Origin: Phragmites australis
Taxonomy: Eukaryota > Streptophyta > Magnoliopsida > Poales > Poaceae
Length of the DNA: 64,000 nucleotides
NCBI RefSeq assembly: GCF_958298935.1
Contig: NC_084923.1
Span: forward strand, 31,650,501-31,714,500
Direction of reading: 5' to 3'
Part shown: in pieces, positions 1 through 64,000 of the stretch
Layout: each line of letters opens with the position of its first letter
Position numbering within the stretch: position 1 is the stretch's first letter
The notes under the pieces: model-generated
Told to the model about the DNA's origin: nothing
What the model saw: the letters and a program-made list of their open reading frames with translations, nothing else
Databases searched by the model: none
Program-made: the position numbers and the translations under genes

Positions 1-10
1 AACCCCCAAC

Positions 11-108
11 AGGCGTAACTAAGCAAAAATCATATGCGGAGGAGAGAGGTAGCTATAAGAGGCGTAACTAAGCAAAAATCATATGCGGAGGAGAGAGATA
101 GCTATGAG
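11..108. repeat. Two tandem copies of a 49-bp unit
   Basis: Two head-to-tail copies (11-59 and 60-108) of a 49-bp unit starting AGGCGTAACTAAGC differ at only a few bases. The array may extend left of the window. The CGTAACT core recurs many times in the 300-800 block, so this may be the edge of a larger satellite-like repeat. Confidence 0.85.
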
Positions 109-270
109 ACAGAAAACATTGTCTACTAATTAATAGTTAGTCTACTCATGTATTTTAATGTGCTTTTTCCCTATTTTATGTGTGTCTATATTAATTTTAG
201 AGACTATGATATAGTTCAACTATTGAAAATATTATCTATAATGCTATTTATTGATAAGCCAACAATGGGA

Positions 271-296
271 TATATATATATATATATATATATATT
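271..296. repeat. (TA)n microsatellite, first of three
   Basis: A pure TA dinucleotide run of 26 bases. It bounds the CGTAACT-rich block on the left. Confidence 0.95.
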
Positions 297-828
297 ATGT
301 GCCTAGGCGTATTATAGTTCACTGTTACGTCACCTCGCAGTTACGATAAAAAACAGTATAGTTGCGGCTCACCAGATAGGTCAGTTACTGTAAATATATA
401 TGGTCGTAACTGGGTACCTTATCTATCATAATTATACATTTTTTGTCATATGATCATAACTGGGTCACCTCTGTGCACACCCTCAGTTACGATCTAAAAA
501 GCAGTATAGTTGCTATCGTAACTGACTTTTTATCACGTGATCGTAACTTAACTATTTGTGTTGTCGTAACTAACTGTTTTCTTAGTCGTAACTGGATCAC
601 CTCTGCGGACACCTCAGTTACGATAAAAAACAGCATAGTTACTATCGTAACTGACTTTTTTATCATATGATCGTAATTTAACTATCTATACTATCGTAAA
701 AACTGACCTTTTTGTTATATGATCGTAACTCACCTGTACGTGTAATCGTAACTAACTAGTTTATTAGTTGTAACTAGGATCGTGCGAAGGTGACTGCAAC
801 AATTGAGATGGCGCAACGTAGTTCACTG

Positions 829-830
<2 letters not shown>
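297..830. repeat. CGTAACT-rich block between two (TA)n arrays
   Basis: The block is dominated by CGTAACT/AGTTACG motifs on both strands. A partly regular unit of about 131 bp recurs: the CTCAGTTACGAT motif occurs near 482 and again near 613, each followed by similar text. A related, less similar unit starts near 335. An open frame at 443-670 is made of these repeats and is not a credible gene. Because the block sits between TA arrays it may be another microsatellite-associated element, but I could not find clear terminal inverted repeats. Confidence 0.6.

Positions 831-889
<59 letters not shown>
831..889. repeat. (TA)n microsatellite, second of three
   Basis: About 59 bases of pure TA, directly abutting the left end of the MITE that follows. 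Confidence 0.95.
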
Positions 890-891
<2 letters not shown>

Positions 892-1264
892 AAAACTAGT
901 ATGTACTCCTGGGTGTATGTACTCTCACCTCTCATATACCACTTTTACACATGAGTTATACTTCTTTATCACTTTAAATATACTTCATTAGTAATTATAA
1001 GATACTACAATACAAATCCCACGAAAATTTTTATGAAATTCCATGATTTTTATCTTAATTTGCGTATATACTTCTTTTATGTATAAAAAAGAGTATATAG
1101 CAAAAATGAAAGGCTAACATTGAATTTTTTTTCATACAACTCATATTGGAGTATCTTAGAATTAGTATTAGAGTATACTAAAAATGATAAAAGAGTATAA
1201 AGTGTTTGTTTAGGTGGTATATTGCATGTGGGAGTACATACTCCTAGGAGTATAGAATAGGTGT

Positions 1265-1266
<2 letters not shown>
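890..1266. mobile_element. Micron-like MITE inserted in (TA)n microsatellite
   Basis: A segment of about 377 bp lies between two TA arrays. Its ends are imperfect inverted repeats of about 50 bp: the left arm reads ...GTATGTACTCCTGGG...ATATACCAC, and the right arm read in reverse gives ...ATACTCCTAGGAG...ATATACCAC. It is AT-rich and codes for nothing. Size, inverted ends and TA-array flanks match what is known of the rice Micron elements, which target (TA)n tracts. Family membership is inferred, because I could not align it to a reference copy. Confidence 0.65.

Positions 1267-1337
<71 letters not shown>
1267..1337. repeat. (TA)n microsatellite, third of three
   Basis: About 71 bases of pure TA at the right side of the Micron-like element. 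The open frame running through it encodes only alternating Tyr-Ile and is an artefact of the repeat. Confidence 0.95.
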
Positions 1338-1339
<2 letters not shown>

Positions 1340-3462
1340 CTGGTACTCGAAACATCACGGTCACAGTGCTAATTTGCCGGCTTTCTTTAAGTAGTTGGCG
1401 ATCTCATTATTCACATTGCATCAGCGTCGGCTGGTTACATTACACCAAACTGCCGCGTCCCTCTCTCTCTCCTTGGAGGCAACGGCTTAAAAGATCACGG
1501 CACGCGCCATGCCGTCACGTATTGACGACGCCAATCCCAGGTTCACCTGGCTGGCAATCCCAAGCACCATCACGTTTGTTTAAACCTAACATAATGAGGG
1601 GGCAATAATCCATTTGAGTGCAGGACGTGTCGTATCCTCCTTGCTACGGACCATTGGACGTTTTCAGGAGGGACCACCATCAATTCGTACAAATGCTACG
1701 ATGCAGCAAATGAGCTACCAGCTCCTTACCATCTCGCACGGCTTCTCTTCGCAAATTTCATTCTTCCCTTCACGAGTTCCATTCTTTTCGTAAAAAATTT
1801 CTCGTTTCTATTGAAGCTTCAACAGTTTTTTTTACAGTTTTTTTCATAAAAGGATTATCTCCCCCATTCCATTCATCTCAAAATTCTCTTTTTCCTTCAA
1901 AGATGAATCGTTGAAAATGAAGCAAAATAAAAGACATAGAAATGAGAATAAGAATAAAAAATGAAATAAAAGAAATATGGTGGAAGATTTTCACGAGGGA
2001 CCACCATCAATTCGTACCGCTATTGCTCTACCACCCGCCACTTCTCTCTTTCTTCCTCAGCCGTGCCGCCACCACCCCTTACACCAGTACAGCACTGGCA
2101 GCCAGCTGTTCCCCCCACCACGCCACAGCCTTCGATCCCTGCGTGCCCCTAACCACTCGCCGCCGCCTTCCGATCCCATTCTAGCCACTCCGGCGTGACA
2201 AACCTGCACGGGCACCTGATCGCGCCACATGGAACTCTGATTGTTCCCCTTGACCGTACAAACACCCACACGATCAAGAATTCTTGGAATTATATTCCTC
2301 CTTGTGGCTACACCCCACAAAAACTTCGAATTACTGAAGAACGGGAGCCATCCACCTTACCATTTCGGAACTATTTGCAATCAAAGGATAAAACTTGGCA
2401 TAGAGGGGAAAATGTAGATTTCAAAGGTTTTCGGACGTAATGTAATTACTCCCAAAAGAAAAAGAGCAGCCATATTCTACTCTAGTGCATTACTGGAAAG
2501 TTGATCTATTGCCATGAGATATCTCCTACTTCCAATCCACATATTACAGTGTAGTAGGGTAAAAATACGGCCTATATATCCTTCCATGCCAGAAAGTCAA
2601 TTGTCCTAGAAATCCTGTAAGGAACAGAGTCGCATGAGAAAATTTGAGTTGGCTTGACAAAGAAACATGATACGTTTCCTTCAATCCTGCATGCGTGCAA
2701 CAATAAAGCAATGAAACTACATTAGCTACCATTGATTTTGCTATGTTCATTCCAGATCAACTCTAGATACATATTGTCAAATTTCTAAGCTTTTCCTGTT
2801 TTTAGCTCCAGAGGTGCTTCTACGCTCATATTAAAAACTAAACAACACAAATCATAGAACAAAACTGTATGCTTACATGATGGTGGACTGAACTTGAGGA
2901 TTTTAAATAAGAATGACAATGACAAAGCAGTATATCTCTTCACAAATATAACTCAACCATAATGAACCACATTGTGAGAACATATCTTGTGCAAGTAACA
3001 TACCAGTACCGGAATTTAGAATGGAAGAAACTGTTCAAATGTCGCAGCAATATAGGAGACACCAAAATGAATCCATCGTATTCACAAGAATACAAGAAAT
3101 CCTTTCTTTTATGCTTCTTGCTTCATGTATCTAACAACTAAAGGTATGCTCCAATCATAGAAAGGATTGGAACCAGGTTCAGAACCATGAAATGGAAATA
3201 ATGAAAATGCTTTCAATTTCCACTCCTGCAAGTTTTATTTCTGAATCTTCATAGAAAATGAGAGGTACTAACACACTCATAGAACAAGCTATAGTGGCAC
3301 TGGCCAAAAAAGATGTCCTAAACTACATGGCATCAGACTTTAAAGACTTTAACAGTCATAAAACTTTGATTTATCACATGAGAATGGCATTAATTGATTC
3401 ATTCAAAAATACTTTTTATCATCATAAAAATGTAATTAATATATGCTTATCCATTACGCATA
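1338..3462. other. Non-coding stretch with one short direct repeat
   Basis: I see no convincing gene here. A 30-base direct repeat with one mismatch (core GAGGGACCACCATCAATTCG) occurs at 1661-1690 and 1988-2017. The 2040-2200 part is C-rich and gives overlapping frames in several phases, none with recognisable protein features. The remainder is AT-rich. Confidence 0.5.
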
Positions 3463-3863
3463 GGTTAGGTTACTAGAGTTCTTATCTTGTACTCCTCAGG
3501 TACTCTATATATTGCCCCCAACCCCTAGGGGCTACTATTGAATACAAGTTGCTATTCCTAACATAGTATCACACCTAGGTTTTCTTTTGGACGCCACAAC
3601 TCGTCCCGATCTAGTCCGATCTATTCTACCCATCCCGTCAACTTCTCCCTCCCTACCGGCTCCTCTTCCCGACACCCACCCACCAAGAAGGCTTTAGTTT
3701 AAGTTTATTACTTAATGTCACCTCTTTCAAATGCAACGCTATTGCAAATGCTTTGCATTTGAGGAGGGTGTTAGGAATATAGAGTCCTTATCCATGTACT
3801 CTTCATGTACTCTATGTATTGCCCCCATGGACTACTATTGAATACAAGTTGCTACTCCTAACA
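3463..3863 (+). mobile_element. TRIM (miniature LTR retrotransposon)
   Basis: This 401-bp element has two direct terminal repeats, 3463-3563 (101 bp) and 3769-3863 (95 bp). The right copy has canonical ends TGTTAGGA...TCCTAACA; the left copy's first bases have decayed to GG. After the 5' LTR comes TAGTATCACACC (3564), a decayed initiator-Met tRNA primer site. The 3' LTR is preceded by the purine tract GAGGAGGG. The roughly 205-bp interior has no coding potential. CATA lies on both sides, an imperfect target duplication. The structure fits the TRIM/SMART class of grasses. It would depend on an autonomous element for movement. Confidence 0.85.
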
Positions 3864-4455
3864 CATATGAGACCATGCCAATGTTTCATCTAAATCAGGC
3901 CGAAGGTATCTTGCTAGCGTGTCATTGGAAATGGAGTCACTCGAACACACATTAGACAAGAAACTTGATAAATTGAAAGGTTATGCTGTCTAATTCATAT
4001 ACTCTAATAAACAGGTGCATAGCCAAATTGGAATTCTAATGACCAGATTCATAGATTTCCAATGTCAAAATCAGTTTCAGCTAGGAGACAGAAGACCAGG
4101 ATCACTACACCTACAGCTCTGATGGTATAAGCTAATATGATTATATTTCAGTACCATGATTTCAATCTGATTCGAAAGCACCAAGTTAATAAGCAACTAT
4201 TTGTGCTCTGCATACAGGAATTTACATATCAACAATTCACATTCCTTTTTACCTCGAATTACAATCAATTGCAATTTCACAACCTTCATTTGGAGAACAA
4301 CAATACAGGGACCTATGATCAGTAGAGCAAGCTAGAGTACTAGAGGAATCCCATCAAAGGGCAAAAAGAATCACAATAACTAACCTTTTTCCAAGGTAGA
4401 CAAAGTCTAGTACTGGTGATTTGACTACAACTGTGATGAATTTTTCGTCCAACTA
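3864..4455. other. 3' flank of the ARASP gene
   Basis: AT-rich sequence downstream of the minus-strand metalloprotease gene. It should hold that gene's 3' UTR and polyadenylation signals, but I could not pick a definite signal. No other gene is visible. Confidence 0.4.
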
Positions 4456-5712
4456 TCACAAATTATCCTTGATGAAATCAAGATTGAGCGTGTCACGCAC
4501 AATGAGGAACATGCCAACCATCAGCACCACCAATATCCCTGAGGACATGATCCCCTGCTCAACTTCACGGGGGATCTTCCGACCACCACGGGCCGCCTCA
4601 AGAAGGATCAACGCTAACGTCCCCCCATCCAATGCCGGCAGCGGCAACAAGTTTATGGCTGCAAGGTTGAGGTTAATCACCGCGGCGAATTGAAACAGCC
4701 CGTCAGCACTGGACCTGGCCACTTCGGCGCCAACAGCAATGATGGCCACAGGGCCGGACACCTTCTCCGCCGACTGTGAGAAGTTGAGCAAAGTTTGCCT
4801 GAGCCCGTCGAACACCGTCCCGGTCAAGACGGTGAACTCGCGCACGGCGAGGACGGTCGCGTCAGCCAGGTTCTGGGGGCGGACGCGCGTGACACGGAAA
4901 TTGGGCGACAACTGCACGCCGATACGCCCTGTGCCATCGGCGCTGGTATCCGGCACGACGGTGAGTTCAACGGACTGCCTGTCCGGCACCCCGGGCGCGG
5001 TTCTTGAAACGGTAATGGGCACATTCTTGCTGGGGCTGGCCTTGATGAGGTCGACGAGGACGGGAACAGAGGGGTCCGGTGCGGCGCCGGGGACGGCGAG
5101 GATGACGTCGCCGGCGAGGAGACCCGCACGCGCGGCCGCTGAGCCTGGGAGGACCTCCGGGACGAGCACCCCGGGGAGCCGCGCCTGGACGGGGACGCCG
5201 ACAGTGAGCGCCTGGGAGTAGACGATGAGGAAGGCGAAAGCGAGGTTGGCGGCGACACCGGCGGAGACGACGAGGAGGCGGTCGGGGACGGGGCGGTTGC
5301 GGAGGAGGTCGGGGTCGTCGGGCGCGAAGCCGGACTCGGGGTCGTCGTCGGGGAAGCCGACGTAGCCGCCGAGCGGGATGGCGCGGAGCGCGTACTCGAC
5401 GGGGCCGACGCGGAAGCGGGCGAGGGCCGGGCCGAAGCCGATGGAGAACTGGGAGACGTGGATGCCCCGGGATGCCGCGGCGAGGAAGTGGCCGGACTCG
5501 TGGACGAGCACGATGGCCGCGAGGACGGAGGCGGCGGAGGCCACCGACTCGACGCTCGCGAGGAGGTCCGGCGGGGCGGCGGCGGAGGGCTTGGCGAGTT
5601 GGCCGTGGCGGCGGGGCAGGGGGAGGGAGACGGCGAGGTGTGGGTGGAGGTGGGAGTGGAAGCGGGAGGGGAAGGTGGGCTTCGGGATGGGGGAGAGATG
5701 GGTGGTAATCAT
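4456..5712 (-). CDS. ARASP: Chloroplast site-2-protease-like membrane metalloprotease (ARASP type)
   Basis: An uninterrupted 418-residue reading frame with a TGA stop at 4456-4458. The zinc-binding HExxH motif (HESGH) is at residues 71-75, inside a first hydrophobic segment (about 58-70). A PDZ-like region follows (about 183-262, with PGSAAARAGLLAGD). The third metal-ligand motif NLLPLPALDGG is at 354-364, with further membrane segments near 146-166, 338-358 and 391-408. This order is that of bacterial RseP and plant S2P homologues, intramembrane zinc proteases that cut membrane-embedded substrates. The Ser/Pro/His-rich first 45 or so residues look like a chloroplast transit peptide. Known plant ARASP proteins are of similar length. 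Codon use is strongly GC-rich, as in many grass genes. The chosen ATG (5710-5712) gives the transit peptide. It is the only gene here that looks intact and host-encoded. Confidence 0.93.
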   Translation of the reverse strand: MITTHLSPIPKPTFPSRFHSHLHPHLAVSLPLPRRHGQLAKPSAAAPPDLLASVESVASAASVLAAIVLVHESGHFLAAASRGIHVSQFSIGFGPALARFRVGPVEYALRAIPLGGYVGFPDDDPESGFAPDDPDLLRNRPVPDRLLVVSAGVAANLAFAFLIVYSQALTVGVPVQARLPGVLVPEVLPGSAAARAGLLAGDVILAVPGAAPDPSVPVLVDLIKASPSKNVPITVSRTAPGVPDRQSVELTVVPDTSADGTGRIGVQLSPNFRVTRVRPQNLADATVLAVREFTVLTGTVFDGLRQTLLNFSQSAEKVSGPVAIIAVGAEVARSSADGLFQFAAVINLNLAAINLLPLPALDGGTLALILLEAARGGRKIPREVEQGIMSSGILVVLMVGMFLIVRDTLNLDFIKDNL

Positions 5713-5978
5713 GGTGGGAGGGGAGGAGGAAGAGGAGGAGAGGAGGAGGGCGTAGTGGATAATCTGGCATTCTTGGAAGGGAGGGAGGGAGCTTGAGGTG
5801 AGGTTTTTGCTTGGCCTCCGGCTCTGACAGTGAGGTTGAATGGCTGTGTGGTCCGGACGATAAGGGGATGGCGCAGCGGAGTAGAGATAGAGTGGACCTT
5901 TTTTATTTTTTTATTTTCGAAAAAATTAACAGGAGGATTACTCACGGTGGACGTAGCTCACGTATACATTTATACACC
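5713..5978 (-). promoter_or_regulatory. Presumed upstream region of the ARASP gene
   Basis: GC-rich for the first 120 bases, then AT-rich. It should hold the 5' UTR and proximal promoter of the minus-strand gene. I see no clear TATA box at a normal distance; this is placement by context only. Confidence 0.35.
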
Positions 5979-5981
5979 TAA

Positions 5982-6191
5982 GGCCATCTCTAATAGAGTC
6001 CTCAAATCTCACTTTTTTCGTGCTACAGTGTTTTGTGGTCTACTGTAGCATTGAAAATTCATCCTCATCCATCCTCTACCCAGTGCTACAGTGCTGCTAC
6101 AGTAGAAAAATAAGACATATTATAATAGTGATAGGGGATGCTGTAATAGTATTTTGAGAATGAAAATTTAAGGTAGCTGTTGGAGATAGTC
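5982..6191. mobile_element. Tourist-like MITE with TAA target duplication
   Basis: A 210-bp segment flanked by TAA on both sides (5979-5981 and 6192-6194). The ends are inverted repeats: left GGCCATCTCTAATAG, right in reverse GACTATCTCCAACAG. There is no coding potential. TAA/TTA duplication with such ends is typical of PIF/Harbinger-derived Tourist MITEs. Confidence 0.7.
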
Positions 6192-6194
6192 TAA

Positions 6195-7133
6195 AGGCCT
6201 GTTTGGGAGCATTGGAAATTTTCACTTCCACTGGTATTTTTCTTTGTGTGCACAAGAAAACCATTCTCCCCAGTAAAAATGTAAAATGGCTGTTTGGCAA
6301 TTATTCTTCTCTAGTTCCATTGCCCAATCTCCCCACGTGAATCAGCCGGGCAGTTCCCAAAGAAAACCCAAAGTTTTGTATCAAACTAATCACACATCCT
6401 TATAGATCAACCCATCCATCAAACAAATCAAGGCATTAACAAAACAAATCAATGCCCATATATATAACGCTCAACACAAGCTCCTTGACGTCACGGCGTT
6501 GAAGATGAACTTGCCGCCGCGGCTGACTTGATGAGAAAAAAAAAAGCGCCAAAAAACCAAAAAAATAAATAAATGAAGGACTGCTAGGTCATCCAGTCAA
6601 CCTCTCAATTTTATTCAGCAATTCCTCACCATTTTCACAAGTGCATCACCTAGGATTTGAAGTCTACTATTTCATCACCATTTTTGCATCTACATCACCC
6701 AGTACTTGGAACTAGGACCCCGTGCCTGTGGCCCAAACCTTTTGCCAGCGTGCTAGCTTGTGTTTCGTGTTAGGATAACCAAATATAATCCTTTTAACCT
6801 ATGACTACATCATTAACACATTAACGTAATAACTTAGAAACTTAAAACATACAAATTTAAATCAAATTAACTTAGAAATTTAGATCATACATTAACACAA
6901 GGTAATTTTTTAAAAAAACTGAATTTAATATAAAGACTGGCCTTTTCATTATACACAAAAGAAGATCGATAATATGTTGGCCTTACATCCTTAACTTTAC
7001 TAGGTACTATCATAACGCTTCTTCGATGCAGCTACTAACTGATCTTTTCAAATTTTTTAAAAAAGATCAATTACTATAAAGATTATGATTTTACACAAAA
7101 TCCTACAACCCATATCATAAAAATCCATGCTAC
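6195..7133. other. AT-rich non-coding stretch
   Basis: No supported gene. There is a run of A near 6535-6575. GGCCTGTTTGG at 6196 resembles the terminus of other grass MITEs, but I could not find a matching right end. Confidence 0.4.
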
Positions 7134-7136
7134 TAA

Positions 7137-7329
7137 GGGCTTGTTTGCAAAGTTGTGGGCATACTGATGATCTTTGTTTTATGCATCTTGTTCTTATTTT
7201 AGACTGAAAACTGGTATTCTATCTTGTTCTTATTTTGGACTGAAAACTGGTATTCTAACAACTTTATTTTATCCTACAAACTCTAAATTATGCATGAATC
7301 TCGGAGCTAGAGCTCTGCCAAACAAGATC
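7137..7329. mobile_element. Second Tourist-like MITE with TAA target duplication
   Basis: A 193-bp segment flanked by TAA (7134-7136 and 7330-7332). Left end GGGCTTGTTTGCAA; right end in reverse GATCTTGTTTGGCA. It is AT-rich and non-coding. A short internal direct repeat (CTGGTATTCTA...) is present near 7210-7260. Confidence 0.7.
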
Positions 7330-7387
7330 TAAATCTGATTTTTTAACAAAATTCTGCAATCCAGATTAGCACGTCACCTACACATAA

Positions 7388-8010
7388 CTAATCATAAAAC
7401 AACCTACGCCTCTTGATTGGCCCGCTGCTAATCACATAGTTTCCCACCATGTTCAACACACTCTCTACACATCCGCCCGTCGCGCCTGTGCTCGCCGCAC
7501 CCGTGAACAGCCCAAACTCTAGAGGCGGACCCAGATCATCAAGATCGTCCACTGCCAGTGGGGGTGTAGCCACTGCACCCATCGAGCTTGCCGCAACCAT
7601 GCCCGCTATGCTCGCACCTCGCCTGTGCCCACCTTGTCAACTATGTTCTCCTCTGGATCCTCTTCTGGGTCCTCCTCCTCGATGTTGGAGCCCTTGAAGT
7701 GCACCAAGTTGTCAAGGTCCTCCATATTGCTGAGGTCCTATGGGTCAACATTACTACCAACCTCCTCCGCATCGGAGCCACCGCCATCTCTTCCTTCCCT
7801 TCCTCCTCCTGCTCTTCCTCATCCAAGCCCGACGGTAGTGGAGTGCACTCAAAGAAGTACATCTCGTCATCATCCAAGTGCTCCTTTGGGTCCATCCAGT
7901 CTTCCGTGGGCTCCTCTAAAGAGACCTCTAGTTGATTACCTACAAGTGTACATGATCGTGCAGCTTGTTCCCTCAAGTGTATCAAAGTTATTCAACCTAA
8001 GGAGCTAAAG
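7388..8010 (-). pseudogene. Degenerate acidic coding fragment, function unknown
   Basis: On the minus strand a readable protein of 114 residues starts near 7985. It contains an acidic segment (DWMDPKEHLDDDEMYFF, then a Glu-rich run). Another phase continues with EEEDPEEDPEEN near 7660, and a further open stretch lies at 7388-7600. Together they look like one frameshifted, acidic protein remnant. Acidic, low-complexity sequence of this sort occurs in many transposon-derived proteins, but I cannot assign a family. There is no intact start or stop context. Confidence 0.35.
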
Positions 8011-9165
8011 GAAAGCTGGTAGTTTACGAAACAACTATATCACTGTCCATAATATAGCTACGAATAAAGTGTAAGGCTGTGTGAAAGCGATGTAAATAAA
8101 TGAGGGAAATAAATAAAGCAAGAACAATAAGAATAAAGTAAATGCTAGAAATAAAAGTACGGTGATGCAATAATAATAAAATAGGGCTCTGAAGGTTTCA
8201 GATCGCGGATATGTGTAGATAGTTGTAATCAATATATATGTGAATATTTCGGTGGCCTCATGTCATAATTGTAGGTATGTTGCCCTAAAACACCATTCCA
8301 CCCTTTGTCAGCATCGTCATGGCTTTGGTGTCCACCCCTCACTCCCACGGTTCAGGTGAGCAAGAGGGTATTAGGACATTAGTCAAATCATCGCATTAAG
8401 CTTCATAACAACATGTTGTTTCTCGGATTGTGAAGGGTCACAAACATCCCTTAGGCCTGTTACTCACTGGGTTCTTCTGGATTACCAACACGAAAATGAT
8501 TGTTCCTGCAAATTGGGATAATAATGATAATATAATTCCTAGATCATGATGCCCGAACACCCTATCGAGACATCAAGCATTAAGTACAACAGGCGTAATC
8601 AACAACCAATTAACTTAACCAATGATTCACCATTAAGAAATAAAGCAATCAATCTTCTCAACACCATCTCTAATCCCCTACATCTCCATAGCCCTAAAAG
8701 AACTACTCACTAATAATAAGATCAATGCAAATCATAAATAAATAAATAAAATGAAGAACTTTCCTTGGATTGCCAAAAAAAAATGTGCATGAAGCAAATA
8801 TCCAAAGTTTCTTCAATGCGAATTGATCAAAAGAACAAATTACAATCTTGAATCTCTAACTAATGATCCTTCAAAAGTTTTCTAAGGCGCAAGCGGAGGT
8901 TGATTTGTATCTCTCCTAACACCCTAGACTCTCCTCTAATATTCTAACTGATGATCCTTGGGAAATGGTGACTGTTGACGGTTCTTATGTCTTTCAAATT
9001 GTAACATTCCCAAGTGCATGGAATCACTATTATAGCATTTCACCTTGAAGCATTCGATGGTATCATATTTATTTCACAGGGAAGCAATACCATGGGTTAG
9101 GATAACCATTTCAACAAGTATCTAAATATTACCAAATATCCTAATGGGGTTTAGAATAAACAAAC
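8011..9165. other. AT-rich non-coding stretch
   Basis: I see nothing with clear coding or structural signal here. It may be old transposon sequence. Confidence 0.4.
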
Positions 9166-9169
9166 TTTT

Positions 9170-9800
9170 TTATATTTTATATTTTTAATTAAAAATTGCA
9201 AATATGCGCCTATTTTGAAAATTGCAAATCTAGACCCCTATCACCAGGACCTGTCACCATTCCAACAGGCGACATGTTTCAAAATAAAAAATTTTATTCC
9301 AATGCTTTCAAAATTTAAAATACTATTGAAGTAGTCATGAAAAATTATGTAGTGTAGAGGATGCTATCATCTAGCTCTCCAAAAAGTTTCAACTCAAAAC
9401 GATACTTGTGCAATGAGAAAAAAGATAAATTTCAGGATGCTTGCAATTTGTTTTTTTGTTTCTCATTGTACAATTCATACTTTGGTTTGAAATTTTTTTT
9501 GGAGAGATAAATGATAGCATCCTCTACACTAAAAAATTATTTTATGATTTTTCATGAATTTTTTGATAGTTTTGAATTTTTAGAGCATCGGAATGCAACA
9601 TTTTTTAATTTTAATCCTGTCGCCAGTTGGAAGAGAAATAGGTAGCCTGTCGCCCATTAGAAGAGCGATAGGTAGCCTAGCATCCTCCTAATGGGGGATA
9701 GGAGGCTTTGCCCTTCCAACAAGTGACAAGAGTCTAGATTTGCAATTTTTCTAAATAAACACATATATTTACAATTTTTTATTTAATAATAATAAATAAA
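9170..9800. mobile_element. Foldback element with long inverted arms
   Basis: The left and right halves are imperfect inverted repeats around a short loop near 9420-9455. Matched examples: ATTGCAAATCTAGACCCCTATCACC near 9220 against the reverse complement of the segment near 9730; AGTGTAGAGGATGCTATCAT near 9353 against its reverse near 9512. The arms are about 250-330 bp. It encodes no protein. The outer ends are AT-rich and hard to fix to the base, so no target duplication is claimed. Foldback or long-TIR MITE is the best description. Confidence 0.75.
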
Positions 9801-10542
9801 GAAATCTAGAATTAACGATTATAGGGCTGATGGGATCCAACACCAATGTCCATGTCTAAGTATACAAGATAGATTCAGAGATGTAGCTAGCTGGGTAATG
9901 ATGCATGAGTCAATGTACTACGGTTCCTAGACTAGTGGTTACAAGTTATCTCAATATTTTATTTACATGTCAAGCTATGGAAGCGATATAGGAATTAACC
10001 AGTTACAGAATATTGGCTAAGGGCTGTCACCACCTTAGCCTCACTTTCAGAGGTAATGGCTTCTTGGTCCTAGAAGACCTATTGATAATGGCACGCGGTT
10101 GGGACTACTGCAAGTGTATAAGCTTTGCCAAAACATGATTAATTATCTAGTCCGGAATAACATTACTAGCTACTCGCAGGCCTATAGGTCTATTGAGGAA
10201 TAGGACAACTTTAACTCACAACTAACTGATCATAGACTATCATAGTTGTGAGGACCTTTTATAGTATTGGCACCACAATATTGACACCTACCCTTAATAG
10301 TATTTCATTGATCAATGCCGGGTGACATACATCTAGCTCTTCTCATAGTGCATAATGAATGACCTAAGGGATACATGAACTCAATTGCAAGCACATACCA
10401 TACTACCCCCTAATGTCAGCACCATTTTTAAGTGTCCTTGGATAACACAAGTCCATTTATACAACTCAAGGCACTGGTACGAATTGGACTAAGAGCTAGA
10501 CTACAACTCAGAGCCGAGAAGCTACCTGAGAAGATGTATATG
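9801..10542. other. Non-coding stretch
   Basis: No gene supported. AT-rich with no repeat structure that I could resolve. Confidence 0.4.
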
Positions 10543-11660
10543 ATACCCCACTTTAATTCTGCAATTAATTGCTAAATGAAAAATAATTGACGAGAATAAG
10601 ATATTCAAAGGACCACTTTGTTAAATAATATAAAATATTTCATACGTCGAAAAGATAAAGATACAAGCGATCTGACTCATACCGATACTCTGAAGAAGAC
10701 TTCTGCAGAACTGGGGCTCGGATGCCCTACTCTAGACTCTACTTTTTCTAGTGCCACCTACACTACTCCTACACTAAACTTGAAGCTTTGGACAAAGTGG
10801 ACAAGCTTGTGGTAATGAATTGAATGCTTAAGAGGGGGAGTGGCCCCCTCTATTTATAGGTTCAGTGGCCTTGGTCGGCATGCTGAGTGGTGGACAAGTG
10901 GGGGCCGGTTGGCACTTGATCCTCCAAGTCAATGGATTGGGCAGCCAAGCTGGGGGGATTTGGCGCTCGCACCGGGTGGCCTACTTGAATCTGTCGGGTG
11001 GCCAAGTCCCCTCCTGCGCTAGGGTTAGGCAGGAAGATGGTGCGTGAGGGGGCTACGTGACCTTGGCCTGGGCATCGGCTGACAAGGGTCTTGGGCCAGG
11101 TAGTCTATCCCTCCCGAGCCTTGCTCAATTAGGGTCGTGTAGGTGCTAGGTGGCCCCTTCCATCCGCCTGGGTGGCCACAGCCTCTCCGCGGTTGGTCGA
11201 GATGAGGGGGTTGGGCGATCTACTCCATTAGGGTGGGTAGCATGGTGGTCGCCTTAGGCTCTCCTTGACAAAGGCCTTCCTTGATCGGCTAAGGTGGGAG
11301 GCTGGCCAGCCTAGGGTGAGGGGCTGAGCGGCCTCGAGCCGTTGCGCCACTTGGCGGCTTGATTCCTCGACTGAATGGCTAAGATGTGCGTTGAAGTTAG
11401 TTAGGCTATTCTACCATGGGTTTTCCCAACCGAATGGCTAAAATATCCTGGACGAGTTTGAAAAAGTTATTTAGTTGTTCAGCTAAGGGTTTTGCCAGCC
11501 GAACAACTGAAAATCCTAGGCCGACCCTGCTGAAAATTTTCAGCTCGCCAAATTGTCCATGAATGGCCTCTTTTTGTTCAAATCTTCTAGCGCACCATTA
11601 TATTTTCATCTTTTTTATATCTTTTCTAAAAAACTAGTTGACACAACAAACTTAGTGGAA
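10543..11660 (-). mobile_element. Possible LTR-like segment with a minus-strand TATA box
   Basis: TGATACCCCAC at 10547 could be an LTR end. About 300 bases further, a minus-strand TATA-like CCTATAAATAGAGG lies near 10850-10862, downstream of a GC-rich region at 10860-11350. The base-composition profile resembles U3-TATA-R-U5 read on the minus strand. I could not find a second copy, a target duplication or a clean other end. Confidence 0.25.
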
Positions 11661-12244
11661 AAGTGGGTGTTAGTGTGACTAAAATACATAGAGCATGGAT
11701 TTTACCTCATTATTTACCAGAATTAGGGGGTGAAATATTATGTTTAATGAGCATCAATAGCAGCGCCCCTGGCGAGTGATATGGTTAGGCGGTACGGTTG
11801 GTGGTGATAATACCACACCCCTCCAAACTTTCTAGAGTTGATTTGGTCAATGCGTCAAAAATGGAAGTTGTTCCAAATTGCATATTCTATCCATATGTAC
11901 TCTAAGTTTCAGGATTGACTCTAAATATGTAACCTTTTACCCAACAAGTACCTTTTTCTGCATTAAATGATTACAATTAATATAAAAATGATAAATAATT
12001 ATCAAGATTCAAAGGTTACATATTTGAATCTTCATGATAAACACAGCCACATAAGTTGCTACCAAACATAAATTCATTAGTTAATTGCTTCAATGAATAC
12101 TTGATAGCAACTTATGTGAGATTTGTGTAGCCACTTTTGATACGATAGCAACTTTAGTGAATACTTTGTAATAACATATGTGGGGACTATGCAGCAATTC
12201 AAAGGATGCATAAACCTCAATATCTTTTTTTTAGCACATTATAT
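11661..12244. other. Non-coding stretch before the nested retrotransposons
   Basis: AT-rich. Nothing recognisable. Confidence 0.4.
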
Positions 12245-12852
12245 GGAAGATTTATTAGAAATTTTACACATACGTCTGTAATTGACTGGGGTACCTTCGA
12301 GATTATGGATTGAACATGAATCAAGATGCGTGACTTAGATAGGTTCAGGCTCCTGGTTGGAGTAATACCCTGCGTCCTTTATGGATGGTGATGTGCATAT
12401 ATTCTCTCGAGTACAAGCAATGTGTCTAGATCTATTACAGGGAATATATTGAATCCAAGCTAAAAATGATGTCATTGAGTATCTCCTATGGTCTTGATGC
12501 TTGCGTCGAGTTACAGATGCATAAGTTTTCTCCCTCCCCCCCCCCCCCAAGGGTCTAGGTCCCCACTTTGTATAAGACTGATATGCCACCTCCTATCTAG
12601 TCATTGTCGATAGGGAGTCTTTCATTTTTTCTATCATGACAGAGCAGATAAATCCAACTTGGATACTAGTCGTTCTTGAGTTGGGCAAGTAATCAAGACC
12701 TTCCTAGCATACGTCTTCTAGATTTTCGGGTGTATCGGGTACCGTAAATTTGGTTCTATAGTATCCGAAGTTGTTATACGTGCGCACAGTATACCCTGTC
12801 CATATACAGTGTACTCCTTATGTGTATATACTGCGTAGTTAGATATTCGATA
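12245..12852 (-). repeat. 3' LTR of E3
   Basis: The reverse complement matches the E1 LTRs along its length, for example the GGGGTACCTTCGAG segment at 12294 and the AGATATTCGA end at 12841. It is about 608 bp, slightly decayed (the final CA reads TA), and contains a C run at 12537-12549. The left boundary near 12245 is approximate. Confidence 0.8.
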
Positions 12853-13358
12853 GTAGCCCCTAACTTTACTCAGGAGGAAATGTTTCTACAAATGCTCACT
12901 TGAGTACTGCCAAGTCTAAGCCTGGTTGAGTAAAGTGGATCAGGCTTGTAGTCAAAATAATCAAGTAGAAACATATCATGTTCTGGGTATCGAGTGGAAA
13001 CGCAATTGGGTTGAGCGCCCTACTGTTAACCGCACTCAAGACTCGAAAAAAGGACTAAAACACGACTAACCGACTCTGTGCAGAGTTAAAAAACCTTCAA
13101 AAATTGAAACGTTGGGTATAAGAGCATTTAATGAGCATAGACGGGTGTGCAGAGATTCGCACAATACCATCATACCACCTTTCACACTGATCAAGGCGTT
13201 ATAGAGATGAGGGTGGTTACCAAAAAGGCAATAATTTTTGGGCTATTTATCTATACAAACCTGGACTGTAGAAATTCTTCCTCGTTGCCCCCGACCTTCT
13301 GCACAAGCTTCCATATTTCTCCGCACAAACATGCGCCACCGTTGGAAGAATTGGACTC

Positions 13359-15538
13359 ATGGATTCCAACTCCTCTATGAAGATCTCCGCTCCTTCTTTG
13401 TTGAATAAGCAGCCCGACGCAAAGACCGGCGGTGCCTCCCCTGAGCAGATAGACGAGATGAAGCACCTGACTAAAATTTGGGTGATTTTGTCGATGCAAG
13501 AATCAAGTCTAAAAGAGCTTAAAGTTGAAGGGATAGTGCCTCATCACGATCTGGTCGACGGGATGCCTACATCTGGTGAGGAATTCTCATCTTGCTAATT
13601 TGATTATGAGATCATTGTTTTTTAAGCCTTCTTCCGATGTGGATTCGACGTTCCCCCTTCTAAGTATCTTCTCAATGTACTTGACTGGTACAAAATCGAG
13701 CTCCACCACTTAAATCCAAACTCTATCACTATGCTTTGTGTCTTTGTTCATCTTTGCGAAGCCTTCCAGTATTTTTATCATCTAAAGAGGAACAAGGAGA
13801 ACAAGTGTGTTGGAGTTTGTGGTTTCCCGTTGCGATATGGAATGAAAAACTCCTATATCCCAGTTGCTTTAATCTCCTCCTGGCAAAAGGATTGGAAAAA
13901 TACTGGTTTTATATCTCCATACCCAACCCAGTCCACTCCCCCTTAGTCTATAGAGGCATCTTTCCCCTACAAAATCCATCCTAGACAAAGAAGCACCGTG
14001 AATCCAATCACAACACCTAATACAACACGATTGGTGAACTTAGGCAAAGTTGCTTAACCGGGTGGCATGTAACCAAATACTTCATTAGTCAAAGGCTAAG
14101 CCCCTTAAAAGTGCAGGATTACTTCACTTAGGAATATGTTGGAGACAACGATAGCTCCAAGGACGCGGTCAGAGGTAAGATTTATATAGCAATTTGTTGC
14201 TTCTGTTATTGCAATCAAGCTCTTTCGAGTGACTTTTTCTTTTTATAGTTTTGTCTCCTCCAGATATTGCTGCTCGATTGAGAAAAATCTTCTCTGAAGA
14301 AACACAAGAATGCTCTGTTTAGCTCTACTCCCTCGTGAATCCTCGACTAGAGGTGGGGATTTCTCAAGTAAGAGAGCAGTGTTGATTACTACTCATTCAA
14401 CCTGATTTGACATTTTGATTTCAGATCCTAGTCTTTCATCAAGAGCACATCCGTACAACTGAGGTCCTTAACCTTGATGACACTTCCTCTTCTGGAACCG
14501 GTGACAAAGGGAAACCACTAGTTGATCGAGGGGCCGAAGGGTCTCTACGATCCAAGAGATCGTCTTCGCTATATGATCTAGTGCCCCTGAGGAGCTCGCG
14601 GAAAAGAAACCAACTGTTCTTAACATCAAGACGTCAGGTGATTATTTAGTCACTGCTCTGGCTATCGAGTACTTGCATACTAACGCCTAGTCTGTATGGG
14701 TGGCATTTCTACAGGGGACAGTCGGAGCCACTCCTTGATTGCCTCCTCAAGTGACCGACACATCTGATGACTCGGTAAGAAAGATAACCTTTATTGAGTT
14801 GCCCCCCCCCCCCCCGCTCACATTGGTCATTCTTCTAAGCATTAGATCAGTGAATCCCACCAACCGTTGATCCATGGGTAGTAATGAAATCTTACCTCGA
14901 GGCTATTTGCACCCAAGTAGAAGCTGCCAAGGCCTAGCTTCTGGCGATCAACCCCACAAGCTACCAGAAAACTCCCAAGGAGAAGGATGGTTAGCTAACC
15001 ACTCAATAAAAGAGGATTGAAGGTTAGTTTTACCTACGGATCACTAGTATGTGATTCGAACAATGAGCAACTAATGATAATTGCCTTGCTTATCTTCTCA
15101 GATCTTGAATCTTCCTTAGAAAACAAGGTAACCCTTCTTGATGATGCGATGAAAGCTATCGATGGAAAGGATAAATACCTTTCAAGACTTAAAGAAACTT
15201 TGAAGAAAGCAAAAGCTAATCAGGAAACCATGGCTGAGGCTTTGAAGGAAGTGGAAAGTGATTGGGACACCATGGCTACTTAGTAGGACACTGCAATTTC
15301 AGCGCTTCAAAAACTAATAGAATAGACCTTCGACCATATGAAGCAGTCAGCCTCCATAAGCGTCGAGACAATTCTTGGTCTCCTCAAGAGATACAAACCC
15401 AACCTCGACATATCAGTAGTGACAGAGGGGTTCAGGTGTTTAACAGAGGAAGCAACAGATATTATTCAGAGTATCGAGTCTCAGATCCCTGCCTTCATTG
15501 AGTCTTTAGCACTTCGCCTGCCTGATAACAAGAGCTAG
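13359..15538 (+). pseudogene. Antisense gene of E3: Transposase_28-type protein with coiled coil
   Basis: This gene lies on the strand opposite E3 gag-pol, beside the 3' LTR. The ATG at 13359 opens an 80-codon frame. The same frame continues past stops at 13596 and 13632 into GFDVPPSKYLLNVLDWYKIE and LHHLNPN...LCEAFQ (13645-13765), the pattern of the Pfam family 'putative gypsy type transposon' (Transposase_28). At 15017-15538 a helical, Lys/Glu-rich segment (LKETLKKAKANQETMAEALK) predicts a coiled coil, followed by LTEEATDIIQSIESQIPAFI. The parts are in several phases with stops and possibly introns. The family's function is unknown; such proteins are usually found within grass gypsy elements. 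Confidence 0.7.
13950..15016 (+). other. Decayed middle part of the E3 antisense gene
   Basis: Between the Transposase_28-like part and the coiled-coil part. No continuous frame is visible. A C run lies at 14803-14816. It may contain introns or decayed coding sequence. Confidence 0.4.
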
Positions 15539-15539
15539 G

Positions 15540-16842
15540 GTAGCCCTTCTAACTGACTTGACTCAAAACATTTGAAGCTTGTTCCATGACTTGGGGATAT
15601 CTTTAAACATTACTGATATTTTTGCCTATCTATTATGCTACTGCCTGCTATTTCCTTATTGATGAAATAGAGTTAGCACAAGTAGACGCAATATTGATTA
15701 GTAAATGTTGTAACCAACCTCATGTTTAGTTGACCAAATACCTGAAAACTCAACTAGACAGGTGATTAGATGCGTTGGCCTTCGAGTAACCACTCAAAGA
15801 AACCACAATAACGAGAAAAAGACTAGTATAACAGTAGAAACAGGAATAATATGATAATCTTTGCCAAATTTGCACCAGCTTGCGCTTTGACCAGCGTGCA
15901 AACATGAACTCGACAGAGACACACATAGAATCGATTAGAACTTCAGAACCTTGTTAGCCGTTAGGTGCGAGATGTCTGACAATCTCTTGGGTCATTATTC
16001 CTTATTAGATATAGTTGTCCATCATCAACCCAACATATGCGTCTATTGGTTCTATCCAACGTAGTTGACGCAAAGCCAGATAAACTTTTGCAAAAAGTAC
16101 ATCCTTATTGAATAAATATGGTATTAATCTGTAGCCCCGACTCTCTGGTCGAGGAGGAAAACATACTCGATTGAAGATTAAAAAAGAACATACCTGTACC
16201 ATAAAAAATATATAATGTAGCCCTTGACTCTCTGCTTAATGATTGGATTGAGTAGAGAGTAAAGCCATAGCATCAAAAGTATGCGATGTATAGCGTCATA
16301 AGATACCCGATGTGGCCCTGACTCTTCGCTCAATAACTAAGTTCAAGTAGAAAATAGAGCATAAACATTGTCATCAAATAATGGAACTTCTGGCTCTCTG
16401 GTTAACATGATAATTAAATAGAGAGTGAAGTATAAGGACCAAAAATACATGATGTAGCCCCCGACTCTCTACTTGATGATCAGATCGAGTAGAGAGTAGA
16501 GCATAAGCATCGACTCATTCTCCTTGACCACATGCTCAAGGGTATAAGCCCTCGAGTATACAACAGCAATTATGTTATGGTCATCGAGCGAAAATTGAAC
16601 AGTTGGGTAGGTGAGAATTAAAAATCCACTCCAGCTCGTGCTCTTTTTCACCTCAACCTTTGAATTTTAATATGCCATAATGACACCACACCCCTCTTTG
16701 CATAGATTAGACAAGTCATAACACCTCAGCAGCGCCTCAACTTTCGCCCAATGAGCCACACGACCGAGGCGGCCTCGTCATCACGCTCAGCGCTATCGGA
16801 TCTTGATGGTGCTGTTTCCGCACTATGAACTGTTTCCGCAGT
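15540..16842. repeat. E3 tail with repeated GTAGCCCC-GACTCTCT motif
   Basis: The motif GTAGCCCCCGACTCTCT and close variants recur at 16131, 16217, 16313 and 16454, each followed by similar text about a line or two apart. The same motif in reverse (GAGTCGGGGGCTAC form) lies directly before the LTR start in this element family. The array therefore repeats a polypurine-tract-like sequence. The start of this stretch (15607-15800) is homologous to 36220-36408 in E1. Confidence 0.6.
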
Positions 16843-16851
16843 TATAAATAG
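16843..16851 (+). promoter_or_regulatory. TATA box of the E3 post-integrase antisense gene
   Basis: TATAAATAG sits about 90 bases upstream of where the antisense ATG would be before E1 inserted. The homologous gene in E1 has the same box at the same spacing (35413-35421, minus strand). In E3 the E1 insertion now separates the box from the ATG at 38703. Confidence 0.65.
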
Positions 16852-16937
16852 GTACATCCAGGGCTATCTATTTTTACCACGTCTCCTTCCTTTTCTCCCT
16901 GCCCATTGCCGAGTAGAAACTCGTTGAACTTGAAATC

Positions 16938-17554
16938 TGTCGAATATCTAATTATGGGGTACATGCACATAAGAAATACATCATATACGAACAGGGTATG
17001 TACAACACGTATTAAGAAGTTTTAGATATCATAGAACCAAATCAATGGTACCTGATACACCCAGAATTACGGAAGTACATAGCAGGAATGTTTCAATTAG
17101 TTACCTAACTCGATGCGGTTAGTACTCAAAATAGATATATCTACTTGGATGTAAGGAAAGACATTCCCTATCGACCACAGCTGGATAGGAGTCAATACTC
17201 CCATCCCTATATAAGGCTGGGGGGAAGAAGAACAGGGGACACGAGAACAACACACAAGGAAAACATAGGAAGAGATAACTCGAGACAAGCATCAAGACCC
17301 TAGCAGAGAAGGTACTCGATGACCTTAGCTTTAGGTTAGATAAGATCTAATATACTCTCTACAATAGATTTATCCCCATTGCTTGTACTCAAGATCATCA
17401 ACATACGGCAACAACACCCCCACAGGGCGTAGGGTATTACTCCAATCGGAGGTCCGAACCTGTATACATCGATTGTCCCATCTCGTGATTAATCCCTGCA
17501 CTTGAAGGTACCCAGTCTATTTACAGACACATCGTCAGGAATTAATTTTTGACA
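16938..17554 (+). repeat. 5' LTR of E1
   Basis: It starts TGTCGAATATC and ends TTTTTGACA, aligning along its length with 38078-38697. A TATA-like CCTATATAAGG lies near 17207. GTTGGTGCGTCAGGTAGGG follows directly and is the presumed primer-binding region; I could not match it to a tRNA with certainty. Confidence 0.9.
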
Positions 17555-17600
17555 GTTGGTGCGTCAGGTAGGGACCTTCTTCTGCTTTGCAGGATTAATC

Positions 17601-19320
17601 ATGTCTCGGGCTCACGTTTACGTCGGATTCTTCGATGATGGCTTCTACGACCACTTCGAGTTGACGGTGGACAGCTTCAGGTCCCCTCTCATCAACTCGA
17701 AGATCATCTTCGGAACCATGGTTTTCCATTGGGACAGCCAAGGCGGACTGATCCATACCGGTACCCTTGAATCCATACCACTGGATGCGTACCGTGAGGT
17801 GAGACATCTCGAGTGGGATCCTGCGAAGCCTAATGTTCTCCACTGCATAGACACCGACAGCGACGAGGGTGGCGACGGTGATTCTAACACTAGCCAGAGC
17901 AACCGAACATACTGATTCATGTATATGGCTAGAAGCAATGACCCCCCATCGACTGACCCAATGGTGATAGATCCAGAGGCCGTAGTCAATCACGACACAG
18001 AAATTTCCAAAGATCCGGCGATAGCTGTTGCCCCCAACGGTACCGGTGCTGAGTTACCACCAGAAACATCCATAGTTAGAGCCATGTGTGCACCTGACAC
18101 GATCCTTCACCGGTGGACCACGGGAGAACAGATACCTCCTGGCCTCTCCCGGTGACTTTCGGTGGGTGCGCCTTTGCCTATGATGACTCACGGCTCGAGA
18201 GAGAAGCTCCCTCCGAACAATCACCATGAGGTTTCATCGGCTCGACCGCCATCAAGCCTTGGTAATGACATGTTCAATACTCTGGATGCTAAAATACGAG
18301 GAGCGCATCTGATCCTTCGATCCCTTCCAGAGTTAGATTCGGCAAATCCACTAACCCCTATGGTTAATCAAGTCAAGACCTTACTCGATGCAGCTCATAT
18401 CCAAGTTGCTCAAATAATCCTAGCAATTCCAGGACCCCTAGTTGGTACGGTCCCGGCTCAAGGAGCCACGGGCGGGAACACTCTCGTGTAGGGGAATCTC
18501 AAATGGGAAGCTCAAGTGGACAAGCCCAAACACGACCATGTGGGCCAAACTGTAACTACCCCATCCATAGGCGCGGAAATCAGGAAGACCTGAGGATTCG
18601 TATTCCCCACAATCGGCTTGATCTACGAACGGTGATCGAAAACCACCGTGAAGAATGCTGTGAAGATGATCACTGCTACTATGACTGCAGGTCTACGAAA
18701 CGCGATGGTCCACATGACTCCCCTGCTTGAAGCGGCAGGCGTGAAAGTCCCCCACCACCTCCGCCTGATGAGTTTGACAGAGGCTGCGAGGCTTTCGTAC
18801 ATGAACTTCGGTCAATTCAGTGGCCTAAGAAGTTCAAAGCGGGCCCGATCCAGAAATATAACAGGAAAATCAATCCCAACGAGTGGTTGCAGATCTGCAC
18901 CACTATTATTGGAGCAGCCAGTTGTGATAATCAACAATGGCCAATTACCTGTTCACCACCCTCGATGGACCCGCAAGATCCTGGTTGCTAAACTTGCCGC
19001 CCAACTCATTAGTTCATGGGTGGAAGTCAAGGCTCAGTTCATAGACAATTTCTAAGGCACATCTGTGCGACCAGGAACAGAGAACGATCTCCACCAGCTA
19101 CACCAAGGCGATTGTGAATCTCTTCGAGATTTTATCCGCCGGTTCAGCGACAAGCGTAACACGATCCATGACATCTCTGACGAGTCGGTAATCATCGCCT
19201 TCAAATGAGGTGTTTAGAACACAGATTTACGTGGAAAGATGGCTACTCGGAAGATCCGTACGGTCAAAGAGTTTTTCAAGTTAGCTGACAAGTGTGCAAA
19301 ATGAGAAAAAGTGTAGGTGC
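17601..19320 (+). pseudogene. gag: E1 gag, disrupted
   Basis: The ATG at 17601 begins an acidic N-terminal region that continues in one phase to 18490 across stops at 17913 and 18153. The conserved capsid-like part (text such as NPNEWLQICTTI near 18875 and WVEVKAQFIDNF near 19019) is readable only by switching frames several times, with stops near 19052 and 19206. Gag would form the virus-like particle that packages element RNA. Position right after the primer site and before protease supports the call. This copy cannot make an intact Gag. Confidence 0.75.
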
Positions 19321-19414
19321 ACGCTAAAAACCATCAATCTAGCAAGACAAACCCGGGTCCTCGAAGAGTGGAGGAAAGAAAACCAAACCCGATGACTAGT
19401 GCAAATGACCCGAT

Positions 19415-21597
19415 ATGACTATAGTTGCAGTCGACAGGAACAAATCGCGCAACCCTGTGGACAACAAAGGCCTCAATCGAGGTGACGGAAAGTGGTGTCC
19501 CATCCTTCAGAGCAACCAGCACGACTTTGACGAGTGCTATGTGTTCAAGAAAAAGCTTGGCAAAAAAATAAAGGTGAACACTGAGCGTGGTAATAAGCAG
19601 GATAAGTCGAATGTTGAGGGCAGTGAGCCCCAGTTCAATGAGGCAGACCATAGCTTGGCTCACATATTCAGAGGATCTACCATGTATGAGTCCAAAAGGC
19701 AGTACAAGGCAGTCGAGCGAGAAGTTAACTTGGCCCTAACTGCGCCCACTCGGTATCTCAGGTGGTCAAAACTGTCGATTACCTTTGGTCAAACCAATCA
19801 TCTGGTCGCAATACCAGATCCTGGTCGATACCCGTTGTGGTTCAGCTGACCATACTCAACATCAAAGTTTCCTGAACTCTGGTCAATGGTGGTAGTCACT
19901 CAACCTCATTTTCTCCAAAACCTTGGACAAGATGGGAATTCAAAGATCAGAGCTTCAAATAGGAGTCGAGCCTTTTCATGGCATAACTCCCAACTCATCG
20001 ACCATGCCTCTTGGTCGGATCGAGCTGCCGGTCACGTTTGGCACGCCCGACAATTTTCGCATAGAAAAGCTGACCTTTGATGTCACGGACTTCGAGAAGG
20101 CATACAATGTGATTTTAGGCCGCCCAATGTTGGGAAAGTTCATGGTGGTGGTTCACTATGCTTACCAACTGCTCAAGATCCTGAGTCCTAAGGGGGCCAT
20201 TATAGTTAAAGGGGATCAACGCGCAGTGGTCAAATGCGACAAGCAAAATCTGGATATGGTCAAACACTTCGGTCGAGTGGCTATCATCGCCAAGGACGTA
20301 AATTCTAAGCGTCAAAGGAACCAAGATATCATCAAGGCTAAAAACTCCAGGCTCGTAAGTCTTGCTAGCACTTCTGAGTCTGACGACGCCGAGGCAAGAT
20401 TAACGATGGCGTCAACGATAAGAAGACTGGTGGTTGCATCAAGGCAGTGCCCCTCGACCCATCTGAACCATCTAAGACGGTTAAGATCAGGACCAATCTT
20501 GACCCCAAATAGGAACTCGAGCTCTTCACCTTCCTCCAGGCAAACCAAGAAGTGTTCGCATGGCAACCGTCCGATATGCCCGGGGTCCCTAGGGAGGTGA
20601 CCGAGCATCGACTAACTGTTAAACTCGGCACCAAACCTATGGTGCAGAAGCAGCGAAGATTTGCGGAAGATAGGAAGCGGGCCATCCTGGAGGAGGTCGA
20701 TAAACTCCTAAAGGAGGGCTTCATTTGAGAAGTGTGTCATCCTACGTGGCTCGCGAACCACATCCTCGTCAAGAAGGCCAATGGCAAATGGAGAATGTGT
20801 GTTGACTTCACCGACCTCAAGAAAGATTGCCCCAAGGATCCTTTTCCTCTCCCGCGCATCGACCAGATCATCGACTCTACGGCAGGCTGTGAATTGCTAT
20901 GTTTTCTAGATGCCTATTCAGGGTATCACCAAATTAGCATGGGATTAGAGGATGCGGAGAAGATTTTACTACTCCCTTTAGTGCATTTTGTTATGTAAAG
21001 ATGCCTTTCAGTTTAAAAAATGTTGGTGCTACATATCAAAGGTGTATTCAAAATTGTCTACAACCCCAAATCGGGCGCAATGTAGAAGCATACTTTGATG
21101 ATGTTGTAGTCAAGTCGGAAACCAGAAACATATTGGTTAACGATCTCATCGAAACATTTGACAACCTCAGGAAGTATCGAATGATGCTCAACCCCAAAAA
21201 ATGTACATTCGGTGCGCTGTCCAGCAAGCTTCTCGGCTTCCTAGTGTCAAGTCGAGGGATTGAGGCAAACCTGCGCAAAATTGAGGCTCTTGACCAGATG
21301 CGGTCACCTCGAACACTGAAGGAGGTTCAGAAACTGACAGGTTGCATCGCTGCTCTTAGTCAGTTTATCTCTAGGATGGGCGAGTGAGGAATGCCTTTCT
21401 TCAGGTGGTTGAAGAAACAAGATCGATTCGAGTGGACAGAGGTAGCGAAACGTGCCTTCTAGGACTTAAAATGGTACTTATCTTCCCCATTGATTCTTAC
21501 ACCGCCTAACGAGAAAGAGGAGCTCTTTTTGTATATTGCAGCTACCCCACAAGTCATAAGCACGGTTCTGGTGGTCGAACGAGAATGCCCCAAAAAA
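19415..21597 (+). pseudogene. pol: E1 pol, first part: protease, reverse transcriptase, start of RNase H
   Basis: A CPI...H...C zinc-knuckle-like remnant lies near 19497. At 19885 the aspartic protease motif reads VNGGS, where the family has D, so the catalytic Asp is Asn; a frameshift follows. The C-terminal protease part is at 19923-20300. RT runs from about 20520 with KANGKWRMCVDFTDLKKDC (20770) and the catalytic AYFDDVVVKS (21089). There is a stop at 20726, a frameshift near 20955, and stops at 21385 and 21460. RNase H begins near 21490 and is cut off by E2 after 21597, resuming at 32522. Confidence 0.85.
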
Positions 21598-21602
21598 AGG
21601 CC
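21598..21602. repeat. Target-site duplication of E2, left copy
   Basis: AGGCC, identical to 32517-32521. The E1 pol reading resumes correctly when E2 and one copy are set aside. Confidence 0.9.
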
Positions 21603-22507
21603 TGATGAGGACATCACTCTTTCGGATACACACATACCGAGTATTCCTCCAACAATAGGTCCATTGACACGAGCTCGTGCACGTCAACTAAATCATGAGG
21701 TGAACTCGTTCCTTAGTGTTCCTTTATATTTTGATAAGGATGGGATGCTACTAAATAATTGTGATGTATTGTTACTTAGGAACACGGGAGAAGAACAGCA
21801 AGGGTGCCCAAGCCAAGGTGGAGATCCAATCAAGTTCGAGTCCGTTTCGGAGTCCAGCACCAGACTGCACTAAAATGGTCGCCCAGCACGTATACGGACT
21901 CCGTTTTTGACGTTCTACACATGGTTGGAAAGCTAAGGAGGTAGGCTTTCTAACGGGATTGGTCTCATGTCCAAATTCTTTCTGAGTCAATAGGAATGGT
22001 CGAAACAAGTGGACGTCTAGAATCTGTCAGGGTGCTGCGCCACCATCTTTTGGGCCGTTGGGCCGTGTAACGTGTTGGAGTCCATTAGGGACGCATCCAG
22101 GGGTTCTTAGCCGACCCTAGTATTTTATATACAGTAGCCACCACCCCAATTAGGGTTGGATTTTTTTTAGATATTGATCTACACACAGATTGTGAGATTT
22201 TCGCTCTTGTTCTGGACCGAGCCGCCGCAAGTGTTTGTGGAACCCCAACTTTGAGTGCTTGAATTCTATTCGCAATATTTCAGATTGCATCTTCTACATT
22301 CTTGTTTGTGTGCTCGGTACACTTGCAGGGATTGAGCCTTCTTGGCGAGGTCAACCGCGCGACACGGTTGATAACCAACGGAGCTGTGGTGTAGTGATTG
22401 CAAGGGAGACGATCTGTTCGGGTCGAAGCCTTTGGATCATCAACGTCGAGTTCTCCACCTACCGACTTATCGCTACCTATCGGAAGATTAGGCCTACAAC
22501 CTCATCA
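21603..22507 (+). repeat. 5' LTR of E2
   Basis: TGATGAGG...CCTCATCA ends, 905 bp. It aligns with 31608-32516; I counted about 14 differences in the first 310 bases, so insertion is not very recent. A TATA-like TTTTATATAC lies near 22124. The first 270 bases also carry the frame homologous to the integrase C-terminus. Confidence 0.93.
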
Positions 22508-22509
22508 AC

Positions 22510-22519
22510 TGGTATCAGA
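22510..22519 (+). promoter_or_regulatory. Primer-binding site of E2 (initiator-Met tRNA)
   Basis: TGGTATCAGA two bases after the 5' LTR matches the first ten bases of the usual plant initiator-Met primer site. Confidence 0.85.
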
Positions 22520-23051
22520 TTTTCAGGTTGCCCGTTAGGTAATTTCGTTTTCCCCTTTAGATTAGTCTGTTTTTCATTACCTAGAGTCCAGAAAAAGCCC
22601 AAAAAAAAAACAATTCCATCAATTTCCGCTGCCCTAGAACCCTTTGTGCCTTTGGAATTTTTGTTTTCAGTTACGCGTTGTTGAGTTTGTGTCTGTGGTT
22701 GAGTCTTGTTGCTGGTTTAGAGTCGTGTTCTTGGTCTTTAGTCAACGCTCCGTGCTGTTTGATCACGCCGCTATCTCATCGCCACCATCCCCACCAACAA
22801 GTCGAGCCACCACATTACTCGATTTGCCACCGCGAGCCACCTTGTGTTACTTTCCACCACGCCAACCCTAGATAGGTCGCAAGCCGCCTTGTATCAATTG
22901 CCCTGTCACCGCTGTCCTCCTTGTTCATCTTGTGATCCTATTGCTTGCCATACCTTAACGAGAACAATTTCTGCAAGAGGTGCTTTGAAAAAAACCCTAA
23001 CTTGACAGGGGTTCAGTAAAACGGCCATAACTTTCTCATACGGACTCAGAA
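22520..23051 (+). other. E2 leader, part 1
   Basis: Untranslated leader between primer site and gag, interrupted by the solo LTR that follows. No gene. It ends in the CAGAA target duplication (23047-23051). Confidence 0.7.
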
Positions 23052-26000
23052 TGTTACACCCGGTTTTAACGGCCAAAACCAAGTGCGGCTTATGTGTGCC
23101 CAGGAAGTTTAACACACATAAGGACGTCATAGGTGAAGTAACAAAAGCAATAATTTTACTTATAATCGTCAAACTCTTACACAAAGTCTTCACCTAAACA
23201 ACTCAACTAACCAATCTATAACTGTTAAACGACGACAGCGGAATGAAAGCATCGGCGACCAAGCACTCCACAGGCACTGACTGGAAGACACACTCCTAGA
23301 AGACCAGGTCGTCATCTTGAAAGTCTTGATCGTCTTCCACTGAGCAGCATATGTTTTTGGTAGGAGAAAGCAAGGGTGAGCACATAGAGTACTCAGCAAG
23401 TGTGGAAAAATAATGATATGCAGGCTTATATCAAGGATAGGCTGACACAAGGTATTATTTGCGTAAATGCGGGTAATGAAAACACATTTGGACTCAAAAG
23501 CATTAGACAAATATTAAATGAATGTAACTAAACAATCCATCATCTAGCATACAAGGTTCCCCACCCTGCATACCACAACCGTCTAGTACTCCCTGTACTA
23601 AGACCAAGACCCCACCATCTAGTACTCCTTGTACCAGAACCAAAACCAAACCACCATCTAATCATGTGAGGATCCAAGTCTCTCATATCCGTGAGCACGG
23701 CTGTTATAACAGTTTTACACTCTGCAGAGGTTGTACAACTTTCCCACAAGTCGTGATTTCATCACCTGCAAGCAGATAACTAGAGTCTCCATGTTGCAGT
23801 GCTGGCCAAGCACTATGCACACGCCAGTGGTGTGTTACCAGGAGATCACTACGAAGCCTTTACAAAGAATCCTCCCAGTATGTGTCACCAACACTCCAGG
23901 TTTCACCGCTAGGTACTACCACCTAGAAGCCCCCTCTTGTGCCATGTGGTTTCTGAGAATTTCCTTATCTCATCCACGCCTCCCCTCTGGCCCACACAAC
24001 ACTGAAAGAACCCTAATTAATCGGCTAAGCCTTCCCATATTAGTCTCGTGTTTGTACGGAGCTTCTCGGGTTGTCGCTCCACGAACCGGTCCTTACTTAG
24101 GTTACTTGAGCAAATACTAAACCAACGTCATAACCATGACAACCATCAGAACTACCTTGCTCAAGGCCTAAGGTTCCATGTTCCTAGACCATTAACCAGT
24201 TAACCACTATTGTTGCATATGTTCATTAGTCAAGTATATGACACTTCCCAATATCCCAAAAGCATGGCTAAGCAATCTACCCATAAAAGACTCCTAACCA
24301 AAAACCATCTAGGTTCCAAGGGATGATAAGGAAAAATCTAGGGAAAACCATAACATAGGTGGCTACCCATCATATTGACTCTGCATGCAATTTTGTAAAA
24401 CAAAACATTTAAAAACATAGGTTCAAAATGATCAAGGACACTTGCCTTCTCCTTGCTGCTGCTCAGTGTATTCTTGCTCCTGGTCTTGATATTCTTCAAA
24501 CTGATCCGGGGCGTTGACGACTAATTGCACAATAACCGGCAAAGCACACAAACAAAACATACTAAGAATAGAGCACAACCAGAGAAACAACAAGACAAAA
24601 CCTATCTAGAAAGATAGAGCTCGGAGAAACGAATCTATCGGCACAAGAATCGCTGAAATCGGAGTTACGACGGAAAAGATATGCTAAAAACAAGATTAGG
24701 GTTTATTTTAATTAAGAAAAGGACTTAATTGTAATTATGGAAAAGTATAGGGACCTTTTTGTAAAAATAGAGGGACCTATTTGTAATTATGAAAAAGTTC
24801 AGGGACTAAATTGTAAAAAGATAGGGGCTTTTAGGTAATTATAGAAAAGTCTAGGGTTCTTTCTGCAAAATTACCAATTAAAGGAATTATTTGGAATTTT
24901 TGGAATTATCTTTGTACTGGAAAAGATGAATTGCTGACTGGATAGATGACTAGGCATATTGGCTAATGTGGCACACATGTGGCACTGATGTGGCAGGGTG
25001 ACGTAGCTAAGGTGCTGACTGTGTTTAAAGAGGCGACACGTGGCAACCTGCTACTGGCTACTGAAGAGGTATATGTGCGATCTAATCTCAGCCGTTCGGA
25101 CTAGATCGGACGGCTCAGGATGGATCGGGCGACCGGAGGGGAGGAACACGGTTGAGCCGAGGGATTCACGGTGGCGATCTCGCCGGAGATCGGCACAGAC
25201 CTCGTCGCCGGTGTCGATCCTCGACGGCGAGCGGCGTAACACGGTGTGGCGGCCATAGGGAGCTCGTTTTAGGGCTTACCGGGGTTGGAACGGCACGGGA
25301 ACTGGCCGGCGTCGACGAGGGCGTCGGCGAAGCTCGGGGTGTCGTCGAGGTGTGGTCTCCGGCGGCGGAAAGGCGACGACGAGCGGCGTGGGAGACTATA
25401 CGCAAGCACGCGGTCACAACGGCGCTCTCAGAAGCGGCGGAGAGGCGGCGGCAACGGTGGACGGCGAGCTCGACCGAGAGCAATGGCGGGCGGTGGCGCA
25501 GCTCGACGATTCGGGGAAAAAGGGCACGAGAGGCAACGACTTTTGGCGAGATGGGACGGAGGAGCGTCGGGTTCTATATATAGGCGACGGGATCGTGGAG
25601 TCTGTGGCACGCACGCCAAGAAAGAGGGCGGCAGCGCTGCGGTCTCGTGCTCGGTTGGGACTCCGTCCGGAGGTAGGAGATGGTCCTGACCCGCGGGACC
25701 CACATGGCAGTTACTCGGGCGAAGGCGGCACGGCAGAAGGCGTCTTCAGCGGCGGGCGCAGGCGCGAGCGGTTGGCTGGGCCAGCTCGGGCGTGGCCCAG
25801 GCGGGAAGGGAAAGTGGGAAGCGGGCCGGCGCGGGAAGATGGGCCAGAGAGAGAGAAGGGAAAGGGGGTTGGGCCGGGGAAAGCGGGCCGAGGGAGGAAG
25901 CAGGGTGGCGTGGCTGGGCCGAAAGGGTGAGAGGGAGAGAAGGGAGGTCTGAGAGGGAATTCTAATATTTTCTTTTCTTTTTATTTCTTTCTCTTTTCCA

Positions 26001-26241
26001 AAACTATTTTCAATTATTTTCTAAACATTTCTAAATCTATTCTCAAGCAAACAATTCAAATAAGTCAACCAAAAATCTAAATGCCTAACTCCAGCATGAA
26101 TGCATTCAAACAATTAATGCTCCTAAATCAAATTTGAATTTGAATTTAGAAATTAGGTTTTATCCTATGCTATTTGTTTAAACTCAAATTAAATCTAGGA
26201 AATTTTTAGGAAATTGCAAAATTTGAAAATCAGGTGTTACA
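23052..26241 (-). mobile_element. 3.19-kb solo LTR (Tekay/RIRE3-like family) in the E2 leader
   Basis: The segment has TG...CA ends with inverted TGTTACACC/GGTGTTACA termini and a perfect 5-bp target duplication CAGAA (23047-23051 and 26242-26246). It has no internal coding region or second LTR, so it is a solo LTR left by recombination. Two related copies lie at 42069 and ending at 53957. Length and TGTNACACC ends fit large chromovirus LTRs such as Tekay/RIRE3; the family is inferred. Minus orientation is inferred from the + strand TATAAAT box in the oppositely oriented copy. The Arg/Gly-rich frames at 25150-25950 are GC-rich LTR sequence, not genes. Confidence 0.75.
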
Positions 26242-26246
26242 CAGAA

Positions 26247-26952
26247 TCAGGCAAAAAAAATTTTCACGGACATCTACAGAAAAAGTTACATTTGTTGCTC
26301 CCCGGCCTTGCCGGGTTCCGCCGATTTTTTTTCCCAAATTCGGCTTGGAAGATTGAGTTTTCGAGCCGTGAAGTTTTCGCACGCTTTTCAGAGAACGTGC
26401 TTGATTTTCTATAGGCCACATCTTGCATCCGTTTGCGTTGAAAATTTCTGTGGTTGTTTCTTGTGTGCTCCTAGTTCAGAATAAAATATCAGAAAAATAC
26501 AAAAAAAAATTCGTGATTCCTACTAGTGCTAAAAGACAAAAAAAGAGGAGCACATAGAGAACACCCAGATAATTGTACTATTTGCTGTGTCTTTCTCTGA
26601 TCATCCTGTTTAGTTTTGTTTCAGCTGTTGTGCTAGGACTAGGGACATGTGATAGACTAGCAACTGTGATTCATATTTTGGATACTTATTTAGCTTTGCT
26701 CATCTGATTACAGTTATTGCTAATCCTTGCTACCATATTGTGCCTTTCCAAGCTCCACCTCCTTTGATCCGAACAGGTTCACTCTTACAATCATCCCACG
26801 CTTCCAGACTTGTCACCGATTGTTCCTCCTTGCTGCGTTGGTAAGAACATTTGTAAGAGCGTGGTAAGACGCTTGAGTGTGTGTGATTCCTCCTTCTACC
26901 ACCTAGTAGTTGATAGGGATAATATTGTGTTGTCCTTTTTTTTCTACTAACC
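26247..26952 (+). other. E2 leader, part 2
   Basis: Leader sequence resuming after the solo LTR and running to the gag ATG. Includes a small GC-rich hairpin-like CCCCGGCCTTGCCGGG near 26299. No gene. Confidence 0.6.
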
Positions 26953-28108
26953 ATGTCACGTGATGGCTCTTCGTCGGATTTTAAGGATTGCGTGTCCAAG
27001 GAAGAACTCAACAAAGCCTTGCAGGATCATGCTAGACTATTGACAGACATTAGAACAAGCATTGCTAACCTTGTCACGCGAGTCAACGACCTTGAGTTGC
27101 GACAGCCACCATAGGATGATGAACATTCACATGATGATGATAAGAATAATGGTGACGGAGATGGTGACCAAGAAGATGGTGAGGTTTTTGTTGGGCAAGA
27201 TGCGCGTGCTGAGCAACGTCCTCGTGCTGAACAATTACATCGTGACCAACAACAACGTCGTCAAGGTAACGGAGGTAATAATGTTAATCGCAACGGTCAC
27301 GATGATCCTTATTCTAAGATTAAGTTTTCAATGCCTCCTTTTGATGGTGCATATGATGCTGATGCTTATTTGAATTGGGAAATGACGGTTGATCAAAAGT
27401 ATAGCTCTCATATGGTTCCTGAAATGCATAGAGTTAGACTAGCCACTTGTGAGTTCACAAATTATGCTATTATTTGGTAGAATGGTTTAGTTTCTAGTGG
27501 CTTAGAACCTGAATCATGGCCTAGACTAAAGTGTGCCATGCGCAATAGATTTATTCCTCCTGATTATACACATGAATTGAAAAAAAATTACAGCGCTTAA
27601 ATCAAGGTTCTAAATCTGTGCATGATTACTATCAAGAGCTTCAAATTGCTATGCTTCATTGTAGTATACAAGAGGATGATGAGGATACCATGATTCGTTT
27701 TTACTCTGGGTTGAGACGTGAAATTCAGGACCTTGTTGATTATAAAGATTACAATACTACCAATAGGTTGTTCCATTTTGCTATCTTGGCAGAAAAAGAA
27801 CTGCAGGGTCGACAACAGGTGCAGAAATTGCGGAACAATTTTGGGAGTACATCTACTTCACGAGTACCACGGGACAAGCAACACCATTCCCTTCTACATC
27901 TACACGATCTGCTGCTCCCTCCTCGAACACTCCGGCGCGTTCAGCAGGAGCACCACCACCATCACGTGAGGTGAGAAAATCTACTGTTTCACAGGATCCA
28001 ATACCAAACTCTTCTTCAAGTGCAGCTACCACGGGTCGTACATCGGGCATTGTGTGCCGTCGCTGCCAAGGTATTGGCCACATCATGAAGGATTGCCCAA
28101 GCCAGTGA
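26953..28108 (+). pseudogene. gag: E2 gag, disrupted, with zinc knuckle
   Basis: Starts at ATG 26953. The frame has TAG stops at 27112 and 27478, then shifts near an A-rich run at 27580. The capsid part continues in a second phase (27600-27974; HDYYQELQIAMLHC) and the zinc knuckle CRRCQGIGHIMKDC (28055-28096, CCHC spacing 2-4-4) is in a third phase, followed by TGA at 28106. Gag assembles the particle and the knuckle binds RNA. At least three stops and two frame changes inactivate it. The order and the downstream protease confirm identity. Confidence 0.85.
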
Positions 28109-31100
28109 GCATACTCCGCAACAGCAGATGTTGGATATGTTAGTCATAGTGATGTCGAGGAAGAATATACATTTGAAGCTAATCTTGCAGCCGATCATGA
28201 CATGGATAGTGAGGGGGAGGAGATTAGTGGTACCGCTGCCACGGAGAGTTATGCAGCACGCACCTTCATTGTGAAGCGAGTTTTGAGTTCTCAAATGGAG
28301 CAAGCAGAGCAGCTACAATGCCATAATCTATTCCAGATATTCCTCATTGTCAAAGATGCACGTGTTCGTACCATAATTGATGGCGGGAGTTGCAACAACC
28401 TCTTGAGCTCCGATCTTATGAAGAATCTTTCCTTGCCAACACGTGCACATCCTCATCCATACTACAATCAGTGGTTCAATAACAGCGGCAAGGTTAAGGT
28501 AACATAATCTACGAGAGTACATTTTTCTATTGGTTCCTACCATGATTATGCTGATTTTGATGTAGTGCCTATGCAAGCAAGTTCACTTTTGTTAGGCCGT
28601 CCTTGGGAATTTGATACCGATGCTACACACCATGGTAGAAGTAATAAATACTCTCTCATGCACAAGGAAAAGAAAATCACTTTGCTTCCTTTGACACCTG
28701 CTGAAATTGTGCAATGTGATAAAGCGCTAGCTGAAAAAGAAAAGAAAGAACGTGTCTTGAAATCTGAAAATCAGCAAGTAGCTCAATCTGTTTTCCCACC
28801 TAAGAAAGAGAAGAACACACCTAGGTCCGAAGGCATTAAGTTAAAGGGTGGTGTTATGCTTGCTACTAAATCTGACCTTGCTGAAATTCAAGATAATGAT
28901 GCTTTGTGCTATGCTTTGGTATGCAAAGAGGTTTTATTTTCAATTGATGATATACCTAGCTCTTTGCCTGCTGCTGTCACTAACCTTTTGCAGGAGTATA
29001 AGGATGTCTTTCCAGCTGAGATACCCCCAGGGCTGCCACCATTGAGAGGGATAGAGCACCAAATAGATTTGATCCTGGGAGCGACTTTGCCAAACCGCGC
29101 TGCATATAGGACCAATCCAGAGGAAACTAAGGAAATTCAGCGACAAGTCCAAGACCTTTTGGACTGTGGGTACGTACGAGAGAGCCTTAGTCCTTGTGTT
29201 GTTCCTGTTCTTTTGGTTCCTAAGAAAGATAGTACATGGCGCATGTGTGTTGATTGTAGAGCCATTAATAATATCACAATAAGGTATCGTCACCCTATTC
29301 CTAGGCTAGACGACATGTTTGATGAGTTGAGTGGTTCTATTATTTTCACGAAGATTGACTTGCGTAGTGGTTACCACCAAATAAGAATGAAATTGGGAGA
29401 TGAATGGAAAACTGCTTTCAAAACTAAGTTCGGTCTATATGAGTGGTTAGTGATGCCTTTTGGTTTAACTAATGCACCTAGCACTTTCATGAGATTGATG
29501 AATGAGGTTTTACGTGCTTTCATAGGAAGATTTGTGGTGGTGTACTTTGATGATATTTTGATCTATAGCAAGTCACATGAAGAACACCTTGATCATCTAC
29601 GTGCTATTTTTACTGCTTTGAGAGAGACACGTTTGTTTGCTAACCTTGACAAGTGCACCTTTGGCACGAATAGAGTTGCTTTTCTTGGCTATGTTGTTAC
29701 TCCACAGGGAATTAAAGTGGATGAAGCTAAAATTGAAGCCATCAAGAGCTGGTCGACCCCTGGGACTATCACACAGGTGAGAAGCTTTCATGGCCTTGCA
29801 GGGTTCTATCGGCGTTTTGTGAGAGATTTCAGGACCATTGCTGCTCCACTCAATGAGTTGACAAAGAAGGGCGTTCCGTTCCAATGGGGGCCAGCACAAG
29901 AACAAGCTTTTAATATGCTGAAAGAGAAGCTTACGCATGCACTTCTACTCCAACTTCCGGACTTTGGTAAGACTTTTGAGTTAGAATGTGATGCTAGCGG
30001 CATTGGAATTGGAGGAGTGCTACTACAAGGAGGTAAACCCGTTGCTTATTTTAGTGAGAAATTGAATGGGCCATCTTTGAATTATTCGACTTATGATAAG
30101 GAGTTGTATGCTTTAGTGCGAGTTTTAGAAACATGGCAACATTATCTTTGGCCCAAGGAGTTTATTATTCATTCTGATCATGAAGCTTTGAAACATATTA
30201 AAAGCCAAGCCAAACTGAACAAATGTCATGCTAAATGGGTTGAATTTATAGAGTCATTTCCTTATATCATTAAACACAAGAAAGGTAAAGACAATGTCAT
30301 TGCAGATGCGTTATCTAGACGTTATACCATGCTGTCCCAACTCGATCATAAGATTTTTGGTTTAGAAACAATTAAAGGATTATATGCTACTGATTTGGAC
30401 TTTAAAGATGCTTTTGAACATTGTAAAGAAGGAAAAATTTGGAATAAATATGTGCTGAATGATGGATTGCTATACCGTGCTAATAGGCTATGCATCCCAG
30501 CTAGCACTATTCGCCTATTGTTCTTGCAGGAAGCGCATGGAGGTGGTTTGATGGGACATTTTGTAGTGAAGAAGACCGAGGATGTACTGGCTGCTCACTT
30601 CTTTTGGCCTAAGATGAGGCACGACGTCGAGCACTACGTGGCACGCTGCACTACTTGCAATAAAGCTAAGTCTCGCTTGAACCCACATGGACTTTATATG
30701 CCTCTTCCTGTTCCTAGTGTGCCTTGGGAGGATATTTTTATGTATTTTGTTTTAGGATTGCATAGAGGGGGAGGGATAGTATATTTGTCGTTGTGGATCG
30801 TTTTTCAAAAATGACACATTTTATACCTTGTCACAAGAGCGATGATGCTACACACATAGCTGATTTATTTTTCAGGGATATCATTCGCTTGTATGGAGTG
30901 CCTAACACCATTGTTTCGGATCGTGATGCTAAATGTTTGAGCCACTTTTGGAGGTCACTTTGGAATAAACTTGGGACAAAGCTGCTGTTTTCGACGACAT
31001 GTCACCCTCAAACCGACGAACAAACAGAGGTTATGAACTGCACATTATCCACCATGTTGCGGGCTGTTTTGAAGAAAAATTTGAGGATGTGGGAAGAGTG

Positions 31101-31878
31101 TCTACCCCATATTGAGTTCGCTTACAACAGATCAGTTCACTCCACCACCAAGGTAAGTCCGTTTCAGGTAGTGTATGGTTTTAATCCCTGTGCCCCTATT
31201 GATTTACTGTCTTTATCAACATCCGAGAAATTGAATTTTGATGCTAAGACACGTGCTGATTTGATTCTGAAAATGCATGAGTTGACTAAGGAAAATATTG
31301 AAAAGATGAATGAGAAGTATAGAACTTATGGTAGCCAAGTTCGGAAACATATTACTTTTGAAATTGGTGATCTTGTGTGGTTACATTTGCACAAAGATAG
31401 GTTTCTTGATTTGAGAAAATCTAAATTGCTGCCTCGAGCTAATGGTCCTTTTAAAATTGTGGAAAAGATCAATGATAATGCATATAAGCTTGAGTTGCCT
31501 GCAGATTATGGGGTTAGTCCCACATTTAACATTTCAAATTTGAAGCTTTACTTGGGAGAAGAAGATGATATTGCATCGAGGACGACTCCAATTCAAGAGG
31601 GGGAGGATGACGAGGACATCACTCTTTCGGATACACACACACCGAATATTCCTCCAACAATAGGTGCATTGACACGAACTCGTGCACGTCAACTAAATCA
31701 TGAGGTGAGCTCGTTCCTTAGTGTTCCTTTATATTTTGATAAGGATGGGATGCTACTAAATAATTGTGATGTATTGTTACTTAGGAACACGGGAGAAGAA
31801 CAGCAAGGGCGCCCAAGCCAAGGTGGAGATCCAATCAAGTTCCAGTCCATTTCGGAGTCCAGGACTAGACTGCACTAA
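28109..31878 (+). pseudogene. pol: E2 pol: protease, RT, RNase H, integrase; disrupted
   Basis: Protease has the IIDGGSCNNLLS active-site motif (28376), with TAA at 28505. From 28565 a 749-codon open stretch holds RT ([13 protein letters not shown]; catalytic [10 protein letters not shown] at 29537), RNase H ([18 protein letters not shown], about 29970) and the integrase H2C2 zinc region (HGGGLMGHF...CTTCNKAK, 30537-30670). At 30740 the first integrase catalytic Asp is Tyr (WEDIFMYF). A one-base frameshift lies near 30765. The frame 30793-31878 carries the other two acidic residues (VSDRDAKC; NCTLSTM region) and a GPFKIVEKIN tail, then enters the 3' LTR and stops at 31876. The protein cannot be functional. 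Confidence 0.9.
31595..31607 (+). promoter_or_regulatory. Polypurine tract of E2
   Basis: AAGAGGGGGAGGA directly precedes the 3' LTR and lies inside the integrase reading frame. Confidence 0.85.
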
Positions 31879-32516
31879 AATGGTCGTCCAGGATGTATAC
31901 GGACTCCGTTTTTGACGTTCTACACATGGTTGGAAAGCTAAGGAGATAAGCTTTCCAACGGGACTAGTCCCATATCCAAATTCTTTCTGAGTCAACAGGA
32001 ATCGTCGAAACAAGTGGACATTCAGAATCTGTCAGGGTGCTGCGCCACCATCTTTTGGGCCGTTGGGCCGTGTAACGTGTTGGAGTCCATTAGGGACGCA
32101 TTCAGGGGTCCTTGGCCGACCCTAGTCTTTTATATACAGTAGCCACCGCCCCAATTAGGGTTGGGTTTTGCTTAGATATTGATCTACACACATATTGTGA
32201 GATTTTCGCTCTTGTTCCGGACCGACTAGGCCGCCGCAAGTGTTTGTGGAACCCCAACTTCGAGTGCTTGAATTCTATTCGCAATATTTCAGATTGCATC
32301 TTCTACGTTCTTGCTTGTATTCTCGGTACGCTTGTAGGGATTGAGCCTTCTTGGCGAGGTCAACCGCGCGACACGGTTGATAACCAACGGAGCTATGGTA
32401 TAGTGATTGCAAGGGAGACGATCTGTTCGGGTCGAAGCCTTTGGATCATCAACATCGAGTTCTCCACCTACCGACTTATCGCTACCTATCGGAAGATCAG
32501 GCCTACAACCTCATCA
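31608..32516 (+). repeat. 3' LTR of E2
   Basis: 909 bp, TGACGAGG...CCTCATCA (one base changed from the 5' copy at the start). The right target duplication AGGCC is at 32517-32521. Confidence 0.93.
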
Positions 32517-32521
32517 AGGCC

Positions 32522-34600
32522 AAGGTCCAAAAACATGTTTATTACGTGAGCGAGGTTCTACACGATGCTAAGCTACGATACCTGCAAGTACAGAAGCTGA
32601 TATATGCAGTCTTAATGTCTTCCCAGAAATTACGGCACTACTTCCAAGCGCACAGGATCACGGTCTTGAGGACGTATCCGTTGAAGGATGTAATACACAA
32701 CTGGGAAGCTACTGGATGAATCACGCAATGGGAGGTAGAACTAAATGAGTTCGATGTAAGCTACGCACCACGCACAATGCATGAAATCCAGAGTGTTAGC
32801 AGATTTCATCCCCGAATGGACAAGCGTTCAGGAAAAAAAGGCCAAACATGGTCGAAGATCATTGGATGCTCTTTTTCGATTGATTGCTCACGTTCCAGGG
32901 CTGGGAGGCTGGCATTATGATCAAATCTCCAACGGGCGATGAACTCAGGTACGTTGTTCAGTTAGACTTTAAAGCCTCTAATAATGTTGCAGAATATGAA
33001 GGACTGGTAAACTGGCTCCGCATAGCTGCATCGCTTGGGGTAAAACGACTTCTTGTGAAAGGGGAGTCACAGCTAGTCATAAACTAAGTTCAAAAGGAGT
33101 ACAAGTGCTTGGACGACAACATGGCAGCTTACTTACTCTAGGTGCGAAAGCTCGAGCAAAAGTTTAAAGGACTAGAAGTGACGCATATCAGAAGGAGTGA
33201 TAACTTTGGTGCGAATGAACTTTCTAGACTCACTTCTTCTGAGCACTGGTACCCATAGGGGTCTTCGTTAAGAAACTCCTAAACCATCTGTCCCAACAGT
33301 TCGGCGAACGGATGCTGCGCAACCCGACCAGCAGTCTGATCAGATCAGCGAGGCACAACCCGCAGACACGGATGTTGCACTACTCAAACGCAACTTGACT
33401 TGGATGACTCCATACCAAGCCTACCTCAAGGGTCGATACATCCCTGATGATGATGCGTTTGCAGATAAAATTGCTCATAAATCCAAGCTCTACATTTTGG
33501 TAGACGGCAAGCTCTACCGAAAGGGGAGTAACGGAATCTTGATGAAGTGCATCACTCAGGAAGAGGGCAATAAAATATTGCTCGATATCCATAGAGGCAT
33601 ATGTGGTAATCATGCGTCTTCTTGCACCTTGGTCAGAAAAATTTTCCGCCAGGGACTATTGGCCGACTGCCCTCCAGGATGCTTACGAACTGGTCAAAAA
33701 GTGCGAAAGTTGCCAATTTTTTGGAAGGCAGACCACTCGACCAGACCAAGCTCTGCAAACAATCCCTCTTTCTTGGCCTTTCTCCGTCTGGGGCTTGGAT
33801 ATCCTGGGACCGTTCCCAATGGCCCAAGATGGTTACAAGTTCCTATTTGTGGCTATCGACATGTTCACCAAGTGAATAGAGGCCGAACCCATAGGAAGAA
33901 TAATCGCAGAAGCTGCCAAGAAATTCCTGAGGAGCATAATTACTCAATTTGGCATTCCGCATTGGATAATTATGGATAACGGTAGCCAGTTTAGAAGAGG
34001 AACCTTTATTGTGTTTTGTGAAGAATTTGCATTAAGACTTGTTTCGCATCAGTAGCTCACCTGCAGAGTAATGGTCAAGTTGAGCGTGCTATTGGTATAG
34101 TCCTGCAGGGTATCAAAACTTGGGTCTTCCATAGGCTAAAGGCTTACTCGAAACGTTGGGTAAAAGAGCTTCCCTCGGTACTATGGGCCATTTGTACATC
34201 GACTAATATGGCCACCGGTGAAACTCCTTTCTTCTTGGTTTATGGAACAGAAGTGGTGCTCCCGACTGAATTGCAGTTTGGATCACCTCGAGTGGAAAAT
34301 TACTCTAAAGAAGGGAAGGAGCACTAACGAGCGGATGACATAAATCTACTCGAGGAGTACCGAGATCGAGCATCTATTCGAGCGGCCAAGTATCAACAGG
34401 CATTGTGTAGATATCAAGGCCAGAAAATTCAACCCAGGCAACTCGCTGCTGGGGACCTCGTCCCACGGAAGGTGCAGAAACAGGCCCAACGCCATAAGTT
34501 ATCGCTTAAATGGGAAGGACCTTACATACTAGTCGAGGTCACTCGACCTGGGTCAGTAAGGCTATCTACTCCAAACGGCGAGATACTCGAGCACTTGTAG
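32522..34600 (+). pseudogene. pol: E1 pol, second part: RNase H, archaeal-type RNase H, integrase
   Basis: RNase H resumes at 32522 ([20 protein letters not shown]). After WEATG and a stop at 32717 comes a second RNase H at about 32890-33260 with NNVAEYEGLVNWLRIAASLG and RRSDNFGANELSRL, the plant archaeal-type RNase H typical of Tat. Integrase has its zinc region at 33590-33715 (HRGICGNH...CESCQFF, split by a frameshift near 33650). Its core then starts with WGLDILGPFP (33793), has a TGA at 33872, and continues with IIMDNGSQF (33962) and SNGQVERA (34073). A stop at 34325 precedes a C-terminal part ending near 34600. Several breaks make it inactive. Confidence 0.87.
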
Positions 34601-34745
34601 AACATCAACCAACTCTGAAAGTTTTATTCATAGAAAATATTTGTTATAGGTAAGTCGATTACATTCAATTCAGTTGGTTACTCGATTACATAGTTTTTCT
34701 CATTCACGCTAATCCATGTGGCTAGTGCAAAATTTACAAAAAGGA

Positions 34746-35327
34746 TCAGCTTAGATCTTTCAAAAAACCGCATTTACCCTTGAACGAGTCAAGGAACCTT
34801 TTATACTCCTCCCTCAGGCAGTAGCTGATCACCCCAGGAATCGGCCGCCGACCAGCATAAGGGCCAGGATAAGTGGCCGAGGCGAGGGCCCTACTAGAGC
34901 TAATGACCGACACCGGTGATGCCGAGTGGTCTTCTGCCTGGTGCGAGGGCGATTTGGTGGTTGTCGACAGAAAAGACGACCGCGCCTCCCTAGCCAGTGA
35001 TGACCTGAAGGCTCCACGCCGAAGACCTCGATGGCAGCTTGGTCGATGATCCAATCGAGATCACCACCATCCTCAATCCTCCCCCGTGAGGAGCGGTGCA
35101 CCGTCTGAATTGAAGTGTAAGCCTTGATGTAATAGCGAACGTGCTGAATGGGGGGGGGGGTGGCGATTATCTGTGGTGGGCGCTTTTTCCCTCTTTTTCT
35201 TAGGCCTACCACTCGAGTCCTCATCGTCGGAGGAAACGATGATGATTTAAGGACGAACCATGGTGAGAGGCCTTGGGGAAAGGACTTCTGGGATTAATTC
35301 ACTAGGAGGAGATGGAGTGGAGGCCAT
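34746..35327 (-). pseudogene. E1 antisense gene next to integrase (VSSDDE...FLDSFKGK protein)
   Basis: On the minus strand, ATG at 35327 opens MASTPSPPSE; the frame meets TAA after MVRP, then continues IIIVSSDDEDSS and a basic PKKKR. After a low-complexity and G-run region (35148-35160) it reads GGDLDWIIDQAAIEVF, changes frame, and ends TYPGPYAGRRPIPGVISY...FLDSFKGKCGFLKDLS at 34749. The E3 copy (38703-39281) shares the start, the VSSD acidic motif, the basic patch, GGDLD-IID and the C-terminus. A minus-strand TATA box is 86 bases upstream. Similar antisense genes are known in Tat elements such as maize Grande. Function unknown; the basic patch could be a nuclear signal. Confidence 0.7.
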
Positions 35328-35412
35328 AGCTTCAAACTCTACAAATCCTAAAAGGCAATGGACAAAGGAAAAAAGGGGGGCGATATGAAAGACAGACAGC
35401 TTCGAGTCCCCT

Positions 35413-35421
35413 CTATTTATA
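35413..35421 (-). promoter_or_regulatory. TATA box of the E1 antisense gene
   Basis: TATAAATAG on the minus strand, about 86 bases before the ATG at 35327. Same sequence and spacing as in E3. Confidence 0.7.
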
Positions 35422-36451
35422 GCAGGGGGATGAGTCTTACTGTATAAACATAGTTGTTAGGATCCGAAATGATGGCATCGCCTCGGGCGCGTAGCGTGTT
35501 CGGTGAAGTCAAGATGTCTTTATGGCTTATCTCGTCTCTGCAAAGAGGGATGAGAGGTCATTATGGCAGGACAAATCAAGAGTGCGGTGAAAACGAGCAC
35601 AAAAGGGAGTGGGTTTTTAATGACCACCTACCTGGTAGTTTGAGCTTAATCCATATTCACATCGTAGTTAAAACAATAGTGCTCGGGAGCTTGCACTCTT
35701 GAGTATTCAGTCAAGGATGGTGTGTTGATGCATATACTCTACTCTATGTCTTGATTGCTACAACAAACAGAGAGTTGGGGACTACATTGCAAACCTTTGA
35801 TGCTGGAGCTTTACTCTTTGTTTGACTACATTATCGACCAACGGTATAGGTATGTCCTTTTTTATTCTCCGATCGAGTAATTTCTTCCTCGACCATAGAG
35901 TCAGGGGCTACATCATAATACCATGTATTTTTGCAAAATTTTATCTGGCTCTGCGTTGATCACATTTAATAGAACCAACGGAGACATGTGTTGGGTCGAT
36001 GACGATTATACCTCAGGAGGCATAATGGCACAGAGATTGTCAGACATCTCATGCCTAATGGCCAAAAAGGGTTATGAAGTCCTAGTCTGCCTCGCGTGTG
36101 CTCTCTATCAAGTTCATGTTTATGTGCTGATTGAATGCACAAGTTGATAAAACTTTGCAGAAAATCTGATATTCTTAGCTCTGTATTAGTCATTTTTCCT
36201 TACTATTACAATCTTATCGAGTACTCGAGGGCCGCGCATCTAATGACTTGTCTAGTTATGATTTGAGGTATCACAAATATACCATTGATAGATCTCAAGA
36301 ATAACGATAGAATGCTATGATCGGTTTTGCATCTATTCATGCTAAACTCTATTTCATAGACAAGGAAATAGTAGTGGCAGCATATTAGACATGAAAAATA
36401 TCAGCAGCACCTCCAGTACAATTATCAAACAAGAAGAAGCCTATTGCATAT
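35422..36451. other. E1 tail between the two antisense genes
   Basis: No gene supported. GGGGCTAC-type motifs recur at 35770-35785 and 35898-35911, as in the E3 tail. From 36220 to 36408 the reverse complement aligns with E3 15607-15800. This should be the 3' UTR side of the F-box gene. Confidence 0.6.
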
Positions 36452-37504
36452 TTAAGGGAAAAGCTTAGGAGATATCCACCTACAAGAACGCCACATAAAA
36501 TTCCCTTCAAGGGATTTGACCGTCCTGGAAACAGTGTCGGGGTGCGAAATCTTGAGCACCGAGTATTCATCTTAGTCGTAAGTTGGGCTTGTCCGATGGA
36601 AGCCTAGAGTTCGACCAGGGTTGGTAATTCCTGGTACGGGAGGGACGACCTTAGAAGTCAAGCCCAACAGAACTGTTTTGTCCTTCATCCAAGGGATAGC
36701 TTTCCAGTTGAGAGTCTCCCAAATGTCATCATTAAAAGCATGAATAGAAACTAGTGTTTGAGCATTATGTTCAGCAGGATCATCAATTTGGTTGCCCCAA
36801 GATTTCAAGAAAAACACGCGAGTCTCGTCCAAGATAAGTCGAGTGCCCTCCAGACCAGGTTGCCAGAGCTCAAACTCTGGCATCGACTTTTCCAATGCTG
36901 CAATGACTCCGGATGGATCCCTTGAAGCAACCCCATCTAGGAAATCAGCAATGCACCACCAGAATTTGCTACTAGAGACATGGAACCAGCGCAGGGGACC
37001 ATCGACAAGAAACACATGCACACCCCTTGTCATCTGAAGATGGAAACATGGCATCCTTGGGCAAACAATGACGAATAGTTTCCCATCCTTTCGCACCACA
37101 CATCCCTCTAGACTTACCCAAAATGCAACATAAGAAAGTGGTGGAAGGTTGGAGAACCATCCTATCACTGGGTTGATCACTCTGCCCTTGATCTGTCTCC
37201 CTTGATCGATGATGATCAAGAGCCTGCTTGAGGCCCTGACTACCCCCCAGCTGTCACCGACCAGGCCTCAGAAATGAAGGTCGATAACTACTTCACTCCC
37301 CAGACGATGCGCTCTGATCAAGCTATTATTGTGCACAAATGGCCCTTTCAATATCCATGGCGCAAACTCTACCACCCTGTGCACTTCATGCCAAGAAGTG
37401 CATACACAACGGAAGAAGGCAAAATCCTCTGGATGAACCAGCTTGCTGGAGACGATCTCGAGCACTCCCAAGGGAAGAGCTTCCCAATCAAAAGTCTCCG
37501 CCAT
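36452..37504 (-). pseudogene. F-box protein gene carried in the E1 antisense slot
   Basis: ATG at 37504 begins MAETFDWEALPLGVLEIVSS, followed by KLVHPEDFAFFRCVCTSWHEV, an N-terminal F-box (residues about 5-45). In plants this domain binds SKP1 in SCF ubiquitin ligases. One phase is kept for 351 codons to TAA at 36452, with TGA at 37268 and TAA at 36572 as the only breaks. The C-terminal part (e.g. GRVINPVIGWFSNLPPL, CFHLQMTRGVHVF, FLDGVASRDPSG) resembles the DUF295-like C-termini of grass F-box proteins, though I am less sure of that. There is no intron. It replaces the Transposase_28 gene found at this position in E3 and shares flanks with it. It looks like a captured host gene copy, now decaying. 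Confidence 0.75.
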
Positions 37505-38077
37505 GAGAATTAAAGGGAAAAGAAGAAGTTCTCCGAGTAGAACACGAACAATGGTGGACGAGATCAAAGGGCAGGATTGCAATGGATGTCACAAGAGTAG
37601 GACGATAGAGCTTTCTACTCGGATAAATAGGCCCTGCCTCAAGGTATGACATGGAAGATGTTTCCGCTTCAGAAAAGGAAGATTTATCGTCTCTTCGACA
37701 ACAACACCCGTTTTTACCATGCTTTGACTGGCGTGAGAAGTGGTATGATGATGATGTGCGAATCTCTGCACAACCTTCTACCTGCGTTAAATGCGCCTAC
37801 ACACATCATTTCAAATTTTGAAAGGTTTTTTTACTCTACTCAGAGTCGGGTGTCGATCAATTGAGTTCTTTAATCTTTTCCTTCAAGTCTCGAGTGTAGT
37901 TAGCCGCAGGGCACTCGACCCAACTGAGCTTCCACTTGATACTCAAGGAAGGACCCGCCTATGCTCAATTCTTTCGGCCATGAGACTGAACCACTTTACT
38001 CGACCAAGTTTAAGCTTGGCGGTACTCGAGTGGGTGCTTATGGAAAACTCTCCTCCTAAGTAGAGTTTGGGTGCTAC
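37505..38077 (-). promoter_or_regulatory. 5' region of the E1 antisense slot and LTR-proximal tail
   Basis: 37589-37771 read on the minus strand aligns with E3 13147-13260 (GTGCAGAGATTCGCACA, then CTATTTATC). This is the presumed promoter and 5' UTR of the antisense slot. GAGTTTGGGTGCTAC (38063-38077) directly before the LTR is the polypurine-tract position of E1, though impure. Confidence 0.5.
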
Positions 38078-38697
38078 CGTCGAATATCTAATTATGGGGT
38101 ACATGCGCATAAGAAATATATCATATACGAACAGGGTATGTACAACACGTATTAAGAAGTTTTAGATATCACGAAACCGAATCAGCGGTATCTGATACAC
38201 CCAGAATTATGGAAGTACATAGCAGGAAGGTTTCGATTAGTTACCTAACTCGATGCAGTTAGTACTCAAAACAGATCTATCTACTTGGATGTCAAGGAAA
38301 GACAACTACGTATCGACCACGGCTGGATAGGAGTCGATACTCCCACCCCTATATAAGGCTGGAGGGGAAGAAGAACAAGGGACACGAGAACAACACACAA
38401 GGAAAACCTAGGAAGAGAGAACTCGAGGCAAGCATCAAGACTCTAGCAGAGAAGGTACTCAGTGACCTTAGCTTTAGGTTAGATCAGATCCGATATACTC
38501 TCTGTAATAGTTTTAGCCCCATTTCTTGTACTCGAGATCATCAATATACGGCAATAACACCCCCGCAGGACGTTGGGTATTACTCCAATCAGAGGCCCAA
38601 ACCTGTATACATCGATTGTCCTGTCTCGTGATTAATCCCTGTACTCGAAGGTACCCAGTCTATTTATAGACACATTGTCAGGAATTAATCTTCGACA
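38078..38697 (+). repeat. 3' LTR of E1
   Basis: 620 bp. Starts CGTCGAATATC (TG decayed to CG) and ends CTTCGACA. Aligns with 16938-17554 throughout. The right flanking 5-mer is AAACC. Confidence 0.9.
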
Positions 38698-38702
38698 AAA
38701 CC

Positions 38703-39281
38703 ATGGCTTCTACTCTATCGTCATCTCCCGAGCCATGTTCAGAAATAGCAGGAGTAGGACCTATGGCCCGAAGGCCTCTTGCCATGGTTCCACCTGGTGT
38801 CATCATCGTTTCCTCTGACGAGGAGGAATCAATCGAAAGGCCTAAGAGGAGAAGGAATAGAATATCCATTGGAGGTCATCGACTCTTCACCCACCACCTC
38901 AGGTGTTTCCTCGACGTCGACACCGCAGAATGAGTGGCACAAGAGTCAGCGACGTGAGTTGCGCAGGAGGTAAATGAAGATGGTGGTGATCTTGATGAGA
39001 TCATTGACCTAGTTGCCAACGAGATCTTCAACGATGAAGCCCTCGAACCTCCAGTGGTGAAGAAAGTGCGGTCGTCTTCTCCGTTGACAACTGGCAGATC
39101 ATCCTCTCACCCTACGGAGGGCCACTCGACATCGTTAGCGCATGTTAGCAGCTCCAGCAAGGTCTTCACCTCAGCCTCCTTCCCTGGCCCTTACGCTGGT
39201 CAATGGATGATCCCTGGGACAATCAGCTACCGCTCTGTGGAGGAACGAAAGATATTCCTTGACTCATTTAAGGGCAAGTAG
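38703..39281 (+). pseudogene. E3 antisense gene next to integrase (VSSDEE...FLDSFKGK protein)
   Basis: ATG at 38703 opens MASTLSSSPEPCSE; one phase runs 193 codons to TAG at 39279, broken only by TGA at 38931 and 38955. It has VIIVSSDEEESIE, a basic RPKRRRNR patch, GGDLDEIIDLVANEIF, a Ser-rich stretch and SFPGPYAGQWMIPGTISYRS...FLDSFKGK. This is the counterpart of the E1 gene at 34746-35327. It is antisense to E3 pol. Its TATA box (16843) and most of its 5' UTR lie on the other side of E1, about 21.8 kb away. No function is known. The conservation of ends and motifs between two separate copies argues that it was once a real gene. Confidence 0.7.
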
Positions 39282-39439
39282 GGGTCCACATACTTCTGAA
39301 CCCTTGGATACTTCTGAACCCTTGGAGGTGGTGGGTCTTTACTATTTGTAAGAGCTAGGCGAATCCTTTATGTTAACAATATGTAATAGGATAGTCAGTC
39401 TGATCAGAATGTAATCGACTTACCTTATATATGAATAGA

Positions 39440-41960
39440 ACTTCCAGAGTTGGTCGATGTGCCACGAGTTTTTGAGTATCTCTTCATCTAGAGTAGATAG
39501 TCGTACCGATCCAGGTTGAGTTACTTTGACTACTATATAGGGTCCTTCCCACTTAAGTGATAACTTATGGTGCTGAGTCTGTTTCTACACCTTTCATAAA
39601 ACAAGGTCCCCAGCAGCGAGTGTCCTGGGATGAACTTTCTGACTGTGATATCTACGCAACGCTTTTTGATACTTAGCTGCTCGAATGGATGCTTGATCAC
39701 GATACTCCTCGAGTAAATTGATATCATCCGCTCGCGATTGCTCTTGCCCTTCTTTGACTAAGTTTCCACTTGAGGTTCCATACTTCAACTCGGTCGGGGG
39801 CACTACGTCCGCACCGTAGACTAAGAAGAAAGGAGTTTCACCAGTGGCCTTCTTAGTCGAAGTGCGAATGACCTATAGTACCGAGGGAAGCTCTTTCACC
39901 CATCATTTCAAGTAGGCCTTTAGCCTATCAAAAACCTGAGTTTTGATACCCTGCAAGATTATACCATTAGCGCGCTCAACCTGACCGTTACTTTGAGGGT
40001 GAGCTACTGAAGCGAAACAAGTTTTGATGCCAAATTCTTCACAGAACGTGATAAAGGTCCCACTTTTGAACTGGCTACTGTTGTCTGTAATTATCTGGTG
40101 TGGAATTTTGAATTGAGTAATTATACTCCTCATGAACTTCTTAGCTGTTATGTGGTTATCTTCCTCACTAGTTCGGCCTCGATCCACTTAGCAAACGTGT
40201 CAATAGCAACGAATATGAACTTAGAAACATCATGGGCCCTTGGGAATGGTCCCAGGATATCCAAGCCTCAGATGGAGAAAGGCCAAGAAAGAGGAATTAT
40301 TTGCAGAGCTTAGGCTGGTCCAATGGTTTGCCTTCCAAAAAATTGGCATCTTTCACACTTTTTGACCAGCACAGAAGTATCGTGGAGAGTAGTTGACTAA
40401 TAGAATCCTTGGCGGAAAGCTTTTCCAGCCAAGGTGCGGTAAGACGTATCATTACCATACATGCCTCCATAGATATCGAGCAATATATTCTTGCCCCATT
40501 CCTGAGTGATGCACTTCATCAAGATTCTGTTACTCTTCTTTCGGTAGAGCTTGCCATCTACCAAAGCATATAGGTTGGACTTAAGAGCAATTTTCTCTGT
40601 AGATGCATCATCATCAGGAACATCTCGACCTTCGAGATAGGCTTAGAATAGGGTCATCCAAATCGGTTTGCATTTGAATAGTGTAGCTACCATGTCTGCA
40701 AGTTCTGCCTCGCTGACCTGATCAGACTACTGGTCAAGTTGGGTAGCATTTGTTCATCAAATTGACATGACAGATGGTTTGAGGAGTTACAAAGACTCCC
40801 ATGGGCATTAGTGCTCGAGAAGAAGCGAGTCTAGCAAGTTCATCCACACCAGAGTTATCACTCCTTCTGATATGCGTTATTTTTAGCCCTTTGAACTTTT
40901 TTTGAGCTTTTGCACCTCGTTCAGATAAGCCTCCATGTTGTTGTCCGAGCACTGGTACTCCTTTTGCACCTGGTTTACGACTATTTATGAATCCCCTTTC
41001 ATGAGAAGTCGCCTGATTCCAAGTGATGAAGCTATATGTAGCCCGTTTACCAGTCCTTCGTATTCTACATTATTGTTAGAAGCTTTAAAATTTAATTTAA
41101 CAACATACCTGAGTTCATCGCCTGTTGGAGATTTAAGTACAATGCCAGCCCCGAGCCCTGAAGCGTGAGCGATCCATCAAAGAAGAGTGTCCAGTGGTCC
41201 TCGACCCCACATGGCTTTGTTTTTTCGACGCTTGTCCATTCGGTGATGAATTCTGCTAGTACTCCCAACTTAATGCTTGTTTGTGGTGCATAGTATACGT
41301 CGAACTCATTGAGCTTGACCGCCCACTGTTTGATTCGTCCAGTAGCCTCTATATTGTGTATGACATACTTCAATGGATACGTTGTCACAATAGTGACCTT
41401 GTGTGCCTAGAAATAGTGTTGTAGCTTCTGGGAAGACATTAAGACTGCATATAGCAACTTTTGTACTTGCAGGTACCGTAGCTTAGCGTCGTGTAGGACT
41501 TTGCTCACGTAGTAAACAGGTTTCTGGACATTGACCTTTTTTCTTGGAACATTTCTCCTCGACCACCAAGATCGTGCTTACCACATGTGGTTTTGCTGCA
41601 ATGTACAAAAATAGCTCCTCTATTTCGTTAGGTGGTGTTACAATTAACGGAGATGATAAATACATTTTTAAATCCTGGAAGGCATTCTCCGCTTCTTTTG
41701 TCCACTCGAACTGGTCGTGTTTCTTCAACAGCTTGAAGAAAGGCATCCCTCTTTCATCCATCCTAGAGATGAATCAACTAAGGGTTACAATGCATCCTGT
41801 CAATTTTTGAACTTCTTTTAGTGTTCGAGGTAACTGCATTTTGTTGAGCGCCTCAATTTTACATGGCTTGGCTTTGATGCCTTGACTTGACACCAGGAAG
41901 CCGAGAACCTTGCCGGATGGAACACCAAACTTGCACTTCTCGGAATTAAGATTCATACGT
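39440..41960 (-). pseudogene. pol: E3 pol remnant: end of RT, RNase H, archaeal RNase H, integrase
   Basis: Read on the minus strand from 41960: the RT C-terminus (MNLNSEKCKFG, then LGFLVSSQGIKAKPCKIEAL) and thumb (GRTLKEVQKLTGC-like text). RNase H at 41483-41761 (FEWTKEAENAFQDLKMYL) and 41092-41388 (VLAEFITEW). The archaeal-type RNase H lies at about 40734-41170 (RRSDNSGVDELARLASS). The integrase zinc region is at 40310-40550 and its core at 39903-40280 (DILGPFP, IITDNSSQFKS, HPQSNGQVERANG), with the C-terminal part at 39500-39800 (AGDLVL). Multiple stops and frameshifts. Same domain order as E1 in reverse. Confidence 0.85.
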
Positions 41961-42068
41961 GTAGGATCGAATATGTGCAAAATACCCAATCAGAGGGGGG
42001 TGAATGATTCCGGAAACCAAATTCAAAGATTAATTCACCCAAATCAAAACTCGATTTATACTCGGTAT
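41961..42068. other. Junction of unknown sequence between E3 and a large LTR
   Basis: About 108 bases, including CAGAGGGGGGTGAATGATT, that belong neither to E3 nor to the LTR starting at 42069. It resembles the region following a polypurine tract or an LTR start in some copia elements, but cannot be assigned. Confidence 0.35.
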
Positions 42069-44900
42069 TGTCACACCCAATTTTAACAGCCAAAACCAGA
42101 TGCGGCTTATATGTGCCCAGGATGTTCAACACACATAAGGACGTCACAGGTGAAATAACAAAAGTAATACTTTTATAGAATAAATGTTAAACTCTTACAG
42201 CAATTGACATATATTGTCTTCTATGAAGATATCTGCAGCGGAACAAAAGCACTGGTGCCCAACAACACCACAGGTAACCAACCGGGAGATACGCGCCTAG
42301 AACGTCACAACCTCGTCTTGATAGTCTTCAACATCCTTACTCATTGAGCAGCAGCACACATGTCGCATGGTATAGGAAAAATAGCAAGTGTGAGCACATG
42401 ATGCGCTCAGCAAGTGTGGGAAAGATAATGATATGCAGGCTTATATCAAGAATAGGCTAACACAAGGTATATTTGTGTAAATACGAGTAATGAAAAGATA
42501 TTTGGACTCAAAAAGCATTAAACAATTATTAAGTGAATGTAACCCATACAGTGCAACACCTAGCATACAAGGCTCCTCACCTTTCATACCATAATCGTCT
42601 AGTACTCTCTGTACTATAACCAAAACCACAACCATCTAGTACTCCCTGTACCAGAACCATAACCACAACCCATGACCGCAACCCATAACCTACTAATCAT
42701 GTGAGAATCCAAGTCTCTCATAACCATGAGCGCGGCTGTTATAATAGTTTTTACACTCTGCAGAGGTTGTCCAGCTTTCCCCACGAGTCGTGATTTCCAT
42801 GTTGTCGTGTTAGCTAGACACTTAACGCACGCCAATGGTGTGCCGCCAGGAGATCACTACGAAGCATTGTCCATTGATTAGTCCTGGTACTCCAACGAAT
42901 ACCAGCCAGGTGTCTAATCAATATGCTAAGCCTTACCCATATCGGCCTCGTGGTTGGTATGGTAATTCTTGGGTTGTCGCTCCACGAACTGGTCCTTATA
43001 TGTGACACTTGGGCAAGGACTTTCCAACTATCCAACAGGGAAATAACCAACAAAACGTAACATCTCTGCTCGGAATGTATCCACAAGCCCACCACAAGAA
43101 CCAACATCTAACTGGGAAATAACCAACCTAACATCTCTACCTGGAACGTATCCATAAGCCCACCACCTGAATCATCATCACCAAACCCATTCTTTGCCTA
43201 AGTCCTAGGGTTCCATGTTACTATACCAAATTCATCATTACCATTATTTCCCAACATCCCAAAAGCATGGCTAAGCAATTCTACCCAAAAACTCATATCA
43301 ACTACCACTTAGGCTTCAAGGAATGTAAAGGAAGAACTAGGTAAACCCTAACATAGGTGACTACCCATCATATTAACAGACACTGCATGCAATTTTGTAA
43401 AACAAAATAGTTTAAAACATAGGTTCAAGATGATCAAGGACACTTGCCTTTTACTCAATGCTGCTCAGTGTTGTCGAAATCTTGGTTTTAAAGTCCCTTG
43501 AACTTCTCCAGAACATTATCAACTAATCGCGAGAACTACCGACAAACAACACAAAGCAAACACTAAGAATAACATACCAAAAATCATTAAAACATTTTTA
43601 AAACACTATGGTTGGATAGGGAAGATTTTAGAAACATTTAGACGCAAGAATCGCCTAAATCGGAGTTAAGATGAAAAGAGAAGAGCTTTCGAGAGATGGA
43701 TTAGAATGAAAAGGAAATGCCAATTTACCAGAACTATCTTCCTATGGAAAAGGATTTATTGCATAATCACTGTGCCAGGCTTGACAACATTATTGCGCAA
43801 GATTCAAGAAGTGTAGGGCAGACCCGACTTCACTGACTAGGCTAAGGAGAATAATGTGGCACTGACTTGGCATTCTATGCGAGTGTCATCTTGAATTAAA
43901 GAAGGGATACGCTGAGATCTAGTATCGACCACCTATGATGGATCAAAAAGGCCGAAGGTTGCGCTTCTAGGTTAAGGATACTACCGGTGAACTCTATGTA
44001 GCGGTGGTGGTTTGGGTTTCGTCAGAGATGGCAATCGGGCGTGTGGCTACAGACATCGATGTCGAGCTTCGGTGGTGTTTCAGTGAAACAAGGGAAGCAT
44101 AACGCAGAACGCAGAAAGACTAACTCAGCGGTATGGTTAGTTTTGAAAGGAGTCATCAAAGGTAGCGGCAAAACAGCGATGGCTGCTTGTAGGTTTGGTG
44201 GTGACCACAAACAGATGCAGGAACGAAGATGCTCATGTTCCAGGATATTGGCTATGAAATTTGAGAAACCGTTTGAACAGAGATGTTCATATATCCCTGG
44301 AACACAATGATATGGCATAGCTTTGGGTAGATCATCTACTGAGGGGAAGAATGATCAATGGAGATGAGATGGGTGATGGCTGCGATGTGCTATGGTTGGC
44401 AATGGCGTCCTGGTTGTGTCGCTGCACAAACGTGGATGGGCTACTAGGGTCACGTAGAAGACTCCATGGGACACTCTGTGACGCGGTTGGTGCATCCAAA
44501 CGGCTTTTGGATTGACGAGTAACACGAATGCAAATCTGGTGCACGCGCAGAACGCATGCAGAAACCGGACAGTGGGTATGTCAACCTTGATTGCAGTGGT
44601 TTGGCTGCTCTACTGGCTAACTTGTTTGGTGAGGGCGTGGGGAACATCATGGGACATACACCGGTGAACGGGCTTGGTGATTTGACCTCTGGTCAGTCAG
44701 GAACATCGATGTCAATCGGCTACAGCGCGGCTATCCACGACAGCGACAACCGTAGCGACGTAGATCGGGCTTTGGCCAGGGCTAGAGCTTGGCTAGAGAT
44801 TTAGTATGATGATAAAACAGTAGTAAGTGAGGATAAGAAGGGGTCCTCACCTTATTTTGATGGTCAAGGAAGGAGAATTCCAAATTCAATTAAACATTAG
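42069..44900 (-). mobile_element. Large LTR of the same family as 23052-26241
   Basis: It begins TGTCACACCCAATTTTAACAGCCAAAACC and aligns with 23052-24680 over at least 1.6 kb (42069-43690), for example the GTGAGCACATGATGCGCTC and CAGGCTTATATCAAG segments. Beyond 43700 it is diverged and GC-rich parts (44000-44800) resemble the promoter part of the other copies in composition only. The far end is not resolved; AT-rich sequence up to 45663 may still belong to it. Open frames here are not genes. Confidence 0.6.
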
Positions 44901-45663
44901 AAAGGCATAATTGCCATATGTATATATACAAATATATGCAAAAAAAAAGAGACATGAGCATTTGATAGCATGAATAAAGAAATTGATAAAACTCATATCG
45001 TCTAAGCATTTAACACGACAATCTACATGTGGTAGGAAATAACTAGCAACACAGCTAAGTTAAAGATTATTTCTTAGTTGCTCCCGAATGACCACTGGTT
45101 GGATTAACAACCTTTCAAGTCACAAAGTGTGACGCTAAGATCATCGACTAATTGTGACAGTGGCAATATGTTAAATACTAGGTTTTAAGCCCTTCAATAA
45201 ATGGCAAGATAATTAGCAATATCATGATAAAATCCTATTCTAATTGAGATATTCAAAATAACCCTAATTAAGATAATATGCTATAAAGATAAACATCATT
45301 TATCTAGGCAAGCCATGTATCAACAGATATAAAGTCAGCTTAATTCTACGATTAACCAAAAGTGTCACGTAGCCTCCCATAGCCATAATCATTGTCCATA
45401 TAATCACTACTACAGGTATACAATTACTTTCAATAAACACTAATCTTATAGTCCATCCGATTGCAAATATAAGTCGTTTTAGACTTATGCACAAGGATTA
45501 AGAAAGTAGATCAAATGACCTTGTTACCATTTATTTATTCTGTATTGGAAAAGATAACTCATTAATTTGTGAGAGTAGTAACATTTATTAAACAAAGGCA
45601 AGACGGAAACAAAAGAGAAAAAAATGTATACAAATTCAAGAATAACTTATATTTAGAGAATAG
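44901..45663. other. AT-rich stretch left of the copia element
   Basis: No gene supported. It ends in AATAG (45659-45663), the left target duplication of the copia element. Confidence 0.5.
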
Positions 45664-45840
45664 CGTTAAACATAGCAAGTCTATCTCTATACATGGAAGG
45701 GTATCCCCTAATCATGAAGCTGCGTCTCCTACCTTACTGTGTATCCATTGATCACGGTTGCAACACTTTCCTTTGTACATCTTCTATATATATGAAAGCC
45801 TATGACCCATAGAGGTCATCCAGCGCCATACAATCTAACA
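45664..45840 (+). repeat. 5' LTR of the copia element
   Basis: 177 bp, CGTTAAACATAGC...CAATCTAACA (the initial TG has become CG). CTATATATATGAAAG near 45783 is a likely TATA region. Confidence 0.92.
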
Positions 45841-45853
45841 TGGTAACAGAGCC
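45841..45853 (+). promoter_or_regulatory. Primer-binding site of the copia element
   Basis: TGGTAACAGAGCC immediately after the 5' LTR differs by one base from the usual initiator-Met tRNA primer site. Confidence 0.85.
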
Positions 45854-45872
45854 AAGGTTTTTTCGTTGAAGA

Positions 45873-48800
45873 ATGTCTACCCCATCTTCTTCCTCCTCCT
45901 CCTCCTCCTCCCCCTCCACCATTTCCAACACGACCTCATCTTCCATGGCGACAGTCTTTGCCCCAATTCCCATCCACCACACCGTTACAATTCGTCTCAC
46001 CAAGAACAATTTCATCATATGGCGCGCCCAGCTCCTCCCCCATCTGCGGAGTACGAAGCTTATGGGCTATCTTGATGGATCCATCGCCGCACCCGCCAAG
46101 CCGGTCGTCTCTTCGACTGCTGCTGGTGCTGACCTGGTCCCAAACCCGCCTTATGACCGGTGGTATGATCAGGATCAACAGGTCCTTAGTGGCCTTCTCT
46201 CCTTCATCTCTGAGGAGGTCCTCCCCGATGTGGTCGCTGCTACCACGTCCAAGGAGGCATGGGACATGCTGCAGCGGATGTACTCCTCTGCCACTTGCGC
46301 CTGTACGGCTCAGATTCGTGTGGAGCTTGCCACGACCAAGAAGCGAGATCTCTCTGCTGCAGATTATTTTCGCAAGATCAAAGGGCTAGCCACCGAGCTG
46401 GCCGCCGCGGGTTCCGCCATGCGCGATGATGAGGTGATCGCGTATCTTCTCGCCGGTCTCGACCCTGAATATGATCCCTTTGTCACCTCGATGACAACCA
46501 AGAGTGAACCACTCACGCTTGATGATGTGTTTGCACATCTGATGGAGTTTGAAGCCCGTCAACTACAACATCAGGCCGACCTGTAGCTGCATCAAGGATC
46601 CTCGACCAATTATGCTGGTTGTGGTGGTCAGCAAAGGAACCGCAAGCGTGGGGACCGTGGTCGTGGTCGCCCTGCGTATACTCAGGGTGGTGCACCCTCT
46701 CGCTCTTCTGATGGCCGCGACGCTCGCCGCGGTAATTCTTCTCGTCCTCCATGCCAGATATGCGGCAAGATGGGTCATACCGCCGTCAAGTGTTGGTATA
46801 GGATGGACGACTCCTATCAAGATGAGCCTCCCTCTGCAGCTATGGCGGCTACCTCCTCCTACAAGATTGATCCCAATTGGTACAGTGACACAGGCACCAC
46901 GGACCATATCACAAGTGATCTCGACCATCTTGTTGTTCGTGAACGCTATCATGGAGGCGAACAAGTCCACGTCGGCAACGGCGCAGGTTTGCAGATTATG
47001 CATGTTGGTCATTCTTCAATTAATACTGCTACTCGCCCTCTTGCATTGCGTAATATTTTACATGTGCCTAATATTTCTAAGCATCTCCTCTCCGTTTATA
47101 AATTTTCTCGTGATAACAATGTCTTCTTTGAGTTTCATCCATGGCATTTTTCTATTAAGGATCGAACGTCGAGGAGAAGCCTTCTGGAAGGGTGGTGTGA
47201 GTCTGGCCTCTATCCTATCAAGCCGGCTGATCTAGTCGATGTCAAGCATGCCCTTGTGAGCAGTTCCGTTAGTCATGCCCAATGGCACGCCCGGCTTGGC
47301 CATCCTTCATCCCAAATAGTTCAGTCAATTTTGCATCTCAATAATATTTCGTGTGCTAGAGAGTCATCTTTGCCAGTCTGTAATGCGTGTCGAGTAGCCA
47401 AGAGTCACCAATTACCATACACTAGTTCTATTCATCGGTCTACTTCTCCTTTGGAGTTAATTTTCTCTGATGTATGGGGCCCTGCACCCCAATCCGTTGG
47501 GGGTTTTAAATATTACATCAGCTTCATCGATGATTTTAGTAAATTTTCTTGGATCTATTTGATGCATGATCGTACAGAAGCCCCCCGTATATTTTTGCAG
47601 TTCCAGGCGCATGTTGAGCATCTCCTGGATGCTAAGATTAAATGTGTCCAGTCCAATTGGGGTGGTGAATACTAGAAAATTCATAATACATTTTTTCGTT
47701 CTCTTGGCATAGCTCACCGTGTTTCGTATCCTCACACACATCAACAAAACGGTTCTGCTGAACGCAAGCACCGTCATATTGTTGAAACTGGCCTTGCTCT
47801 TCTCGCTCACGTCGCCATGCCTCTTAAATTCTGGGATGAAGCATTTCTTACAGCCACATACCTCATCAATCGCCTTCCTACTCGTGTTATCGACAACAAG
47901 TGCCCTTTGGAACGTCTCTTTAATACACCGCCTAATTACTCATTATTAAAGGTTTTTGGGTGTGCCTGTTGGCCTCATCTTCACCCCTATAACAAACAAA
48001 AACTCTCCTTTCGTTCCAAAGAATGTGTTTTCCTAGGCTACAGTTTGTTACATAAGGGGTACAAGTGCCTTGACACTGATTCCGGCCGTGTCTATATCTC
48101 TAGAGACGTTATCTTTGATGAGCATGTTTTTCCATTCACTAGGAATCCCCCTGGTCCTTCCCAAACCTTGCAATCAAATCCCACCAGTCCTGATTTGAGC
48201 ATCTTGCATTTGGGAAATAGCAGTACTAATTTGGATTGTGATCATATGCATACATCTATGCCTGCTAATTTTTTGGATGCAGAAAATCCGGCAAATCTGT
48301 CCCAGGAATCTGCTCCGAACTTGCCGCCGCTGTCGACCGCGTCCTTACTGCGTGAATCAGCTTCGGGATCACCACCAGTACCTGCCATAACTGCTGCCCC
48401 GGGTGCCCCGCTCTCCGATCATGTGCCCGCGTCGCCTGGACCTTGTCCTGATTCGCTGGGCCGTCATCATGGGGCTCGGTCCCCTGCCTTGCCTTGGGAT
48501 GCGGATCCCTTGGTCAGGTCCTTGCCTGCTGATAGCCCAGGCACCGCGGATTCTTTGGCGCTGTCAGGTACTGCTGCCTAATCAGGTGTTGTGGCCAATG
48601 CACCTCCCGCTCATCCGTACGGTACACGGCTACGGAATAATATCAGGCAACCCAAAGTCCGTACCGATGGAACGGTCACATATTCTGTGGTTCGGTCTCC
48701 TGTCTCCGAGCCTACTTCTCATGTTGCCGCTGTGGAGCATCCCCTCTGGCGTCAGGCTATGGATGATGAATTTCAGGCCCTCCTCAAGAATAACACATGG

Positions 48801-50249
48801 CACTTAATTCCTCCTCGTGCTGGCCTTAATGTTATTGATTGCAAATGGGTTTTCAAACTCAAGCAAAAGCCAAATGGGTCCATTGATCGCTACAAAGCAC
48901 GCTTGGTTGCTAAAGGATTCAAGCAACAGTATAGGGTTGATTATGATGATACTTTTAGTCCAATTGTCAAGCCTACTACTATTCGACTATTATTGTCTCT
49001 CGCTATTTCTCGTGGTTGGGCTATTCGACAGATTGATATTCAGAATGCTTTTCTACATGGTGTTCTTCACGAGGATGTTTATATGAAGCAACCCCCTGGT
49101 TTTGTGGATTCCCAACATCCTGATTATCTTTGCAAGCTAGACAAGTCACTCTATGGCCTCAAACAAGCACCGCATGCCTGGTTTTCTCGCCTTAGCTCCA
49201 AACTCTTGCAGCTGGGATTTACTGCCTCAAAGGCCGATGTCTCTCTTTTCATTTTTAACAAGGCGGGCATTCAGATATACATTCTTATCTATGTTGATGA
49301 TATTATCATAGTCAGCTCATCTTCTATGGCTACTGAGCGACTCCTTACACAGCTTGAGGCTGATTTTGTAGTAAAAGATCTTGGCACTCTCAGTTATTTT
49401 CTTGGGATTCAAGTACATCATACTCCCCAGGGGCTTGTTCTGACACAGCACAAATATATACAAGATTTATTGACCCGAACTAATATGCTCACCTCCAAGG
49501 GCGTGTCCACTCCTATGGTTCCCAGTGAGAAGCTGTTGTTGGATAGTGGTGAAAAACTCTCGCCTGAGGACACCACAAGATATCAGAGTGTTGTTGGTGC
49601 TCTCCAATACCTCTCTCTGACACGGCCTGATATTTCATTCTGTGTCAACAGAGTTTGACAATTTTTATTAGCTCCAACTACTGTCCATTGGGCGGCAGTC
49701 AAACGAATTCTACGATATCTTCATGATACTGCTGACATGGGATTATGCTTCACCAAGTCGGGCTCTTCATTGCTTAGTGCCTTCTCCGATGCTGATTGGG
49801 CTGGGAACCCTGATGATCGTCGCAGCACTGGCGGCTATGCCATCTTTTTCAGTGGCAATCTTATCTCTTGGAGTTCACGCAAACAACTGACGGTCTCCCG
49901 CTCTAGTACAGAGGCTGAATACAAGGCAGTTGCTGATGCTACTGCAGAATTGATCTGGATTCAGGTGCTATTGCGTGAGCTTGGGATTTCACAGGCACAA
50001 GCACCCAGTTTATGGTGTGATAATATTGGTGCCACTTATTTGTCTGCCAATCCAATTTTTCATTGCCGGACGAAGCATGTTGAGGTTGATTATCATTTCG
50101 TTCGTGAACGAGTATCAACTTGTCAGCTTGATGTGCGATTCATTTCCTCCAAAGATCAGATTGCAGACATCATGACAAAGCCGTTGGCAGGTCCGATGTT
50201 CAATAGTTTTCGGCGCAATCTGAACTTAGTTTCACATCGTCCAGATTGA
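45873..50249 (+). pseudogene. gag-pol: Copia gag-pol polyprotein with four in-frame stops
   Basis: ATG at 45873 to TGA at 50247, one phase, 1,459 codons. Gag (to about 46740) ends in a zinc knuckle CQICGKMGHTAVKC. Protease: WYSDTGTTDHIT at 46877. Integrase: H..H...C..C region (HARLGHPS...CNACR, 47285-47395), then FSDVWGPAPQ and [25 protein letters not shown] (48847), DIQNAFLHG (49036), IYVDDIII (49288). RNase [18 protein letters not shown] (49787) and [11 protein letters not shown]. Stops are TAG 46584, TAG 47673, TAA 48579 and TGA 49656. At least three look like single C-to-T changes in CAG or CGA codons. No frameshift was found. Confidence 0.93.
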
Positions 50250-50255
50250 GGGGGG
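50248..50255 (+). promoter_or_regulatory. Polypurine tract of the copia element
   Basis: GAGGGGGG directly before the 3' LTR, overlapping the stop codon of gag-pol. Confidence 0.85.
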
Positions 50256-50431
50256 TGTTAAACATAGCAAATATATCTCTATACATAGAAGGGTATCCCT
50301 AATCATGGAGCTGCATCTCCTATCTTGCTGTGTATCCATTGATCACGGTTGTACCACTTTCCTTTGTACATCTTCTATATATATGAAAGCCTATGACCCA
50401 TAGAGGTCATCCAGCGCCAAACAATCTAATA
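50256..50431 (+). repeat. 3' LTR of the copia element
   Basis: 176 bp, TGTTAAACATAGC...CAATCTAATA (final CA reads TA). Differs from the 5' LTR at only a few positions. Confidence 0.92.
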
Positions 50432-50436
50432 AATAG

Positions 50437-51239
50437 TTGAAGAGGCTAAAACGATCTATATTTGTAACAAAATAATAACATAGTAAATTGCGTGCTACAT
50501 ACGTTGAATGACACGACGTGGGAAGGCGCTAGGGGTGTCCCAGAAAACCAGAACGCCGCCTCTATGCCTCGATGCCCGCTCGACGTGGAACACAGTGTCT
50601 GGGGAAAGTTGCACAGAATAAGGGCCCAAGAACCGGGCCTGGGTTAACGTCGCCGAATGGCCGTGCACACGAGAACGTACACAGCACCAACAACACTACA
50701 CGCCTACATGCACTGATCACAACCAAACGCACACCACCAACCCTTCTAGGATTTAAACACTCACGGGAGCACATTCACATGTGCCTTACGCCGGTAGCAC
50801 AGCACATGAACGGCACCCACCAGTAGCGCATCACGGCTTGCAGTGCGAGCTCGGGCCCGCGCTCTGGCCGCATCGTGCCGGAGGCCGTCGCCCTGCCCCG
50901 CAGACTGCCGTGCTCAGCGCCTCAGTCTATATCGCCGGGACGCAGCCCGCACCTCGCTGAGTCGCTGGCTGACTCGCCGTACCGCAGGGGAACGAGTGCT
51001 CGCACGTGCGCCACGAAAGACCACAGCAGCACGAAGCCTGCGCACACGCCCCAAACCGATGCCCGCAGCTCATTGGGCGAACGCCAACTTGAGCCCGCCG
51101 CGTGCCCCACATGCAAGCCGTCTATCACGCCCGTTTTCCCCCTCCCCTGTAATCTCTCTATCTGTTTTCTCTCTGCCACGTGGGTCCCGTATGTCATCCC
51201 TGTCCTTCCACCCATCGGTCTTCACCTTCTTTTTCCGTA
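50437..51239. other. Sequence between copia and large LTR
   Basis: AT-rich to 50500, then GC-rich. Several overlapping open frames on both strands (50562-51265) are composition artefacts. Part may be the U3 region of the large LTR to the right, whose left boundary I could not find. Confidence 0.4.
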
Positions 51240-53957
51240 GCATCCTCTCATTTGAAACCCGTTGATTCCACGCTCGAGTGAAGGAAAGAGCTCACGTTCA
51301 TTTGGGAATCAACACACCGCCATCACACTGGATCAACTCGCCAAGGAATGTGGATGGGAGAAAAGGTAACCACGCTCTAATTCCTCACCATTGCATTAAG
51401 AGCCCACCGATCAATTCAATCCTGCCCTCCCTCTATAAATCCTCGATTCGTCTCTTGCCCGAGCTTCTTTGCACCCAACCGCGCTTAAGCCCATGTTTCC
51501 CATCAATTTCCCCTCACTTGAGAGCTCCCGCACCATCGTCGAACCTCCACCAAGCGCCCTCACCGTTGTCGAGTTGATTCGCGCCACCCCGAAGCCGTCT
51601 GAGCATTAGTCAGTGTTTGTCATCTGCATCTCTTCGTGATCTGCCGCTTGCCTTCGAGTTTCGACCACCGCATGGAGCTCTAAAAGCTGCCAAAGCCTCA
51701 CTGTTGAAGCTCGTCGTTGCCAAGCCATCTCGAGCCGCCCCAACGTGAAATTGCCTCTCAAACGGGTTCGTCGTCACCTCCTCTCTGCATTCTGCCACTC
51801 ACCGTCGAAGACCGGCCACTGGAGCACAACTCCGGCAACCTCCCGAGTCGCGACGCTGTGTTTGCCCGCCGCTGATGTTGCCCGATCGCCGAGCCTAGTT
51901 AGCCTTCCTCTCCTCCGCCTGATCCTCAACCAACGATCCAAATTAGATATTCCCTTACCCCTTCACCCCGCTGAGTCAGCATCTCTTTAAACCGGTCAAA
52001 ACGCCACATCAGCATGCCACATAGGCACTTTTGTCCTATGTGGTAGTCCAATCAACAGATCAGAGCCGAGGCAGTTAGATGATGTCAACATTGTGTGGTA
52101 ATTCGGTTTTCTTTTAGAAAAATAATTCACAAAATAGATTTTATTTGAAAATAGGTTTCCTTTTAATAGAAAAATTCCAGAAATTAGTTTATAGTTTAAA
52201 TAAATGTTTTTAATATGTTTTAAATTTAGTTTTAATTTTGAAAACAGTTTAAATGTTAAAAATAATTTTTAATTAGAAAATAGTTTTAGAAAATCTAGAT
52301 TATTTAAAATAATGTTTAAATGTGTTTTATTTATTTAAATAAATTCTTTTAATATGTTTTGTTGCATATAAAATTATTTTTATTTCCAGAAAAATGTAAA
52401 TAAATTCTATTGTTTTAACTAGTTTTATGTTGAAAAGTAATTTTGGAAAATTGTAAATAAATGTTTTAGGTCTTTTAAAAATTAGTTTAATTCTAGAAAA
52501 ATAAAAAAATAGTTTTTTGTCGTTTTTAGCCGTTTAAAATTAAAATTTGTTTAGCCGTAATTTTCGCATCGTTGCTCCGATTTGGGTAGTCCTTGCACCC
52601 AAATCTTCCTAATATCGTGCCCTAGCTAGTCCTAACATTTGTTTGTTATGTTTGTTTTGTTTAGCACTTATTCTTAGTGTTGCTCGTGTTGTTTGTTCCG
52701 AAGTCGTTCGATAACATCCAAGATTAAGACTTTAGTGACTTTGAGCAACAGTTCGGATAAGGCAAGTGTCCTTGACCACTTTGATCCTATTATAAAAAAA
52801 GCGTGTCCTTTATTTGTTTAATTGCATGCTTCTCAACATAAATCCCATGTTTAGGGTTTACTAGTACATTCAAGATTATCCTTGTCACCTGTATTAGAGT
52901 TAGGGTGTAAAGGGTAGACTATCTTAGCTCCGCTGTCATGGTATGGGTGTGTTACATAACAACCTGATTAACTGTTTATGGAATATGAACCAGATTGGGT
53001 AATATTTTGTAGTAACATCATAGGGATCTAGGGAGGTTGGTTTGGTTGGTATGACTGTTGTATGCGTATTGGGTAATGTGCGAGTACATGCTTTAGATCC
53101 TAAGGACCAGTTTGTGAAGCATGTAACTCGGCTCAACAGTACAACCATGAGGCTAATATGGGAATGACCTAGCTGAATAATTAGTGGTTCGCCTAACTCT
53201 GTATGCACCAGTTGGCTGTTAAGTGACACAGAGGGGGCCTCCGCAGTGGATGAAATTCCTGCTAGCGGTGAAACCTTAATGGGCGTATACAGATTAGGAG
53301 GTACTTTGTAAAGGCCTTGTAGTGAGATCCCGGCTCTACACCCTGGAAGTGTGAAGCAATACAGGAATTACGACTCATGGGTAAAGTTGTACGATCTCTG
53401 CAAAGAAATAAAATTGGTTAATCATTCGTGCTCACAGTAAAGAGTGGCCTGGCCTTCTTCATGGTTAGAATACTTGATGAGTATGGTAGTCAAATGGAAT
53501 CCGATAAGCTATATCTTTTAAAGTCTTGTCATCACATATAGTAAATATAACTGCTATACTTTCTTGAGTCCCAAGTTAGAATGGCTTAGTTGGAGTAAAC
53601 AAGAGTCAAGCATTCATTGTCTTAAACCTTCATGTTATACTTCCCCATACTTGCTGAGTATTCCATGTAATCACACTTGTTATACCAAATAATGCTGCTC
53701 AGCCGGGAAAGATTTTGAAGACTTCGTAGAAGATTTCTAGGGTGTGTTCGCCGTCGATAGCTTGTGGTGTCGCCTAGAAGATTGAAGACTATGCTTAGTT
53801 CCGTTGTATTGTTGATCTCTTTTTGTAAGAACGAATGCACATTTAAGTTAATGATATTGTTCTGTTATTTGATTTATGATGTCACTATATGTATGTAACT
53901 TGATCCTACCACACACATATATATACATTTGGTTTGATCTTAAAACTGGGTGTGACA
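51240..53957 (+). mobile_element. Large LTR of the same family, opposite orientation to 42069
   Basis: It ends GGGTGTGACA at 53957; the reverse complement of this end matches the start at 42069 and 23052. The reverse complement of 51990-52800 parallels 24440-25040 (GCCACATCAGCATGCCACAT, the ATTTTCGCATCG...CTCCGATTT and GCAAGTGTCCTTGACCA segments). A TATAAAT box at 51434-51440 suggests transcription on the plus strand and lies 2.5 kb from the right end, like the TATA region of the 23052 copy. The left end is not resolved and may lie some hundred bases further left. No internal element genes. Confidence 0.6.
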
Positions 53958-54309
53958 TCGTTGGGCTTGCATGGCTCCATGCCCCCCATGCCGTGCGGAA
54001 GCTACTGGGTACCGAAGGCGGGAACAGACATCGGGAATCAATGAGGAGCCTATTTTTATTTCGCAAGGGAGCAGGCAGCGCGAGCTCAGTCCTCCGGATG
54101 ACCGCTTCTACTGGTTGCACGGCACTAGTGCGAGTGTAGGAAGTGGTCTCTAGAATCGAACACCATCGTGGCTGCCTGCAGTTGCCGAAGTAGGTATAGA
54201 CGTGAAGGAATCTGTGAATCTATTTTATTTTAACTCAATTAACTAATTAGTTATTTTGACTATATCATACTATATAAAACATGAATTAGTTCTATAATCA
54301 CCCTGCCTA
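53958..54309. other. Short exon-like remnant of unknown origin
   Basis: 53971-54153 reads as a 60-residue frame with EPIFISQGSRQRELSPPDDR, which has ordinary protein composition. No family recognised, no start or splice context. The rest is AT-rich. Confidence 0.25.
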
Positions 54310-55851
54310 TCTAATCTAATAAAAAGCCAAAAAAAACCAAAAAAACTAAAGCTCGGGGAAACCGGACCACCCGTTCGTGTTGCTTCTCTTCCCCGCCCGC
54401 CCCGTGCCCATCTCAGATCTCACCTCTAGCCCGCCCTTCCCGTGCGCTGCCTACTGATCCCTTTCGCCACCACCTATCACACTCGTGCCAATGGAGATCT
54501 CGGTAGCACCGTCTGCACCACCCATCCCGGTTTCCACACCCTACTCATGCCTTGCCTCCGCGCCGTCCTCCGGCCTCTCCACCGCAACCCATCCCCACCG
54601 CTACTGGAAGCCTGGCAATGGCCATGGCGGTCACCATTTGGTGGTGAGCCTGCCCAATACCACCATTCGCAACACCTACAAGGAACCATAGGCAGAGTGC
54701 CCCCACGCCGGTCTCATCCTCGAAGCCTCCACACTGCTGAGTAGAGCTCCCCCATGCTGCCAAGGAATCCACGGTCAAGGTAAAAAATTGACATCCCTCT
54801 CCGCCAAGGAATCGCGTGCTTGCTGCTAGGACAGATGAAAAAATGGCTCATCGGATGGTCTTGTGCGAGAGATTGTAGCAGTTTTTTTTCTTGTTTTTGT
54901 GTTATGCTCTGTTCTTGGCTTATATATAGTGGTCGGGGGACACTAGGTGTAGTAGGTGGCAACGCCCGACCGGGAGGAGGGGGGCCGCTGGCGTTTGGTG
55001 TGGAGCAGCGGTAGCAGGCCAGAGCTCTGCGCTTGTGCGGCTCAGCGACATCCAAGCAGGAAGACCTCACGGATCAAGAACAACGAGTGAGGGTATACAT
55101 ACTATTATCCTCTCTGATTCTGAAATATATATTTGCAGTTTCAAGCCTCAATATGTTTTTCAATTTTTGTAATTTTAGATACAAAAATTTCTTACCTCTT
55201 GGATTTTGCATCGGCGCGAGCACCGAGGGTTGATTTCATTGATCGGATTTATAGTGAAGTCACCTGATAAAAATTAGGAAAAGTAAAAAAGTAAAAATGA
55301 TGATAAGGGCACATGAATGCCAAAACACTAACTACATCAAAACTGGGGACATGAAAGCTTCCCCAGCTGCAGGTTAGTGCCCCGCTGTGCTATTCGCAGT
55401 TTATGCAGTCTAGCGATTGTCATTGGTTGCTCTTTATGTAACCTGCACAACTTATGCACATGATTTTATTTTATTTCTTTTGTTTCTTTGCAGATGTTGC
55501 TGCACTGAAGGCATGGCAGTGATCACTTCCCTATGGACTCATGTATACACCACTACCGAACTAAAGGGATAAACATGTAGGCATCATGTATGACGATGTG
55601 TCGGTACTCACCCTGCCGGTATGATTACTATAGCATCCAGTTTGTTAATAGATTGTGGTCTCCTGTATTCTTGCCCGATATATGCCGTTTGTTAATTGGA
55701 GTTACCATGGCTAGATGCTACAAATGCTGTTGAATCATGCTGAATGAAAATGCTGCAAATGCGGAATCATGTTGAAAGCATAAAGCATATATGTAGGTTG
55801 GCTCTCATTCAGGTTATATCTAGTTATTTTCTGTGGTTAGATTAACCTTCA

Positions 55852-56091
55852 GTGCTTCCAATTGGTACTGCCTATGAAAATTTGCGTATCATATACATGT
55901 CAGTTGCTCTAGAAATCGGTGTTGGCCTACCGGGTGTTGAAACAAGAGTTCGTCTTGCTTCAGTAAGTATGTTCAGAGTTTCTTCTAAGAAGGAGACTCA
56001 AGCTTGGAGACGAAGTTTAAGAGGAAGAAACACCACAAATGTATTGATGGTAGAAAAAATAGATCGGTCTGGGAGGACTATCACAGCGTGA
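55852..56091 (+). pseudogene. Exon-like fragment, unknown
   Basis: An 80-codon frame includes YENLRIIYMSVALEIGVGLP, which reads like real protein, then GVETRVRLASVSM. A possible splice donor (CAGTAAGTA) lies at 55960. No family recognised. It may be a gene fragment captured by the Helitron. Confidence 0.3.
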
Positions 56092-56537
56092 CTTAGTGTA
56101 TTTTCACCTCTGTGTCTTTTTTGCTATCTTCCCCGTCCCTTTAGCCCAGGTGACCATAGCTCCTATTTATAGGGCCGTGCACAGCTTAGCGTACAAGTTA
56201 TCATAATGTACAAATATTTGGAATCCAATCGTTTTACTATGCCTTATCCTGGATAACTGCTTTCTTCCATATCTGAGAGATAAATATCTACAGTGGTAAT
56301 TATCGTGGTGCCAGCCCCCTAAAGGGGGCGAGCCAATCGCCAACTGCGGCCCGGCGCCGCACTGTCAGGGGTGTCAGGACAGCCTCCATCATGCCGGGTT
56401 GTCAGAGCAGCGTCCACTAGCCTAAGTATTTAATACCGATCACTTCCTTGTAGGCAAAGTATGACCGGTGCTTCCCCTCTAACAGATCTTTCCTGAGACC
56501 TGACGACTCATCCGGTAGCCTCCGGGAAGCCAGCCCG

Positions 56538-56735
56538 AGCAGCAGGAGGCGGAGGCCTCGGGAGACCGAGCCTTCGGGAGGTAGGACTCCGGAAGGCTGG
56601 AGCTTCGGGAGGCCGAGGCTTCGGGACACCGAGCCTTTGGGAGACTGAGCCTTCAGGAGGCAAGGCTCCGGAAGGCCGGGGCTTCAGGAGGTCGAGGCTT
56701 TGGGAGACCGAGCCGTTGGGAGGCTAGGCTGGTTA
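56538..56735. repeat. Minisatellite of GGGAGACCGAGCCTTCGGGAGG-like units
   Basis: Units of about 20-22 bases built on GGCTTCGGGAGACCGAG and CTCCGGAAGGC variants repeat at least seven times. Reading frames through it are repetitive and not genes. Confidence 0.75.
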
Positions 56736-57266
56736 AGCCAAGGGCCCGTCGGGGGTCCTTAACAACGACCCCCAATAGTAGCTCCTCGCGAGGGCGGCCA
56801 ACGGAGCATTCGAGCCCGTGGTTCCTTCGGAGCAGGGTCTCTGACGGTCCCTGGCTTGTGGGTGATGGCTCGTGGCCCAAGTATTGCTTGGCTTATCTGG
56901 GATGGTTTGACCCGGGTGACTGAAGGATATGCTGGATGACATCGGCGATAAGGGGCATTGAATGCGCCTTGGGGAAAGGCACGGTCCTGCCTAGTCAGGT
57001 GGGCATGGGACGCGTGTCATCTTGTTATTGGGGGGGGGAGGGTCAAGGGGGTCGGTTCTACTCCCCATGATTTCAGCCTGGCAGGCGAAAGGACTGGGCA
57101 TGCGCCCGTCACCTATGGGGGCAAGTTGCTCCTTATTTGTAGCAGGAGGGGGATTGCCCCGAGCGACCTTTTCGCCAACTCCTCGTTCTCATCTGCCTTT
57201 GTCTTCAGCGTCTTTTCTTCCTCTCTCTCATAATCCAGCGCCTTTTACCATCCTCTTGTGGTTCGT

Positions 57267-58181
57267 ATGGCTAGCTTGAGTACCCCGAGTGAAGCCGGAA
57301 CTCGAGCGGCGAGGGAGATTGCTAGTGGCACTGGCTTTCCCATCGCTGATGGGGCTGTCGCAAGGGGTGGAGCTCTGGCATGCCAGCAAAAGAACCCCCC
57401 CCCCCAGCAAACCACCGCACTGGGGGCATCTTTCATTGGTGGCGAGGAGCTTGACCGGATGGTTAGGGAGGGGAAGATTCCCTCCAGAGCTGTCGCTCAG
57501 TCTTCGCTGGGCGAGGAGGTCCTGAAGCCTCTAGCCCATGAGGTTGTGGTGTTTGAGGCCTTCTTCGAGGTAGGCCTAGGTTTTCCCTTAGTGCTGCTGC
57601 TCGAGGAGGTGCTCTGCCACTTCTGCGTGGAGCTTCCGCGGATCCACGCCAACACCATTGCCCTCCTGGCCACCTTTGAGTGGGCCATGCGGGCAGAGGG
57701 GTGTGAAGTGAGGGCGGATTTCTTTGCGGCCCTCCACTTTGCCAACTGCTAGCCGAAGCTGATCAAGGTCGAGGGGACGAAGTGGCCCCTTAGCTTCGGG
57801 AGTGTCAACTTCTAGATATGGTCGTAGTATCGCGACGCCTTCCCGGCGAAGGCCATTAATGGTCGATGGTATACTGACTGGTTGCAACGGTGTTTATACT
57901 ACAACATCAGCCCTGCATCACCCCTTCGCTCCACAAACTGGGATATTGCGTATGTTCTGGAGCCGGAGACGGGGATTACGGATGACCAGTTCGCCTCACG
58001 GCTGGCCCTTCTCCGAAGGGTGGCTGAAAAGATGAGCATGCGTGACCTCGTGGAGGAGTTCACCATGTTGCACATTCGGCCCCTTCAAACGGGCTGGAAC
58101 TACGTCTTTGAGCAAGGTGCGAAAGAGTGGCCGAAGATGTACTCCAGCCTACTCATCAGTGCTGGTGAGTTCCCCTTGTAG
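57267..58181 (+). pseudogene. Transposase_28-type protein gene of the third Tat fragment
   Basis: ATG at 57267 (MASLSTPSEAGTRAAREIAS) opens a frame that continues in one phase to TAG at 58179, with stops at 57750, 57813 and 57822. Text such as VVFEAFFEVGLGFPLVLLLE and ELPRIHANTIALLATFEWAM fits the Transposase_28 pattern. Later parts (WDIAYVLEPETGITDDQFAS, LLRRVAEKMSMRDLVEEFTM) are also familiar from grass 'putative gypsy type transposon' proteins. GGTGAGTTCC at 58164 could be a splice donor, with more coding-like sequence at 58203-58940. It is the same gene type as in the E3 antisense slot. Function unknown. Confidence 0.65.
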
Positions 58182-58960
58182 TTTGGTTTTTGATCTGCCG
58201 ATGTGAGCCGTCTTTTTCTTCCAAAGAGCTACCTTCCACTCGAGCGTGCGGTGGAGATCGTGGAGGTGATCCTGGCCCCCCTACTCTCGCAGAGCAGGAG
58301 CGGCGGTGGCCTTAGCACAGATGTGGGAGCGGTACAACCGTGTCTACTTCTACCTCGGCGTGGGGGCTCCGGCATGGCGGGATCCTCCAAAGCCTGAGGC
58401 CACTGGAAAACGAGCGCGTGCAGCCCCCCAATCCGTGTGAGGACACTCCAAGACCAGCGCCCTTCTGCCTCCGGAGGCTCGCATACCGATTCCACGGCCG
58501 AGTCGTCATAGGTGCCCCTGGTTCACAAGAAGCGCCTGAGGCAGGTTGAGAGCGTGAGCGACCAGTCCCGAGGCGAGGGCCAGGGTGGCGGTGATGACCG
58601 GGGGACGGGCTGGGCCCCCCGGATAATGTGGGTCATGGCTAGAGCCGACGGAGAGGCGTGGCCTCCGTGTACTACAATTTTGGTATCGTCGGCTCGGACG
58701 TTGAGGATGTTACAGGCCCTTCCGTAAGAGATTCGGAGGAACTAGGTGTGGTTTTCTTTGTTAGCCATATCCTGTTTTGGTCGTGCACCGGAATCTTAAT
58801 TTGTGTTTCTCTTTTTTTTAGCGACCCTCGGGGTGAATGCGTCCTTGACTCCACCCTCCGAGCCCCCGGAGGCCTAGCAGGGATAGGGGACTCCTTGGGA
58901 GGGGTCTCCGAAGGCCGTCCCGGGGGATATGGCTTTGTTCAGTTATAATTTGTTTCCACC

Positions 58961-60901
58961 CTCTCCTGCTCCCCTCCCATCTAATAAATAAAAACATCTA
59001 AAGTTGGGATGGGAAAGGGTCATTGTAAACAGTGTTTGATTTTGGTGGGAACTCTAGCAGCTAGCCAGGAAGAAGTGATTGCTAAAAATTCAACTAATTT
59101 GCATTTCTAAATTGTGTCTTGTAGTGGATGAAGGAAATATGAAACGGTTAAACTTTCTTCTGTTCAGGCAACTGAAGATAAGACATGTGCACTTGTGATA
59201 GGATGAAGTCGCATAATCCAGTTTTCAAATGGAAATATATTGTACAATTGTATTTGGATTTACTATGTATTTTCTATGCTGTATCGAATCAATTCATTTG
59301 TGTGTAGTTACTGGAGTTCCCAGTGCTATCCAACAAACGCATCCTTACCTGCTGTCCAACCAGAAAATTAGTCGTGGTTATGTCTTATTTTTCCTGGTTA
59401 TTGCCTTATTTTAGTTTAATTAATTTTTTTCCTGCAGAGATTATAAGGGAAGTTTGTAATCATATTTATAGTGAAACAATTAAGAATATCATTATATTGT
59501 ATGTTACCTTTTATATTTGAACATCACATTCTTTTTTTTAGTGTTATCCTAATATTAGGATATACGCTCAAAACATTTAAGTACCATTGTAACGTGCGAG
59601 CATTATACTAGTTAGTTAGCATGGATCACAAATATTTATTATGCTCCACGCTCACCCCTAACCCGAAGGGAAACCCCCTACGGGGCTGTTCCTGAGCACC
59701 GGGTGGGCCAAATGGGCCTCTCAGCTGGTCAGACCTTGAGTAGTCCAAGGTCAACACGGGCTGCTCCTATCCTTTTTCTTTTTTCCTTTTCTTCTTTTTC
59801 CGGTTGTTAATCAAATATCTCATTTTAAATTTGAGTCAATTTCAAAGTAGAAATTCAGGTAAAAACCCAAATTAGACACCAAGGGCGTGGTGATCGGGAT
59901 GAGCAACAGATACCAGTGGAGAAATTTGAAAGTGAAGGGAGATCCAGGGATTCATCCGCCAATTTCTATGGGGTCACCTGATTCATCGTCCTAGCCATCT
60001 ACTTAGCTAAAGTACAAAGAAATGCATAAAATCCACCAATCCAGTACCACTGCTGTTCAGGTATGCCCTGCTGACAACGAGTTTATATGTTTGAATTGCA
60101 TCCTCGCAGAACAAAACGACTGTACTGTAGTACTTCCGGCGCCTGCTGATTTTCTGACAACAGACATCTCCATCTCTGAACTAGGAAGACTGCTTCATGC
60201 GCCTGCAGTTCCACATTAAAAAAAAAATAAGTGATATTATTCCTTCCGTTCATTCCAAGCCTACTTAGGTTATAGTACAAAGACTTTCGAGTTTCTTTAG
60301 AAACCTTAATTTTCACCCGTTCACTGTAAGATAAATATGTTTTGTACAGGAAAGTGCGAACTTTCATGATCCGAAAATAGAGCAAAATTTCTACTCTCTT
60401 TTCCTTTTACTTGCAGGTGTGATATGCTTAATTCTTTGTCCAGAAATACAGAACAATGAAGGTAATATGCATGCAGTCCGCTACTTAACCATCACCAACC
60501 ATATTCCATTCATTTCGTTCCCTTCCCGATTCCCTTCCCTGTTCTCATTCCCTTTATTTTCTCTTATCTCCAACAGCTTTCCTTCGAGAGGAATCGCGAA
60601 GAGACAGGAGAGAGAATCCCGTCCTGAAGGGAATGACCTTGGAAATCCCGTCGTGAAGGGAACCGTAAAGGGAAACCGTTGGAGCGCTGAAGGGAACGAA
60701 AATCCCTTCACGACGAGAATTTCGCCCGCGAGGGAAATCCCTTGAGCGTGGTCAACTGAGAATGTCTCCCCAAAATGAAAAGCTCATAAAATGATCATTC
60801 GTGAAGTTTAAACTAACAAAATAATCTAATTACTCCTCTGAGATTCCCAAAGAAGTTTGCCACCATCAGAATGAAAACCAGAAAGCCTTAACTTTTGTCA
60901 T
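58961..60901. other. Mostly non-coding stretch
   Basis: No supported gene. 60500-60740 holds GGGAA/TTCCC-rich sequence with an inverted CTCCAACAG/CCGTTGGAG pair at 60571 and 60676, perhaps a small decayed MITE. The rest is AT-rich. Confidence 0.4.
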
Positions 60902-61536
60902 TTGGGATAACACCAAATTCAAATGATGGACCAACCAATGTAAACAGATAAAATATTTACCTGCAGATTTTGGACTTAATAGGAATGAAGAATGTGCCTT
61001 GGAACAATAATTAGTTTATGCAGGAATAGTTCACCAAACGAAAGTTTAGTGCCACACATTCAGGGCATCCATCGATCCAGAGATTGCCAAACATTGGGCC
61101 CATTTTCTCATTCAGGCAGCCGAAATATTTTGATGTGTAGCTCATACATCGCAGCACCCGAACACAGTAAGTTCTTGTTAAGTTGTTATTTTTAGAGTTC
61201 TTCATGAAGTTTTAATTATACATGTTTCTTGTATTCAGCATTTTACACGAGCTCCCTATGTTTCTCTGTTTCAGCTGCAATCTACACACAGGGATTTTTT
61301 TTTTTTTTTGCGTTACCTTGTGCGCGAATTCAAGCGCTATAAATTTAAAAGTCAAAGATATACTCAATGTCGCTTTGTTTATAAATGTATGTCATTTAGA
61401 CATAGCATGCACTTAATTGTACCTTTGATCATTTTCTATAATAATTAGTGTCAAGAAACAAGTTCAAATATTATGAAAGTGTTTTGGGGTATGAATATAT
61501 TGATACCATTGCCACATGGCTACTCCAAATATCATT

Positions 61537-61983
61537 TGTTGTGATCGTGGGAATCGAGATCACAAAACACATTGAATGACTATAATATCCTTGGGGTATT
61601 ATAGTCATTGTACCAATCCCATACCATACAAACATGAGATTTTACACTCATGTCCCTGTAGCTATCTTCGATTAGAGATGCCTTCGATACTCCGAGCCTT
61701 GATTCCTGTGGGTACCACTACCCTCGGATCCTTGAAAGTCAAACATTCGAATCCTCCTCAGGCTTAGTCCTTTCGGGCCCCAACGGAGGCTTCGTTCCTT
61801 TGGGCCTAGTTTACTCCTTCAGTGATCTTCGACCTCCCATAAGTTTCCTCTATGGGCTTGTTCCTTGGGCACCCTTCGAATCCATACTGTGACCAAAGTA
61901 GCGTCACTGATCGCTTCCTGTCTATGGGGTTGTTTAAGGCCGGCCGAAGTCAAAAGGGGGTTAATGCGGTACATTCTCCAACA
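61537..61983. repeat. Small solo LTR inside duplication copy 1
   Basis: A 447-bp segment TGTTGTGATC...CTCCAACA with TG...CA ends, flanked by TCATT (61532) and CCATT (61984), a 5-bp duplication with one mismatch. It lacks the TATA-containing part that survives in copy 2. Confidence 0.6.
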
Positions 61984-62003
61984 CCATTATATTAAATCTA
62001 TTA

Positions 62004-62171
62004 ATGTCAAGAAAATATGAAGTTTTGAAAGTTGGGTTTGAGAAACTTGATTCCATGCACGATGCAAGGGCATACATTTGCAAATAGTGGGAACACTCAC
62101 CAGAACTTGTCATCCTACATTACACCACACAATTAGCCACCAAAAAAGAAAAAAAAATTCTGCCAATCAAT
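62004..62171 (+). pseudogene. Small conserved frame, duplication copy 1
   Basis: ATG at 62004 reads MSRKYEVLKVGFEKLDSMHD and continues to a TAG after ICK (62085). After that it is the counterpart of 63642-63809. Family not recognised. The stop makes this copy broken if the frame was ever used. Confidence 0.3.
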
Positions 62172-63049
62172 GTTATAGCGATCAATAGTTGAGTGATGCT
62201 TTCATTGAATCAAGAAAAGTTCTAGTGATGTAGAGCCAGTTTGTGGTTGTTGAACTATGATGTGGCATCTTATCTGTTACGAGAATCTTTACTATTGGTT
62301 GTAAGATTTTGTTTGATATGGAGCCTAAAAAGATTATTCTAACTCTCACATCCTAATCTAGAAAGAAATAAGTGCCAAATGGAGCCATAATGTCATATTA
62401 AAGTTGGGATAACACGAAATTCAAATGATGGACCAACCAATGTAAACAGATAAAATATTTACCTGCAGATTTTGGAATAAATAGGAATGAAGAATGTGCC
62501 TTGGAACAATAATTAGTTCATGCAGGAATAGTTCACCAAACGAAAGTTTAGTGCCACACATCTTCAGGGCATCCATCGATCCAGAGATTGTCAAACATTG
62601 CACCTGTTTTCTCATTCAGGCAACCGAAATATTTCGACTGTGTAGCTCATACATCTTCCTCGCAGCACCTGAACACAATAAGTTCTTGATAAGTTGTTAT
62701 TTCCAGAGTTCTTCATGAAGTTTTAATTATACATGTTTCTTGTATTCAGAATTTTACACGAGCTCCCTCAGGTTCTCTGTTTCAGCTGCAATATACACAC
62801 AGGGATTTTTTTTTTTTTTTTTGCATTACTTTGTGCACGAATTCAAGCGCTATAAATATAAAAGTCAAAGATATACCCAATGTCGCTTTGTTTATAAATG
62901 TATGTCATTTAGACATAGCATGCACTTAATTGTACCTTTGATCATTTTCTATAATAATTAATGTCAAGAAACAAGTTCAAATATTATGAAAGTGTTTTGG
63001 AGTATGAATATATTGATACCATTGCCACATGGCTACTCCAAATATCATT

Positions 63050-63624
63050 TGTTATGATCGTTGGAATCAAGATCACAAAACACATTGAATGAGTATACGG
63101 TGAAACTGAAATTCATTAGCCCCTTGACCAAAGAGGTTGGGGTATTTATAGCCATACCCCAACCACCCCGGTATACATTACATGAGTACCCTTGTTTGTT
63201 CAATTTATTATTTAGAATATCCTTGGGGTATTATAGTCATTGTACCAATCCTATACCGTACAAACATGGGATTTGACACTCATGTCCCTGTAGCTATCTT
63301 CGATTAGAGATGCCTTCGATACTCTGAGCTTTCATTCCCGTGGGTACCACTATCCTCGGGTCTTGAAAGTCAAACCTTCGAATCCTCCTCAGGCTTAGTC
63401 CTTCAGGTTGGGATAGAGGCTTCGTTCCTTTGGGCCTAGTTTACTCCTTCAGCGATCTTTGACCTCCCATAAGTTTACTCTATGGGCTTCTTGCTCCTTG
63501 GGCACCCCTTGAATCCATAGCTGTGACCAAAGTAGCTCAACGGGAGAGGTAGCATCACTGAACGCTTCCTATCTATGGGGTTGGCTATGGCCGGCCGAAG
63601 TTAAAATGGGGTCAATGTGGTACA
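63050..63624. repeat. Small solo LTR inside duplication copy 2
   Basis: Starts TGTTATGATC. Keeps GGGGTATTTATAGCC (63139), a TATA-like box missing in copy 1. The right end has lost about a dozen bases, including the terminal CA. Its presence at the same place in both copies shows the LTR was there before the duplication. Confidence 0.6.
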
Positions 63625-63641
63625 TTATATTAAATCTATTA

Positions 63642-63809
63642 ATGTCAAGAAAATATGAAGTCTTGAAAGTTGGGTTTGAGAAATTTGATTCCATGCACGA
63701 TGCAAGGGCATACATTTGCAAACAGCGGGAACACTCACCAAAACTTGTCTTCCTACATGACACCACACAATTAGCCACCAAAAAATTAAGAAAAAAATTC
63801 CGCCAATAA
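63642..63809 (+). CDS. Small open frame of unknown function in duplication copy 2
   Basis: A 55-codon frame MSRKYEVLKVGFEKFDSMHD...TTQLATKKLRKKFRQ, rich in Lys and Arg at the end. Open here but stopped in copy 1. It could be a single exon of a larger gene or a transposon remnant. I do not recognise a family and there is no independent sign that it is expressed. Confidence 0.25.
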   Translation: MSRKYEVLKVGFEKFDSMHDARAYICKQREHSPKLVFLHDTTQLATKKLRKKFRQ

Positions 63810-64000
63810 ATGTTATAGCGATCAATAGTTGAGTGATGCTTTCACTGAAACAAGAAAAGTTCTAGTGATGTAGAGCCAGTTTGTGGTTGCTGCACTATAC
63901 TGCGGCATCTTGTCTGTTACAAGAATCTTTACTATTTGTTGTAAGATTTTTTTTGACATGGAGCCTAAAAAGATTATTCTAACTCTCACATCTTGATCTA

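Follow-up and report, generated by a model that had tools for sequence, protein, structure and literature searches.

Two related gypsy elements, stacked in one stretch of Phragmites australis DNA (64,000 nt of NC_084923.1, 31,650,501-31,714,500; the window), appear to have kept the same antisense cassette around different coding cores. The exchange looks real from the sequences compared, while what was swapped in is uncertain. We propose, with a probability of about 0.6, that the old Tat/Retand-type element E1 retained the outer parts of an antisense gene and carries a core other than that of its relative E3. The E3 core would be the Transposase_28 gene usual for the lineage, and the E1 core would encode a 310-codon protein with a weakly F-box-like N-terminus. 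The exchange would most likely have preceded the insertion of E1, roughly 3.6 million years ago at a substitution rate of 1.3e-8, and after insertion the frame would have decayed along with the element. The first-pass annotation of this DNA had suggested both a kept cassette with an exchanged core and the capture of a host F-box gene. The first idea is supported because the sequence is homologous on both sides, the cores are unrelated, and a TATA-like motif is placed alike before the two start codons. The second fared poorly, with a domain match below the cut-off, no protein relative found and a broken frame. The F-box identity of the core and template switching as its source are both unproven.

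Three stacked elements and their lineage

Self-comparison of the window and reading of the boundaries resolve three stacked elements, E1, E2 and E3 (Table 1). E1 (16938-38697) was inserted within E3, which lies on the minus strand and picks up again at 38698. The first-pass annotation had placed E1 on the minus strand, but the element itself runs on the plus strand, its extra gene alone being on the minus strand. The LTRs of E1 are 91.2% identical (K2P 0.0946), and its 5-nt flanks agree at four of five bases. E2, which has Pfam matches to reverse transcriptase, RNase H and an integrase zinc-binding domain, has LTRs that are 94.8% identical (K2P 0.0543). The pol region is broken in both E1 and E3, and in E1 it is also split by E2. 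Past the pol remnant of E3 lies a partial relative of E2 (42069-43571, plus strand, 77-79% nucleotide identity).

What is the lineage of E1 and E3? The additional RNase H (aRH) is a marker of the Tat clade. It scores above the RVT_3 cut-off (21.6 bits) in E1, at 24.7 bits, and in E3, at 31.4 bits (E 2e-7). In E3 the aRH (40988-41176) comes before the integrase core (39906-40187; rve E 1.4e-6, below cut-off) on the coding strand; the integrase-region piece of E1 gave no Pfam match. Both elements have an antisense open reading frame between pol and the 3' LTR, on the minus strand in E1 (37504-36572) and on the plus strand in E3, and both frames are broken. We class E1 and E3 as related gypsy elements, probably of Tat/Retand type. 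An antisense Transposase_28 gene is described as a hallmark of the Retand lineage (PMC11963269). E1 gave no Pfam match to Transposase_28 and holds no remnant of it, and is not classed as a Transposase_28-bearing element.

Table 1. Coordinates of the features discussed (positions in the window)
Feature	Position	Strand	Remarks
E1 5' LTR	16938..17554	+	AAATC (16933-16937) directly before
E1 3' LTR	38078..38697	+	AAACC (38698-38702) directly after
E1 reverse transcriptase fragment	20729..20995	+	PF00078 E 5.3e-6, 26.7 bits, below cut-off of 29.6
E1 additional RNase H (aRH) fragment	32884..33084	+	PF13456 RVT_3 E 2.4e-5, 24.7 bits
E2, separate gypsy element nested in E1 pol	21603..32516	+	AGGCC on each side
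E3 3' LTR	12274..12853	-	aligns with E1 LTR; left edge approximate
E3 continuation past the E1 insertion (tail, integrase core, aRH)	38698..41917	-	
E3 antisense gene with Transposase_28	13359..15535	+	stop-broken; ends approximate
Region common to E1 and E3 upstream of the antisense gene, between 3' LTR and slot	37679..38077	-	
TATA-like motif GGGCCTATTTATC in E1	37622..37634	-	3' end 118 nt ahead of ATG
E1 antisense frame	36572..37504	-	310 codons, weak N-terminal F-box-like match
Region common to E1 and E3 downstream of the antisense gene	35843..36404	-	
14-nt direct repeat around the E1 frame, two copies	36450..36463 and 37509..37522		13 of 14 nt identical

Shared flanks, unrelated cores

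The sequences on either side of the slot are homologous in E1 and E3. On the start-codon side, E1 38671-37679 (minus strand) aligns with E3 12274-13239 at 67.5% identity over 1005 columns (E 5e-122), and on the downstream side E1 36404-35843 (minus strand) aligns with E3 15613-16200 at 68.7% over 607 columns (E 2.7e-71). A third alignment joins E1 35828-35520 to E3 16411-16721 (67.2%, E 1e-34). Aligning the two tails, a step that the first-pass annotation had suggested, places the end of the firm start-codon-side alignment at E1 37679 and E3 13239. The flank similarity that it had reported thus holds at 67-69% identity, and the two short pieces on which it relied score well above 200 dinucleotide shuffles per piece, with z 23.7 for E1 37589-37771 and z 31.0 for E1 36220-36408; the longer piece E1 37589-38077 (489 nt) reaches z 110.

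The cores are as unrelated as had been claimed. By the same measure the E1 core compared with the E3 core gives z 0.8, and in nucleotide and translated searches of the window with E up to 1 the E3 core (13240-15612) has no match in the sequence belonging to E1, and the E1 core (36405-37678) has a best E of 0.25 outside itself. The slot of E3 does hold the Transposase_28 gene noted earlier, although stops break it and the open pieces further along are in different frames: PF04195 matches within 13626-13943 at E 5.5e-17 with X at the stops, and at E 1.1e-16 when that piece is searched alone. Against an exchange stand two stretches of E1 that have no E3 counterpart, namely 37505-37678, which is by itself unalignable with E3 (z 0.5) with the exception of one TATA-like motif, and 36405-36571, which falls outside the E3 alignment.

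Two further frames were seen in this comparison. A third, weaker Transposase_28-like frame at 57258-57752 (plus strand; E 0.0026, 18.4 bits, below the cut-off of 26.2) was also hit when the E3 core was used in a translated search (E 1.4e-4); the window self-comparison found no E1/E3-type flanks near it. E1 also has a second antisense open frame of 154 codons just beyond pol (34832-35293, minus strand), which is 63% identical to E3 and has no Pfam match above cut-off.

A TATA-like motif bordering the slot

The exception within the unalignable stretch of E1 lies at a corresponding place in E3. There GGGCTATTTATC (13240-13251) directly abuts the end of the firm alignment, 108 nt ahead of the ATG of the Transposase_28 frame; the E1 version, read from 37634 to 37622, has one extra base. 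The word GGGC(C)TATTTATC occurs only twice in the 64 kb, with both strands searched. Shuffled sequences matched the E3 word as well in 1, 0, 132 and 4 per 1000 cases for words of 10, 12, 15 and 20 nt, a result that varies with word length and is only suggestive, since the motif was noticed before it was tested. In E3 a further ATG, at 13331 and out of frame, intervenes between the motif and the start codon. The shared motif suggests a retained, putative antisense promoter. Such a promoter in the slot is reasonable because a promoter located upstream of gene23 in Grande is reported to drive its transcription (PMC7264820).

A frame probably open at the insertion of E1

The E1 frame runs from an ATG at 37504 to a TAA at 36572-36574 and contains an in-frame TGA at codon 79 (37268-37270). 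The intact gene of 351 codons that had been read here does not exist as such, as that length passes both of these stops. We consider the frame dead now and probably open at the time of insertion, because the damage fits what the divergence of the E1 LTRs would lead one to expect. Had the frame been open at that time, it would by now be expected to carry 1.55 new stops and 2.26 frameshifts, the latter figure being based on just three LTR indels; one and none are seen, with a probability of 0.53 for at most one stop and of 0.10 for no frameshift. If the rate given above applies, E1 inserted 3.64 My ago.

It is very unlikely that the frame is noncoding, a chance open stretch within the decayed tail of the element. 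Codon-position G+C is only mildly different (0.547, 0.415 and 0.495), and the longest stop-free piece, 231 codons, is matched in length by 1 of 1000 shuffles, both of which would suit such a stretch. A stretch as long as its 338 codons interrupted by no more than one stop, however, appears in none of 1000 shuffles, and the start codon stands 118 nt behind the TATA-like motif shared with E3.

How F-box-like is the E1 core?

The F-box gene reported by the first-pass annotation is reduced by our searches to a resemblance. With the whole E1 frame, Pfam gives F-box-like at E 0.054 (13.7 bits) and F-box at E 0.056 (13.8 bits); with residues 1-60 the values are E 0.0051 (17.0 bits) and E 0.0096 (16.3 bits). 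All of these fall under the curated gathering cut-offs, which are 20.5 bits for F-box and 24.3 bits for F-box-like, and the rest of the frame beyond the N-terminus has no Pfam match. Neither of two protein searches found a relative: one, of 5.8 billion proteins, gave none among 1379 candidates at E 0.001, and the other, with the N-terminus, gave none among 34 candidates at E 10. We therefore describe the predicted protein as F-box-like and do not class it as an F-box protein. Its downstream part, by eye, resembles what we take to be the DUF295/KIB class of F-box proteins, a resemblance that no Pfam match backs.

Structure and other collections were also consulted. AlphaFold run on the single E1 sequence gave a mean pLDDT of 38.2, a value too low to support a fold search, and the one match in PDB sequences, searched up to E 10, was a weak one to Vigilin (E 0.66). 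Three queries, namely a 231-residue stretch of the frame, the integrase region of E1 and the Transposase_28 segment, found no relative in scans of viral contigs. A 17-nt word of the flank present in eight viral contigs was set aside, as this is by estimate about the number expected by chance in such a collection.

Could the E1 frame instead be an ordinary eORF, fast-evolving or independently acquired, whose F-box likeness is due to chance or is very remote? We regard this as possible, though on balance unlikely; it concerns the origin of the core and is compatible with an exchange, so that its weight overlaps with that of the preferred reading. Besides the sub-cut-off scores, it draws on the fact that no relative was found in a database that does cover grasses: an M50 peptidase with PDZ domains in the window (4456-5712, minus strand, intact, 418 codons) has there, as the best named relative among the matches listed, a protein of Urochloa humidicola at 90% identity. 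That search requires shared exact words, of which at most 100 are used, and distant relatives may escape it. Shuffling points both ways, since one of four shuffled E1 proteins also received a weak Pfam match (DUF5025, E 0.3), while none of the four gave F-box or F-box-like. Moreover, these two were the sole families reported for the real protein at E up to 10, in a search whose filters discard most matches above about E 0.1, and they lie in the usual N-terminal place. In favour of such an eORF, the gypsy eORF proteins of one survey form 314 groups, for which independent acquisition has been suggested, and just 21.4% of the proteins resemble a known domain (Neumann et al. 2019; PMC6317226).

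A direct repeat and the possibility of a separate insertion

A 14-nt direct repeat close outside the E1 frame is a possible insertion scar, or it may be chance; shuffles of the two gaps produced a repeat as good in 4 of 400 cases. Were it a target duplication, the frame would be a separate insertion, of a retrocopy or of other mobile DNA, into an E1 already without Transposase_28. We think this doubtful. The repeat is one among seven short direct-repeat families there, no poly(A) precedes its downstream copy when read along the gene strand, and the segment is not bounded by long terminal inverted repeats. Just four bases separate the upstream copy from the ATG, which would leave a retrocopy with nearly no 5' UTR. 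A simple insertion should also have left Transposase_28 sequence on both sides, and none was found. As E1 holds no such remnants, a separate insertion requires prior loss of Transposase_28, and we rejected a later insertion as the sole explanation. We likewise rejected the lack of introns as evidence of a processed mRNA, because intronless F-box genes are numerous in grasses.

Direction and mechanism of the proposed exchange

Under the preferred reading, in which E1 kept the outer parts of the antisense gene around another core, we infer that Transposase_28 was lost in E1. This is the simpler direction because antisense Transposase_28 is carried by 97% of recently active Retand clusters (Vicient 2025; PMC11963269). 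Its absence need not mean exchange, since the survey of Neumann et al. 2019 (PMC6317226) recorded it for just 23% of Retand elements. With one copy only, the exchange could be private to the E1 insertion. A gene acquired by template switching onto a host mRNA would normally be expected in the same sense as the element, in line with PMC7264820; an antisense capture would need an antisense template or an event at the DNA level. Antisense transcription from the kept promoter and a function of the protein are presumed.

How does E1 compare with known systems? Antisense Transposase_28 genes and varied eORFs are already known in the lineage. The Retand antisense genes (PMC11963269) lie in gypsy elements, antisense to gag-pol and between pol and the 3' LTR, a description that E3 fits directly; E1 differs in its lack of Transposase_28 and in its unrelated, F-box-like core, and the word F-box is absent from the main text of that paper. 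Similarly, the antisense ORFs of maize Grande (gene23, with its own upstream promoter), rice RIRE2 and bean PvRetro13 are accessory genes at the same place; they occur in most family copies, and the passages on them in PMC7264820 describe no core exchange between sister elements. A gypsy lineage that acquired a host-type domain is likewise known from orchids, where the elements carry an AlkB-type RNA demethylase (PMC9289625). Those are represented by 38 and 23 consensus sequences in two species and are active in vitro, whereas E1 is one broken copy with a sub-threshold domain; the section of the same paper in which 121 angiosperm genomes are screened does not name F-box as one of the domains. 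LTR elements that captured genes in rice, sorghum and maize (PMC3726574; Bs1 via PMC7264820) also have host-like coding sequence between their LTRs. Captured genes are usually in the same sense as gag-pol (PMC7264820), but the E1 frame is antisense and takes the place of an element gene. F-box is not mentioned in the main text of Jiang and Ramachandran 2013 (PMC3726574), and among the matches listed in the literature, at the level of titles and the starts of abstracts, we found no description of an antisense gypsy slot occupied by an F-box gene.

The shared outer parts around different cores suggest that these antisense genes may be replaceable as units behind a kept promoter. If copies of the family confirm the exchange, the slot would be a natural record of proteins that help these elements, whose Retand-type antisense genes are described as open in origin and use (PMC11963269, PMC7264820).

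A far more speculative extension, to which we would give scarcely any weight, is that a Retand family swapped Transposase_28 for an F-box-type ubiquitin-ligase adaptor under its own antisense promoter, marking host factors, possibly those of silencing, for destruction, so that the slot would serve as an exchangeable anti-host cassette. The model for such an adaptor is P0 of poleroviruses, an F-box silencing suppressor.

Finally, the window holds other features outside the E1-E3 stack. A Copia element (45665-50429, plus strand) has long gag/pol frames and short LTRs that are 94% identical over 174 columns. An inverted repeat at 830-1326 has 198-nt arms, 81% complementary and 101 nt apart, with long AT runs, and a tandem duplication at 60902-64000 has a step of about 1.5-1.6 kb and copies that are 88-94% identical.
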